Program-made: the position numbers and the translations under genes | Origin: Aphrocallistes beatrix | Lineage: Eukaryota; Porifera; Hexactinellida; Sceptrulophora; Aphrocallistidae | DNA: 64,000 bases | Assembly (NCBI GenBank): GCA_963281255.1 | Contig: OY725496.1 | Coordinates: 2,294,001-2,358,000 of the forward strand | Direction: 5' to 3' | The notes under the pieces: model-generated | What the model was told of the DNA's origin: nothing | Databases searched by the model: none | What the model saw: only the letters and a program-made list of their open reading frames with translations | Shown here: positions 1 to 64,000 of the stretch, piece by piece | How positions within the stretch are numbered: position 1 is the first letter of the stretch | Layout of the letters: the number at the start of each line of letters is the position of its first letter

Positions 1-301
1 CTGAGCCATTTTTGGTGCTAGAAGGCTGAACACAAACAAAACGAGTTTTAATTTAACAGCCAATTCGAGCTGTTACAGCCCAATTTGAGCTGTTAACAGC
101 CAACAGTCAAATAGTAAATATTTACACAACAGTCAAGGTTAAGCTATATGGTTCTATAATAATATTTATATTTTTGAATAATTTATCTCAAATTTAGATT
201 ATAAAAATAGATAGACAGATATGAATAAAAATTTAGGGATAGCTGTTAACAGCTGCAAGCTGTTAATAGCGCTATTAAAAGCTTAGCTGTTTCCATCCCT
301 G
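1..301. mobile_element. Right end of a hAT-like non-autonomous element
   Basis: The stretch repeats variants of AGCTGTTAACAGC. On the reverse strand it terminates at 301 with CAGGGATGGAAACAGC, a hAT-style terminus (CAGGG). Imperfect inverted copies of the AGCTG motif lie at 55-110 and 243-290. The left terminus is not visible and no target duplication can be read, so the boundary and family are tentative. No coding sequence is seen. Confidence 0.3.
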
Positions 302-387
302 CACATTCACCAATTAGTTTTTAACTTATTTGATAGTTTTTTAATGATATGGACCTTAACATTGTTTTGGCACCTTTGGAGATTCTA

Positions 388-923
388 TCCTTACTATTAA
401 AACTCGATTATTGTTTGTTTATATATATATATGTAACGAATTGATTGAAGAAAATACTCAGCACAGAAAGCTGATTTTTGGCATGTGGGAGTCTTTTGGC
501 TATGGCTCCAGTAAGTTCTGAGCTCAGACAAAATGTCGACTCATCATGGAATTATGACGTCATTGTCACATTTTGAAAAGTTAAGCAACACAGTTATTCG
601 GGCATAAATCAGCCATTATAGGAGATAGAAGGCTGAAACTTTAAGAGAATCTGTATACTAACATATTTCACATATGATACAACTCACATCCAAATATGAT
701 GACTCATCACTCTGTTATGACGTCATCACTACGCATCAAAATTTAAAAATTGATAATTTTGGTGTTTTTTCGAGTGATATCGATTTTAAATCTAAGATGG
801 ACATATTTAGAGATGATATCTCCCTTATAATTAACCAATGTCACCTCCAGGCGACTGAAGGGAGCCTCCGGCGGACACAAAGTGTCCGCCAGCCGCGCAG
901 CGCAAGCAAGCGAAGCGCGCTTG
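388..923 (+). mobile_element. Helitron-like non-autonomous element, copy H1
   Basis: The copy begins TCCTTACTATTAAAACTCG after an A, then has a short TA microsatellite and a conserved body containing TGATGACTCATCACTCTG and TTATGACGTCATCA. It ends with two GC-rich hairpins: GGCGGACAC-AAA-GTGTCCGCC, and a CAAGCG/CGCTTG stem ending CTTG before a T. A 5-prime TC, a 3-prime hairpin, no inverted terminal repeats and insertion between A and T are Helitron traits; the family name is inference. Related copies are at 3056, 17008, 35897, 36566, 47034, 58878 and 60350. Small open frames inside are not conserved genes. Confidence 0.5.
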
Positions 924-2619
924 TAACACAAAGATTTAAAGAATGGCCAAATAAAATCCAAACAAAATAGCTCTATAAGGGAATTCATTTATTTAAAGTT
1001 CGGGAAATCGCATGTTTGATTTCAGATATTTAGCGATCACTGGATCCGAAATAAAATTCTGATCGTTTCAAAAAATAATTTGTTCGGATCCGACCATTTA
1101 TTCGTGATATATCGCTTACTGCATGTAAAGTTGTAAAGTTGTAAAGTTGCATGTAAAGGCATAATATCTCTCTATGGTCCCGAAATATGGCGATGTCAGA
1201 TCTTAAAAACTATTGAAGATATATAATCTATTATATATTCTTAAATAAAAGGATATATGCGAAAATATATAAGTTCCTCCAACATTCCTTTGTCAAAAAA
1301 TAAATATTTCTCGACTTATTATTGATTTAATTGTAATACATATTATATGGAGAACTTTGAATATATTAGAAAATGGCGAATCTAATCATTAAATATGTAC
1401 CCAAATGTGGCTATTATGATAAATAATGAATACAATTGTCGTTAATAATGTGTATAAAAAATTGGAGAACTTTTGATAATTATTTGAAAATTCTGGCTTG
1501 GATCTCCCAGATTCGGTCAAAAACCCCCATTTAGGGTGCAAAAAGTGAAATCTCTATCTCTCTAAATATAAGCCCAAATTCTTAGTTCTCACTTGCTAAT
1601 ATACTTTTTATTAGGGTGCATATATGATTCATTAATAATAATTGCACTATATCCTATGGAATATAAGTTTTGGATTTTTGTCATATGATGACGTAGCATT
1701 TTTCGAAAATACTAACTTGGAAACTAAAGGTCGTATACTTTCGCTCTAACTTCCTAATATACTTTTTGGAAGCTCTTTATTCGTTATAAACTGATAGACT
1801 ATACTTCGTAGTGCTTGGAATATGAATTTTTATTCACAATTTTCTCAAAATATTCGGGGTTAGTAGCTTTAAGAAAATTTGTGGATTTTCAGGGTACTTG
1901 TGCTATTTTATGTAAATGTTTGGTTTGAATATACATAAATCAGCAGTATAAATGCGAATAAATGTCTGTGAATGATTTTGTTCATTATTAATAACTCATT
2001 TTACATTCTTCTTAACATCTAAACTTAAAATCTCTATATCTCGGGACTTTAAAAGTTCAAAATTGACCGTCTTTACAGAATTTTGACTCAAAATTGGTTT
2101 GAGATAGAAGTTTGAAAATTTCAAGAGTTATTCCATATTATTAGGCGATGAACGTAGGACCACTTTATTTTGATATCTTATAACTCGGTGATTTTATTCC
2201 TGATTTCCCTAAAAAAACAGCCGTTTTTGGCCCTTTTTTTTCGGACACCGATAAAATTTACAATTTTTGTCATTTTAACTTTCTTTTGATCCTATGAAGT
2301 GACAAATATGATAGACTATCTATGATTCGATTTAGAAGCATTTGTTTCCTTGGTATGTTGTAAACAATTCTTTGAGTGGCCGGATTTCTGCCATTAAGAT
2401 GTGCTAGCGATAAACGAAAAAATCAGACTTTGAGACAGTGTATCTCAAAAACTAGAAATGAGAATCAAAAACGGTTTGGAATGTGCAAGTATTTCTTGAC
2501 GGAGATACCTGCCCACGCTTAACATCTCTTATTGCTCTACTTTTATCGTATGCTGTAAGCCAAATCATATGGTTTTTCGAGGGCGTTATCCTTAAGAGAA
2601 GTTATTGAAGTGGGACATT
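924..2619. other. Non-coding AT-rich stretch
   Basis: About 1.7 kb with no open frame of recognisable family, no RNA gene and no clear inverted repeat. A short direct repeat of TAAAGTTG occurs near 1128-1150. I see nothing else that can be annotated. Confidence 0.5.
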
Positions 2620-2800
2620 TCGTTTTAAAATGTGTTCTTTTTAGAGCGACACCTGGTGACACAAGTGGCGAAATATTAGCATTGGAGTTATAAAAATCGG
2701 CATTAATGTTTTTAGAACCCTCATAGGGATCTAAAAAGTTTAGAAAAGCACTTTGTGTACATTTTTGATAAAATCAAATTGCACATGGGAAACTCTAACC
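2620..2800 (-). mobile_element. Fragment of TTAA-flanked element family A (A0)
   Basis: The reverse complement matches the left end of the copy at 10197-11397, including the block around CACCTGGTGTCAC and ATTTCGCCACTT. It stops at a TTAA (2801-2804), as the other family ends do. Only one end is present. Confidence 0.4.
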
Positions 2801-3055
2801 TTAAACTTAACGAAGCTTATATCAGAAATTATTGGTCATCCAGTATATAAATGTTCACAATTTTGCAATGACTTCGAATAGACCTGTACAAGCACGATTT
2901 ATGGTAGATAAATATTTGACTATGTCTAATCAATTTCGTTATACATAAACTAGTAAGGATCATATATAAATATTATGTCTCAATTAATGCTACAATTTTC
3001 GTCAATTAAGACAAAGTGTAACGAATGGCAATTACTGATTATGTATTGGTATTAA

Positions 3056-3548
3056 CAAGCGCGCTTCGCTTGTTTGCGCTGCGCGGCTGGCGGACACTTT
3101 GTGTCCGCCGGAGGCTCCCTTCGGTCGCCTGTAGGTGACATTGGTTAATTAAACGGGATATATCATCTCTAAATATGTCCATCTTAGTTTTAAAATCGAT
3201 ATCACTCGAAAAAACACCAAATTTGTCAATTTTTAAAATTTTGATGAGTAATGATGACGTCATAGCAAAGTGATGAGTAATCATTTTTTAATGATAGTTG
3301 TATCATATGTGAGACGTGTTAATATACAGATTCTTTTAAAATTTCAGCCTTCTATCTCCTATAATGGCTGAGTTATGCCCGAATAACTGTGTTGCTTAAC
3401 TTTTAAAAATGTGACAATGACGTCATAATTCCATGATGAGTCGACATTTTGCTCTGAGCTCAGAACTTACTGGAGCCATAGCCAAAAGACTCCCACATGC
3501 CAAAAATCAGCTTTCTACGCCTGGCAGTTTCTTCAATCAATTCGTTAC

Positions 3549-3579
<31 letters not shown>

Positions 3580-3603
3580 TTAATCGAGTTTTAATAGTAA
3601 GGA
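3056..3603 (-). mobile_element. Helitron-like non-autonomous element, copy H2
   Basis: A near full-length copy of the H1 family in inverse orientation. The hairpin end (CAAGCGCGCTTCGCTTG) is at 3056. The body includes the GGCGGACAC stem and TGACGTCAT. A (TA)n run at about 3550-3576 precedes the TC-starting terminus, which ends at 3603 next to an A on the minus strand. It pairs with H1 to define both family ends. Confidence 0.55.
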
Positions 3604-4239
3604 TAAAGGTAATTGTAAGTAATTACTCTAAAAATGAAATAATTGTATTTATTATTGCAAATTATTGAAAGAAACCCAAAATCAACTCTCCACGCAATTA
3701 TGGCGAAATTTCGCTAGCAGTTTAAATGCACAATGAATTGATCGAATAGTAGTGTTCGTTAACTAAAGCTATATATCAAATTTATTACTTTCGAAGGGTT
3801 GGAGTTAAGTTGATTTTTTTTACTGTCATAATCTCTGCCCTCGATCATTAGTGAATAATTAAAGAACATGAAGAAATTGCCAATTTTGCCTTCGGCATTC
3901 TATATTAATTTTACAAAAATTCATAAATAACATTCAGTATACTATTTATTATAGGAATATTTACAGTGGGAACAAAGTAATATTTCGTATTAATTTACAA
4001 GTGTTTTATGGATTTGCGATTATTTAGAGCCAAAGATATTCATCTGAGGTTTATATAATACCTCCACTTTAGATAGTTACAGAGTTAAATTAGGCCCTTG
4101 TTAATTTATGGCTATAGGACAAATCTTCTATACTCAAACATCTGAAAACCCCTCAACTATCTCAAAATCTTTTTTTGGAAGATTGTTATAAAATAATGAC
4201 AATTTAAAATAGTAAGTAACATTATTGAAAAGTAGAGAA
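3604..4239. other. Intergenic sequence downstream of ETFA
   Basis: About 640 bp of AT-rich sequence between a Helitron-like element and the ETFA stop codon. No coding or repeat structure was recognised. No convincing AATAAA is visible close to the stop on the minus strand. Confidence 0.4.
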
Positions 4240-5247
4240 CTATATTAAGGATGTTAACTCTGGAATAGCAACAAACAGATCCGCCACTAACCCATAATCT
4301 GAAACATGAAATATAGGTGCTTCAGGATCGTTGTTGATACAAACTATCGTTTTGCTGTCCTTCATTCCCGCCAAGTGCTGAATTGCTCCAGAAATTCCAA
4401 CTGCAATATATAATTGTGGTGCAACAATTTTACCAGTTTGTCCAACTTGCATCTCATTCTGAACAAAACCAGCATCAACGGCAGCTCTACTAGCACCAAC
4501 AGCCGCACCAATTTTATCAGCCAGTATATAGAGTAATTCAAAATTTTCACCACTTTTTAAACCTCTTCCTCCTGAAACTACGATATCGGCTTGAGATAAA
4601 TCAGGTCGGTCAGAACTTGCGATTGAACAACCTTTCCATATTAATCTACAATTATCAGGTTGCGGTACATCTATTTTATCAATAGATACTGATTCAGATT
4701 TTTTATTTACCACTGGGAATGCTGAAGATCTAATGGTAAATATCTTTGTAATGTCATGAGATAAAAGGGTAACCACGCCATTCCCTGCATATACTGAACG
4801 AATAAATGTATTTTCATTAATAATTCCTGTCACTTCAGATATTGGAGCAACATTCAGTTTCCCTGCTAAATGAGGAATAACAGATTTACCTAAAGTAGAT
4901 GCTGACATTGCAATATGTGTTAGAGTGAGCTTTTTCATTAGAGATATGACAATATTAGTAATATGCTCTACAAAATAATTTTTAAACAATTTATTTTGTG
5001 CCAAGTAAACATTAGAGATTCCTTCTATTTTAGACATAGTCTGAGCAACATATTCGGTATCTTGATTTTTTTCACCAGCAACTAGACAAAGCACATCACC
5101 TCCAATAGATAACGTAGCTGAAAGTGATTGTAAAGTCGATTGACTGGGATTTCCATTTTCGTGTTCAACAATTAACAGTGAACTCAAAAATCTCTTGGAG
5201 TAATAAGAAAATGAACGCGAGTAAAATCGATAAGGGAAAATAAACAT
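4240..5247 (-). CDS. ETFA: Electron transfer flavoprotein subunit alpha, mitochondrial
   Basis: A 335-residue intact protein, close to the usual animal ETFA length. ETF-alpha pairs with ETF-beta in the mitochondrial matrix and carries electrons from acyl-CoA and other dehydrogenases to ETF-QO through bound FAD. The C-terminal FAD domain is highly conserved: SGGRGLKSGENF (225-236), GASRAAVDAGF (251-261), QVGQTGK (267-273), YIAVGISGAIQH (280-291) and NNDPEAPIF (305-313). The N-terminus (MFIFPYRFYSRSFSYYSKRF) is rich in Arg, Ser and aromatic residues with no acidic residue in the first 20, as in a mitochondrial presequence. The coding sequence is unbroken by introns or stops. The chosen ATG puts the presequence just before the ETF core; no upstream in-frame alternative was needed. 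This looks like a functional host gene, though a recent retrocopy cannot be excluded. Confidence 0.95.
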   Translation of the reverse strand: MFIFPYRFYSRSFSYYSKRFLSSLLIVEHENGNPSQSTLQSLSATLSIGGDVLCLVAGEKNQDTEYVAQTMSKIEGISNVYLAQNKLFKNYFVEHITNIVISLMKKLTLTHIAMSASTLGKSVIPHLAGKLNVAPISEVTGIINENTFIRSVYAGNGVVTLLSHDITKIFTIRSSAFPVVNKKSESVSIDKIDVPQPDNCRLIWKGCSIASSDRPDLSQADIVVSGGRGLKSGENFELLYILADKIGAAVGASRAAVDAGFVQNEMQVGQTGKIVAPQLYIAVGISGAIQHLAGMKDSKTIVCINNDPEAPIFHVSDYGLVADLFVAIPELTSLI

Positions 5248-6273
5248 CCTAAACTATTTTGATCAAATTTAGAGAGAAAAACTATATAAACTACATGCTA
5301 TAATAATAATACTTTAATCAAACATACAGGGAGCATTTTAATGAATTAAGTGTTCCACATATGTAAAAGCATAATGTAGAATTATTATAGCTTGTAATTA
5401 AAATAGTATTATTATCCATCGTAACGGTACCGGTCGGGTGAGTGAAACTAAGTCCATCTATACAAATTCAAAGAGAATGGAAAATCTAGTCAAATTTTTC
5501 CAATCGAATTATCTAAAACTCTTGGTTTTTTTAACTGTACTAGGATTCTCTATGAAAAAAGTTCATTTATGGTTAATATGATTCCCTTTTGTTTGTGCAA
5601 TATGATCTATAGTTTGAACGTAACTAATGTGCTACAAATGGAGAAAATAACTGAAATATTTAGTTGTGTTCGAGTTACCTCTCGACGTCGACACTTTTCG
5701 CAACATTTTTGGAGAATTCAGGTTGATTGAAATAATTACTTCTGTTTCCATTCGATTGATCATTATTAAATAGTAACGCTTATATCATACATGCCAACCG
5801 TCCCATTTTTGGAAGGATGTCCCGCTTTTTAACTCTTTATTAATCAAATTTTGACGAGTGTCCCGTTTTTACTCGAAATTTCACCATTTTGTCAATGGCT
5901 TACAATCCAAGGATTAGCTTTTTGTTTTTCCGCAGTTAAACAATGGAACTAGTATCTTTTTCATATTTCAATAGCGTTATCATTCTTAGGAAACTAGAAT
6001 ACGATGTTGCATTTGTAAAATATTTCATAACAATATTTTGGGATCCAGTGTTTAAGAATGACATTATTTATCAATAATGACAATTGCATAACTTATATAT
6101 TATATATCAATCTCTGCAACAGATTTAGAGGTTGTGTCTTAGTGATAAAAGTTTAAATACCCTGTCTAATAATAATTAATTACATATATCATGTTTTGTT
6201 TTCTTAATTAGCAGCTGGTTCTAATAAATGCGACATCCCTCTCCACGTAACTACTATTTAAGCTTATTAAATA
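5248..6273. other. Upstream region of ETFA, no gene seen
   Basis: About 1 kb that probably includes the ETFA promoter, but no specific element can be assigned. Around 5790-5890 there are short repeats of a GTCCCGTTTTT-like motif. These resemble part of 53690-53820 and may be the remains of a small transposon. Confidence 0.3.
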
Positions 6274-6738
6274 CAGGCAGCCCTCGCCGTTCGCGAGTTT
6301 GTCATTCGCGGAAAATATTTTGAGTCTTGTTTTGCTATTCGCGACTCGTTCCTTCGACTATTCGCGGTTTTCGTTACTTTCTTCAGTAGTTTCATGGGCT
6401 ACCATAAGTCCATAACCTTACGCATCTACAATTTAGGTTTAGTACTAAAGGCTAGACTTTACTATTTAGGTATGGACTTAGGTTTGCTACTAAGGGATCT
6501 ATATCTTTCATTTATCACTTCATTTATTACTACAATTTCACTAATGCCTGTGTTTGTATCTGTATTACAGCTCAACTATTGAATCAATAACGTATTTAGC
6601 AAACTGTATCTAGCGTCGTTTTATAATCTAGGAACGTAACCCTACTATTCTCATTGAACTAACGTTTTGCCGTTCGCGATTTTGCCATTCGCGACAATTC
6701 TCAGGAACGTAACCCCCGCGAACGGCGAGGGATACCTG
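6274..6738. mobile_element. Pogo/Tigger-like MITE, copy 1
   Basis: Flanked by TA on both sides. The left end starts CAGGCAGCCCTCGCCGTTCG and the right end is the inverse of CAGGTATCCCTCGCCGTTCG. Several TTCGCGA/TTCGCGG motifs lie inside each end. A TA target and a CAG...CCTCG terminus fit the pogo/Tigger group. A second copy lies at 59746-60341. No transposase is present. Confidence 0.6.
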
Positions 6739-7066
6739 TATACCTTAATTTGCAAATTGAAATATTTAGTACCAAATATTACATACAAATCGTAAAGGTG
6801 CAGTTAATCCTGGAATTCCGGGATTATGAAAAAATCAAACCCTGAATCCTGGAATCTCGAGTTTGAAACTAAGTCCATCCCGCGAAATTCTGGGATTGCA
6901 AATATGCCCGGGATTGAAGCACTAATTACTTTTATGTACGCATTTTGAAAAACACTTTTCTATTGACTCCAGCCATGTCCCAGAAAATTTAACGCCGCGT
7001 CTCGCTTTTATTATGGCTCGAGTTGACATGTATGTTATATGAGTGCACTTCAATTTGGAATCATTA
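6739..7066. other. Short non-coding gap
   Basis: Contains several GGGATT/AATCCC-type motifs (for example CCTGGAATTCCGGGATT near 6810) that may be an old terminal repeat. No boundary can be fixed and nothing is coding. Confidence 0.25.
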
Positions 7067-8403
7067 CAGGGGCATTCAATAAATACTAATCACTAAATAT
7101 ATTTCAATGAGAGAGTATTACTAACCCAGTCAACTCAATGCAATTACATACAAACATATTTCAACTCTGTAACAAAACTTAGAGGGAGTTGATTACTCAA
7201 TTATTTCCCGAGTAACAGTGATTTTAGATATCTACATTTTGGAGTATCATATTTTGCATGACTTCTTGTCCTAATTACTCTGAAATTGAGCAACGGACGT
7301 ATGTCAAATTTCGCACAACAGTATCCTCGAAATCCCTCCAAAGTCTATTTATGAGGAGCTGGCAATGATATGTGGAGAAGATTCTCTATCATATTCAACT
7401 GTCAGAAGATGAGTAAACCTGCAGGGCTTCTGTCCAAGACGCCCCTCGTCCTGGAGCACCAAAACTGGCGACCAACAGTGGCAAATTGAGTGAGGTAAAG
7501 GAATACGTCGACTCTTTCCCCCATTCTTCGGTTGAGGACGTAGCTAACAATGTTGGCATTTCAACGGGAAGTGCACACGCGATTCTGAAGTCGGAATTGG
7601 AACTGAGGAAGGTCCAAGTGCGATGGGTACCACATTGCCTGACTTCTCCACAAAAGGCCGCTAGACTCCAAATTGCCAAGGAAAACCTCACAATCTATGA
7701 ACGGTGTGACCCAAGACGGTTATTAGAGATAGTAATAGGGGATGAAACTTGGATACAATTTCAAGCCACCGATCAGAAAACAAGATGGCAGGGCATTATG
7801 GCTGAAAAAAGGAGAGATGCCCCCAGCTGTTTGTGTGTCCGACTTTAGTGCCCCGAAGGTCTTATACTGTATATTTTTCGATGGGCTAGGGCCTGTAGCC
7901 CAGATCCCTGTTCCCAAAGGCCAAACACTTACTGGACAATTCTACGCTGATGTGGTGTTACCGGAGGTTGAGAAATCGTACTTTAAGCGTCGTCCAAAGA
8001 CTGGAACAAGCGGTCTCAAAATTTTGCATGATAATGCCAGACCACATAAAACTTTGGCTGTCAGGCAGAAAATTACACGAAGTCTGGTATACACGAAGTC
8101 CTGCATCCACCTTACTCCCCTGATATAGCCCCATGTGACTTCTGGCTGTTCAGAAAACTCAAAGATCACCTCTCTGGACGAGAATTTGAAGATCAGCTCA
8201 GCCTTGGTCGGGCAATTTTCCAATACCTCGAAGTCATACCCAAGGATGAGTCTAGGAAGACGTTTGAAAATTTGATTAAAAGGCTAAATTCTGTTGTAAA
8301 GTATAAAGGAGATTACTTTGAACATTCTTAGTAAAAATAATCAAATTTACACAATTATGTTTTGTTTTGCTGGGGTGTGATTAGTATTTATTGAATGCCC
8401 CTG
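7067..8403 (+). mobile_element. Mariner element 1
   Basis: 1,337 bp bounded by TA (7065-7066 and 8404-8405) with perfect 27-bp terminal inverted repeats beginning CAGGGGCATTCAATAAATAC. Size, TA target and internal transposase remnant are those of a mariner. The perfect ends contrast with a frameshifted gene, so the element could be mobilised only in trans. Confidence 0.9.
7290..8331 (+). pseudogene. Mariner transposase, frameshifted (D,D34D type)
   Basis: The remnant covers nearly the whole protein, in at least three frames. The N-terminal helix-turn-helix region reads through EELAMICGEDSLSYSTVRR and VANNVGISTGSAHAILKSEL. The first catalytic Asp is in IGDETW near 7740. The frame then shifts, and the second Asp is in ILHDNARPHK near 8030. 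The frame shifts again, and the third Asp is in PDIAPCDFWLF near 8130-8150. The end GDYFEHS with stop at 8331 is typical of mariner transposases. All three catalytic residues survive, but the frameshifts mean no full protein is made. Confidence 0.85.
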
Positions 8404-8718
8404 TAGAATCAGTATTTACTGAAACCACCTGAAATTTGGAATTCCTTGAATTAAATTTCATATATACGTAGTACTATATATTAGTGCCGGTTTGAATAGA
8501 GTTATGGCTAAGAATGTGATAATATAGGAAATATAATTTTAGAAAATTTAGCTGAATGCTTTTGCTTTAAGTAAATCTGAATGAAAAATAAAAAATAACT
8601 ACTAAAATAGAGAATCAATCATAATTATTTCCAAAATTGAAAAGAGGGACTGTTGATTAGGAGAAAATTGTAAATACAAGCCAATACATTAATAAATTTA
8701 GTTATTGTCAAATACTTA
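8404..8718. other. Spacer between two mariners
   Basis: AT-rich sequence with no recognised feature, separating two mariners that point in opposite directions. Confidence 0.4.
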
Positions 8719-10032
8719 GGGCATTCAATTAATTCTTAACTCTGCAATTATCTTTATTATTAGGAAACCTAAACATCAAAAATTACATTAAATGTTCAAA
8801 GTAGTCTCCCTTCTGCTCAATTACTTGCTTTAAACGTTCAATCCACTTAAAAAAAGTCTTCTTATACTCCTCTTGGGGTATGTCTCCAAGATACAGACGA
8901 ATTGCCCTCTCAATTTGTACATCTTCCACAAAAACTGATCCAGCTAGATGTCTTTTGAGCCCATCGAAGAGCCAAAAGTCGCAGGGTGCTAGGTCAGGAC
9001 CATACGGTGGATGTTCTAATTCCTCAAGACCCATAGAAGCAATTGTTTCCTTCACCTCCTTAGATTTGTGTGGTCTGGCATTAGCGTGCAAAAGTTTGAT
9101 TCCTTTGAGTCTGGTGGCTGGTCGACGCTCAAAATAATGTTTTTGGCTCTCTGGAAGAACAATTGTTGCGTAGAAGTTGCCATTAATTGTTTGCCCCTTT
9201 GGGGCACAGATTTGGCACACTGGACTGTACCCATCAAAAAAAATCGTGTACATAACCTTGGGGCCAGCGATCGGGTCTTGGTAATCGTGGGGGAGCACTC
9301 CCTCTTACCACCCATACCTTATTCTGTTGCTTGCGTGGAGGTTCTGAAAAAGATTATCCAAGTTTCATCCCCGGTATATATTTCAGATAATCACCTCTCA
9401 TCGCAATGCTCATATTTTTCAAGTAAGTTTTTGGCAATTCTCAATCGGTTCTTCTTTTGAGCCTGTGTTGAGAAATGTGGGACCCAACGTGAACAAACCT
9501 TTGACATACCAAGGTGCTTTGTCAGAATAGTATGAACACTTCCCGTTGACAAGTCCAGGGTGCCAGCTAACTGTTCTACTGTAATATGCGGATCAGAATA
9601 ACACATTTCAGCTACAAGAGCAATATTGTTGGAGGTAGTAGCAGTAACGGGTTGTCCCATCCGAGGGTCATCTTCTATCGACTCCCTACCTCCACGAAAA
9701 CGAAGACTCCACTTCTTTACCGTCGATTCCGAACATGCCTCTTCTTCAAATCTTGGTGGATATTCCTTGGAGTATCGCTGAGTAATGAGCGAATTTTGAT
9801 GTAGGCTCTCTGCTCTAGTAAAATTTCGCTCGATTTAGAAGCTATAATTTCTTCTGTGGTTACTATAGCCAATATTTAGGAAAGCGTAACTTGGAAATTA
9901 ATCAATCAATTCTATCAAACTAAATTGTTCCTACTAGAAGAATATATAAGCTATATAATTGGAAGCAAATTGGGGTGAAATATGGTTAAACAATATAAGT
10001 AAAAGCAAGGGTAACGAACTAATTGAATGCCT
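8719..10032 (-). mobile_element. Mariner element 2
   Basis: Inverted terminal repeats are GGGCATTCAATTAATTC at the left and a match to AGGCATTCAATTAGTTC at the right, flanked by TA at 8717-8718 and 10033-10034. The exact first base is uncertain by a few positions because CTTA precedes both ends. The ends differ from mariner 1, so it is a distinct subfamily inserted in inverse orientation about 300 bp away. Confidence 0.8.
8783..9830 (-). pseudogene. Mariner transposase with one catalytic Asp replaced
   Basis: Two main segments. One at 9391-9660 carries the helix-turn-helix (TVEQLAGTLDLSTGSVHTIL, then SKVCSRWVPHF). The other at 8783-9298 carries the C-terminal half and ends QKGDYFEHLM. The first catalytic Asp lies between them in TGDETW, in another frame. 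The second catalytic position reads LLHANARPHK, with Ala where mariners have Asp. The third Asp is present in [11 protein letters not shown]. The substitution and the frameshifts both predict no activity. Confidence 0.85.
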
Positions 10033-10196
10033 TAAGTGATAAAATTTTGCCAATTCACTTTACTATACTAACCGAGATCTATCGAAAACCATAGTTTTTG
10101 ATCCAGCTGTTGAATAATAGGGTTTACAAAAGTGTTGAAAATAGTTAGGAGAGAAAGGTAGGTTGAATCTGGAACTTTTAGTTTGATATCGATTAA

Positions 10197-11397
10197 GGTT
10201 GGCCTCTCCTATGGGCATTTTGTTTTTTATCTAAAATTTTCCAAAAGTTCTGTTTAATCATTTTTAGATCCCTAAAGGGGTTCTAAACATTAATTTCGAT
10301 TTTTAGAATTTCAAGGCTAATATTTCGCCACTTATAGCCACTTGTACCACCTGGTGTCACCCAAAAAAGGACAAATTTTTGAAGCGAAATGACTCATATC
10401 CATAACTTCTTTGAACCATGTCAGATCATCATTTTAATGCTAAATTCGTGCTCAGCACTAAATTTCCAGCAATTTGATATATATATTGGACACATTTGGA
10501 GAATCTTTTTGGCAGCGGGTTCCTAGCAACGGCCAGGAATGTGAAAAATTCCTGGCCGTTGCTAGGTACGGACAACCCTAGAATTCTCCAAATATAGTCA
10601 ATATATATATATCAAATTGCTGGAGATTTAATGCGGGACACGAATTCACATTGTTCAAAGAAGTCATTGATCTGAGAGATCCCGGCGGATACTATCGAAT
10701 GTGGTTATTTTTGGGTGACCAGTCATCAATGACCAGTTTTTCACACTTTTGATGGTGGAAATTTCTGATATACCATATTTTGAAGTTAAGTACTGCTATA
10801 AGTTGTCGAATAAGGATAATTGCATGTTATTTATTATTCTAAAGCAGTTAAAATTAATGGAAATTGAGGGAAATAGTATATAAATATTTTCTAAATCATA
10901 TTTTCTGAGACTTTTTTTTCAGCAATTATAAAGGTGATAACTTTTCGTCAATTCAACATAGTTACGAAAACTCAACGGTTTTTGATAGATCTCGAAGAGT
11001 AGAACATAATGAACAGACAGATTTTTGATATTACGAATAAAAAGAGAATTATGAAAAATGGTGTCAAAAATGCTAAAAATAAAATTCCTCAGGTGTTTTG
11101 ATGTGAATTTTAACAATTTTCAAAATTTCAAAAATATGTGTTCATTAGATAGATCATCGATTTATGAAAGAATTTGAAAAGTTTCTAAAGGGTTTTAAGC
11201 ATATTGTGCCCGATTTCTTCCTTGTAAAATGACTAATTTGTTTAATAAATTGTTTTATCTGTTAAATTATTTCGATTATTAATGCAATTATTTCGATAAT
11301 TTTTGTAGATAACTCTGCGATTCAAATCTGCACTGAAAAATTCAATGAATCGGTTGAAAAAGTCAAAAGTTTGCGATTATAGGAAAGGCCACCAACC
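10197..11397. mobile_element. TTAA-flanked element family A, full copy A1
   Basis: About 1.2 kb bounded by TTAA at 10193-10196 and 11398-11401, with ends GGTTGGCCTCTCCTAT and the inverse of GGTTGGTGGCCTTTCCTAT. A central palindrome at about 10440-10650 has a stem through TTCCTGGCCGTTGCTAGG. TTAA flanks suggest piggyBac-type insertion, but the termini are not the usual CCC start, so the superfamily is open. Copies: 2620-2800, 26556-29272 and 29277-29811. No gene is present. Confidence 0.5.
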
Positions 11398-11401
11398 TTA
11401 A

Positions 11402-12049
11402 TAAAAAAAATCGACTAATATCCTTATTACTCGCTAAAATGAACGAAAAACCATACAATCTAATCATGGCCTCCTTAATACACGTCCTTGTATATCATCG
11501 AGAAGGCATGAAATATAGAAGTCAAGTTTTAACACAATTCAAAGTTTAATTGACCGATTAATAAAAAACCATATAGGATAAGTGTTGCAAAATTCCCGGG
11601 AATTTATAAGACCTGGAAATTTCTGCATAGTGTTTAAATAAATCTGATTGTTTCCGAGGCATTTCTCTGAAGAAAATAAATTGAATTCAATTTAAACCTT
11701 TCTTTATTTGGCTCTAAATACTCAAAGAGAATAAAGGAAAATGTAAAAAAAAGTAAATTATACAACCAGTGCCGAACTGATTCAAGATGGATCAATAATA
11801 AATGTAATACAAAATCGAATACTAGTTGTAAGTATAAGTTATCCGATTCTTCTATATACGTATAACAATCGGGAAACCTATCAAATAGCTCACAATTGAT
11901 GATTGTATAAAAGTGTAATAACCACAGGCATATATATTTATCATATTTAAGTTTGAACTTATGCTTGACTTGTGGATAAGAAAAATAGAGGCTGGTAGAA
12001 TGGGTATGTTTGCTAGGATGACAAATTTAATTGAAGTGTACATGACTAT
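11402..12049. other. Non-coding AT-rich stretch
   Basis: About 650 bp without recognisable gene or repeat. It may contain an eroded upstream part of the hAT transposase that follows, but no motif confirms this. Confidence 0.35.
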
Positions 12050-12643
12050 CAATTAACTGATGAGTTGAGAGATGCAATCATTTTACACCTCAATGTCCTG
12101 AGAGATGAATTTATACGATATTTCCCAGAAATTAATAAAACCGACTTTAATCTACTAGTGAGGAACCCTTTTGTAGAAACAGTGCAAGATTGGATTCCAG
12201 ATGAGCTAGATGCGGTACAAGAAGAATTTCTAAATTTAATTAATGATTCAAATGCCAAAGTCTTATTCTCAACACTAACTCTTCCAAAATTTTGGTGTTC
12301 CATGTTGCGTACCTATCCATTGGTAGCACAGATCGCAATCAAGGCTATAATGCCGTTTCCTTGAACTTACTTATGTGAAACAGGTTTTTCTAGCCTAGTA
12401 GCCATCAAGACGAAGAATCGCAATAGATTGGATGTTGAACCTGATTTGAGATGTTGCCTCTCAGAAACAGAGCCTAGAATTCTCTACTTGTTGAAAAAAA
12501 GCAGTTCCAACCTCCACATTAGATATTCTGATAATTTTATAAGAGCAGTAATAACACATTTATCACATGAATATGATAGGGGGTCATGAGAATATTTCAC
12601 ATATGTAAAAGGGGTCGCATGATAAAAAGGTTGAAAACCACTG
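12050..12643 (+). mobile_element. hAT (ZBED5/Charlie-like) element remnant, 3-prime part
   Basis: The right end (12612-12643) is the inverse of CAGTGGTTTTCAACCTTTTT followed by the GCGACCCC motif. I recognise this as a common terminus of Charlie-type hAT elements whose transposases resemble ZBED5/FAM200/SCAND3. The left end has been lost. Confidence 0.7.
12065..12540 (+). pseudogene. hAT transposase, C-terminal dimerisation region
   Basis: One frame reads MRDAIILHLNVLRDEFIRYF, then NPFVETVQDWIPDEL, TLPKFWCSMLRTYPLVAQ and AIKAIMPFP, then a stop. It continues in the same frame as [20 protein letters not shown] and [12 protein letters not shown]. The pattern FW...P, then YLCE.GFS...KTK.RNRL, is the hAT C-terminal region of ZBED5-like transposases. 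Only this part remains and it has an internal stop, so it is a dead fragment. Confidence 0.8.
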
Positions 12644-12889
12644 AACTAGTACTATCAGATGGTAGACCGCTCAGTAATACAATGAAATTAACAATATTAA
12701 ATGTTGCTGTTCTTTTTTTACGCCATGCAAAGTTTTTCGAGGGTGGTATCCTTAACCCTATCTAAAATGAAACATAGTTACTACATGTAGTTCCAATACT
12801 TGATTTAATTGCATGAAACTTGTTTATCGTTCGTAACAAGTCCTTTAATAAACTCATAAAAAGGTGAAGAAGGTGATGGGCGCTATAGT

Positions 12890-13251
12890 AAGGTAGTGAC
12901 CGTTATAGACAGGTGATGGCCGTTATACACAGTTTTAGGGTCAGTAAGGGACTACAAACGGGTTGCCGCTGGCCGCGTTGAGCAGGTGATCGCTATATAC
13001 AGGTTCAATATTATGGAATTTCGGACCGGACTGTTCATTGGTGACCGTTATATTGAGTGGCCGTTATAACAGGTTCGACTGCAGGGTTTCATACAGAGGG
13101 TAGTAGGGGGGGCACTTGCTCCCCCTGTTCATTCAAGTGCCCCCCTAGAAATAAAATGCATAACATGAAGAGATGTGATTTAGTACATGCCCCCCTTAGA
13201 TATCCCATATTGCCCCCCTTGCATGCAAATCCTGTATGAAACACTGGACTG
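12890..13251. mobile_element. Pogo/Tigger-like fragment interrupted by a small MITE
   Basis: Repeated GACCGTTATA/GGCCGTTATA motifs lead to a terminus, the inverse of CAGTCGAACCTGTTATAACG, followed by TA. That terminus is split by the 165-bp element at 13082-13246. The left end is not clear. Confidence 0.4.
13082..13246. mobile_element. 165-bp MITE with CAG ends
   Basis: Inverted ends CAGGGTTTCATACAG and CAGTGTTTCATACAG enclose C-rich and G-rich blocks (AGTAGGGGGGG, TGCCCCCCTT). The 5-bp sequence GACTG occurs on both sides and is probably the target duplication. It sits exactly in the terminus of the surrounding element. Confidence 0.55.
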
Positions 13252-13260
13252 TATATATAT

Positions 13261-13303
13261 ATACACAAACAAACAAACATTAATAGAGGTTTAATAGTAA
13301 GGA
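13261..13303 (-). mobile_element. Helitron-like 5-prime end fragment
   Basis: The reverse strand reads TCCTTACTATTAAACCTCTA followed by TTAATGTTTG, the start seen in the H family. The body is missing because the next element begins at 13319. Confidence 0.35.
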
Positions 13304-13560
13304 CATAAATATATATATGTTATGGACCAAAGTGTAAATTGACCAAGATTTTACAATCTTGGCTAAATCTTGGCTAAAAGCAACTTTGGCTGAGTAGATT
13401 TATTTAATCTTATTGCGTTATGCGTGAGTGTAGTCAAGATTATGGTTACCAGTTGAGAAAATCCAATATAAAACTCATTCATGTTAACAGTAATTAGCAA
13501 TGCACAACAATTAATTAAAAATATTAACAATTCAACAAAGGTATGAGTCATTCGTACTAG

Positions 13561-13860
13561 TTACTTGCTCTGTTACGAGGGACAGGGTGTAATTCAGTTG
13601 TTACTTGCTCTGTTATGAGGGACAGGGTGTAATTCAGTTGTCACTTGCTCTGTTATAAGGGACAGGGTGTAATTCAGTTGTCACTTGCTCTGTTATAAGG
13701 GACAGGGTGTAATTCAGCTGTTACTTGCTCTGTTATAAGGGATAGGGTGTAATTCAGTTGTCACTTGCTCTGTTATAAGGGACAGGGTGTAATTCATTTG
13801 TCACTTGCTCTGTTATAAGGGACAGGGTGTAATTCAGTTGTCACTTGCTCTGTTATGAGA
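13561..13860 (+). repeat. 40-bp minisatellite inside the integrase element (7.5 copies)
   Basis: The unit is 40 bp, containing TTACTTGCTCTGTTATGAGG and GACAGGGTGTAATTCAGTTG. The array lies between the left terminal repeat and the integrase gene. The same unit is amplified to about 69 copies in the second element at 48996-51750. Confidence 0.95.
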
Positions 13861-14150
13861 GGATGAACTTGTTTTGAAAAAAACAGGTTTTAAGCAGCCA
13901 TTAACCCAGGAAGAAATGAAGAGAAAATAAGTTTGTTAGTTAATTCTTCTGAGGATTTTGGCAAAAGCATCCACCTTCGAGCAGCTGAGAAGTACAGCGT
14001 CTGTCGGTTTGAGATATTGTCGAGCTGCATACGAAGGGTGGAGAGTTTCGAGGAAAAGAGAAAGCCCGCGCATTAGTAGTTGCCAAGGAAGATGTTTACG
14101 AGACTCTCTGCAAAGCACACGACAATACCTGTCATGCAGGGAGGTTTAGA

Positions 14151-15898
14151 ATGTGGGCCTATTTGGAGAGACATAAACTGCACATTACTCGCTCGATCTT
14201 GGACATATTTTTACGACTCTGTCCTATATGCCAGGAGAAGAAGGGGAAGGTGACTACGAAAAGGATTGTCCACAAGCCAATCATTCCTCCAACTGTTGGC
14301 CAGCGTGCACAGTCTGACCTGATAGATCTACGAATGATGGAGGATAACGGGTACAATTACATCCTCAATTACCAGGACTGCTTTAGCAAGTTTATTGTGT
14401 TGAGAGCGCTTAAAACGAAGTCCTCTGAAGAGGTGTGTGAACACCTGATCTCTATATTCTGTGAACATGGAGCACCTCACATCTTCCATACAGATAACGG
14501 GCGTGAATTTAGTAATAACATGCTGAATACGGCACTGCTTACTCAGTGGAAGAGCACACGATTCGTATATGGAGGCCTCGGAAATCTACAGATCAAGGAT
14601 GCATTGAGCGAGCCAACCAGGATGTCGAGAAGCTGCTCTTTGCCCGCCTCAAATCATTGAAAAAGCCAATGGACCGTTGGGTGAGTGAGTTAAAATATGT
14701 TCAATATACTAAGAATACTGTTAAACATTCTGCTCTGGGCCGTAGTCCCTTTGAGGTACACTTTGGGAGGAGCCCCCTGATCTATCTGTAGATTTGATGC
14801 TACCCCAGGAGCTGGTAGACTCACTCCACACCGAGGACGATGTGGAGAAAGCTCTACAGATGGGTGGCGAGATCATCGAATTCTCTACTCAAACTACCGA
14901 GACTACAGCAGTTCCTGTCCCACGATCGAGCACTCCTATCTTACCCCCACTCTCTCGCATGACTCTATGTCAGCCAGATAGAGATGTGCCAATTCCTTCA
15001 GCCGATGTTTCTAACCAAGTGGATAGAGACCAACAGCCTCAGGCATGTTCTTCATATAGCCCAGAACCTGTCCACGAGTACACTGAAGTTGAAGTTCCCT
15101 CCTCGCCTCTCTCTTCTACTGACGAGCTGGATGAAGCAATTCTCTCAGAGCTGCATCCAGTACTAGTTCAGGATGAGGATTCTTACGACTTGGAGGTTAG
15201 ACCGCTTATTAGGACTGATGTTATACCATTTGTTAACCCAAATGATAGACTTCTTCCTCCCGATGTCGATCCTGAACTTCGATTTAACGAGAATGCTTGT
15301 GCTAATTGTGAACTGAGTGATGAGGCTATGCCATCCGTTAAATGTTCCTACTGTACAGATGACCTCAACTTCCACCCAGACTGTTTATTCAGTGTAGAGC
15401 CATATGGGGATAGGCACGTACAGTACTTTTGCTCAAGGGATGATTACTGTGCACATGAACTGCAAAGGCAATCGAATCGCAAGGTCGCATTCCATGGGCT
15501 GTGTAAACAGGGTGAAGACATGATAACGTCAAGCAATAAGCGATTGAAGGCTATCATGCTGGGGATAATGTAAGGATCTCCATTCCACTAGTAGACCCCT
15601 TGGCCCGACCAGTCTCATTGGGGTCGTAATGAAGGTGATCTCAGATGGGTCTGCATTTATGATTGACACCAAACATGGCATAATTTCTACTCCCTTGTCT
15701 TACTCAGATATTACACCAAGTAATACGACTCAACTATTACACCCTGAACAAGTACTAGACACACACCTGTCGGTCAGAACGGCAGCCCAACGTGATGTAG
15801 GAGGTCCTACTCCTAACTCCTGTAAGTGCAAGACAAGATGTAATACTAATCGTTGTATTTGCTTCAAACGTAAGGTTAAATGTTCTTCAAAATGTCAT
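14151..15898 (+). pseudogene. Integrase with PHD-like and Cys-rich C-terminal domains (KRBA2-like)
   Basis: A transposon integrase broken by frameshifts near 14575 and 14780 and a stop at 15573. The RNase-H-fold core has Asp in QSDLIDLR, Asp in HTDNGREFSN and Glu in [12 protein letters not shown], a D,D,E set. A zinc-binding CPIC lies near the start of the visible part. Downstream, an acidic linker leads to CANCELSD...CSYC...FHPDC...YFC (about 15295-15435), a PHD-finger-like Cys/His spacing. Last comes CKCKTRCNTNRCICFKRKVK followed by CSSKCH (15824-15898), the Cys-rich tail seen in KRBA2-like proteins. The N-terminal part before 14151 is only partly legible. The breaks indicate no full product. 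Confidence 0.75.
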
Positions 15899-15901
15899 AA
15901 T

Positions 15902-16055
15902 CAGTGGCGTGGCTATGGGGGGGCTTGGGGGGTCCAAGGCACCCCAAAATTTTTCCAATTTACTAATTTAACCTACTACACTTTTTCAAGTGGGCATATA
16001 TGTGGCGTTTATTCGAGGGGAGTTATTCCTTATTTTGAACACGAATATGTTGTAC
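15902..16055. mobile_element. hAT-like MITE left end
   Basis: It starts CAGTGGCGTGGCTATGGGGG, a familiar hAT terminus, exactly where the integrase element breaks off. The right end is not seen before the foldback element at 16056. Confidence 0.35.
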
Positions 16056-17007
16056 CATAGCCTACTATATATAAGGCCTAAGAGTAACTTAACCAGGGAT
16101 GCGGTTGAAGATGGATGAAGAAATAAATGAACTGCCTTAAATCATTAACAAAGCACAATAGAGCTTAGGAATGTATTACCAGCATATATAAATATGGTGT
16201 CAAAGCACCCATATCAGTTGTTAAAATTTAGATTAGCCATCAAATGATTGCGCAACAGGTTATATTTAGGTCAAATTTAGTGATTTGTTATATTTAGGTC
16301 AAATTTAGTGATTGAAGTGAATGTGTTAATACTAAAAATTTGGAATTTTTTCATGGAATGTTCTTAGATTCCAGTGTTGCTATGGAAACGTGTTTTGGTC
16401 AGTTGGGGCTATATCTTTAAAACAGCGATAGCTAGACATTTAAATTTAATCCCATTTGATAGCAAATAGGCCACTTCCTATTAAGCTATAATACAATGTA
16501 TGTGTCTTAATTCAATAATTTATGAGTTATTAGACAATTTATCATATTGGTCACATTTGGTAATTTGTCGAATAACTCGTAAACCATTGAATTTAGACAC
16601 ATAAATTGTATTATAGCTTAATAGGAAGTAGCCTATTTGCTATCTTTAAATTTGAATGTCTAGCTATCGCTGTTTTAAAGATATAGCCCCAACTGACCAA
16701 AAGACGTTTCCATAGCAACACTGGAATGTAAGAACATTCCATTAAAAAATTCCAAATTTTTAGTATTAACACATTCACTTCAATCACTTAATTTGACCTA
16801 AATATAACAAATCACTAAATTTGACCTAAATATAACCTGTTGCGCAATCATTTGATGACTAATCTAAATTTTAACAACTGATATGGGTGCTTTGACACCA
16901 TATTTATATATGCTGGTAATACATTCCTAAGCTCTATTGTGCTTTGTTAATGATTTAAGGCAGTTCATGTATTTCTTCATCCATCTTCTACCGCATCCCT
17001 GATTAAC
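16056..17007. mobile_element. Foldback element FB, copy a (right end truncated)
   Basis: Two arms of roughly 450-500 bp are near reverse complements and meet around 16540. The left end starts CATAGCCTACTATATATAAG. The right arm stops inside the corresponding CCCTGGTTAAG block, where a Helitron-like fragment joins. The complete copy is at 42878-43923. Confidence 0.75.
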
Positions 17008-17819
17008 TTTTTGTCCGCCGGAGGCACCCTTTGGGTGCCTGCGCTCACGATGAGTAATTATAAAAGAGATAGCATCTCTAAACATGTGTGTCTTAGTCTT
17101 ACTGTTATAATTGATATTACTCGAAAAATCATCAAATTTGTCAGTATTTAAATATTTGATGTGTAATGATGACGTCATCACAGAGTGATGAGTCATCATT
17201 TTTTGATGATAGTTATATCACATGTGAAAAATATCTATATACACATTCTATTAAAATTTCAGCCTTCTATCATCTAAAATACAGTGTCGGCGCTAGAGAT
17301 GGGGCTTGACGAGGCTAGAGCCCCATCGAAAAATTTTATCAGCCTCATCACTTGATGGGGCTGAGAAGAGACAGACTAGGGAACTTTTAGAAAAAAAAAA
17401 TTAAAACATGAACTTTTATTATTGAAAATTTATTATTGTGTAGAATCATATTTCGATAATCACCATTGTAGCATCAAATTTCGAATAATCACCATTGTAA
17501 TAATATTACAATTTTTAAAGTAATTATTCAATATTGTTTTGTGCAATTTTATAATTACACGTTCAGCTCCACCAAAAATAGTTCTAGCCCAGTTCAGCCC
17601 CATCATTCCCGGAGAGCTAGCGCCGCCACTGCTAAAATAGCTGAGTTAAAGCCGAAAAACTGGAATTTCTAATTATAAAAATGTAACAATGACGTCATAA
17701 TTCCATGATGAGTCGACATTTCTGTCTGATCCCGAACTTAGTGGAGCCATAGCCAAAAGAGCCTTACATGCCAAAAATCAGCTTTCTGTGACCGGCAGTT
17801 TCTTCAATCAATTCGTTGC

Positions 17820-17858
<39 letters not shown>
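17008..17858 (-). mobile_element. Helitron-like element, copy H3, with an internal hAT MITE
   Basis: H-family body in inverse orientation: GTCCGCCGGAGG near 17012, then TGATGACGTCATCA at about 17165, TGACGTCATAATTCCATGAT near 17690, and a TA microsatellite at 17822-17860. The terminal hairpin is lost. The copy is split at 17282-17631 by a 350-bp MITE. Confidence 0.5.
17282..17631. mobile_element. 350-bp hAT-type MITE with 8-bp target duplication
   Basis: Inverted ends are CAGTGTCGGCGCTAG and CAGTGGCGGCGCTAG. The 8 bases CTAAAATA are duplicated exactly at 17274-17281 and 17632-17639. An 8-bp duplication with CAGTG ends is diagnostic of hAT. It lies within Helitron-like copy H3, so it is younger than that copy. 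Confidence 0.8.
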
Positions 17859-17860
<2 letters not shown>

Positions 17861-17863
<3 letters not shown>

Positions 17864-18338
17864 TGCCCGGACAAAAGTATTCGACCACCACAGAAACTGC
17901 CATACAAATAGTGTTAAAGTGGGTCTATTCATAAAGGAATATGTTCTCAAACTGTAAGGAATACTCTATTTTTTATTTCAAATTCGTAAACTACACATTC
18001 TAATTATTCATAATTGATAGCCTCAGCTTAATTACTAACTCCCAAGTTAATAAATATCAACATTTGCTACTTGATGCTACTTGTCCCAAGTCACAGCCAT
18101 TATATATGATGGCGTTTAGTGACACAAAGTGGCATAGGTTCATAATTTTCAACATAAGAATATGTAATTGAGTTGAAACTCTCAATTATGAGTAATTATA
18201 ATGTGTAGATTGCGAATTTGAACTAAAAAATAGAGTATTTTCTACTGTTTAGGGACATGTTCCTTCTTAAAAAGATCTAATTTAATACTATTTGTATGTA
18301 AGTTTTCGTGGTGGTCGAATACTTTTGTCCGGGCAGTG
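17861..18338. mobile_element. Tc1-like MITE, 478 bp
   Basis: Ends are CAGTGCCCGGACAAAAGTAT and its inverse, flanked by TA on both sides. The two halves are inverted over about 190 bp. The termini match the general Tc1 end (CAGTG...ACAAAAGTATTCG). No transposase is inside. Related copies or halves lie at 47560, 48090, 58109 and 59650. Confidence 0.8.
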
Positions 18339-18340
18339 TA

Positions 18341-19073
18341 TATATATGGATCATTCCATGTGAGATCGACCAATTCGACCAACTGTTCCATGTCGAGCAT
18401 CTCAGAAATTCTTGTAATTTTGCCTGTAAGTTTTGCATACTAGTGCATGATCATTTGTACAATATCAGCTTTCAATACCTTTTGGTTTTATAATTATAGC
18501 CATTTCAAAATTTGACGATTATCATAGTTTTGACACTCTTGTTTTAAAGGCCCCCTTAATCAAATGTGACATACTATATCTTTCAATTCTTAACTTAGAT
18601 GTCCAGTTTTTTAATGGTTGTTAATCATATAGTTACCTAATATTCTTAGCTAAATTGGGTATTCTTATTGCCTAGTTTAGATTTAATTCTTATCTAAACA
18701 TATTTTCATCAATTTATCAAAAAAATTTCAAAATAATAATTCTTCATGTCTCCAATGGTTTAGAATTTGCCCATTTACTTTTTAATTTTGCTCTATATAT
18801 GTACAATATTCCTGGTAAATTTCATGGCTTACATCAGTTCTTTACTGTTAAATTCCAACCTATTTTAAATCATTCCAAATTTTAATTTGTATCAAATTTT
18901 TCAAATTTTCCTGATGCCTACGAATGAAGAACTCTGAAATAATTGATATTTGTTTCTATTTCTTAGTCCTACAATTATATAGATATACTTTCTTCAGTTG
19001 TGAGAATTGTAGTTGAAATTTGTGTGTGTTTTTATATCTTGTACTATACTATATTAGAAATATTTGTACAAGT
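18341..19073. other. Non-coding AT-rich stretch
   Basis: About 730 bp, T-rich on the plus strand, with no gene or repeat structure recognised. Confidence 0.4.
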
Positions 19074-20198
19074 ACTAATAATCTTCTTTTTTCTTAATAT
19101 TGTAAAACGATTATCTTCTTAATTTCTTTAGTTATCAATATACCTAGCTTTCTATTGACAAAATAACTAATATATTGTTCTGTTCATACACATAGCATGG
19201 CAACGTTTCGCTACCATCCAAAACTTGTCAAATGTGGTTTCTAATTCGGGATCAAATTTAATCTGCACAACTTTGCATATAATGAAGTATTGTAATAGTA
19301 AGTATTGTAATAGTCTAAGGGTTCAGTTTATCTCGAATAGCATGGCAAGTTTTTGTTGTTATGTAAAACTTGCCAAATACGGTTTCTATTTCGGGATCAA
19401 GTTCCAGTTGCACTACTTTGTATATAATGAAGGATTGTTATAAGTATTGTAATAACATAAATACTTTGATGTCGTCGTATGATTATGCGAAAACTGTAAT
19501 CATAATTCAGATTTATATAATTTGTTCTTGTCTAAAGCAATATGGATATTCCAGAGTGTTCTGTTGGTATAATTTTATACTAAATTGCCACAAAACGAAA
19601 TATGTTAGAAAACAAGGCCTTAAGAAAATATCTGATCTCGATAATGATGCAATACATCTTTTGGAGATCAGAGCTGGTCACATCTTTACACTAGAAATCG
19701 ATGCAATATGTCTTCATCATGAACAAGTTTATATCTCAAAGTAGTCCAGTTGGCAGTTAGCTTGCTGTGACCCATGGCAGTTGTACAACAAAAAAAATAG
19801 TACAAATACCTTAAAACTCTGAATACTACATTAGCAGACGCTCTAAACAAAATCATCCCAACAACAAATGAGTTTACTATAAAGCCAGATCAAAAGTTGT
19901 GCTATCAATGCTTCGATAAATTTTATTTGCGAATTTAAAAATTTAACTTAGCAATGAAATTAATTGGATTGCTATAAAGATTAATTCATTATCTGCAAAG
20001 TAGTGGAAAATGAAATTTGATCCCGAATTAGAAACCACATTTGACAAGTTTTGGATGGTAACGAAACCTTGCCATGCTATGTGTAAAAACAGAACAATAT
20101 ATTAATTATTTTGTCAATAGAAAGCTAGGCATATTGATAACTAAAGAAATTAAGAAGATAATCGTTTTACAAAATTAGGAAAAAAGAAGATTAATAGT
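19074..20198. mobile_element. Foldback-like element with 190-bp terminal inverted repeats
   Basis: Sequence 19074-19262 is repeated in inverse at about 20011-20198, including CTAGCTTTCTATTGACAAAA and GATCAAATTT. Near the left end, about 125 bp (AGCATGGCAA... to AGTATTGTAAT) is tandemly duplicated at 19195-19320 and 19340-19455. The right end stops a few bases from the OTU gene's stop codon at 20202. No target duplication was identified. Confidence 0.6.
19600..19960 (+). pseudogene. Fragment of a Cys-rich protein, family not recognised
   Basis: Within the foldback element, a frame reads RAGHIFTLEIDAICLHHEQ and VYISK, then stops. It continues in other frames through LACCDPW and finally CYQCFDKF. 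The order CxHHE, CCDP, CxxC resembles the first exon of uncharacterised invertebrate proteins with a zinc-binding start. I cannot name the family. The frameshifts show it is dead. Confidence 0.35.
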
Positions 20199-20201
20199 CA
20201 T

Positions 20202-23200
20202 TCAGTGATTCGTTGAGTTGTTGCTAACATCTGGTACCTTAAATGATTCGTATTCCGAATTCATTAGGCGAATAACTGGCTCGTAATGATTGTGATTAAT
20301 GTTGGATATGTAGATGGAGATAGCATTTGGATCTCTGGCATGATCAGAATACCGACGCCAGATTTTTCGCGTCCAGAGTTTGGTAGCATCATACAGTTCT
20401 GTAGATATAAATACGTCCGAGTCCAACATGCAAGAAATGGCCATCACCTCGACATCACTAGCCCATACATTATTTTCTGTCATAGCTGATGTTTTTAAGT
20501 ATGTCACAGGAGATCTATCCTTACTGAAAGTCTTAAGGTACCGGTTAACGATTGATTTCCCATCCGTTACCATGTATCTGCACAATTCTGCTCTGAGCTT
20601 GGCATGGTGGTTTTCGGTGCCAGATACCATCTTAGATATGCACCTAAAGAAACAATTCCCATCCATTCCATCTTTTCAGTCTGCCACGGAATGAACTGAG
20701 ACAGAAGAGAACCGGCTAGTGCTGGTTGTTGTTCGAGGCTCTCAACATAAGCAATCCCAAGTAGTTGACACTTCTCCTTTTGCCATTGCTCAGTAATAGG
20801 ATGATAGCACGGTCCTAATTTGGGCCAAGCTGGCAATCTGAATGGCATATTTTCTGTCGCGGAGGCAAATCTCTTGTTAATCAACTCCGATTCCAGGTGT
20901 TCACAAATCTGAAAGAATAAAAGACGAAAATATACTTAGAATTACATACCAGACTACGATCGTGATATAGTTAGTATGTTTACTCACAACTGGGAATAGA
21001 ACCTTGTGTGCGTACTCGATACAATGTCGGCTCTGCATGGTGGGGTTATAACATTTGTTAGCAAAAGCTTCTTCTGTCCACTGAAGAAGCATGTTCATAA
21101 CCTCTTCTCTCTAAAACACAATTGAACTGATTATATTTGATTCACAAAAACATTTTATACATTCTTAGATGATAGCAACAAACCATTTGGAATGGAGTAA
21201 CATTTTTGAGAACAGAGAATAGGACAGTAATCGTTGGACACATCTGTCTGTTCAGTGTGTTATGAAGTAATTCATGCAGTTGCGAAATAAACGCCTCGTT
21301 TATTAATTTCTTAATTACATCATCCTATAGTTAAAGAAAATAATTAGATCAAGTCCTGAGGTTCACTCACAAAATTATTATATAAGTTGTACACCTTAAA
21401 TTGACTTACTTTGAGCAGATTTAATTCTTCCACTATTGATTCTCGTGAAATACCGAATAAATACTGTTCGTCGTTCACATTCGTCACCTAACAAGATTGT
21501 TAGTTAAATCATACAAAGATCTAATTAATTGAATCGAATTTTGCATCAATCTATAGGACTATACCTTGGGTCTCTTGGAAGCAGAATTAGATGAAACGTG
21601 TGTATTTTTTCTCTTCAAAGGTTTTCCTCGAGATGGAAAAAGTGTATTTGTTGGTGCATCTACTATAGTAGACTGCTTATTGAGTGGCTACAAATATAAG
21701 TTAATATTATACTTTATAAGGGAAGGTATGCTTAATTGATCAAGTGTCATTCACCTGGAATTCGATTTCGCGCTGACGATACTTTTTAGACAAGTGAAGA
21801 GGATAGGTAACAATAAGTTGTGTTTCATCTTTGATGGCGACTACATGACCTTTTGTTACCTTTGTTGCCTCGAAAGGATCAGTATATTTAGGTTGTTTCG
21901 ATGTATTTGGAAGCTTTTTATCTTTCCTGATGTTTCGCACCAAAAACAGCTCCCCCTCTTGGATATTAGAACTAAAATTCCAAAATTGGTTTCATATTAT
22001 TAAATATCAACATTGCTAGTTATAAGGAGATTATATATAATTATCGTATATACCTATTCTTCTTCATCTTCTTGTCATAAATACGTTTTTGCGTAGATTG
22101 CTCGATTTTGATGTTTACGCGAGCTTCAGATTCATTTTGCTGTCGATTGAATTCCATTTCACTACCTAGATCATCATTTGCTTCCATTTCAATATCGAAT
22201 GGGTCAACTAGAGTCTCATTAATAATTGACTCATTTTCTGATGACTGTGGTTCTTCGCTAGGGTATGTAGACAACTTCCTGCTAAGAATAAGCAAAGGAA
22301 TAGCATCACATTTTCGGCCAAACATAAGTTCAAAAGATGTAAATTTCGTGGCGCGCTTGATCTTAGTGTTTGCAGCCATCACTGCAAACGGTAGCTTTGT
22401 TGGCCAAGATCCATCAGAAGTTAGCCGAAGTTTTTCAATTTTTCTGTAAATAAATATGCATCAAATCCGTACAATACAATACAATACAATTTATCACGTA
22501 ATATACTTTAATGACAAGTCTGCTGCTAGTAACTATTGAATACTTGACACAATAATTACATGCATATATACATATTTCAAAATAACTATTTAACATAGTA
22601 CCTCTTCAATATCTTGTTGTGGGCCTCCACAAGGCCATTACTTTGAGGGTAATAAGCACTTGAACGCCGGTTATCTACTCCAAGATCATGATGCATTGCA
22701 TTGAACTCCTTGAAGAGGTTGAACAATTATTTGATCATAAGGCGAAAGATAGTTGGGTAATGTTATTAAGAAATTTAAGAAAATTCATATTCTTTTTGTA
22801 AATATCTTAAAACTATGTGCAGGTACAGGCAATCGAATGAAATTTTAGACTATACCTGGGGGGAATTATTAATGATGTTTTGTGATAAATAAAATAAAAA
22901 TACGTATCATTGTTTTCACTGTTTTATGACAGTGTTATGAAATCATACTGTAGGAATCATGATCTGTACTTGTTACGTAAAAATCTGAGAAAGTAATCAT
23001 AACAGAATGCAAATGCTTTAAAACACAACGTAGTATAAGCAACAATTTACGGCTGTTTTGAAATATTTGGTTACAAATTATTCATGAGGCATACACAGCA
23101 CTTCGTTGCATGGTTTTTCACTTAGAAGTCAAATCAACATTATTGGAAACTTCATGGCAAGTTTGTATGATTTATTCCCACTTTGTCAATTCTCATTTAG

Positions 23201-24631
23201 TCAACTTTGACGATATGGGAATTGAATTTGACATTTATTGTAAGCTGTTGCCGAAGTGGGAATTGACAAAGTGGCATAATACCGACGTACGTACTTGTAC
23301 TACTCTGACCAAAATATAAATCATGTAATGGAAAGTTCAAAGTGAGGATAATCTAATCACAAAATACTACCTTGCTCGTGAATTCTTTACCCTGGTCATG
23401 CTGGCATATTTTAGGAACACCGAACAGGAGATAAACACAGCTCGGCAACAACTTCAGCAGAAGTTTTTGTTCTGAGAGGGCGTGCAACAACGAATTTGCT
23501 GAGATAGCAAACAATCACAAGGACATGTTTGTATCCCAAATCATTATCTGGCCTATCGGTAAACAGATCAATGCCTATATGCTGCCAAGGTCTTTCAGGT
23601 GGAACTATGGACTGGAGTTCCCTGTGAGGGTGAGGGATCTTAGCTGAATTGATCTGGCAAGAATGGCAAGATTTGACCTGTTTACAGGGATAAACAATGA
23701 GACAATATTACTAATAAGCTTCTGAAAACTATTTGAAACAAACTTACGTATTGTTCGATAGTCTGATACATTTATCCCAAAAATACCTTTGTCTAATCGA
23801 AGATATCATAGCATTAATGCCTGGGTGATCGACGTGATATTTGTCCAGAAGCTTAGGGATAGCAGATCTAGGTGGGTATTCAAATCATTCAAAAACACCT
23901 CTTTTATTGCGAATGACCTATAATAAATACTCGATAAAAATAGTACATTTTATTACATACGTTACGAGACACTACAATTAATTTTTGATAACGAGATTCT
24001 TGACCTCAGACTGTTATGTTCGAATACTATTGCTGAGAGCGGTTTAAACTTATAATCCGGTTGTCATGACCTATGATGTTTATTAAAAACTTCGGTCTGG
24101 CACACTGATAGCGCAGCTCACAGCTTGGACGAGCTTCGCAACGATGTATAAACTAGATCAGTTAAAATATCCGATTTATACACGAATCAAATTAGCATGA
24201 AGGTTATGAAATACATACAACTTTGTCACCAGATAAGTGGATTCATACACGATAAATGCATGCAGTCATGAAATATCTGTATCCTGAGGAACATGCAGGT
24301 TGTATAGATTAATCTTAAACTTCAGAGACATCTCGGCAATTAGAAAAGCTCAAACGGTATGATTTTACAGGGGCAAAGTGCCAAAGTAGGACAAATAAAT
24401 TATTCAGCAAAGAGGGTAGAAATGTAGAATGAACAATATGAGCACATGTTTTAACACTAAACGTTATAATACACTAAACAGGTTCCTCACCTTGTAGAGT
24501 GTATCTTCATCAAAAGTCTTCCTTCGAAAATTTTTCTGCGCATATCTGGGTCCCTGTTTCTCCTGTATCTCGACGGGATAGATTCCGGTGGATAAGAATA
24601 AACGTAAATTATTATATTCAAGATCCTCCAT
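20202..24631 (-). pseudogene. Integrase-OTU protease gene, 11 exons, with four lesions
   Basis: Exons on the minus strand: 24491-24631, 23748-23917, 23371-23677, 22602-22708, 22054-22443, 21755-21971, 21565-21687, 21410-21487, 21184-21324, 20988-21110 and 20202-20908, all with GT-AG junctions. Start MEDLEYNNLRLFLSTGIYPV. Exons 2-3 give the integrase zinc finger (HVDHPG, CHSCQ). The catalytic triad is Asp in HIGIDLFTD, Asp in CQHDQGKEF and Glu in SNGLVEAHNK. A C-terminal GPY/F-like segment follows (EGELFLVRNI). The last exon is an OTU cysteine protease: DGNCFFRC with catalytic Cys, and NHNHYEPV with catalytic His. Lesions: an in-frame TGA and a one-base loss in exon 2, a one-base gain near GVPKICQHD in exon 3, and a 5-bp ATGGA-like duplication before DGNCFF. 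OTU domains remove ubiquitin; pairing with an integrase fits Ginger/KRBA2-like elements. No element ends were found, so a decayed host-captured gene is possible. Confidence 0.8.
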
Positions 24632-24794
24632 CTCTGAATACTCATACGAAATATCTAGTTACGTGAAAAAGCTTGGGTTGTATGTATAATTATACGAAAA
24701 CAAAATTTAATCATATGCAAGAATAAACAAAAAAGTAATTATTGAAACTACAAAAATCACTAAATTATGACGGATGTAGAACATATATTGACAT

Positions 24795-25055
24795 AATAGT
24801 GATGTGGGGTCAAGTTACAATAGATATTACGCATTACAATACGATGGGTCAAGTTACGATAGGCATATCTCTACTATTGTTATGATGTGGTCAAGTTACG
24901 ATAGATATATTGCATTCTAATGCGGGTCAAGTTACGATAGGCATATCTCTACTATTGTTATGATGTGGGTCAAGTTACGATAGATATAATGCATTCTAAT
25001 GCGGGTCAAGTTACGATAGATGTAGCACATCCATGGTGCGGGTCAAGTTACGATG
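24795..25055. repeat. Minisatellite of GGGTCAAGTTACGATAG units
   Basis: GTCAAGTTACRATAG recurs seven times at spacings of roughly 35-65 bp. A larger unit of about 100 bp (including GGCATATCTCTACTATTG) is repeated about 2.5 times. It directly precedes an (AC)n run and a Helitron-like start. Confidence 0.8.
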
Positions 25056-25105
25056 AACACACACACACACACACACACACATTAATCGAGTTTTAATAGT
25101 AAGGA
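25056..25105 (-). mobile_element. (AC)n run and Helitron-like 5-prime end
   Basis: The reverse strand starts at 25105 with TCCTTACTATTAAAACTCGA, then TTAATGTGTGTGTG. This is the H-family start attached to a different body, the minisatellite at 24795-25055. A second Helitron subfamily whose interior is that minisatellite is possible. Confidence 0.4.
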
Positions 25106-25136
25106 TGCTTGTTTTTGACTAAAGTACAGTCGACTC

Positions 25137-25314
25137 CGCTTAATAAGGCCACATCGGTCAGATGACATTTTGCCCCGATTAAGCGGAGAACCCTATTAAC
25201 CGAAAATATTTTGTATTAACTTCTATGTGTGAGAGCTATTCCGGTCCTGCCAAAAGTGGCCCGATTAAGCGGCTGAGCCGATTAAACAGTGGCCCTATTA
25301 AGCGGAGTCAACTG
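25137..25314. mobile_element. Small palindromic MITE, copy a (178 bp)
   Basis: Ends are CAGTCGACTCCGCTTAATAA and the inverse of CAGTTGACTCCGCTTAATAG, flanked by TA. The whole unit is close to a palindrome. Three internal CGATTAAGCGG-type motifs repeat the terminal sequence. The TA target and CAGT ends fit a pogo/Tigger or Tc1 non-autonomous family. Copies: 25396, 35703, 58644 and 61852. Confidence 0.8.
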
Positions 25315-25395
25315 TACTTGGAAAATTTTTCTTTTTATAAATTACTACGAGAACCCGTTGAAAACGCCGATTTCAAAGGTCAAATTTTCTAAATA

Positions 25396-25583
25396 CAGTT
25401 GACTCCGCTTAATAGGGCCACTGTTTAATCGGGTCAGCCGCTTAATCGGGTCACTTTTGGTAGGACCGGAATTGCTCTTACACATAGAAGCTAATACAAA
25501 ATATTTTCGGTTAATAGGGTTCTCCGCTTAATCGGGCCAAAATGTCCTCTGACCGATGTGACCCTATTAAGCGGAGTCGACTG
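25396..25583. mobile_element. Small palindromic MITE, copy b (188 bp)
   Basis: Same family as 25137-25314 but in the opposite orientation and only 80 bp away, so the pair could form a larger hairpin. TA flanks both ends. Confidence 0.8.
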
Positions 25584-25879
25584 TATATCCAATAAAAAGT
25601 TTGTTGGTAGTCTTCAGCTGATGAAATATGGTATTATGAGCAATATCCTTTCCTTTTTGTGATATGTCGTGAACTTTCGATCTAATAGTAATTCCTTTTA
25701 ATTCAAAGCCTCAATTATTATCTTATCATATAATCACTATCTATTTGACTTGTAAACGCAAAAGTATCATGTGTGTATCGTTTAATCTATGAGATATTAG
25801 GAAATTTTTTGCAATCCTGCCTTATATTTAACCAAATAACTTTATTCACATTGTTTTTTTTATTTTTTCGATCTACTCT

Positions 25880-26400
25880 GAAGGAAGGTGATAAAATCCT
25901 CTTTACCATTATGCCCAAACTTAAACGGTTACCAAACACGGAAAAACAGGACAAATATTTACGACCTCACACGGTGGTTAACGTGACAGATAGTTATTTT
26001 GTAATATCCAGCTCTGATTTTGACCAGAGAACATTATTCGAGACGGTAATTGTATGTTTCAGTCACCCACAGTTCTGTACAATTATTGCTCGATTTATTG
26101 AACCGAAGGTACATCGCGGCTTTATTGGCATTTCAAAATAAAACAAACGACACCTTGTGGGTACCTTTTATCAGAAAACCTAACCTTGCTTGAAGGGACT
26201 TGAGGAAGTGATGTAGAAATAATGGCCAATTCTTGTATTTTAGATGTCGATGTATACTTTGCCAATGAAATTTATCGAAAGGAAGAGACTTCGATTCCCG
26301 AGGTGCGTTATAGCTTGATCAGAGCAAGTCCCAATCCAACTGCTGCAATATATATTACCAACCATTGCGATCATTTCGAGCGTATTATTTCAATGCTGGG
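25880..26400 (+). pseudogene. Fragment of a second integrase-OTU gene copy
   Basis: Two pieces match the gene at 20202-24631. At about 25882-26060, EGDKILFTIMPKLKRLPNTE and KQDKYLRPHTVVNVT align with EGELFLVRNIRKDKKLPNTS and KQPKYTDPFEATKVT of exon 6. At about 26213-26400, SDVEIMANSCILDVDVYFAN and PNPTAAIYITNHCDHFERII align with the OTU C-terminal part; the catalytic-site His is kept in DHFERI. The segments between are missing. Divergence is clear at the protein level, so this is a separate older copy on the opposite strand. Confidence 0.65.
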
Positions 26401-26450
26401 CAGCGCTACCCCTACACAAGGAGTTTACCAGGCTTGGGTCAAATACGCAC

Positions 26451-26555
26451 AGTACACCCTCGCTAATCCGAACAGCTCTGTGCCAATGATCGAAAGAATC
26501 GTTCGGATTAGTGAATTTGTTCCGATTAGTGAAATAACACTAATTCAATGTGGTA
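26451..26555. mobile_element. Pogo/Tigger-like MITE fragment (AATCCGAAC family)
   Basis: It starts CAGTACACCCTCGCTAATCC and continues with GTTCGGATTAG motifs. It is truncated by the family A element. A complete copy is at 61003-61333. Confidence 0.55.
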
Positions 26556-26695
26556 TTAACATAGATCATCATTTAAATGCTAAATTCGTGCTCAGCACTA
26601 AATTTCCAGCAATTTGATATATATATTGGACATATTTGGAGAAATTCTTTGGCTGTGGGTTCCTGGCAACGGCCAGGAATATGAAAAAATTCCTG

Positions 26696-28571
26696 CGGCC
26701 GTATTCACTAAGAACTTAAGACCGATCTTAAGATCGATCTTAGTGCTTAAGTCTTAAGTTCGATCTTAAGTCGTATTCACTAAGAATGGTATTCACTAAG
26801 ATTTAAGTTCGATCTTAAGACCGAACTTAAGACCGAACTTTAAGCAACCTAGGGAGGTGTCTTAAGTATTGGAATTGATTCGATTTTCACTAATTACTCC
26901 ATAAATGTTGTTCAAACTTACTTCTATCGAACATTTAATCTACCTTGATTGATATTAGACTTCAAATAAAATTTAAATATTTTAAAAACATTTCTCCTTA
27001 TTGTGTGTAACATCGCAACATGTATCACATGCTATATTCGTGGCAAATTCTTTTTGGATTTGTATGAATAAACAAACATACATTCTTTGATCATATAATC
27101 ATTCTAATATGCACAATTATAGAGACAGGCTTTATATATTGATTCACATGACTGATAATAATCACTTTGATCCTATTTTCCTATTCACAATGATTTTTTC
27201 AGTCTCTGACGTTTCAATCTATAATAGTCCCTCTGCTCTTCATCAACCTGCTGTAATGGAAGTAAGTCTGCAGCCTTCAAGAGTTCGACCGAATCATCTT
27301 GCTCATCAACAGTTCGCCTTCTCTTCCGACTTTTCTTTGATGGCTTACGAGTATATATTGTCGGGATTTCAACTTCTGGAGACTCTAAAATTGGAGTATC
27401 TTCAAATTCAACAGGACCTGCAGCTGATACTGTTGATGCTATTGGAATTTCATTGTTCTCAGCTGGAATTTGAAAAAGATCAGCAGCACCTGTAATTCCG
27501 CTAAAAGCAAGGGTGTTTTGAAACATCTCTGTTACCGAGTCAGAAATACTTCTATCTGCTGATATAATTGCATGTCCTCGTCTTCTACCTGTCCAGCAGT
27601 GTTTGTACCCCTCCAGTCTTTCTGGCTTCCTGTTTTTGTCAGCAGAATTCCTGAGCCTCTCAAAATCTCACCTGCTGATTCAATTTCATTAATGAGACTG
27701 CACTCTTCTTCTCTGGTCCAATTTGCTTTGCGGGATTTGTCCATTTGGTTTGGTATTGTTAATGCAAGTACTCAGCAGCAATTTATATACACGGGAGGAC
27801 GCCGACTTACCATAACCACTAATGACACCAATTATTTTCGTAACACCAAATGACGCAGAAATTTTACCGTCGATAGAGTTCAATTTATTGTACTTCTCAT
27901 ATCCAGTGTTTATACTTTGTTTTAGAGAGGTTTTCATGTTACAATATATAAAGACACGTCGTTTATATGTTTTGTTTGATATAATATTATGAATCCATGA
28001 GGTATAACTTGTGCTCTTTGATAGCTCTTCCTTTGATATTGACTAGTGTAGAATAATTATAGATTACATGCATAAAACATTGAATTTTCATAATAGAATT
28101 CAAAGTTAAAACAAAGATTTCACCACAGATATGTAAGAGACTCACTAGCAGGCATTCCAGACGGTACAACTACATAGATAGAAGCTATGTCTTACAGGAG
28201 TGGGTTAATCAATCTTCTTTGCTCCTAATATTGACATTAATTGCCCCAATTTTGAACAAAAAGAAGAAATATAGTTTATTTTCACTAGATCAATAATAAA
28301 TGACCACTTACCATTACAAATATTATAGTTCAGTTTTGTATTTGATTAGTATAATGCTATTTTCTAATCATACTAACCCTAACGTTATTTCTAAGTTCTA
28401 TCTTAAGATCGATCTTAACTAAGATCGATCTTAAGATCGATCTTAATTCTTAGTGAATACCTCTAAGTTCGATCTTAAGATCGATCTTAACTAAGATCGA
28501 TCTTAAGACTTAAGATCGATCTTAAGACTTAAGATCGATCTTAGTGCTTAAGATCTTAGTGAATACGGCTG
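26696..28571. mobile_element. Harbinger-like element, 1,876 bp
   Basis: Ends are CGGCCGTATTCACTAAGA and the inverse of CAGCCGTATTCACTAAGA, with CTG on both sides (26693-26695, 28572-28574). That is a 3-bp target duplication as in PIF/Harbinger. Both subterminal zones carry many GATCGATCTTAAG repeats (26710-26830, 28395-28560), likely transposase or Myb binding sites. Inside is a Myb/SANT-like gene remnant but no recognisable DDE transposase. Confidence 0.65.
27185..27744 (-). pseudogene. Myb/SANT-like DNA-binding protein of a Harbinger-type element
   Basis: The start MDKSRKANWTREEECSLINE followed by IESAGEILRGSG has the basic-Trp-Thr-x-Glu-Glu pattern of Myb/SANT-like proteins that accompany Harbinger transposases. 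A stop at about 27532 separates it from a second segment in another frame (27185-27526). That segment is acidic, with a basic patch RKPSKKSRKRRRTVDEQDD and a C-terminal RLKRQRLKK, a plausible nuclear localisation signal. The partner transposase is absent and the stop makes function unlikely. Confidence 0.5.
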
Positions 28572-29276
28572 CTGGCCGTTGATATGCACGGACATCCAAA
28601 AAATTCTCCAAATATGGTCAATATATGTATATATCAAATTGCTGGAAATTTAGTGCTGAGCACGAATTTAGTATTTAGGTACTGCTATATGTTGTCGAAT
28701 AAGGATATTTGCATGTTATTTAATATTCCAAAGCAGTTAATACTAATGGCAATTGAGGTACATATATAAATATTTTCTAAATCTATTTTCTGGGACTTTT
28801 TTTTAAGCAATTATAAAGTTGATAACTTTTTGTAAATTCAACCTAGGGGCGAAGACTCAACGGTTTCTGATAGATCTCGAAGAGTAGAACATAATGAACA
28901 GACATAATTTTGATATTAGGAATAAAAAGAGAATTATGAAAAAAATAGTTTCAAAATTACTAAAAATAAACTTCCTGGGGTGTTTTAGTGTGAATTTTTA
29001 ACAATATTCAAAATTTCAAAAATCTGTCTGTTCATTAGTTAGATCATCGATTTATGAATGAATTTGAAAAGTTTCTAAAGGATTGTGAGCATATTGTGTT
29101 CGATTTTTTCCTTGTAAAATGACCAAATTTTTTTGAAATTTTTTTTATCTGTTGCATTATTTCAATTATTAATGCAGTTTTGCAGATATCTCTGCGAATC
29201 AAATCTGCACTGGAAAAATTAAATGAATCGGTTGAAAATGTCAAAAGTTAGCAATTATAGGAAAGGCCAACCTTAA

Positions 29277-29811
29277 GTACTACTATAAGTTGTTGATTTA
29301 GGATGTTTGGATGTTATTTAACACGAGGATGCAGTAAAAACTAATCAAAATCAAACCTTTCCGAAGAAAATTGCTTTGTGGCCTGTTTTTAGTACTTAAA
29401 AAAGTCAATTTTACAAAGGAGGAATCTTTAGCTACAGAGGTCGTAGAGTAAAAACTCGACCGTTTTGGAAAGATCTCGTCACGTAGAACAAAATAATAGA
29501 GACAGATTTTCGATATTCTACTTTAGAAAAACGTTAAAATATTTTTCCTTACGAAAATCTGCTTCTGAATATCGTAGCTACGAAATTGGGAGGAAAAAAT
29601 TAATTAGGTTAAAATTGAACATTCTATTCCTATTATTTTCTTTATTCAACCATCACGTGCAAGAATAATTGAGTAAAAGAGGCATAAGCCATTGAAGTTT
29701 CCTTGAATATCCTCTATAAATGAGGTGATTTGGGAAAAAAAAAATTATTTCTTGCTTCTTTAGTTCCCAAAAGTGTATTTTTTGAGTTAGTTCTGGAAGG
29801 AAACACCAACC
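29277..29811. mobile_element. TTAA-flanked element family A, diverged copy A3
   Basis: It directly follows A2, sharing the TTAA at 29273-29276, and ends CCAACC before TTAA (29812-29815). Internal similarity includes AGTACTACTATAAGTTG and CTCGACCGTTTTGGAAAGAT. Both are diverged from A1 and A2. Confidence 0.45.
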
Positions 29812-29815
29812 TTAA

Positions 29816-30364
29816 ATATTTTAAAGTATGGTGGTTGTCATAAGTAGCTACACGTAATCCAAGTGCCCCATGTTAGCCTCATGGGAGATAATGATAAGAA
29901 AACTGAATAAATCTGTTTAAATTTAAGAGCATGAGTAATGATAGATGGGATTTTAACTGTAATGACAGTACAATAGACAGCTTAAAATTGAGTTTCATAT
30001 TTCTTGGTGCATATAATCCAAACGCATCAGAAAGCTATGCAGCGCCTCAAAACACGACATATGAAATCAGTAGCACATCCCTGGTCAACACTATACAGCA
30101 CCTCAAAATACAAAGAAACAGCTCTATTCTGCTTGGTTAATGATATTTGGTAGCTTATGTATTAGTTCAACCATTTCTACTGTGACATAGTCCAAAATAC
30201 ACGACTTGCTGTTTGACTTTATATGTATTAGAGCATGGTTGTTGATACGGGCCCGGCATAGCAAAATTTTATGGATAAATCGTACTTTCGCTTATATACT
30301 GTGAAGTACATTTCTATACGTTTTTTTCATTTTAATTTTCTTTAATATTTAGATATTTTTAAAA
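29816..30364. other. Upstream region of the TBK1-like gene
   Basis: About 550 bp before the start codon. At about 30115-30175, GCTTGGTTAATGATATTTGG and TATTAGTTCAACCAT resemble the right arm of the foldback family, so an old copy may sit here. TTTAG just before 30352 could be a splice acceptor for an upstream non-coding exon. No promoter motif is assigned. Confidence 0.3.
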
Positions 30365-30748
30365 ATGCATTTTTCATCTTCAGAAAATTTCCTATGGAGC
30401 AGTAACGATTCACTTGGGAAAGGGGCTACAGGGGGTGTATATAAAGGGAGACATTTGAAAACTGGACAATTGGTTGCAGTTAAAGTTTTTACAAATGAAA
30501 CTAGTTCATTTTGGCGTGAATTAGATATTTTGAAGAAGACACCTCCTCATGACAATATTGTCAGATTTCTTTCAATGGAATCAGAACATTCTACAAAGCG
30601 GCGGGTTATTTTGATGGAACTGTGCACTGGAGGGAGTCTTTATAATGTAATTGATCATCCAGAAAATGGTTTTGGTCTAGAAGAAAAAGAATTATTAATC
30701 GTTCTGAGGGATGTTGTTTCTGGCCTTAACCACCTTCATCAAAACAAG
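30365..30748 (+). CDS. TBK1: TBK1-like exon 1 (kinase N-lobe)
   Basis: 128 codons from [13 protein letters not shown] to LNHLHQNK. It carries the nucleotide-binding loop, the catalytic Lys and [13 protein letters not shown] of the hinge region. It ends AAG before donor GTTCCT, a weak donor, but the protein joins exactly to IIHRD of exon 2 in phase 0. Confidence 0.92.
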
Positions 30749-33700
30749 GTTCCTGTTTATATTATTTATCAAATGGACCCTTATTCTGTTATTCAGAATT
30801 ATTGATTACTTTTCCTTAAATATTCATACGTGACATTGTTTTTATTGCTTTCAAAATTCGATTTAAGTACAGTGGCCCCTTATAGGTCAAAGAATTAAAA
30901 CCTCTTAGGTGGTTTTAAACACTGCTTTTATAGTTTCAAGCGAGCTAGTAACTATAAAAGCAGTGTTTTGAAACCGCCTAAAAGAGGTTTTAAAGTATTC
31001 TAGATATCAATTATGCCCAAAAGGTAATTAATATCACTTGTGCCACCTTGACCCATTTGTTCCAAATAGATATAATTGTCATAACAAGTTGCGAGTGACA
31101 TACACAAGTACTAGTAATTACGCTTTGGAAATAATTAATCTGTGTAAGTGTATAATTCAAAATTACCTCTGGCCGTCACGGATATTCGAATTTTGGGGGA
31201 TAAAGTATAGACTTTCAGAAATTATGACACCAGAAAAAATCGGAATCGGTTCTAATGGGCTGCACTCCCTTGTATAATGACTAAACTCATAGCCTACTGT
31301 ATATAAGGCCTCAGAGTAACTTGACTAGGGATGCGGTAGAAGATGGTTGAACTAATACATGAGCTGCCTTAAATCATTAACAAAGCAAATAGAGCTTAGG
31401 AATGTATTACTAGCATATATAAATATGGTGTCAAAGTACCCATATCCGTTGTTAAAAATTTGACTAGTCACCATATGGTTGCACAATAGGGTGTATTTGT
31501 GAAAAATTTAGTGATTTTCAGAGGTCGTTTAAGGGCACTTCTAAGTGTTTTTATTATAAAACTTTTCGCATTGAACTGAGATGTGAATGGGTTAATACGA
31601 AAAATTTGGATTTTTTTCATGGAATGCTGCTACATTCCAGTGTTGCTATGGAAACGTGTTTTGGTCAGTTGGGGTCATATCTTACTTAGAATGGTTCAGG
31701 TCGTATTCCTATTTAGGAAAATTTTAGGGCTTATTCATATTTGTAATGGTTTTGGCCTCATCTTTTAATTTATGTCTTATTCTGATTTTAAATTGTTGAG
31801 ATAAATGCAAAAGAAACTTTAGTATAAGATGGAAATGGTGAAATTCTTTTTATTCTGAAAGTGAAATTCTTAAGAGATTTTTTAAGTTTTGAATTTTGGG
31901 CCTTACTTAATTTTGTTATAATTACTGAGTCTAATTCATATCATTTCGTCCATTTTTCAGTTCCATACAGCTTTAGAATACACCATGACATTTAGAGTGA
32001 TTTTTTAATATGTATTCGGTGTGCCCTGTAACTCTTCTTTTGACAAATTTTTTTTATTGACCTCTTTTTATTGGTAGCTTGGTTACTTACAATTTTCCTT
32101 TTTTTGGAATCTCCGAAATTTCTTTGGACTTTAATAATACCACTTTGGGGTTTCGATCAGCAAAATGGATAAATTGTTACTTGTTCTCCTTGAAACACTA
32201 AAATATACTTAAATATCGATACTTGCAATTTCTGAAATATTTCATTAATAATTCTACTATTTATTGTTTACATTCAATGGGCTATCGAAAATTTGCCTGT
32301 AGACTTAAAGAGCAATTATTTTACGAATTTCATATTTTTAATTTCGAGACTGCATTATCATTTGTTCTTTTAGATTATTCACCGTGATATAAAACCAGGG
32401 AACATAATGCGGTGTATCAATGAAGATGGATTTCATAGTTATAAGTTAGTCGACTTTGGTGCAGCCAGAGAGCTTGATCCTTCTGATACTTTTACTTCTC
32501 TATATGGTACTGAAGAATATCTCCATCCCGATATGTATGAACGAGCAGTATTAAGAAAAAATAAAGGGAAAACCTTCACAAGAAGCATTGATCTATGGAG
32601 TATTGGAGCTACCTTTTATCACGTCATAACAGGTTAATTAACATTTACAGTTTATTTTTTAGAAGTTCGGCCGACGATCATTTCATTTTCCGCATGAGAC
32701 ATCCTATTGACACATAATGTTGATCAAGTTCACTAAAATTGTTATAGTATACTATGTTAAAATCATGGTATATATTAAAATGCAAGAGGGTTTTTTTAAT
32801 TTTTGTGTTTGTCCAAATTGATTGAAGAATTGGCAAGTCCTAGAGATATGAAAATTAGCATGTACGTAGGTGTCAAATGATGTGACCACGATTCAGTTCT
32901 GAGATCTAAACAAAGTTTCACACCTCTACAAATAAATGGAGAACAATTTTTCACACCTTTTCTATTCAATATATATGACTTCACTCTCACAATAGAATTC
33001 ATTGTACGACACTGCGATTGACTGTCATTGTTATTAATACTTCAAAGCCACAACTTATGTTAGATATCTTAATTTTATTATAGTGTGTAGCAATAAAAAA
33101 GTTATGTGGATATTTTCACACCCTTATACGAGTATACATATTTTCACACCATTTGACGAATTTTAAAAAATAGGCTAGAGACTAGCTTCCAACGATTGAT
33201 ATGTGGTTTTAATAGGTGTGGAGTTCGAATATCATATTTTCGAATCTATATAATACATTATTTGTTTACTTTTGTTTACTATAGTTACATAAAGTAATCA
33301 AATCTCATAAATATGCTAGAAACTACTAGTTTTCAACGTTTGACATGGGTTTTTGAGTGTATAGATTTGGAATATCGTATTTTTAGATCTGTATGATAAA
33401 TTATTTGTTTAATTTTGTTTACAATAGGTACATAATGTAAACAAATCTCAAAAACAACGTTTGATTTCGGGTTTTCAGGGGTGTAGATTTTCGAAACCCC
33501 ACACTCCTCTTCTCCCTACTCCACCACAACCACCAACCATTACTCACTATAGGCATACAGCTCTGCTCCGCACCTGGGCCACTTTCTCCTTCCTATTCTG
33601 GTGAGTAATTGTGTTTTTCCTTCTCCACTTCCTCATCATTGTTATTCTCATCATTCTCCTTCCCTCTTGCCTAACACTGCATATTTCTTTGGTTCGAAAT

Positions 33701-36700
33701 CCGTCCAATCTTATTACTATCAAGCCTATTACATCTTCCTCCTGTGGTCATCCTCATCTTATATCCTTCCATCTTCTCAAAGCTCGGAATCTTATATCTT
33801 TCCATCTCCTCAAAGCTCGGAAAGGACTAAATCCCCTCGTTTTCTTAGCTATGTATCTGACCACCACCTGACGTTGTTGCCGTCACTGAGACCTGGTTCA
33901 CGTTAAGGGATGCGGCCGTGCCATGAGAGTTGAATGCACTCCACTCGGCTACCAACTCCTTGATCGTGCTAGGTCACCACATCGTCAGGGTGGAGGCACT
34001 GCACTTCTCTGTTGTGATTCCTTCACGCTGAAGTGCAATGCATCTGGTGAGGTATCATTTTTTGAGTACTCGGATTCGACTATCTCTTCTTCTGAAATCT
34101 TATTTCGTGTAATCCTAATATATCGGCCTCCCTACTCAAGGAATCTATTTCTTCCTTCCTTGAACAGTTCTTATCCCTCTTTGAACCCAGCAAGGATCCC
34201 CTGACTGGAGATTTCAATATCCATCTTTACATCCCATATGAGTATATACAGTTCTCCGAGCCCATGTGTTCTCTATCTTTAATCCAGCATGAGAATCAAC
34301 CAACTCATGAGAAGGGTCACATTCTCGATCTGATAATATCCCGTTCTGCTGACAACATCACCCTCTCTAATCCCGCTCCTGTCTATCTATTCTCCGACCA
34401 TTTCTCCTGCTCTTATAGTCTCTCGCTTTCCAAACCTTCTCCTTCCTCTCAGGAGGTTACCTATCGTTCCAAATCCATCAACCTCCCAATCTTTCTTGCT
34501 AATCTCGCTTCCTCTGATCTCTGTGCTAACCTACCTGATCATCTTGAGGAACTTATATCATCATATAGCTGTACTATATCTTCCATCTATGATCAACATG
34601 CTCCTCCGCGAACCAAAACCATCGTCACCCACCCTTGTGTCCCTTCGTTCACCTGCAGCATCAAGCAAGCCAAGCGAGCGAAAAGGAAGGCTGAACGGAA
34701 GTGGCACCATTCTAATGACCCTGACCATTTGGTTGAATTCAAGCATCAGAGGAATCTTGTGACTGACCTGATGAGCAGGGAACGTCGCAGTTTCTATTCT
34801 GATTGGATCAGTCAGTCCTGTCATGACCAGCGCTCACTTTTCCATAAAGCTAACTCATTGCTCGGTTTATGCCAGCAAAAGGTCCTAACACCTCATGCTG
34901 ATAAGGCTGCTCTTTCTCAGGAACTTGCCAACTTCTTTGTTTTTGAGGTACATAACATCCATTCCACCATCGATTCCAATGTATCGTCGTCTTCCGTTAT
35001 CCCCTCAGATAATTCAAACATTGAATCCCAACATACTTTCCACCAAGTCAAAGACTTATCTGAGGAAGAGATCGTTTCCCTTGTTTCCTCCGCTCCTAAT
35101 TCATCTTGTATCATCGATCCCATCCCAACATCCCTGGTCAAATAATCTCTGCCCATCCTAGCACCCATCCTGACGAAAATCGTGAATGAATCCCTCTCCA
35201 CTGGTCATTTTCCTTCACACTTGAAGCGCGACATCATCCTAACCATACTTAAAAGTCCAAATCCCGACCCCATTATATCTAACTATATTCCTCTTAGCAA
35301 TCTTTATTTCATCTCTAAGATAACTGAGAGGACCGCTTCCATCCAGGTCGTGGATCATCTTACATTACATCATCTCTTCCCCAGATGCAGCCTGCCTACC
35401 GTAACCCTCACTGTACGGAGACGGCGCTCCTGAAGGTCACAAACGACATCCTCCTCAGCCTGAATCGCCAACACGTATCCCTTCTGGTTCTTCTTGATCT
35501 TATTTCAGCCTTCGACACTGTCGACCAATCCATCTTACTCAATCTTCCCCAGTCTCATTTCGGAATTTGTGACTCTTCTCTGTCTTGGTTTGAATCTTAC
35601 CTCTCTGGTAGGACTCAATTCGTCTCGATAAAGGGTACTCATTCCACCAATGTTTCGATACAACACAGAGTTCCTCAAGCTTGGTCTGCTTCTCTTTATA
35701 TACAGTCGACTCCGCTTAATAAGGCCACATCGGTCAGAGGACATTTTGCCCCGATTAAGCGGAGAACCCTATTAACCGAAAATATTTTGTATTAACTTCT
35801 ATGTGTGAGAGCTATTCCGGTCCTGCCAAAAGTGGCCCGATTAAGCGGCTGAGCCGATTAAACAGTGGCCCTATTAAGCGGAGTCAACTGTATATACAAT
35901 CGCTAGCTTGCTTGTGCTGGCTGGCACTTTGTGTCCACCGGAGGCTCCCTTCTGACGCCTGGGGTAACATTGGTTAATTATAAGGGAGATAACATCTCTA
36001 AATATGTCCATCTTAGTGATATTAATATCGATATCACTCGATAAATCACCAAATTTGTTAATTTTAAAAATTTTGATGCTTAATGATGACGTCATAACAG
36101 AGTGATGTGTCATCATCTTTTGATGATAGTTAAACCACATTTGAATAATATTAATATACACATTCTATTAAAGTTTCAGCCTTCTATCCCCTAAAATGGC
36201 TGAGTTATGGTCGAAAAACTGAAATTTATAATTAGAAAAAGGTGACAATGACGTCATAATTTCATGATGAGTCGACATTTTGGTCTGAGCTCAGAATTAG
36301 TGGAGCCATAGCCAAAAGACTCCCACATGCCCAAAATCAGCTTTCTGTTCCTGGCAGTTTCTTCAATCAATTCGTTACATAAATATATATATATATATAC
36401 GTATATACGTATGTATATGTATATATAGTATATATACAGGGTGACAATTAAGTTCTGTTACAAGCTTCATTAGGTATAAAATTTATTATACTTAAACGAT
36501 CTTAGTTATTATGGTCCTTAGAGTTTATAATTCGAATATTTTAATGATTTTAAAAAGTTTTTGATTGAAGAAACTGCTAGACGCAGAAAGCTGATTTTTT
36601 GCTATGGCTCCACTAAGTTCTTATTTCAGACGAAAATGTCGACTCATCTTGGAATTATGACGTCATTGTCACCTTTTTTATAATTAGAAATTTCAGTTTT

Positions 36701-39700
36701 TCGTCTACAACAAGGCCGAGATCTTAATATAATGTTTATATTAATATACCTCACATATGATGCAACTATCATCAAAACTGTTATGACGTCATCATTACGC
36801 ATTAAAATTTTAAAAATTGATAAATTTGGTGATTTTTGTGCGATATCGCTTATAACAGTAGGACCGGCGTATTTAGAGATGTTATCTCCCTTATAATTAA
36901 TCAATGTGATCCCAGGCGCCTCTGGCGGACACAAGTGTCCGCCAGCTGCGCAGTGCAAGCATGCGAAGCGCGCTTGTATATATATATATTTACAAACATT
37001 AATCGAGTTTTAATAGTAAGGATGTATATATATATAGCGAGAGAGAGACGGGATCCTTGAGATCCTCACAAGTGGATCCCAGCTACGTACGTGGAATGTC
37101 GATTGCTTTCACTTCATATCCATGAACATTTTGACCTCAATGATCATATTATATTCCAGTGTAAGACTCCAGCAACATATTGTTACTAGTCATTCAGTTA
37201 GATATACTATACTGCAATATCGATTTTAGAACACCGATTTTACCAATTTTTCCAAGTATTGATCGACTTACGAATTTTCATCCCCAAATTCATTTTTATC
37301 AATAATGATAGTATTTGTATCTTCACTATTCGTAAAACACGAAACCGAGGACATTTCATGCCCCCAATTAGTGAGGTATTCCATCTATTAGAACAGCTAT
37401 TGATGAATCTTTTTTGAAATTTGTACCGTTGGAAAAAATTATTTGCCTTTGTTATGCCCTTTTTATCAATTATGGGACCATTTCAAAGAACGTCCGATTT
37501 TTTCGATTTTTACGATTACAACAGTTCTGTTTCAGAATTTGAAGCTGTTTTTTAATTGAAGTTATAGTCGATTGCATAAGTGATCACTTTGCAAAATATT
37601 ATGCTCATACTACGTACTTAGACTCAATGTAGCATGTGCGTTCAAAATCCGAAATATCTATTTTTAGACACACAATCTTCGTATCGAAACTATCAAAATG
37701 TAAAGCTTGCCCCTTCTAATATTATCTACCCAGTTTTTAGTAGACACTGTACGGAAGTTTTTAAGCGCAAATTAGAATGCATACATAAATACTTAATTAT
37801 TCAATCGCTCATTCAATGTGCAGTCTGGTAACTAAGCAACAATTGAAATATCACTTCATTAGGTATATGATTTATATTGACTAATATATTGATGCAGACA
37901 TAATATTGAACTGTAAGTTTATCAAGACAGCAGAGTTTAGACATATGTATCTTCAATATAGTTCAAATGAAGCAAATTGTAGTTCACAGTAGCTCGCAAC
38001 AATCTTCTCTCCCCGCTTATATAAAAGTTATTGAATTTCGCAAAATTCTGATGGCAGCTCTCTAATACTTGTTCCGAAAAGTAACCCAGCCCTAAAAGTT
38101 CTTCCTCTGGTGATCTATTCATATTGACAGTGATGAGATAGTTTCGGAGATGGTAAAGAAGAAAATGTATCTTGGGAGTTGGTCTGGTAAGCTCTCTAAC
38201 ACGTTTCCTTATTTTGTCAATGTCTTGAAATTGATCTAGCTCTTGTATAGCCATTTTTTCTACCTCTTCACGCATTTTGTTGAATTCTTTTTGGAAGATT
38301 TTGATTGAAGTTTCCCAGTTTGCTTTCAACTCTTTACCGCATACAGAATGTACCAGTTTGGCCGCTGCTTCCATAACTGGTACGAGGGGTTTCATGATCG
38401 GAAAGATATCTAAATTGATCTTCCCCGAATTTTCTAGGATGCGGATGCTAGCTCTCCCGGTGTAACTACCCTCGTGATACTGTTTCGCAGGACTAACAAG
38501 CGGTTCAATCCATTCTAATTCAAGTTTTCTGAAATTTTATTCCCCAAGCAGTTTTCGAGCTAGCCGATCGACAAACTTTTCACGGAGGCCAAGTTGAGTA
38601 TGGACAGCTGCTATCGGAAAGGCTAGCTTGGGATCTTCAAACTTTAGAAGCGGGAGGGTTGAAACTCCGAAGCATTCCTTGGCATGTTTTGAATCGGAGG
38701 AATAAACCTCCTCAATTTTGTTGGCCATACTCTCAAAATGTTCCCAATTTCTCATAAAGCCTTCCTCCTCAGATGTCCAGCAGTACGTGCAGTATGGGCA
38801 TGTATATTTTGCTGCACCTCCAAGTAAACCGCATTTCAAATTTATCACCTTGAGATCCGAGGTAAATATGTTCTCAGGCCTTGTCAAATCAATAGAGGGG
38901 AGTAGTTTTAGGATTTTACGTGAATAATCTCTTGTTTCGGGAGCCTTCGCTACAGCAACAAGCAGGCATCCTTTTACGCTGTCCTTGTACTGTAACCCAT
39001 GTGTGAGTTGCAAAACCACTTTGAGGTCTCATTTCCTATGATCCAATCCCCAACGATACAATTGCGACGGTTTCGAACGAGAATCTTCAGCAAAGTTTAT
39101 CAACGATTCGATATTATTATAATAAACGACCTCTGTTTCCTTTTCGATGTAACCACTGGATTCATCATCACTACTGGATACCCTGTGCTGTAATTTTATT
39201 TGTATCTCAGAAAATATCGGGGAAATGTGGTCAGCGTTGGTAAAATACTTCGGGGACCAGCTGTTTTTATCCCACAAGCTTTCATCCAATTACAGAGCTT
39301 TCGAAGGGATTCAGTTGACAAAGAAATTTATGTCTTCTTTGGTTATGGAAGGCGATTCAAATGGTTTCCCATAGCGCCCGTTAAGAAGACGTATCTTCAA
39401 AGTGTGCATTTCAAATTCTGGAAATTATCTTCAACTGCTCTTTTACGTAGTAAAGCCGCAACTACCTCTTCATCAATACCCTTTTTCTCCAGAAGCTCAA
39501 TTGTATTTTCAATTAAGTTGACACGACTGCAGACGTTACCAATCTTTTGGGGAGATAAACAATGTTTGCAAACTTCTTGTTCACCAGGAGTTGACCAGCA
39601 AACTCTTTTCATGGGTGGTGATAGGTTCGCACCTGCAATCTCACTAGGATGATCAGAAATTAGACCCTTGGATGAATTATGTTGAATTATTGGCCTACCT

Positions 39701-42700
39701 ATTTCACCAGTGTAGGTCTCGCAAATTGAGCAACCAATTCCTGAGTGTTTAGTCGTCACTTTGCGAGGAATTGAATGTGAACCCAATGATGCCAATTTGG
39801 GGACGCGACCTTTAAAAATTGAAGATGCACAGCCTTTACAAATATGCTGTGGATAAAAACATAGGTTAGACTCGTATTCATAATCGATTCCATAGGCATC
39901 TCTTACTGCTTCGATTAGCTTCTCACTAAAATTACGTAGATTGTCACGGGTCTTTCTCTGTAAACAGATTCTACATCGGTTTTCAATTGTTTGTACTTGT
40001 TTTTCGTAGTCATTCATTATTTAGAGATATTATAAATTCCTGAAATAATTTATTGTTTAATATTGTATTATTCTGGTACATATAATGATATTGTATACTA
40101 GATTAGAAACATAGAATACCATTGGAATGGGTGTATCAATGATAGCTGATACGTGTGACATTAACATTCCAATATCATTGGAATGTAGTTTGTGATAAGC
40201 AAAACAAGATTATTGAATCCTCGTTTTAAAATTAGATCGTATGCATCAAGCAAACCACAAAAAATTCGAAATTCAAATTTGAGGTTTTTCTTAGTTACCA
40301 GACTGCACATTGAATGAGCGATTAAATAATTAAGTATTTATGTATGCATTCTAATTTGCGCTTAAAAACTTTCATACAGTTTCTAATAAAAACTGGGTAG
40401 ATAATATTAGAAGGGGCAGGCTTTACATTTTGATAGTTTCGATACGAAGATTGTGTGTCTAAAAATAGATAGTTCTGATTTTGAACGCACATGCTACATT
40501 GAGTCTAAGTAGTATGAGCATAATATTTTGCAGAGTGATTACTTATGCAATAGACTATAACTTCAATAAAAAAACAGCTTCAAATTCTGAAACAGAACTG
40601 TTGTAATCGTAAAAATCAAGAAAAATCGGACGTTTTTTGAAATGGTCCGATAATTGATAAAAAGGGCATAACAAAGGCAAATAATTTTTTCCAACGGTAG
40701 AAATTTCAAAAAAGATGCATCAATAGCTGTTCTAATAGATGGAATACCTCACTAATTTGGGGCATGAAATGGCCCCGGTTTCGTGTTTTACGAATAGTGA
40801 TCTTGTAAAACAATTTTGGTTGTCTTTTATATCAATAATGCACACGTAGTATTTTACCTCTCAATGGCAAACGGTTTACGAACTTCTACGATAGATTTTT
40901 TAAAAAAATACTAAGAACTGAACATCTACAATTGTTATATGATCAATTTTTCTATTATGCTAAAATACTATGGATGGGCTAATGTTTTTTTCTTGTCATA
41001 ATGATGCTGCTTCATTTCCATAATACGTACAAGGATTCTGTTTACCAATTCATAGTACTACCAATTTTACAAATTCATAGTTCTGATTTTAGGATTTTTA
41101 AATTTGTATGCACATAAGAAACATAACATAGGCGTTAGAATCTCTCAAAGAGTGGAGGTTCTTTCCATTTTATCCTGATGATTGGAAATGCTTGTTTTAG
41201 CTTACATTTTATGAATTAATAATAATTATTGCTTGATCCCAAACATTGGGTATAATTGGTGTTGACAAGATTCAAAATGTATATTTAGATTTCTTCCTAC
41301 TACATACTCCTGTATTTATGGCTCCTCAGATGGTGAAAACCACAAGGAAGAGGCTTCTTATTGCTTAAAAATGAAGTTTGATGTCTATAAAAGATAAAGG
41401 ATGAAAAAGCACCCTCTATTGTTGCAACTGAGTTTGGGATCCCAAGATCTTCAGTAGGTGTAATTAAGTGCTCTGGGCCAAAAATGGAAGCATTTCTCTT
41501 GGCTGATACTCGACTTGATTTTCGGGGAACAATGATAAGTACTTCTTTCCCAGAGCTTGGTAAAGCTCTGAAAGTGTTTTTCGATGGACAACGAGCTTTG
41601 GGGTAACGGATATCAGGTGCACTTCTACAGGAGAAGGCAATAATATTTTTTGAGAAGTTATCTGCACCGATTCAAGTGAAGACATCCAATAATTTGCTCT
41701 CATTAGAGGATGTACAAAATAATTCAACGTTAGGCGGAGTTTTATCCACAAATTCAAACAGCGTCATGGAATATTAGCTGCGTAGGGGAGAAGAAAAGCG
41801 CTAATAAGGATTCAGTCAACCCTTTTCTACAGTCCTTTAATTATTTAACAAAGGATTTGACACGCAATCAAATTTATAACTTAGACGAGACCGGTCTATG
41901 TTGGAGGGCAATGCCAACTAAGACACTAGCAGGTCCAATTTAATTAAAGACCTATGGAAGTAAGATTGACAAAGAGAGGGTAACGCTGATGGCGTGCGCC
42001 AATGCATCAGGTAATCACAAACTAGAGTTAGTTTTTATTTACAAGTGCCAAACCCCAGGGCTTTGCAACAGATTAATGAAAACAAACTCCCAGTCGTATA
42101 TTAGAGTCAGCCCAAAGCATGGATGACTACGGAATTATTTGACAATTGGTTCCACAATTATTTATTCCCGCTGTCAGTAATTATCTCAAAGCGCTAGGCC
42201 TATAAGAAGCTGTACATATAATGGATAATGCTCCAAGCCATACAAATTTTCAAATCTAATGAGTTCTGCTGATACTAAAATTAATTGTCTCTTTTTCCAC
42301 CTAATACTACATCAATTTTACAGTCCATGGATCAAGGCGTGTTAGATACCTTAAAACGGCACTATAGAAAGAAAATAATGAGGAATGCCCTTTTAATGAA
42401 GAAAATGAATTGAAAAATATGTCTGCTGTGAAAAATTCTGCATGTAGAGAGGGGAAAGTTTACCACTTTATACATAATTTACATTAATATAGTTAGAAAC
42501 TTGAGTATCTTGTGAGATTCATTAAATCCATTCTAAAATGAAATGAACATAATTAACGATGATGATTGTAAAATAGGATATCAAGTCTCAAGTTTATATT
42601 CAAAGATAAAATTATGATTACTAATGATATTTATTGCATGCTATCTACTATAGTTCTTGTAAACATGATAGTACGCTGTCCCCATTAAGTATCCTGTCCC

Positions 42701-45700
42701 CATTAAGTATCCCTGGTCCAGTAATATAGGCGTTTCAATTTGCGATGCGCCTCAAAATACGATTCAATAGGGCTTAGATTAGTTAATTAATGAGGTTAAC
42801 ATTCGGTAAATTCCTTCGATCGAAAAGAAATTCTAAATCGACCCATTTCGCCGAATTTTAACAATATTAGACTGCACCATAGCCTACTATAATAAGGCCT
42901 CAGAGTAACTTGCGAATTTGGCACTAGGGATGCAGTAGAAGATGGTTGAAGAAATACATGAGCTGCCTTAAATCATTAACAAAGCACAATAGAGCTTAGG
43001 AATGTATTACCAGCATATATAAATATGGTGTCAAAGCACCCATATCCGTTGTTAAAATTTAGATAAGTCATCAAATGATTCCGCAACAGGCTATATTTGG
43101 GTCAAATTTAGTGATTTTCAGAGGTCGTTTAAGGACACTTCTAAGTGTTTTTATTATAAAGTTTTTCGCATTGAACTGAGAAGTGAATGTGTTAATACTA
43201 AAAATTTGGAATTTTTTCATGGAATGTTCTTACATTCCAGTGTTGCTATAGAAACGTGTTTTGGTCAGTTGGGGCTATATCTTGAAAACAGCGATAGCTA
43301 GACATTCAAATTTAATCCCATTTGATAGCAAATAGGCTACTTCCTATTATGCTATAATACAATTTCATTGTCTTATTCAATAATTTACGAGTTATTAGAC
43401 AATTTATCATATTGGTCACATTTGGTAATTTGTCGAATATCTCATAAACCATTGAATTTAGACACAGAAATTGTATTATAGCTAAATAGGAAGTAGCCTA
43501 TTTGCTATCTAGCTATCGCTGTTTTCAAGATATAGCCCCAAATGACTAAAACACGTTTCCATAGCAACACTGGAATGTAAGAACATTCCATGAAAAATTT
43601 CCAAATTTTTAGTATTAACACATTCACTTCTCAGTTCTATGCGAAAAACCTTATAATAAAAACACTTAGAAGTGCCCTTAAACGGCCTCTGAAAATCACT
43701 AAATTTGACCCAAATATAACCTGTTGCGCAATCATTTGATGACTAATCTAAATTTTATCAACGGATATGGGTACTTTAACACCATATTTATATATGCTGG
43801 TAATACATTCCTAAGCTCAAATGTGCTTTGTTAATGATTTTAGGCAACTCATGTATTTCTTCATCCAACTTCTACTGCATCCCTGGTTAAGTTACTCTTA
43901 GGCCTTATATATGGTAGGCTATGACTGCACCTTTAATATTGTGTTTAAGATGAAACTGCAGATATCCGAATTTAATCGAGTCACCATGACGTCTTCATGA
44001 TGACGTTACTGAAACATCCATAGTATAGATTTCATTAATAAAAAGTTCACTTCTAGAACTTACTAGAAGATAATAACTCTGCTTTTCCCTTTGTTATCAT
44101 GACGTCATCTTGAAAAATCTCATGTTATTAACTTTTCAACTGTAGTTAGTCGATGCATCACGGCCTGCTGATCTGGGCTGCTACCTGGCCAATCCGTTGT
44201 ATTTATATACCATTATTTTGCTTGATTTCCTTGGCAACCTTTGAAGTGTGGTTGGGATAGTTGTCTTTTTTGACGATCCAACTATCCTTGTAGAAAATGT
44301 TGGCTGTAGTTACTAAACACTCATTTAGAATATCAGGTGGCTTCATTGCTATCTCAAGCTCAACCTGATTGTGACCCAAAATTCTGTAGTGTTCCAGTAG
44401 AACTAATAGCCATATAAAAATCGTACAAAGGACTGTTAGTTCCCATGGAAAGGTCTATCCCAGTTTCGTTTCTTTCAAAGATGTCTTTTCCTTTAATAAA
44501 CCTCATCTTTGTTTCAAGCTCCGTAATCTCAGCTTCACCAAATGTCCCGCTTGTTTTATTTATAGATGTCAGTTTGTCACTGCTAGCTGGTTTACATATA
44601 ACCAGAATTTTAACCATTTTTTGTAAACATAATCTTTCGTCCGTATTTTTAGTCTTGATTTTTATGCACCAAATTTAAGGGATATATGATCAATTAAATC
44701 AATATTATTGCTCCATCGATGGTTAGAATAGCTGTAGAGCGATATTTCAGCATCTGACATTTGAAAGTTTTCTGGAGGGATCACCTTATTTGCTCGCTTC
44801 GCTCGTTCTGGACGAGGCGCATGCATTTGTCAGAATTTCTGTAGTATTCATTTGTCAGACAACTGTATGCATTTATCAGACAGCTGTATGCATTTGTCAG
44901 ACAGCTGTATGCATTTGTCAGACTGCTGTATGCGTTTGTCAGACAGACGTATGCATTTGTCAGAATCTTGAAGTTGTCTATCGTCCGAATTTCCTTGACT
45001 AGCTTTTGTCAGAATGTTTTATCGAATTATGCAAGTGTCAGAATGGAATTTCTAGAGTTCTAGTAAATGACACTCAACCACCCAGTCAAGAAATAAAAAT
45101 GACACTTCCACACTCAATTGGGCAATATTTCGAACTTGAAAATGCTCCCTTTCACACCTTTATTATCATATTACTCTCCAAAATGCTCAATATCGCTCTC
45201 CCATTCATTCAAAAAGAAACAAAATGCCACTCAACCACTTTCTCACGAAGCTAGAGTTATAACAGGAACGATAATATAATGTCTGACAAATGCAGTGCCC
45301 CCTTTTGGACTCCCCAATCCAAAATCCTGGCTACTTCATTAATGCTGGTCTTCTACGCGAATTTAGGACAGTCGAATTTAAGTAAGACCCTAAAATTAAA
45401 ATCTCTGGAGCCGCCCATAATATGCTCAACAGTTACAGGTGCCAGTATAATTCCTTGGGTTTTATAATTATACCATAACAAAGTATCCATTCTAATGACC
45501 TCATTATACTTTGCTAATGAACCAGGATTATATTTTCATTCTAAATCAAAATTCATAATTTATGAAAATTGACAGGTTGTGGCGCTTCTAACTTTGCAAA
45601 TAAAAGCATATAGCGCTCCACTCTATCTAATTGTAGGTCAAATCACACTCTAAGTCGACTTCGGAAATATATACCTAGGTTAAAAACTAAATAAATAAAC

Positions 45701-48700
45701 AGTAAATACTAAGTAAGGACTAAGTATCCACTAAGTTTGGTTCTGTGAATACCAACTTAGTTTTTGTTAAGTTAATCACATGAATACTTAGTGTCTAGTT
45801 AGTGCAGCTCCTGTAAAGAAATTCCCTTATGGCATGGACGTAGTATCTCGTACTTCAGTATGTATGTCCACACACGCGCTACTGAGAAATCTAAGTCTGA
45901 TTTTTATAAAATTTCGCATATAGGATCTCTTTGTGGTGTAGATGTGCACCATCAACAATTTTTCGAAAAATCTCATCACTCCCGGTTTTGCAATTTATGT
46001 ATCAGATCCAAGGCATTTGGCCTCATCCTTGGTTAAGTTAATTATTTGTCCTTACACCTTTGTAGTCTAGGACAGATTTTAAAAGATGCTATCATATCTG
46101 AGTTTTGTCATCGTATTGATCTTGTTTTATTTAGTTTTGTTTTTTTATATTAGGAAAATTGCCCTTTCGTCCTTTCCTTGGGAGGCAGGATCGAGATGTA
46201 ATGTTTAAAATGACAGGAGATAAGAAGAAAGGTGTAATATCAGCATTTCAACTTGATCATAATGGAAAAATCTTTTGGGATACTAATTTACCTGAGCATA
46301 TTCGTACTCTACCTCATCTTAGACTTTTGTTAACTTGCATTTTGGCTGGAATACTCGAATCAAATTCTGATGATTGTATGACGTTTGATAAATTCGTTGA
46401 CCAAATATTTATCATTACTTCACTCAAAGTAATAACAGTTTTCACAATTTTTGACAGTTCTTTTTTAAGAATCTATTTGGAAATTAGTGTAGCAACAGAA
46501 AATTGGTTTACTCAACTGAAAGAAAAGGTAAATCTTTTATAGTTACAGTAGGTCCTCTCTAATTGTCCACTTGTGGGAACTGTTATTATCCACCCATATT
46601 TTTTCATAATAAAAATCAACTACATAATCTAGTAGTACATATTACTATATGTTAGAGTACTATTACTACTACTTTTCTATGTAGAGGAAGTCCTCTTTAT
46701 TTGTCCTTTATAGACTATTAGAGAGGACCAAACTATAGACAATTTTTCTTATCGTTTTCCATTATAATACTGAACCCCTTTTTATATCTTATGCATAAAC
46801 AATGTGTTAATTATGTGACCAAGGTAGGGAATTGTAAAAAATGAAGGACTTCATTTTACCTAAGTGCATACTAAATGTAGAATTAAACCGGTTAAATAGT
46901 GTGTTCCATATAATAAACAACCCTGGCTGTGTTAATATTAGTGTATCCACCGACATGCTTTGATTGAGATTCTCTAATTGTCTACTCCGGACCCCATTGG
47001 TGGACAATTAGAGAGAACCTACTGTAATTATAACAAGCGCGCTTTGGTTACTTCCGCTGCGGCTGGGCGACATTGATTAATTATTAGGTGGAGAATATCT
47101 CTAAATATGGTCTGTCTTACTGTTAAAATCGATATCACTCATAAGATCACAATATTTGTCAATCTTCCAAATTTTGATGAGTAATGATGTCGTCATAACA
47201 GAGTGATGAATCTTCATTTTTTGATTATAGTTATATCATATGTGAGATATATTAATTTACACATCCTATTAAAATTTCAGCTTTCTATCACTTAAAATGG
47301 CTTAGTCGAAAAACTGCAATTTCTGATTCCAAAAAAGGTGACCATAGCCTACTAAGACCTCACAGTAACTTGCGGATTTTGGACTAGGGATGCGATAGAA
47401 GATGATTGAACTATTACATGAATTCCCTTAAGTCATTAACCACTCGGAATAGAGCATGAGAATGTATTACCAACATATATCAATATTGTACCAAAATACA
47501 CATATCCGTTGTTAAAATTAGATCGGTCATCCATATACTACTTAAGATTGTATTTGTATGAGGAATTATGGGGTTTACGAATACTTTTGTTCAGGCAGTG
47601 TATGCATTATATTTTTTGTATAATTTCCTTAATTCATTTTGAGCGGAAAAGTCGTAGAAATGTGGGATCCGCACCATAAAAAGAAAAGACCTGATGTATT
47701 GTTTCTATTTTGGTTCATTTGTGATTTTGATTGAATAAATCTCTACCGACATTTTGGATAGAAACATGGATACCTATCCTAATTGGAGGAGGAGGACTCA
47801 AGAAGGATCTAACTGTTAGTTCACCGCTCTCCGAAATCTCGAGTTTCGAATCTACTTCTATCTGGTCCAGAAATACAATAATTTATCTGTTTGATGTTTT
47901 TAGAATTTTCAATGGCTATACTATTGAAATTTCCACAAATTCTATGTGAATAAGATTCGATGGGAATTGAAATTGTGTTTCCAAAAGACCCTTAGAATTT
48001 ATTTGTCGATTTGACTATTTTAGTAGTACATCTCCTCCTATGGGCTATAGCATGGATGACATTCTACAGCCGTCTGTATACACAGCCTAGACTAATGTCT
48101 TTGACAACCCAATAATTTTTATCAAAATTGATATAATCCTGACCCATTAATGTAATTTAAAACATTTAATCAGTAACAGATGCACCAAATCTTGTTTCGA
48201 ATTCTTTTCCTTCGCATTCAGATGATTCAACATATAAACTTAAGTAATCGTGTTGACAGATTACAGGGTGACTTTTAAGTTCTTACCATATATACGCAAT
48301 TATAATGCAGCCATTATATACTTTTTTCATTTGATTTACCTAATAGAAATGATGCTTCATGTAGTTTAGCGTAAATTTTACTTTGAATTAAGGTTTTGTT
48401 TCATCAAAATTCTTCGATAGCTAGAATGGAAGGTCAACAATCAGCAATTCTTGAATTATTTCAGAATAGAAAACGTAAGTGTGAGATAATGAAATTATTG
48501 AATATTCCTAAAGAGCGGCGGAAATTCGTCTACAACACTATCCAGCGTTATAATGAATCCGGTAGTGTAAAAGATAGACGCAGAAGTATATAGTGAGTAT
48601 TTCGAATGTAGTAGATAATTCTGATAAAAAGCAAAATTTAAGCGTATTCATAGCCTACTGTATATGTTATGGACCAAAGTGTAAACTGGCCAAGATTTTA

Positions 48701-51700
48701 GAATCTTGGCTAAATCTTGGCTAAAAGCAACTTTGGCTGAGCCAAATATTTGGCTCAACCAAAGTGTTCAGTCAACCTAAATTTGATGGGAGCATAATAC
48801 ATCATGGGTTGACAAGAAATTGTAGAGATTTATTTAATCTTATTGCGTTATGCGTTATGCGTGAGAGTAGTATAGAATATGATTACCAGTTGAGAAAATC
48901 CAATATAAAACTCATTCATGTTAACAGTAATTAGCAATGCACAATAATTAATTAAAAATATTAACAATTCAACAAATATGAGTCATTCGTACTAGTTACT
49001 TGCTCTGTTATGAAGGACAGGGTGTAATTCAGTTGTTACTTGCTCTGTTATGAGGGACGGGGTGTAATTCAGTTGTTACTTGCTCTGTTATGAAGGACAG
49101 GGTGTAATTCAGTTGTTACTTGCTCTGTTATGAGGGACAGGGTGTAATTCAGTTGTTAATTGGTCTGTTATGAGGGACAGGGTGTAGTTCAGTTGTCACT
49201 TGCTCTGTTATGAGGGACAGGGTGTAATTCAGTTGTTACTTGCTCTGTTATGAGGGACAGGGTGTAGTTCAGTTGTTACTTGCTCTGTTATGAGGGACAG
49301 GGTGTAATTCAGTTGTCACTTGCTCTGTTATGAGGGACAGGGTGTAGTTCAGTTGTTACTTGCTCTGTTATGAGGGACAGGGTGTAATTCAGTTGTCACT
49401 TGCTCTGTTATGAAGGACAGGGTGTAGTTCAGTTGTTACTTGCTCTGTTATGAAGGACAGGGTGTAATTCAGTTGTCACTTGCTCTGTTATGAGGGACAG
49501 GGTGTAGTTCAGTTGTTACTTGCTCTGTTATGAGGGACAGGGTGTAATTCAGTTGTCACTTGCTCTGTTATGAAGGACAGGGTGTAGTTCAGTTGTTACT
49601 TGCTCTGTTATGAGGGACAGGGTGTAGTTCAGTTGTCACTTGCTCTGTTATGAAGGACAGGGTGTAATTCAGTTGTCACTTGCTCTGTTATGAGGGACAG
49701 GGTGTAATTCAGTTGTTACTTGCTCTGTTATGAGGGACAGGGTGTAGTTCAGTTGTCACTTGCTCTGTTATGAGGGACAGGGTGTAATTCAGTTGTTACT
49801 TGCTCTGTTATGAAGGACAGGGTGTAGTTCAGTTGTTACTTGCTCTGTTATGAAGGACAGGGTGTAATTCAGTTGTCACTTGCTCTGTTATGAGGGACAG
49901 GGTGTAGTTCAGTTGTTACTTGCTCTGTTATGAGGGACAGGGTGTAATTCAGTTGTCACTTGCTCTGTTATGAAGGACAGGGTGTAGTTCAGTTGTTACT
50001 TGCTCTGTTATGAGGGACAGGGTGTAGTTCAGTTGTCACTTGCTCTGTTATGAGGGACAGGGTGTAGTTCAGTTGTCACTTGCTCTGTTATGAAGGACAG
50101 GGTGTAATTCAGTTGTCACTTGCTCTGTTATGAGGGACAGGGTGTAATTCAGTTGTTACTTGCTCTGTTATGAGGGACAGGGTGTAGTTCAGTTGTTACT
50201 TGCTCTGTTATGAGGGACAGGGTGTAGTTCAGTTGTCACTTGCTCTGTTATGAGGGACAGGGTGTAATTCAGTTGTTACTTGCTCTGTTATGAGGGACAG
50301 GGTGTAGTTCAGTTGTTACTTGCTCTGTTATGAGGGACAGGGTGTAATTCAGTTGTCACTTGCTCTGTTATGAGGGACAGGGTGTAGTTCAGTTGTTACT
50401 TGCTCTGTTATGAGGGACAGGGTGTAATTCAGTTGTCACTTGCTCTGTTATGAAGGACAGGGTGTAGTTCAGTTGTTACTTGCTCTGTTATGAAGGACAG
50501 GGTGTAATTCAGTTGTCACTTGCTCTGTTATGAGGGACAGGGTGTAGTTCAGTTGTTACTTGCTCTGTTATGAGGGACAGGGTGTAATTCAGTTGTCACT
50601 TGCTCTGTTATGAAGGACAGGGTGTAGTTCAGTTGTTACTTGCTCTGTTATGAGGGACAGGGTGTAGTTCAGTTGTCACTTGCTCTGTTATGAAGGACAG
50701 GGTGTAATTCAGTTGTCACTTGCTCTGTTATGAGGGACAGGGTGTAATTCAGTTGTTACTTGCTCTGTTATGAGGGACAGGGTGTAGTTCAGTTGTCACT
50801 TGCTCTGTTATGAGGGACAGGGTGTAATTCAGTTGTTACTTGCTCTGTTATGAAGGACAGGGTGTAGTTCAGTTGTTACTTGCTCTGTTATGAAGGACAG
50901 GGTGTAATTCAGTTGTCACTTGCTCTGTTATGAGGGACAGGGTGTAGTTCAGTTGTTACTTGCTCTGTTATGAGGGACAGGGTGTAATTCAGTTGTCACT
51001 TGCTCTGTTATGAAGGACAGGGTGTAGTTCAGTTGTTACTTGCTCTGTTATGAGGGACAGGGTGTAGTTCAGTTGTCACTTGCTCTGTTATGAGGGACAG
51101 GGTGTAGTTCAGTTGTCACTTGCTCTGTTATGAAGGACAGGGTGTAATTCAGTTGTCACTTGCTCTGTTATGAGGGACAGGGTGTAATTCAGTTGTTACT
51201 TGCTCTGTTATGAGGGACAGGGTGTAGTTCAGTTGTCACTTGCTCTGTTATGAGGGACAGGGTGTAATTCAGTTGTTACTTGCTCTGTTATGAAGGACAG
51301 GGTGTAATTCAGTTGTCACTTGCTCTGTTATGAAGGACAGGGTGTAGTTCAGTTGTTACTTGCTCTGTTATGAGGGACAGGGTGTAATTCAGTTGTCACT
51401 TGCTCTGTTATGAGGGACAGGGTGTAGTTCAGTTGTTACTTGCTCTGTTATGAGGGACAGGGTGTAATTCAGTTGTCACTTGCTCTGTTATGAAGGACAG
51501 GGTGTAGTTCAGTTGTTACTTGCTCTGTTATGAAGGACAGGGTGTAATTCAGTTGTCACTTGCTCTGTTATGAGGGACAGGGTGTAATTCAGTTGTTACT
51601 TGCTCTGTTATGAAGGACAGGGTGTAATTCAGTTGTCACTTGCTCTGTTATGAGGGACAGGGTGTAATTCAGTTGTCACTTGCTCTGTTACGAGGGACAG

Positions 51701-54700
51701 GGTGTAGTTTAGTTGTCACTTGATCTGTTATAAGGGACAGAGTGTAGTTCAAATATGTTCAATATACTAAGAATACTGTCAAACAGTCTACATTTGGACG
51801 TACTCCCTTTGAGGTGCACTTTAGGAGGACCCCCTGATCTATTTGTAGATTTGATGCTAGATGACGCCCTACAGATGGGTGGCGAGATCATCGAATTCTC
51901 TACTCAAACTACCGAGGCTACAACAGTTCCTGTCCCACGATCGAGCACGCCTACTCTCCTCCTCCTCCCACTCTCTCGCATGACTCTATGTCAGCCGGAT
52001 GTGACGATTCCTTCAGCCGATGTTGCTAACCAAGTGGATAGAGACCAACAGCCTCAGCCATGTTCTTCATATAGCCCAGAACCTGTCCACGAGTACACCA
52101 AAGTTGAAGTTCCCTCCTCGTCTCTCTCTTCTACTGACGAGCTGGATGAAGCAATCTTACACGACTTGGAGGTTAGACCGCTTATTAGGACTGATATTAC
52201 ATCATCTGTTAACCTAGACAATATACTCTGGTGCTCTAATCACTGTTTGTAAGGTTAAATGTTCTTCATTTCCCTTCCCAACACTTCCCTCACTCACTCC
52301 TTCCTTCCTCGAGTCAAGCCTGTCGTTCCTGATTACAAAACTAAACGACTTCCTATTGATTACTCCTGTAAGAGATCTACGAACAAGAAAGCTCCAGGAT
52401 ATTTTAACAGTCCCAGAATTCTAGCTATTCGCTATCAAACTGGAAACATTTACATAGCAGACATTAAATGAAGAGCATTTAACCTTACAATACAGCGATT
52501 AGTACTAGAGTATATCGTCTAGGTTAACAGATGATGTAAATCAGTCCTAATAAGCGGTCTAACCTCCAAGTCGTGTAAGATTGCTTCATCCAGCTCGTCA
52601 GTAGAAGAGAGAGACGAGGAGGGAACTTCAACTTTGGTGTACTCGTGGACAGGTTCTGGGCTATATGAAGAACATGGCTGAGGCTGTTGGTCTCTATCCA
52701 CTTGGTTAGCAACATCGGCTGAAGGAATCGTCACATCCGGCTGACATAGAGTCATGCGAGAGAGTGGGAGGAGGAGGAGAGTAGGCGTGCTCGATCGTGG
52801 GACAGGAACTGTTGTAGCCTCGGTAGTTTGAGTAGAGAATTCGATGATCTCGCCACCCATCTGTAGGGCGTCATCTAGCATCAAATCTACAGATAGATCA
52901 GGGGGGTCCTCCTAAAGTGCACCTCAAAGGGAGTACGTCCAAATGTAGACTGTTTGACAGTATTCTTAGTACTACGGAAGTTCAATAAGTTCTGATCATT
53001 ATTAGATAACATTACTAGATTTTACTAGTACCTTAATTCGCTCATAGAATATGTTTATTTTATCAATTACCTAAAAGCCAGTTTTTACTTGGTTCAAGTC
53101 TATGTTATGAAATGTGCTCTATCTTATCCTGGAGTCAGACGATGGGCCCAGCGCTTTAGGGTAGGTAGAGAGTCTGTGGAAGATGACCCTCGGGCTGGAG
53201 CACCTGTTACTGCGGTTGTCCCCAAATATTCCAGTGCTATTAAGGAACTCGTTGATTCAGATCCTCATATCACTGTTAAAGAGTTAGTTCATATTATTGG
53301 GATCTCAACGGGAAGTGTTGGCCACATTCTAAAGTCAAAACTAAATCTATCAAAGGTTTGTGCTCGATGGGTCCTTCATTGCTTAACAAAGGCCTGTCAG
53401 GCCAAAATTGGTCTGAGGGATCAGTTTTGGCTGCCAAATCTAGTCTGGAGGACCATTTTTAGTGCAGTTTCTGCAGAGAGATGCCCCTATGGCAATGACG
53501 GTGTACCACATCCGTCCATATGTATGTATGTATCTCCGTACGCTGCGAAATTTGAGTTTTCAAAAATTTAGTAGCCCGATGTATAACAATATTCATATCT
53601 CGCGTGCCAAGTCAGCTGCACTATCGGTCTACCGACATACATTTTTCTTAACTTGAATAATGCCAACTTGAGTCATGATCAAAGCGGGCGCAGCGTTGAA
53701 GGGAAATGGCGGGAAGCAATAGTAAAACTTCTACATACTTGTAGAATCAAAAAAAGTGGACAAAATAAAACTTAATATAAAAGCGGGACATTCAATGCAA
53801 AAAACGTGCAGTTGGCATATATTGAATAGACTCCCTATTAATAGAGACCTCCTAGAGTGATTGTAATGTCATCACATCCTATGAGGAGAGGACTACTTTA
53901 GTGTACGTAATTAAATGGCACAAAATTTAACCCGGACCAATTTTGGCATGGGGGGAAGCAGGTCAAAGCCAAAATTGCAAGCATGGGGATGGTTGAGCTT
54001 GAGCATCCACCCTACAGTCCAGACCTAGCTCCTTGTGACTTTTATTTATTCCCGAAGCTAAAAGAGTACCTTTCTGGTCGTCATTTCGACACAAATGCAG
54101 GACTGGGTTCGGCGATTTTCCAGTATCTAAACCTTATACCTCCTGAAGACTATGAAAAAGTATTTATACAATGATTAGAACGTTTACAACGCTGTATCGA
54201 TAATCGTGGGAGTATTTTGAAAAAATAGAACATTAATTACTTGTTTATCGTGTATTTTAAATGTTTACAGTGTATTGATCAGAACTTATTGAACACCCGT
54301 AGTATATTGAACATATTTTAATTCACTCACCCATTGGTCCAGTGGCTTTTTCAATGATCTGAGGCGGGCAAAGAGCAGCTCGACATCCTGGTTGGCTCGC
54401 TCAATGCTTCCTTGATCTGTGGATTTCCTAGGCCTTCCATGTACGAACCGTGTGCTCTTCCACTCATTGCGAGAGTATTTGTACCTGTTATCCTCTTGCA
54501 TTCGTAAATCAATCAGGTCAGACTGTGCACACTGGCCAACAGTTGGAGGAATTATTGGCTTGTGGACAATCCTTTTCGTAGTCACCTTCCCCTTCTTCTC
54601 CTGGCATATAGGGCAGAGTCGTCAAAATAATTCCAAGCGAGCGAGTAATGTGCAGTTTATTCTTCTCCAAATAGCCCCACATTCTAAACCTCCCTGCATG

Positions 54701-57700
54701 ACAGAGCTTGTCGTGTGCTTTGCAGAGAGTCTCGTAAACCTTGGCAACTACTAATGCGCGGGCTCTCTCTTTTCCTCGAAACTCTCCACCTATGTATACA
54801 GCTCGAAAATATCACCAAACCGACAGACGCTGTACTTCTCAGCTGCTCGGAGGTGGAAGCTTCTGCCAAAATCCTCAGAAGAATTAACTAACAAACTTAT
54901 CATCTCTTCAATATCCCCTGGGATAAAGGCTGCTTAGATTTGGGGAGTTAATCTAACTCCCCATAAAATCTTGTGGTGTTGGAAATGTAATGTTGGTGAT
55001 GGCAAGTACACTCGGGCAGCTTTTCAACATTATATACTGCGAAAAACTACTTCATACAATAGGCATAGTTAAATGAAACTAAAATTACATTCCTACAATT
55101 ACTTTATCCGTTGCCAAGTACTTACAGTTCTCAATATTTAGAATGTAGTTAGTGGACATTCCAAACTCACTTGACTGATAGTAATTGTTTGATGGTAATT
55201 CCACACTAACTAGACTGTAGTTACGGATTCGATAAATTCATTAGTTGATTACTTATTCAGAATCATTGTAGCCTTCTGTGAATGTGAAACTACTATTTCT
55301 ATCTAATAATAGCTTTAAAGAGCTTATATTTGTTATATTTATTGTCATAAATTAGTTTTATTAGTAATAAATTGATTAATAACATTTAGGATTAAATCTA
55401 CAATTTCTTATCAACCCATGATGTATTATGCTCCCATCAAATTTAGGTTAACTCAACACTTTGGCTCAGCCAAATGTTTGGCTGAGCCAAAGTTGCTTTT
55501 AGCCAAGATTTAGCCAAGATTCACAAATCTTGGCCAGTTTACACTTTGGTCCATGACATATATAAGGCCTCACAGTAACTTGCGGATTTTGGACTAGGGA
55601 TGCGGTAGAAGATGGTTGAACTAAAACATGAGCTGGTTTGAATCATTAACAATGCACAATAGAGCTTAAGAATGTAATACCAGCATATATAAATATGGTG
55701 TCAAAGTACCCAAATCCGTTGTTAAAATTTAGATTAGTCACCATATGGTTAGGCAATAGGGTAAATTTGTGACAAATTTGCTGATTTTCAGGTCTTTTAA
55801 GGGCACTTCTAAGTATTTTTATTATAAAATTTTCCGCATAGAACTGAGATGTGAATGGGTAATTTTTCATGGAATGTTGCTACATTCCAATTTTGCTATG
55901 GAAACGTGTTTTGGTCAGTTGGGGTTATACCTTGAAAACCGCGATAGCTAGACATTAAAATGTGATTCCACTTGGTAGAGAATATACTACTTCCGATTAA
56001 GCGATAATATAATTTCGACGTCTAAATTCAATGGTTTACGAGATATTCGTCAAATTACCAAATGTGAACAATATGATGAATTGCCTAATAACTCGTAAAT
56101 CATTGAATTTAGACAAATAAATTATATTATCATTTGAGAGGAAATGGTCCATTGGCTATCAAACGGAATTACATTAAATGTCTAGCTATCGCGGTCTTCA
56201 AGATATAACACCAACTGACCAAAACACGTTTCTATAGCAACATTCCAGAAAAAATTTCCAATTTTTCGTATTAACCCATTCACATCTCAGTTCTATGCGG
56301 AAAATTTTATAATAAAAACACTGTGAAGTGCCCTTAAAACCCGAGGATTACTTAGGGTCAAAGGTAGTATAAATAGAAATGACCCAGCTTTCATTTTCAT
56401 TTTACTTTCAATTAACTTTCACTTTCAATTCAACATTCCTGGACGTGCTCGGGTTAAACGACCTCTGAAAATCACCAAATTTGTCACAAATATAACCTAT
56501 TGCGCAACCATATGATGACTAATCTAAATTTTAACAACGGATTTGGGTACTTTGACACCATATTTGTATATGCTGATAATACATTCCTAAGCTCTATTGT
56601 GCTTTGTTAATGATTTAAGGCAGCTCATGTATTAGTTCAACCATCTTCTACCGCATCCCTAGTCCCAAATCCGCAAGTTACTGTGAAGCCTTATATACAG
56701 TAGGCTATGGCGTATCCATAAAAGACAAAGGCACTTAACTCGATAAATAGAATAGTATTATAACTATTTGTATCAAAAATTTGAGGTCAACTAGTAGTAA
56801 TATTTTTGTCTTGATAGTCTATATGTTCATACGTATGTATACATGTCGCAAACATTTTTTAGTACTGTATAACCAAGTATTTACAAAATTAAGATTGAAC
56901 TCGGAACTCTGTCATCCCTCAAAAATTTTATTGCTCTATATGAGAATATAGTGACGTCATTTCTGGTATTACTGCATTAATTTAGCTTTTCTCATCTATA
57001 TTCTACAATTTATTTATCTTAATACACTTTGAATTGACCCAATTTCTGAAGAGAGAGACTATTAAAACATTGCTAGAACCCAATTTGCATGCACCAATAG
57101 AAATTTCTCAAATTGTAGATGTAAGCTTGTCTACTGTTTATTATGTTAGGTCAAGAATTGCGAAATGAATCAATATCTCACATCAAAAAGGTGTTGGAAG
57201 GCCAAGTTCTCTAAGGAATGGAATTAAACACTCGATTAGCCAACAGATAAGGCAGAAACCGTATTGGTCGTTAAGAACATTAGCCAGTAGCGGTCCCATT
57301 CCAGTATATTGCTAGACAGTACGCCGGGCCTTGATAGATCTTAGTTATTCTAAGAGAGACCCGACAAAGAGGCCAATGCTGAGCGATAAGATTCGTTTGT
57401 ATCGTATATAATGGGCGAAGAGATTCAAATACTCCAAGATATAATGGGCTAAGACAGTTTTGCTGATGGGATGTCGGTATAGCTCTCCAGGGAACAAATT
57501 AAAATGTGGACAAAATCAGATTGAGAGAGATGTGTCCCCATGACTAAACATACACCAATGATTAACGTATAGGCGGCATTCTCTTCATTGGGTCATCTAC
57601 TTGCCCGGGCTTACGTTTTCCCTGAAAATTACTGGCAACTCGTAATAGATAACGATCCTAAAAATACCGCTATAAACGTCAAGCATTGGCTGAACTCAAA

Positions 57701-58053
57701 AGTGCCCAAAGTACTTCCGTGGCCTTCAAAAACCCTGATCTCAATCCTATTGTGAACCTTTTTGGTTGGTTAAAGCAGGAATTGCTTTAGCCAACCAAAA
57801 AAGTTAAAGGTTCACAATTCCAGAGCTAAAGAACATGTTGGAGGCCACCTGGAGGAGGCTAGATTCTGATTTTCTTAAGCCATACTGGTCATCAATGGCG
57901 CGCAGATGTCAAATGGTTAACAACTCGAATGTATTTTCTATATAATATTGAATTTTAGCAATGTAGATAATATCTATTAACTTAGAATGTTGACCATGAA
58001 TAATATTGTAAGAAAATTTTGTCAAATATAATTCCGATTAATTATGTAACAGA

Positions 58054-58111
<58 letters not shown>

Positions 58112-61100
58112 TCCATGGACAAAAGTATTCGTACACCCCAATATTTTCCACCCAAATTGATATAATACTGATCAATTTGTGAAGTCTTAACATCTAATCA
58201 GTAACAGACACACTAAATCTAGCTTAAAATTCGTTGCCTTCACATTCAATTTATTCACTTTATAAGCTGTTGACTTAATTACTCTCCTTCAAGATTAATT
58301 ATTTTCGGCATTTGCTACCCTATGGGACATATAACGAGTTATCACCATTGTATATGATGGTATTAGTGGTACGGGGTGGCACAGTTTGAAAATATTTAAC
58401 CTTGTGGAAGATTATTCCAGTAGAAAGATTATAAAAGATTATAAATCGAATATGGAGAATTCAAATTTGAAGTTTTTGAAGTTTTTTTCATTTAATTTGT
58501 AAGAGATACGCTTAATTTAAAATTAAGCGTATCTCTTACAAATTAAATGCCCTTGACTCGCTAAATAACTTAGTATTATAACTATTTGTATGGTAATTTT
58601 TTGGGTGTACGAATACTTTTGTACAGGCAGTGTATATAGTATATAGTTGACTCCGCTTAATAGGGTCACGTCGGTCAGAGGACATTTTGACCCGATTAAG
58701 CGGAGAACCCTATTAACCGAAAATATTTTGTATTGGCTTCTATGTGTGAGAGCTATTCCGGTCCTACTAAAAGTGGCCCAATTAAGCGATTGACCCAATT
58801 AAACAGTGGCCCTATTAAGCGGAGTTGACTGTATATATATACATATATATAGTACATATATACATACATACACACATACACATTAATCGAGTTTTAATAA
58901 TTAGGACAAGCGCGCTTCGCTTGCCTGTGCTGCGCGGCTGGCGGACACTTTGTGTTTGCCAGAGTCGCCCTTTGGGCGCCTGAGGTGACCATTGATTAAT
59001 TATATGGGAGATAACATCTCTAAATACGTCTGCCCTACTGTTTTATTCGATATCGCACGAAAAATCACCAAATATGTCAATTTTAAAAATTTTGATGTGT
59101 AATGATGTCGTCATAACAGAGTGATGAGTCATTATATTTGGATAGAGTGGTATCATATGTGAGATATATTAATATACACATTCTATTAAGATTTCAGCCT
59201 TTTATCACCTAACACAATTCTTGTCTATTCTTCAGTAAATCCGGTCCTTATGCACCCTTGCGAAGGCAAGACGGTCTGGTCTCTCTTGTGCTCCGTCCGT
59301 ACTGTCCAGCCTCTTACAAACTTCTCTCGACTGTTGAAGTGGAAAGTTTTAGCGAATATTATGATACTACTACTTCGACTCTGATCTGAGTAGCAGTCTT
59401 AAATTGATCCTTTTTGCATTTTCTGACTAATAAACAGCCCTAATTTTGGTTATAACACGAGGCCTACCCGGAATAGTGATGTCTCTTACCGTGCCAGCCA
59501 GTCTGTGTTTCCTAAGGGTATCAGCTAAGCTCTTTTGCTGTAATAATTACGAAAAGTAATGAATTCAACTTTGACTAATTCGAATCTGTATCATTCGAAT
59601 CTGGAACTCGATTAGCTGTATCCTATATCGTTTAGAAGTAATCCTCTTCATGAATATACACATTTAGTACGATTTGTATGTTAAATTATGAAGTTTTTAA
59701 ATACTTTTGTCCCCTTGGTGTACTATATATACAAACATATATATACAGGCGGCCCTCGCCGTTCGCGGGTTAGCCATTCGCGGTTTCGACTATTCGAAAT
59801 TTTTTTTAGTTTTGTTCTGCTTTTCACGACTCGTTCCCTCGATTATTCGCGGTTTCCGTTGCTCTCTCCAGTATTTTCATGGGCTACCATAAGTCTATAA
59901 CCTTATACGTATCTCCATATTATCCTGGCAATATCATTCACTGTTTCTATTGTTCTATACTAATACTAGACGCTATTTTTTCTACGTGTACTCATAATTT
60001 TCTACCTAATAATTACATCATGCATAAAAGGAAGTTGGTTGGTGACTGAAAGGCTAGACTTACTATTTAGGTATGGTACTTAGGTTTGCTACTAGGGGAT
60101 CTATATCTTTCATTTATCACTTCATTTATTATTACCATTTCACTTGTGCCAGTGTTTGTATCAGTATTACAGCTCAACTATTGAATCAATAACGTATTTA
60201 GCAAACTGTATCTAGCGTCGTTTTTATAATTTAGGGACGTAACCCCACTATTCTCATTGAACTAACGTCTTGCCGTTCTCGATTTTGCCATTCGCGGCAA
60301 TTCTCAGGAACATAACTTCCGCGAACGGCTAGGGATACCTGTACACACATTAAGCGAGTTTTAATTGTAAGGAAATATCTATCTGTAACGTATTGCTTGA
60401 AGAAACTGCTACGCACAGAAAGCTGAATTTTGGCATATGGGAGTCTTTTGGCTATGGCTCCACTAGATTCTGACCTCAGACGAAAATGTCAACTCATCAT
60501 GGAATTATGCCATCATTGTTACGCTTTTTATAATTTGTAATTTCAGTTTTTCACCCATACCTCATCCATTTTAAGTGATAGAAGGCTGAAAATTTGATAG
60601 AATGTGTATATTAACATTCTTCACAACTATTAGTAAAAGATGATGACTCATCACTCTGTTTTGATGTTATCATTACTCATCAAAAATTGACAAATTGATT
60701 ATTTTGGTGTTTTTTCTAGTGATTTCTGTATAACAGCAAGCAGACGTATTTTGAGTTGTCATCTACTTTATCATTAAGCATTTTGAATCTAGGCGCCCAT
60801 AGGGCGCCTCCGGTGAACAGTAAGTGTCCACCAGCTGCGCAGTGCAATCAAGTAAAGTGCGCTTGTAGTTATTAATATGTTTAGAAACTTAAAAAATACT
60901 TAGCTTTTTAATTATTAAATATATTTTCCAGCAATGTAACTGCATAAGTGCGAAGGATTTGTTAATTTGATAGTGATGATATTTAATTGGAGGTGGCTTT
61001 TACAGTGCACCCTCGCTAATCCGAACCTCGCTAGTCCGAACCCTCGCTAATCCGAACACTTCATTCTTACAATCCGAACACCCGAAATATAATCTTTTTC

Positions 61101-64000
61101 GCATCTATGTTTTAAATCAACGTTTATAATATTATACACTTCAATCAGATTGAGAAACCTCATTAAAGAAGCAATTATAACCAAATATTATCCTTAATAT
61201 TCTAACAATTCAAATTTTTTATAGCAATACTCCATTGAGTTAGTGTTATTTCACTAATCGGAACAAATTCACTAATCCGAACGATTTTTTCGATCATTGG
61301 CACAGAGCTGTTCGGATTAGCGAAGGTGTACTGTATTTGTATTTGCAACTGTGTCACTTTTTGAAACCGATACACATTTGCACTAAATGGTCGGAATCTG
61401 GAAAATATGTATTTCATTAGGTAGCATAAAAGTTCTTTCCCTGAAACATTTTCTTATTTATCAACTGCTCCAGTATGTGTTCGTAGAGAGGATTATCAGT
61501 TGTATAGGTGGCACTGGTACGGTGCCACTGATGAGGCATAGATGGAGAATAGGCTATTTTATGGTGGAACATACATTCAATTTTTATAGGTACGTATTTC
61601 ATTTTTCGAGGTGTACTTCTGGATAATTTTCTTTTTGTCTCAAAATGGAATTATGGCTGCACATTTTTGAATGAAATGCCACGATATTATTTTGTTTTGG
61701 AACTCTTACTGGCTCCCCTCGCTCCTTTACTGAATTATTCCATCATTGATGATTCATTATCGCATTATCATAAAAATATTCAAAAGGTATTGTGATGTAT
61801 AAACATTCCTCTCTTGTAGCCTAATCTCTAATTTAGAGAAATTAGCAAATACAGTCGACTCCGCTTAATAGGGTCACATCGGTCAGAGGACATTTTGCCC
61901 CGATTAAGTGGAGAACCCTATTAACCGAAATATTTTGTATTAGCTTCTATGTGTGAGAGCTATTTCGGTCCTGCCAAAAGTGGCTCGATTAAGCGGTTGA
62001 CCCAAATACACAGTGAGCCTATTAAGCGGAGTCGACTGTATGATAAATTATCTAAAGTTCGAACACCTTAGATGTGGAAATTGTTATTGCTTAATTGGAT
62101 GTAATCTGTGGTTATCAATATATTTATTATCACCTATATATTATCATATACAAGGTGGCTTTTAAGTTCTGTCCCAAGCTTTATTAGGTATAAAATTTCT
62201 TAAACTCAAACAAACTTAGTTATTATAGTCTTTAGATATTGTAATTCAAATATTCTCAATGATTTTATAAGATTTTTCGAGTCTAAGAACTCGAACTGTG
62301 TTTTGTATGGTGAGTTTTGTGAAAAAAATATGTGTCCTGGCTCGCAGCGAAAATCGAGAATCCAGACCACTACTTCTGTAAAAAATGTCTCTAAAATCGA
62401 TGTTCCATGACGATTTAGAACCAGATTCCTTTCATTCACCATTGAAATATTTCACAAATCCATTGCATTCATTATCAGAAACGAGATAAAGTTATTATTT
62501 CACGACTTCAAATTAGGTACATTTTGCAAAATCACCCAAAATGGCACTTTTTTTCACATCACCAAAAAATCTGATCCGAAAGGTTCTCAATATATACTGA
62601 TCTAAACATTCTATATTTCTACAAATTTATAGTGTTCGAGGAAAATGTGTGAGCTAATTTTTCCTAGGATTTGAAGACTCTGGGAAGATAACTTGAAAAG
62701 CAGTGGGCCCTGATTCACTATTTTCGCTGCGTGCCAGGACACATTTTTTGTTCTCAAAACTCACCATACAAAACATATTTCTAAGTCATAGAATCGAAAA
62801 ATCTTTTAAAGTCATTGAAATTATTCGAATTACAATATCTAAAGACCATAATAACTAAGATTGTTTGAGTTTAAGAAATTTATACCTAATAAAGCTTGGG
62901 ACAGAACTTACTAGCCACCCTGTAAACTCAAGGAGGTTTGAGTTTTGGATCGATTTTAAGAATGTGACTAAAATACTAAATAATTGCATAACTATCTTCT
63001 GTGAAGTCTAATTGTATTACCCCTTATTTGGAAGTAGCTTATTGCCTATTCAAATACGATCAAATTTGAAAGCCTAGTCATTCTAGTTTGCAGGATGTCG
63101 TGCAAACTGACCAAAATAATTTACTTTAGCAACTCAAGAACGTAACCTCATTTAATTGAAAATTCTAAATTTTTTAAATATACACGTATAGTACTAATCA
63201 TGGTTCTGCATAAATAATATCATACATTAATAACAGCTTAGAAAAACGATAAAATCGTCTTTAAAATACCTGCTCCAATGATATGATTACTAATCGAAAT
63301 TTCTACAACGGATATATGTATCTTGATGTCATGCTTATATAGGAAGTAATACATTCTTAAGGGCTATTCTGCATGGTTAATGATTTTATGCTAATCGTGT
63401 TTTAATCCTTTCGGGTATAAATGCATCCTTGGTAATGTTACTGCAAAACCTTTGGTTGAGTCGATTATGGTTAACCAATTAATTTAATGTTTGTTTTCTT
63501 AGTATTTAAAATGGTTATGTCAATATGAATTTGATTAATTTAACTTTTGATTAGGAATTTAACTATAAATTTTACATATCGTTTTGCAGGTTTATTTACT
63601 CACAAAGATCTCTCCTTCAGAGCAAATCTACTTCTATAATAATCGTTATTTTCACTCAAGTCTTGGTGAAGAGTTTCCTGATTCTAACGAATCTAGACCC
63701 TTTTATCTAGTTAATCTTAGTAATGATTCTAAAGAAGAATCTTTTGTTCTCCCTCCAGAATTGATATATTCCAAAGATTCATTATCTTTAGAAAAAGATT
63801 ATCATTCTACAAAATCTGCTCTATCATATGTTTATTTTTTAAAGAGAAAGTGTAAATACGCCCACGACTCCACATTACTAATTGACCAAATAGCTTCTTT
63901 ACTTGTGTCGACAATAAATGGAGAATTTGCAAAATTTGATAATGTTAATGTTTTAGTTACTCAACTGTTTTCTAAACAATTAGTATTTAATAATATTTGC
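30365..64000 (+). CDS. TBK1: TBK1/IKK-epsilon-like serine/threonine kinase (partial, 4 exons)
   Basis: Joined exons 30365-30748, 32374-32632, 46154-46527 and 63590-64000 give 476 residues in one frame, without stops, continuing past the window. TBK1/IKK-epsilon kinases phosphorylate IRF-type factors, autophagy receptors and, in insects, cytoskeletal targets. The kinase domain starts near the N-terminus: Gly-rich loop [10 protein letters not shown] (17-26), Lys in VAVKVF (40), HRDIKPGN (131-138), DFG (155-157) and activation loop [20 protein letters not shown] with the phospho-acceptor Ser at 170, equivalent to human Ser172. The ubiquitin-like domain begins in exon 3 and continues in exon 4. 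MELCTGGSL recalls arthropod IKK-epsilon. Introns are 1,625, 13,521 and 17,062 bp, packed with transposons of both orientations. All catalytic residues are present and the gene appears functional. TBK1 and IKK-epsilon are not separated in most invertebrates, so the symbol covers both. Confidence 0.9.
30870..31010. repeat. Perfect-stem hairpin in intron 1
   Basis: Left arm AAAACCTCTTAGGTGGTTTT, then AACACTGCTTTTATAGTT, is repeated in inverse around a short loop containing CAAGCGAGCTAG. This makes a stem of about 50 bp. CAGTGGCCCC at 30870 after TA may be a Tc1-like left end, in which case this is a small MITE. Confidence 0.6.
31288..31684. mobile_element. Foldback element FB, copy b (one arm only)
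   Basis: It starts CATAGCCTACTGTATATAAG and follows the left arm of the complete copy at 42878-43923 through GTTGCTATGGAAACGTGTTT to about 31684. The second arm is absent. It lies in intron 1 of the kinase gene. Confidence 0.7.
31685..32373. other. Remaining intron 1 sequence
   Basis: About 690 bp with no recognised repeat. It ends in a T-rich tract and TTTTAG acceptor before exon 2. Confidence 0.4.
32374..32632 (+). CDS. TBK1: TBK1-like exon 2 (kinase C-lobe)
   Basis: From [12 protein letters not shown] through the activation loop to [14 protein letters not shown]. It contains the catalytic Asp, the DFG motif and the Ser-Leu-Tyr-Gly activation segment. It ends one base into a Gly codon before donor GTTAAT. 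Exon 3 supplies the remaining GA, giving GKLPFRPF. Confidence 0.93.
32633..33169. other. Start of intron 2, no element recognised
   Basis: About 540 bp of AT-rich intron sequence without recognised repeats or coding regions. The open frame at 32796-33002 on the minus strand has no family features. Confidence 0.4.
33170..33497. repeat. Degenerate tandem repeat, unit about 135-140 bp
   Basis: The order AACGATTGATATGTGGTTTT, GTGTGGAGTTCGAATATC, then ATTATTTGTTTA and CAAATCTCATAA is repeated about 2.4 times with substitutions (from about 33198, 33338 and 33458). The last copy runs into the LINE remnant. Confidence 0.6.
33500..35700 (+). mobile_element. CR1/L2-group LINE remnant
   Basis: A non-LTR retrotransposon with endonuclease and reverse transcriptase segments, broken by several frameshifts and truncated at 35700. 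There the palindromic MITE copy c begins. It is more GC-rich than its surroundings, which helps mark its limits. No poly(A) or 3-prime end is present. Confidence 0.75.
33870..35690 (+). pseudogene. LINE endonuclease/reverse transcriptase, frameshifted
   Basis: Endonuclease pieces: [10 protein letters not shown] near 33875 in one frame, [20 protein letters not shown] at about 33948-34007, and a GDFNIHL-like motif near 34205. A longer frame (34264-35145) holds [10 protein letters not shown] and [10 protein letters not shown] of the endonuclease C-terminus, then the linker. Reverse transcriptase motifs follow: [20 protein letters not shown], then [40 protein letters not shown] with the first catalytic Asp, and [16 protein letters not shown]. 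The YADD motif is beyond the truncation point. Confidence 0.8.
35703..35890. mobile_element. Small palindromic MITE, copy c (188 bp)
   Basis: Nearly identical to the copy at 25137 in order and orientation, TA-flanked, and sitting exactly at the truncation point of the LINE. Its low divergence suggests a recent insertion. Confidence 0.8.
35897..36430 (-). mobile_element. Helitron-like element, copy H4
   Basis: The hairpin end (CAATCGCTAGCTTG) is at 35897. Then come GTCCACCGGAGGCTCCCTTC, TGATGACGTCATAACAGAGT and CAGTTTCTTCAATCAATTCG, and a TA-rich microsatellite. The TC start is missing; another element begins at 36437. Confidence 0.5.
36437..36565. mobile_element. Left end of a Tc1/mariner-type MITE
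   Basis: It starts CAGGGTGACAATTAAGTTCT after TA and follows the left terminal repeat of the complete MITE at 62151-62922 for about 125 bp. It is then interrupted by Helitron-like copy H5. Confidence 0.6.
36566..36976 (+). mobile_element. Helitron-like element, copy H5
   Basis: From GATTGAAGAAACTGCTAGAC to the hairpin end GCGAAGCGCGCTTG at 36976 before a T. A Helitron-like start in the opposite direction (TCCTTACTATTAAAACTCGA) lies just beyond at about 36993-37022. Confidence 0.5.
37023..37318. other. Spacer left of the RAG1-like transposon
   Basis: About 300 bp without recognised features apart from a short GA-rich run at 37038-37050. It ends at the target duplication ATCTT. Confidence 0.4.
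37324..37836 (+). repeat. Left terminal inverted repeat of the RAG1-like element
   Basis: Matches the inverse of 40290-40799 up to CAGTCTGGTAACTAAG. The terminal 7 bases CACTATT resemble the RSS heptamer in their first three. An A-rich block (CGAAACCGAG) lies about 15 bases inside. No confident RSS nonamer can be assigned by eye. Confidence 0.9.
37937..40017 (-). pseudogene. RAG1-like transposase: N-RAG zinc region plus DDE core
   Basis: The first 206 residues (39397-40017) hold CRIC (15-18), HICKGC (58-63), then [20 protein letters not shown] (83-102). Order and spacing follow the RAG1 N-terminal zinc region, where the corresponding block also reads PR-V-T, His, C-x-I-C. After a frameshift near 39397 the rest lies in one frame with in-frame stops near 39315, 39290, 39030 and 38537. 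Core landmarks: LDHRK next to the stop at 39030, then [11 protein letters not shown] (probable first Asp); [15 protein letters not shown] then CPYC (second Asp and the C-x2-C of RAG1/Transib); [20 protein letters not shown], matching RAG1 around [21 protein letters not shown]; then [11 protein letters not shown] and [20 protein letters not shown] (probable catalytic Glu in FSEQ). No RING domain is seen. The lesions mean no full product. Confidence 0.8.
40290..40799 (-). repeat. Right terminal inverted repeat of the RAG1-like element
   Basis: Inverse partner of 37324-37836, ending AATAGTG at 40799. The transposase start codon lies about 270 bp inside, so this repeat is on the promoter side of the gene. 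Confidence 0.9.
40805..41380. other. Spacer with no recognised feature
   Basis: About 575 bp of AT-rich intron 2 sequence. It may include the eroded left end of the Tigger-like element that follows, but no terminus is recognised. Confidence 0.35.
41390..42410 (+). pseudogene. Tigger/jerky-like (pogo group) transposase remnant
   Basis: Plus-strand pieces in shifting frames. An HTH-like stretch, [20 protein letters not shown], lies near 41410-41470. The DDE core start is [20 protein letters not shown] (about 41870-41930) with the first catalytic Asp. [20 protein letters not shown] is at about 41980-42040. [16 protein letters not shown] is near 42120, and [12 protein letters not shown] with the second Asp is near 42220. 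The order matches TIGD/JRK proteins. At least five breaks are present. A candidate right end, the inverse of CAGGGATACTTAATGGGG, lies at 42698-42715 after a tandemly repeated GTCCCCATTAAGTATCC. Confidence 0.75.
42411..42870. other. Tail of the Tigger-like element and spacer
   Basis: Contains the duplicated GTCCCCATTAAGTATCC near 42676-42713; otherwise unremarkable. It ends with the duplicated flank ACTGCAC of the foldback element. Confidence 0.4.
42878..43923. mobile_element. Complete foldback element FB, copy c (1,046 bp)
   Basis: The element is almost one palindrome: two arms of about 510 bp, meeting near 43395. The ends are CATAGCCTAC and GTAGGCTATG. ACTGCAC is present on both sides (42871-42877, 43924-43930), a 7-bp duplication, or 8 bp if the shared C is counted. 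It would form a hairpin of about 0.5 kb. No gene is inside. Superfamily is undecided. Confidence 0.85.
43931..44099. other. Spacer
   Basis: Short stretch with two TGACGTC motifs and no element boundary recognised. Confidence 0.3.
44100..44300 (-). pseudogene. Tc1-like transposase fragment
   Basis: Minus-strand frames read [20 protein letters not shown] and then, near 44185, [10 protein letters not shown]. These correspond to the Tc1 motifs DNDPKHTSK (second catalytic Asp) and DWPAQSPDLNP just before the catalytic Glu. Only this C-terminal fragment is visible. Confidence 0.6.
44360..44617 (-). CDS. Hypothetical open frame, 85 codons
   Basis: Starts [20 protein letters not shown] and ends NFGSQSG. 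It has mixed composition and no signal peptide, membrane segment or known motif. It lies in intron 2 just upstream of a Tc1 fragment on the same strand. It may be part of another eroded element or chance. Function unknown. Confidence 0.15.
   Translation of the reverse strand: MVKILVICKPASSDKLTSINKTSGTFGEAEITELETKMRFIKGKDIFERNETGIDLSMGTNSPLYDFYMAISSTGTLQNFGSQSG
44820..44966. repeat. 21-bp minisatellite, about 6 copies
   Basis: The unit is CTGTATGCATTTGTCAGACAG with few substitutions. Because 21 is a multiple of 3 it yields a spurious Cys-rich open frame at 44790-45002. Confidence 0.85.
44967..46153. other. End of intron 2
   Basis: AT-rich. Around 45700-45800 CTAAGT/ACTTAG motifs recur. At about 45811-45960, TAGTGCAGCTCCTG and GTATGTATGTCC resemble 53460-53560 and define an unnamed repeat family. 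The last bases are a T-rich tract and TATTAG acceptor. Open frames at 45006-45467 show no family features. Confidence 0.4.
46154..46527 (+). CDS. TBK1: TBK1-like exon 3 (end of kinase domain, start of ubiquitin-like domain)
   Basis: [20 protein letters not shown] aligns with the TBK1 segment after the T-G of the C-lobe. KKGVISAFQ then precedes the end of the kinase domain ([16 protein letters not shown]). [20 protein letters not shown] enters the ubiquitin-like domain. It ends AAG before donor GTAAAT, phase 0. Confidence 0.92.
46546..47024. mobile_element. TA-flanked MITE, 479 bp
   Basis: Ends are CAGTAGGTCCTCTCTAATTG and its near inverse, with one base difference in the terminal repeat and TA on both sides. 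A further TAGAGAGGACC motif lies inside near 46730. Probably a pogo-type non-autonomous element. It begins only 18 bp after the exon 3 donor. Confidence 0.7.
47034..47341 (-). mobile_element. Helitron-like element, copy H6 (truncated)
   Basis: The hairpin end CAAGCGCGCTTTGG is at 47034 and the body runs through GATGAGTAATGATGTCGTCA. It stops at 47341, where a foldback fragment begins. Confidence 0.45.
47343..47604. mobile_element. Foldback FB fragment (copy d) joined to a Tc1-like MITE end
   Basis: 47343-47545 follows the left FB arm from CATAGCCTACTAAGACC with a small gap. From about 47560 the sequence is the right end of the Tc1-like MITE family (TTTACGAATACTTTTGTTCA, then GGCAGTG and TA). 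Confidence 0.55.
47605..48263. other. Intron 3 sequence with a degenerate Tc1-MITE half
   Basis: 47605-48080 has no recognised element. About 48090-48255 resembles the left half of the MITE at 58109 (TTGATATAATCCTGACCCAT, CAGTAACAGATGCACCAAAT) but its terminus is eroded. Confidence 0.4.
48264..48640 (+). mobile_element. Tc1/mariner-type element, left part with transposase start
   Basis: The TA-flanked start CAGGGTGACTTTTAAGTTCT matches the MITE at 62151-62922 and the fragment at 36437. This piece carries the beginning of a transposase gene, so it probably derives from the autonomous partner of those MITEs. Confidence 0.6.
48426..48593 (+). pseudogene. Transposase N-terminal helix-turn-helix fragment
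   Basis: [20 protein letters not shown] then [20 protein letters not shown] and [14 protein letters not shown]. This is the paired-like helix-turn-helix start of a Tc1/mariner-superfamily transposase. It stops after 56 codons, and no catalytic part follows before the foldback element at 48649. Confidence 0.6.
48996..51750 (+). repeat. 40-bp minisatellite, about 69 copies, with 1,040-bp higher-order period
   Basis: Head-to-tail 40-bp units of GGTGTARTTCAGTTGTYACT and TGCTCTGTTATGARGGACAG, differing almost only at three sites (R, Y, R). Reading those sites, the 25 units at 49181-50180 recur in the same order at 50221-51220. A third round starts at 51341 (six units match 49261-49500). So blocks of 26 units were duplicated. 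Edge units are more diverged (TTAATTGGTC near 49156, TAAGGGACAGAG at 51731). Confidence 0.95.
51745..52975. repeat. Large inverted duplication inside the integrase element
   Basis: About 51751-52280 and 52468-52972 are near-perfect inverse copies around a unique centre of roughly 190 bp (TTCCCTTCCC to AACATTTACATAGC). The arms would pair over about 500 bp. High identity between the arms suggests a recent event or gene conversion. Confidence 0.85.
51751..52252 (+). pseudogene. Integrase element gene fragment (plus arm)
   Basis: Begins mid-gene with [11 protein letters not shown] and GRTPFEVHF, then the linker [20 protein letters not shown] to [12 protein letters not shown]. It corresponds to 14695-15225 of copy 1. 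It joins the 40-bp array directly, so the catalytic part has been deleted. Confidence 0.75.
52975..54299 (+). mobile_element. Mariner element 3, nested in the integrase element
   Basis: 1,325 bp with TA on both sides (52973-52974, 54300-54301). Inverted ends are CGGAAGTTCAATAAGTTCTG and CGGGTGTTCAATAAGTTCTG. It interrupts the integrase gene between the codons for QYT and KNT, and the host reading resumes exactly across the TA. It is therefore younger than the host element. Confidence 0.85.
53089..54230 (+). pseudogene. Mariner transposase lacking its catalytic middle
   Basis: N-terminal part at 53140-53420: [56 protein letters not shown]-terminal part at 53983-54230: [20 protein letters not shown], then [13 protein letters not shown], with the third catalytic Asp. 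Between about 53460 and 53950 the expected GDETW and HDNARPH segments are missing. Other sequence replaces them, part of which (TAGTGCAGTTTCTG near 53458) belongs to a repeat also seen at 45811. Confidence 0.8.
54903..55390. other. Inner non-coding part of integrase copy 2
   Basis: About 490 bp between the minus-strand gene start and the right terminal repeat. It lacks the 40-bp array that occupies this place at the other end. No other feature. Confidence 0.5.
56339..56453. mobile_element. 115-bp insertion with 5-bp duplication and TATA-like core
   Basis: Compared with other FB arms, 115 extra bases sit between two copies of TTAAA. They start ACCCGAGGATTACTTAGG and end GGACGTGCTCGGG. Inside is GTATAAATAG, then pyrimidine-rich TTTCATTTTCATTTTAC. 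A 5-bp duplication with a TATA box would fit a very short solo LTR, but the ends are not TG...CA. Identity is open. Confidence 0.45.
56710..57039. other. Probable left flank of the Tc1-like remnant
   Basis: About 330 bp. CACTTAACTCGATAAATAGA with AGTATTATAACTATTTGTAT near 56732 resembles the Tc1-MITE at 58540-58595, so an eroded terminal repeat is likely. No coding sequence. Confidence 0.35.
57040..57960 (+). pseudogene. Tc1-like transposase remnant
   Basis: Starts near [20 protein letters not shown] then [12 protein letters not shown] (paired-like HTH). [20 protein letters not shown] is the AT-hook-like GRP linker. [13 protein letters not shown] and [20 protein letters not shown] follow. 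Then come [20 protein letters not shown] with the second catalytic Asp near 57652 and a PSKTLISIL segment matching WPSQSPDLNP. Stops and frameshifts are frequent. The C-terminal third is short and includes an inverted GGTTGGTTAAAGC/GCTTTAGCCAACC at 57763-57800. Confidence 0.7.
58053..58108. repeat. (TA)n microsatellite
   Basis: About 27 TA units immediately before a TA-targeting MITE, a likely preferred insertion site. Other (TA)n runs adjoin elements at 3550, 17822 and 36383. Confidence 0.95.
58109..58632. mobile_element. Tc1-like MITE, 524 bp, with a central perfect palindrome
   Basis: Left end CACTCCATGGACAAAAGTAT; the right end is the inverse of CACTGCCTGTACAAAAGTAT; TA flanks both. At about 58492-58550 there is a near-perfect palindrome with arms of about 30 bp (TAAGAGATACGCTTAATTT and its inverse) that is not in the related copy at 17861. 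Confidence 0.75.
58644..58831. mobile_element. Small palindromic MITE, copy d
   Basis: Same family as 25137-25314. The left end lacks the first C (AGTTGACTCCGCTTAATAGG). The right end is complete before TA. Three CGATTAAGC-type motifs are inside. Confidence 0.75.
58878..59213 (-). mobile_element. Helitron-like element, copy H7, joined to a second start
   Basis: On the minus strand, a body that begins mid-element near 59213 ends in the hairpin GCGAAGCGCGCTTG at 58906. It is followed at once by TCCTAATTATTAAAACTCGA, the start of another copy. End-to-start joining is a known Helitron behaviour. The upstream part of this copy is missing. Confidence 0.5.
59214..59745. other. Spacer with a Tc1-MITE right end
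   Basis: 59214-59640 has no recognised feature; it is less AT-rich (for example TGCGAAGGCAAGACGGTCTG). About 59660-59722 resembles the right end of the Tc1-like MITE (AAATACTTTTGTCCCCTTGG, then TGTA). Confidence 0.35.
59746..60341. mobile_element. Pogo/Tigger-like MITE, copy 2 (596 bp)
   Basis: Same family as 6274-6738: starts CAGGCGGCCCTCGCCGTTCG after TA and ends with the inverse of CAGGTATCCCTAGCCGTTCG before TA. It is longer than copy 1 through an internal stretch around 59905-60050. Confidence 0.65.
60350..60865 (+). mobile_element. Helitron-like element, copy H8
   Basis: The body runs from TGTAACGTATTGCTTGAAGA to the eroded hairpin end AGTAAAGTGCGCTTG at 60865. The adjacent ACATTAAGCGAGTTTTAATT is a start sequence in inverse orientation. 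The TGACGTCAT motifs are eroded here (TTATGCCATCATTG), so this is an older copy. Confidence 0.45.
61003..61333. mobile_element. Pogo/Tigger-like MITE with CTAATCCGAAC repeats (331 bp)
   Basis: TA-flanked start CAGTGCACCCTCGCTAATCC; the right end is the inverse of CAGTACACCTTCGCTAATCC. The motif CTAATCCGAAC recurs several times near both ends. A fragment is at 26451. Confidence 0.75.
61334..61851. other. Non-coding spacer in intron 3
   Basis: About 520 bp, no recognised repeat. Short open frames on both strands have no family features. Confidence 0.4.
61852..62038. mobile_element. Small palindromic MITE, copy e (187 bp)
   Basis: Starts CAGTCGACTCCGCTTAATAG and ends with its inverse, TA-flanked. 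Both ends carry the same CAGTCGACTCCGCTTAATAG, while the interior has several substitutions. Confidence 0.8.
62151..62922. mobile_element. Foldback-type Tc1/mariner MITE (772 bp)
   Basis: Left end CAAGGTGGCTTTTAAGTTCT and right end the inverse of CAGGGTGGCTAGTAAGTTCT, TA on both sides. The inverted repeat continues for more than 200 bp, through GTCCTGGCTCGCAGCGAAAA and its inverse near 62735. The termini tie it to the transposase fragment at 48264 and the end at 36437. Confidence 0.8.
62923..63589. other. End of intron 3 with an eroded foldback arm
   Basis: About 63000-63465 follows the right FB arm at low identity (ACTGACCAAAATAATTTAC, CAACGGATATATGTATCTTG, ATTCTTAAGGGCTATTCTGC, GCATCCTTGGTAATGTTACT). 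An old copy. The intron ends in GTTTTGCAG. Confidence 0.45.
63590..64000 (+). CDS. TBK1: TBK1-like exon 4 (ubiquitin-like domain onward, runs off the window)
   Basis: Starts [20 protein letters not shown] after GCAG. This aligns with the TBK1 ubiquitin-like domain where human has VYKQTKI then an E-L-I-Y segment. [11 protein letters not shown] corresponds to the domain's end. [20 protein letters not shown] begins the helical scaffold/dimerisation region. Open to the last base of the window with no stop or donor seen. Confidence 0.88.

Follow-up and report, generated by a model that had tools for sequence, protein, structure and literature searches.

Does a single transposon of Aphrocallistes beatrix, in which an N-terminal zinc region and a catalytic core stand in one protein, tell us how RAG1 was assembled? 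An earlier note on this DNA had read the element as a RAG1-like transposon with 5-bp target duplications, and the answer depends on what kind of transposon it is. The element lies in a stretch of 64,000 nucleotides, called here the window, and its anatomy is as follows.

37324-40799: complete transposon copy in the Aphrocallistes beatrix window
37324-37836, plus strand: left terminal inverted repeat of 513 bp, starting with CACTATTCGTAAAACACGAAACC
40290-40799, minus strand: right terminal inverted repeat of 510 bp, finishing in ...GGTTTCGTGTTTTACGAATAGTG
37319-37323, no strand: left target-site duplication ATCTT
40800-40804, no strand: right target-site duplication ATCTT

The sequence CACTATTCGTAAAACACGAAACC was found at both ends (37324 and 40799); these were the sole two matches in the window at up to three mismatches, and 100 shuffles of the end search gave no match. 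The arms of the inverted repeat, reported earlier as 510 bp, aligned with 489 of 514 columns identical and about 4% substitutions. The end motif of the window copy is CACTATT, and the termini 5'-CAC and GTG-3' are present as in Chapaev. The exact ATCTT on both flanks was recovered, and with ends, repeats and flanks all found, the earlier description of a CAC-ended DNA transposon was confirmed. The single minus-strand gene described earlier was also found, though its frame is broken, and it carries the following features.

37937-40017, minus strand: decayed transposase gene, with ATG at 40017 and the final stop at 37937-37939
39721-39975, minus strand: N-terminal zinc region, Chapa-like (C15/C18, C60/C63, H91, C96/C99)
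39559-39570, minus strand: extra cysteine pair CKHC (C150/C153), with no RING pattern by eye
39041-39043, minus strand: candidate for the first catalytic Asp (LDHRK; YRWGCDHGQGYLK in the homologue P0001)
38855-38857, minus strand: candidate for the second catalytic Asp (SDLK)
38789-38800, minus strand: C(2)C motif CPYC
38600-38602, minus strand: histidine of the LH motif, which is VH in the window copy (AAVHTQLG)
38150-38167, minus strand: H(4)H motif HFLLYH
38072-38074, minus strand: candidate for the catalytic Glu (GYFSEQ)

The reading frame of the gene shifts once, near 39.4 kb, and is interrupted by four in-frame stops (39311-39313, 39290-39292, 39029-39031 and 38537-38539), and therefore the full transposase is not made by the window copy; its conceptual read-through has 691 residues. 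About 370 bp of the element lie outside the transposase gene and the repeats, a space too small for a RAG2-like gene, and none was found inside the element, where the single frame of at least 100 aa besides the transposase pieces is antisense (39194-39652). The lack of a visible RAG2-like partner and of a RING domain, both stated before, agreed with these observations. The Pfam RAG2 and RAG1_imp_bd models gave no matches in the genome, but their controls were silent too.

Relatives of the element were searched with the 691-residue read-through. From 7,996 candidates scored at a threshold of E ≤ 1, a single homologue was obtained, the open frame P0001, with 41% identity across 94% of the query. 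At least 66 matches to P0001 and at least 40 to the left repeat were counted in the genome of the window (100.5 Mb, 28 contigs). Family a comprises the window family and a sub-family ending CACTACCTG; family b is more numerous, with CACRGGTGTAA as its end motif (allowing up to two mismatches, 68 such ends were counted, against 0 in the control); family c was seen in L042 and L043. Through profile searches, family a gained six further proteins and families b and c gained 56. Among the added proteins, one is labelled as a protein of the glass sponge Oopsacas minuta and another as belonging to Perkinsus marinus. The viral_contigs and genome_contigs collections scanned with alignment A5 returned 13 and 30 pattern matches, respectively, with no relatives, and an exact scan of viral_contigs with 19 bases of the element end gave no match. 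Among the papers that a literature search listed on Chapaev or on transposons in sponges, no title or abstract opening describes this family, which is no proof that it is absent from the literature.

The length of the target-site duplication was read from 29 copies with both ends readable; in four of them the ends are those of the window copy, two belong to the sub-family and 23 to family b. A length of 4 bp fitted 22 of the 29 end pairs, 19 of them by no other length and three within simple repeats, while six had no exact duplication. When flanks were mispaired, agreement at 4 bp was found 1.07 times on average and six times at most (2,000 shuffles). Within the window's end family, ACAT flanks C11 and AACA flanks C1, C9 lies in a TA run that allows even lengths only, and the window copy has ATCTT. 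Other CACTATT-ended copies, which the earlier note had proposed to look for, were found in the source genome; 13 are listed, nine of which show a single end and hence give no duplication. C19 and C7 have degraded-looking ends, and those of C12 gave no terminal match. Among family-b end pairs, 23 of 24 were used and the C17 pair was left out; eight further CACTATTNGTAAAA sites lying outside the repeats, one of them on C17, were left out as well. For the C1 copy (L049/L050) and for L038, placing the ends meant allowing mismatches in the final bases, and family c provided no usable duplication. The anatomy of these copies shows mobility with a 4-bp stagger. Thus, 4 bp is the rule among the sister copies, which counts against 5 bp as a trait of the element type as claimed before; 5 bp was seen in one of the 29 end pairs, the window copy only.

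The window's own duplication is compatible with any identity of the element. It may be a true 5-bp staggered insertion by a normally 4-bp enzyme or a 4-bp duplication with one base added by the left end, and we consider the two evenly balanced. ATCTT is exact on both flanks, and stagger length varies among other RAG-type transposases; against this, ATCT with an extra T at the left junction is equally possible, and additional bases beside the left end were seen in L085/L086 and L039. The two are indistinguishable in the window copy because neither the resulting sequence nor the empty site differs between them.

The N-terminal region had been likened to RAG1 by C15/C18, C60/C63, H91, C96/C99 and PRKVT. 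These residues are in place in the window copy, and the three cysteine pairs are shared by all three families (seen for b and c in L038 and L042); however, H91 is conserved in family a and missing in b and c, and PRKVT is absent from P0001, P0002 and L031. The N-terminal hhalign probability between families was 94.7% for a with b, 84.5% for b with c and 13% for a with c. Scores against the N-terminus of mouse RAG1 were compared with 20 plain and 20 C/H-fixed shuffles per family. Family a scored 21.6 (plain shuffles up to 18.1, C/H-fixed up to 21.1), family b 20.0 (maxima 14.0 and 19.8) and the pooled families 22.5 (maxima 14.5 and 19.8), all three at an hhalign probability of 3-9%, and family c scored 11.3, under its own shuffles. 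A Pfam scan of the gene pieces gave no RAG1 family at E ≤ 1, and scans of the gene pieces, P0001 and the six-row alignment returned nothing informative. Thus, the proposed match of the first 200 residues to the RAG1 N-terminus was not significant at the usual thresholds (no RAG1 family of Pfam at E ≤ 1; hhalign 7-9% at most), and the likeness of the two regions is suggestive, short of significance. Pfam zf-AD (insect ZAD) reached E = 0.047 for the zinc region, below its cut-off, and was not adopted.

In the core, both Asp, both cysteines of C(2)C and both histidines of H(4)H are invariant in the six-row alignment. The Glu was found in all five rows that reach its position, as SEQ and, in L031, as AES. 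The histidine of the LH motif is invariant in the six rows and is preceded by Val in all three rows of family a and by Leu in b and c. In the best local profile alignment, the SDLK Asp lines up with GYDEKLV of mouse RAG1. SDLK, CPYC, AAVHTQ and GYFSEQ had been taken as RAG1/Transib landmarks; their positions are correct, but such catalytic and zinc motifs are described as common to the whole CACTA/Mirage/Chapaev/Transib assemblage, in which duplications range from 2 to 5 bp (PMC12730594).

Sequence comparison separates the core from RAG1. The PDB search with the read-through, P0001 and the six-row profile gave no match to RAG1, RAG1L or HzTransib, and one core piece alone gave a weak RAG1L match (E = 0.16); as a control, the mouse RAG1 core piece matched RAG1L at 1.1e-55 and HzTransib at 0.0099. 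A RAG1 search of the window's genome gave 10 short matches (E from 0.004 to 0.18), four of which (L107-L110) have frames alike, and the one tested, L109, matched HzTransib at 2.7e-13 and RAG1L at 6.7e-4. Among these four Transib loci, one pair of CAC-ended repeats lacking a duplication was seen in L107 and none in the other three. The core of family a aligned by hhalign with family b at 99.5-99.7% and with family c at 99.0%, RAG1 with the genome's own Transib at 77-80% over 55 columns, and family a with RAG1 or Transib at just 0.3%; family c with RAG1 reached 3.1% (E = 0.015). In an 11-row tree, RAG1 and Transib split from a, b and c at 98/98, with a long-branch warning. Judged from these comparisons, families a, b and c share a common ancestry, and the earlier placing of the core with RAG1/Transib by kinship did not hold, as the core joins families b and c while the genome's Transib groups with RAG1. 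Short alignments were in register for a with RAG1 at the second Asp and C(2)C, for a with Transib at the H(4)H/Glu region and for c with RAG1 at the Glu, and those of family b were out of register; the in-register ones fit a very distant kinship, as would be expected. The structure model of a relative predicts a RAG1-type fold for the core from about RAG1 residue 460 on and is unreliable for the region matching RAG1 before about that residue. Structure prediction, suggested earlier for both halves, therefore agreed with RAG1 for the core of this relative; for the N-terminal part the model was unusable (pLDDT <50). An earlier model from a nine-row alignment (mean pLDDT 44) was set aside.

Taken by the published Chapaev hallmarks rather than by alignment to named Chapaev sequences, the window element is very probably a Chapaev-type (CMC) DNA transposon in decayed form. 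The hallmarks are 3- to 4-bp duplications, CAC/GTG termini and the C(2)C, LH and H(4)H motifs; PMC4079192 gives these for the Chapaev superfamily (Kapitonov & Jurka 2007; CMC group, Yuan & Wessler 2011). The element shares with Chapaev the CAC...GTG termini, the family's 4-bp duplications and the D-D-E positions together with the C(2)C and H(4)H motifs, and its N-terminal zinc region may correspond to the Chapa domain as described. It differs in the VH for LH of family a, the 5 bp of the window copy, the inverted repeats of about 510 bp and in that no RING was seen. Two Chapaev subgroups are described with a Chapa domain followed by a RING (PMC4411706).

There is a small chance that the element belongs to a CMC lineage outside Chapaev proper, such as CACTA/EnSpm, Mirage or an unnamed sister, that shares these motifs. 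C(2)C and H(3-4)H are given as assemblage-wide, with duplications of 2 to 5 bp, in PMC12730594, family a has VH where LH is expected, and the likeness to Chapaev comes from descriptions rather than from a reference alignment. On the other hand, EnSpm families are described there with 3-bp, not 4-bp, duplications, and the Chapa domain is confined to the Transib superfamily as defined in PMC4411706 (Transib, TransibSU, Chapaev and Chapaev3), which, in its account, other known transposable elements do not carry.

A RAG1-like Transib, or a RAG1L/TransibSU element devoid of RAG2L, carrying the RAG1 N-terminal region and making 5-bp duplications as a rule, is very improbable. The ATCTT on both sides of the window copy, the CAC heptamer-like ends, the predicted RAG1-type fold, the N-terminal cysteine spacing and the weak RAG1L match of one core piece all speak for it, and the CAC ends and zinc region of the earlier reading stand, with a RAG1-type core fold in the model of a relative. 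However, the same-ended sister copies C11 and C1 have 4 bp and C9 even lengths only, 19 of the 25 remaining end pairs fit 4 bp, the PDB search finds no RAG1, RAG1L or HzTransib whereas the genome's own Transib is matched, and the hhalign value and the tree place the core apart from RAG1/Transib; the RAG1-like Transib was thus rejected on duplication length, sequence and tree. Compared with Transib (HzTransib, PDB 6pqn/6pqx), the family's rule is 4 bp against 5 bp, and the element adds an N-terminal zinc region to the core, the sole domain identified in canonical Transib according to PMC4411706; PMC7204232 likewise describes Transib as having no N-terminal part and RAG1L proteins as having N-terminal zinc motifs, some with no RING. 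From RAG1 and RAG1L (mouse RAG1; BbRAGL, PDB 6b40; TransibSU) the element differs in having no significant sequence match, no RAG2L gene inside it and no RING that was seen, and RAG1L alone, with no RAG2, was rejected on sequence. The N-RAG-TP of Aplysia is likewise a transposon with a RAG1-like N-terminal zinc region (PMC8355894, PMC2996935), but N-RAG-TP alone was rejected because a full core is present here.

For the Chapaev-type transposon, working copies would be moved by an enzyme that binds the long inverted repeats at their CACTATT ends, and the element would be excised and reinserted elsewhere with a 4-bp stagger. By analogy with RAG1/Transib, cleavage may proceed by cut-and-paste through hairpins, with the zinc region playing some part. 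Any present movement of the window copy would need enzyme from other copies.

The window element is a decayed, otherwise ordinary Chapaev-type transposon with an architecture that is already known. The earlier note considered a zinc region and core in one element to be informative about RAG1 assembly; this combination is described for Chapaev, Chapaev3 and, truncated, TransibSU (PMC4411706) and for RAG1L (PMC7204232). The Chapa domain is equated there with part of the RAG1 N-terminus, and the fusion of Chapa and core is placed already in the common ancestor (PMC4411706), while a fusion of N-RAG-TP and Transib is argued for in PMC8355894. The account of RAG1 assembly is unchanged by the window element alone because the joined Chapaev architecture is already published (PMC4411706).

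The value of the family lies in showing clearly, with many sister copies at hand, the anatomy of a lineage that is cousin to the RAG1 ancestor. The Chapaev-type family and Transib-type genes occur in one genome and can therefore be compared free of host differences. For most of the RAG1 core, the match in predicted fold lends useful and testable support to a shared origin of Chapaev, Transib and RAG1. Tentatively, one and the same Chapaev-type transposase protein, possibly of a sponge, may join a RAG1-like N-terminal zinc region to a RAG1-fold core (starting at about RAG1 residue 460). If true, this would favour the joint descent of both RAG1 halves from one ancient Chapaev/Transib-like transposase over the view that a Transib and an N-RAG-TP element fused later.

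The transposase frame at positions 2740-6090 of locus L037 (contig C20), a copy of the more numerous sister family b, comprises 1,116 codons and is enclosed by inverted repeats, in which an 819-bp stretch has 100% complementarity. Expansion of a 24-bp minisatellite, repeated in frame about 50 times, has enlarged the N-terminal part of this transposase; the unit is present once in the sister copy L038, where the first zinc pair is retained. The junctions of family-b copies are not invariably clean, because one or two extra bases lie between the left end and the flank shared by both sides in L085/L086 (C4; 5-bp flank TGGTA) and in L039 (C14; 4-bp flank GGAT).

Three sites in the same genome, L060 (C2), L061 (C4) and L062 (C12), were matched by the relaxed end pattern. 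As they have in common a longer sequence, CACTATTTGTAAAATAGGTCAA..., that differs from the repeat of the window element, they are, on sequence grounds, a separate repeat family with ends resembling those of that element.

Transposase frames of Transib type were found at loci L107-L110 (C2, C3 and C14), and L109 matched HzTransib with E=2.7e-13. The element ends and duplications of these four loci were looked for and not found. The search of the genome with RAG1 returned ten short matches (E 0.004-0.18).

The window also contains the following frames and arrays.
4240-5253, frame for electron-transfer flavoprotein alpha, in which no intron is visible
8783-9304, frame with weak Pfam match DDE_3, below curated cut-off
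13563-13856, 40-bp satellite, about 7 copies
14013-14660, integrase (rve) frame, preceding the frame at 14755-15573
20202-20675, OTU-protease frame
30353-30805, protein-kinase frame
35328-35795, frame with weak Pfam match RVT_1, below curated cut-off
48995-51751, 40-bp satellite, about 69 copies
53029-53571, frame with weak Pfam match HTH_32, below curated cut-off

The frames with RVT_1, DDE_3 and HTH_32 matches probably derive from decayed elements, a LINE and mariner-like transposons. Both arrays of the 40-bp satellite adjoin copies of one and the same element, and the frames at 51734-52252 and 14755-15573 have a protein sequence in common.
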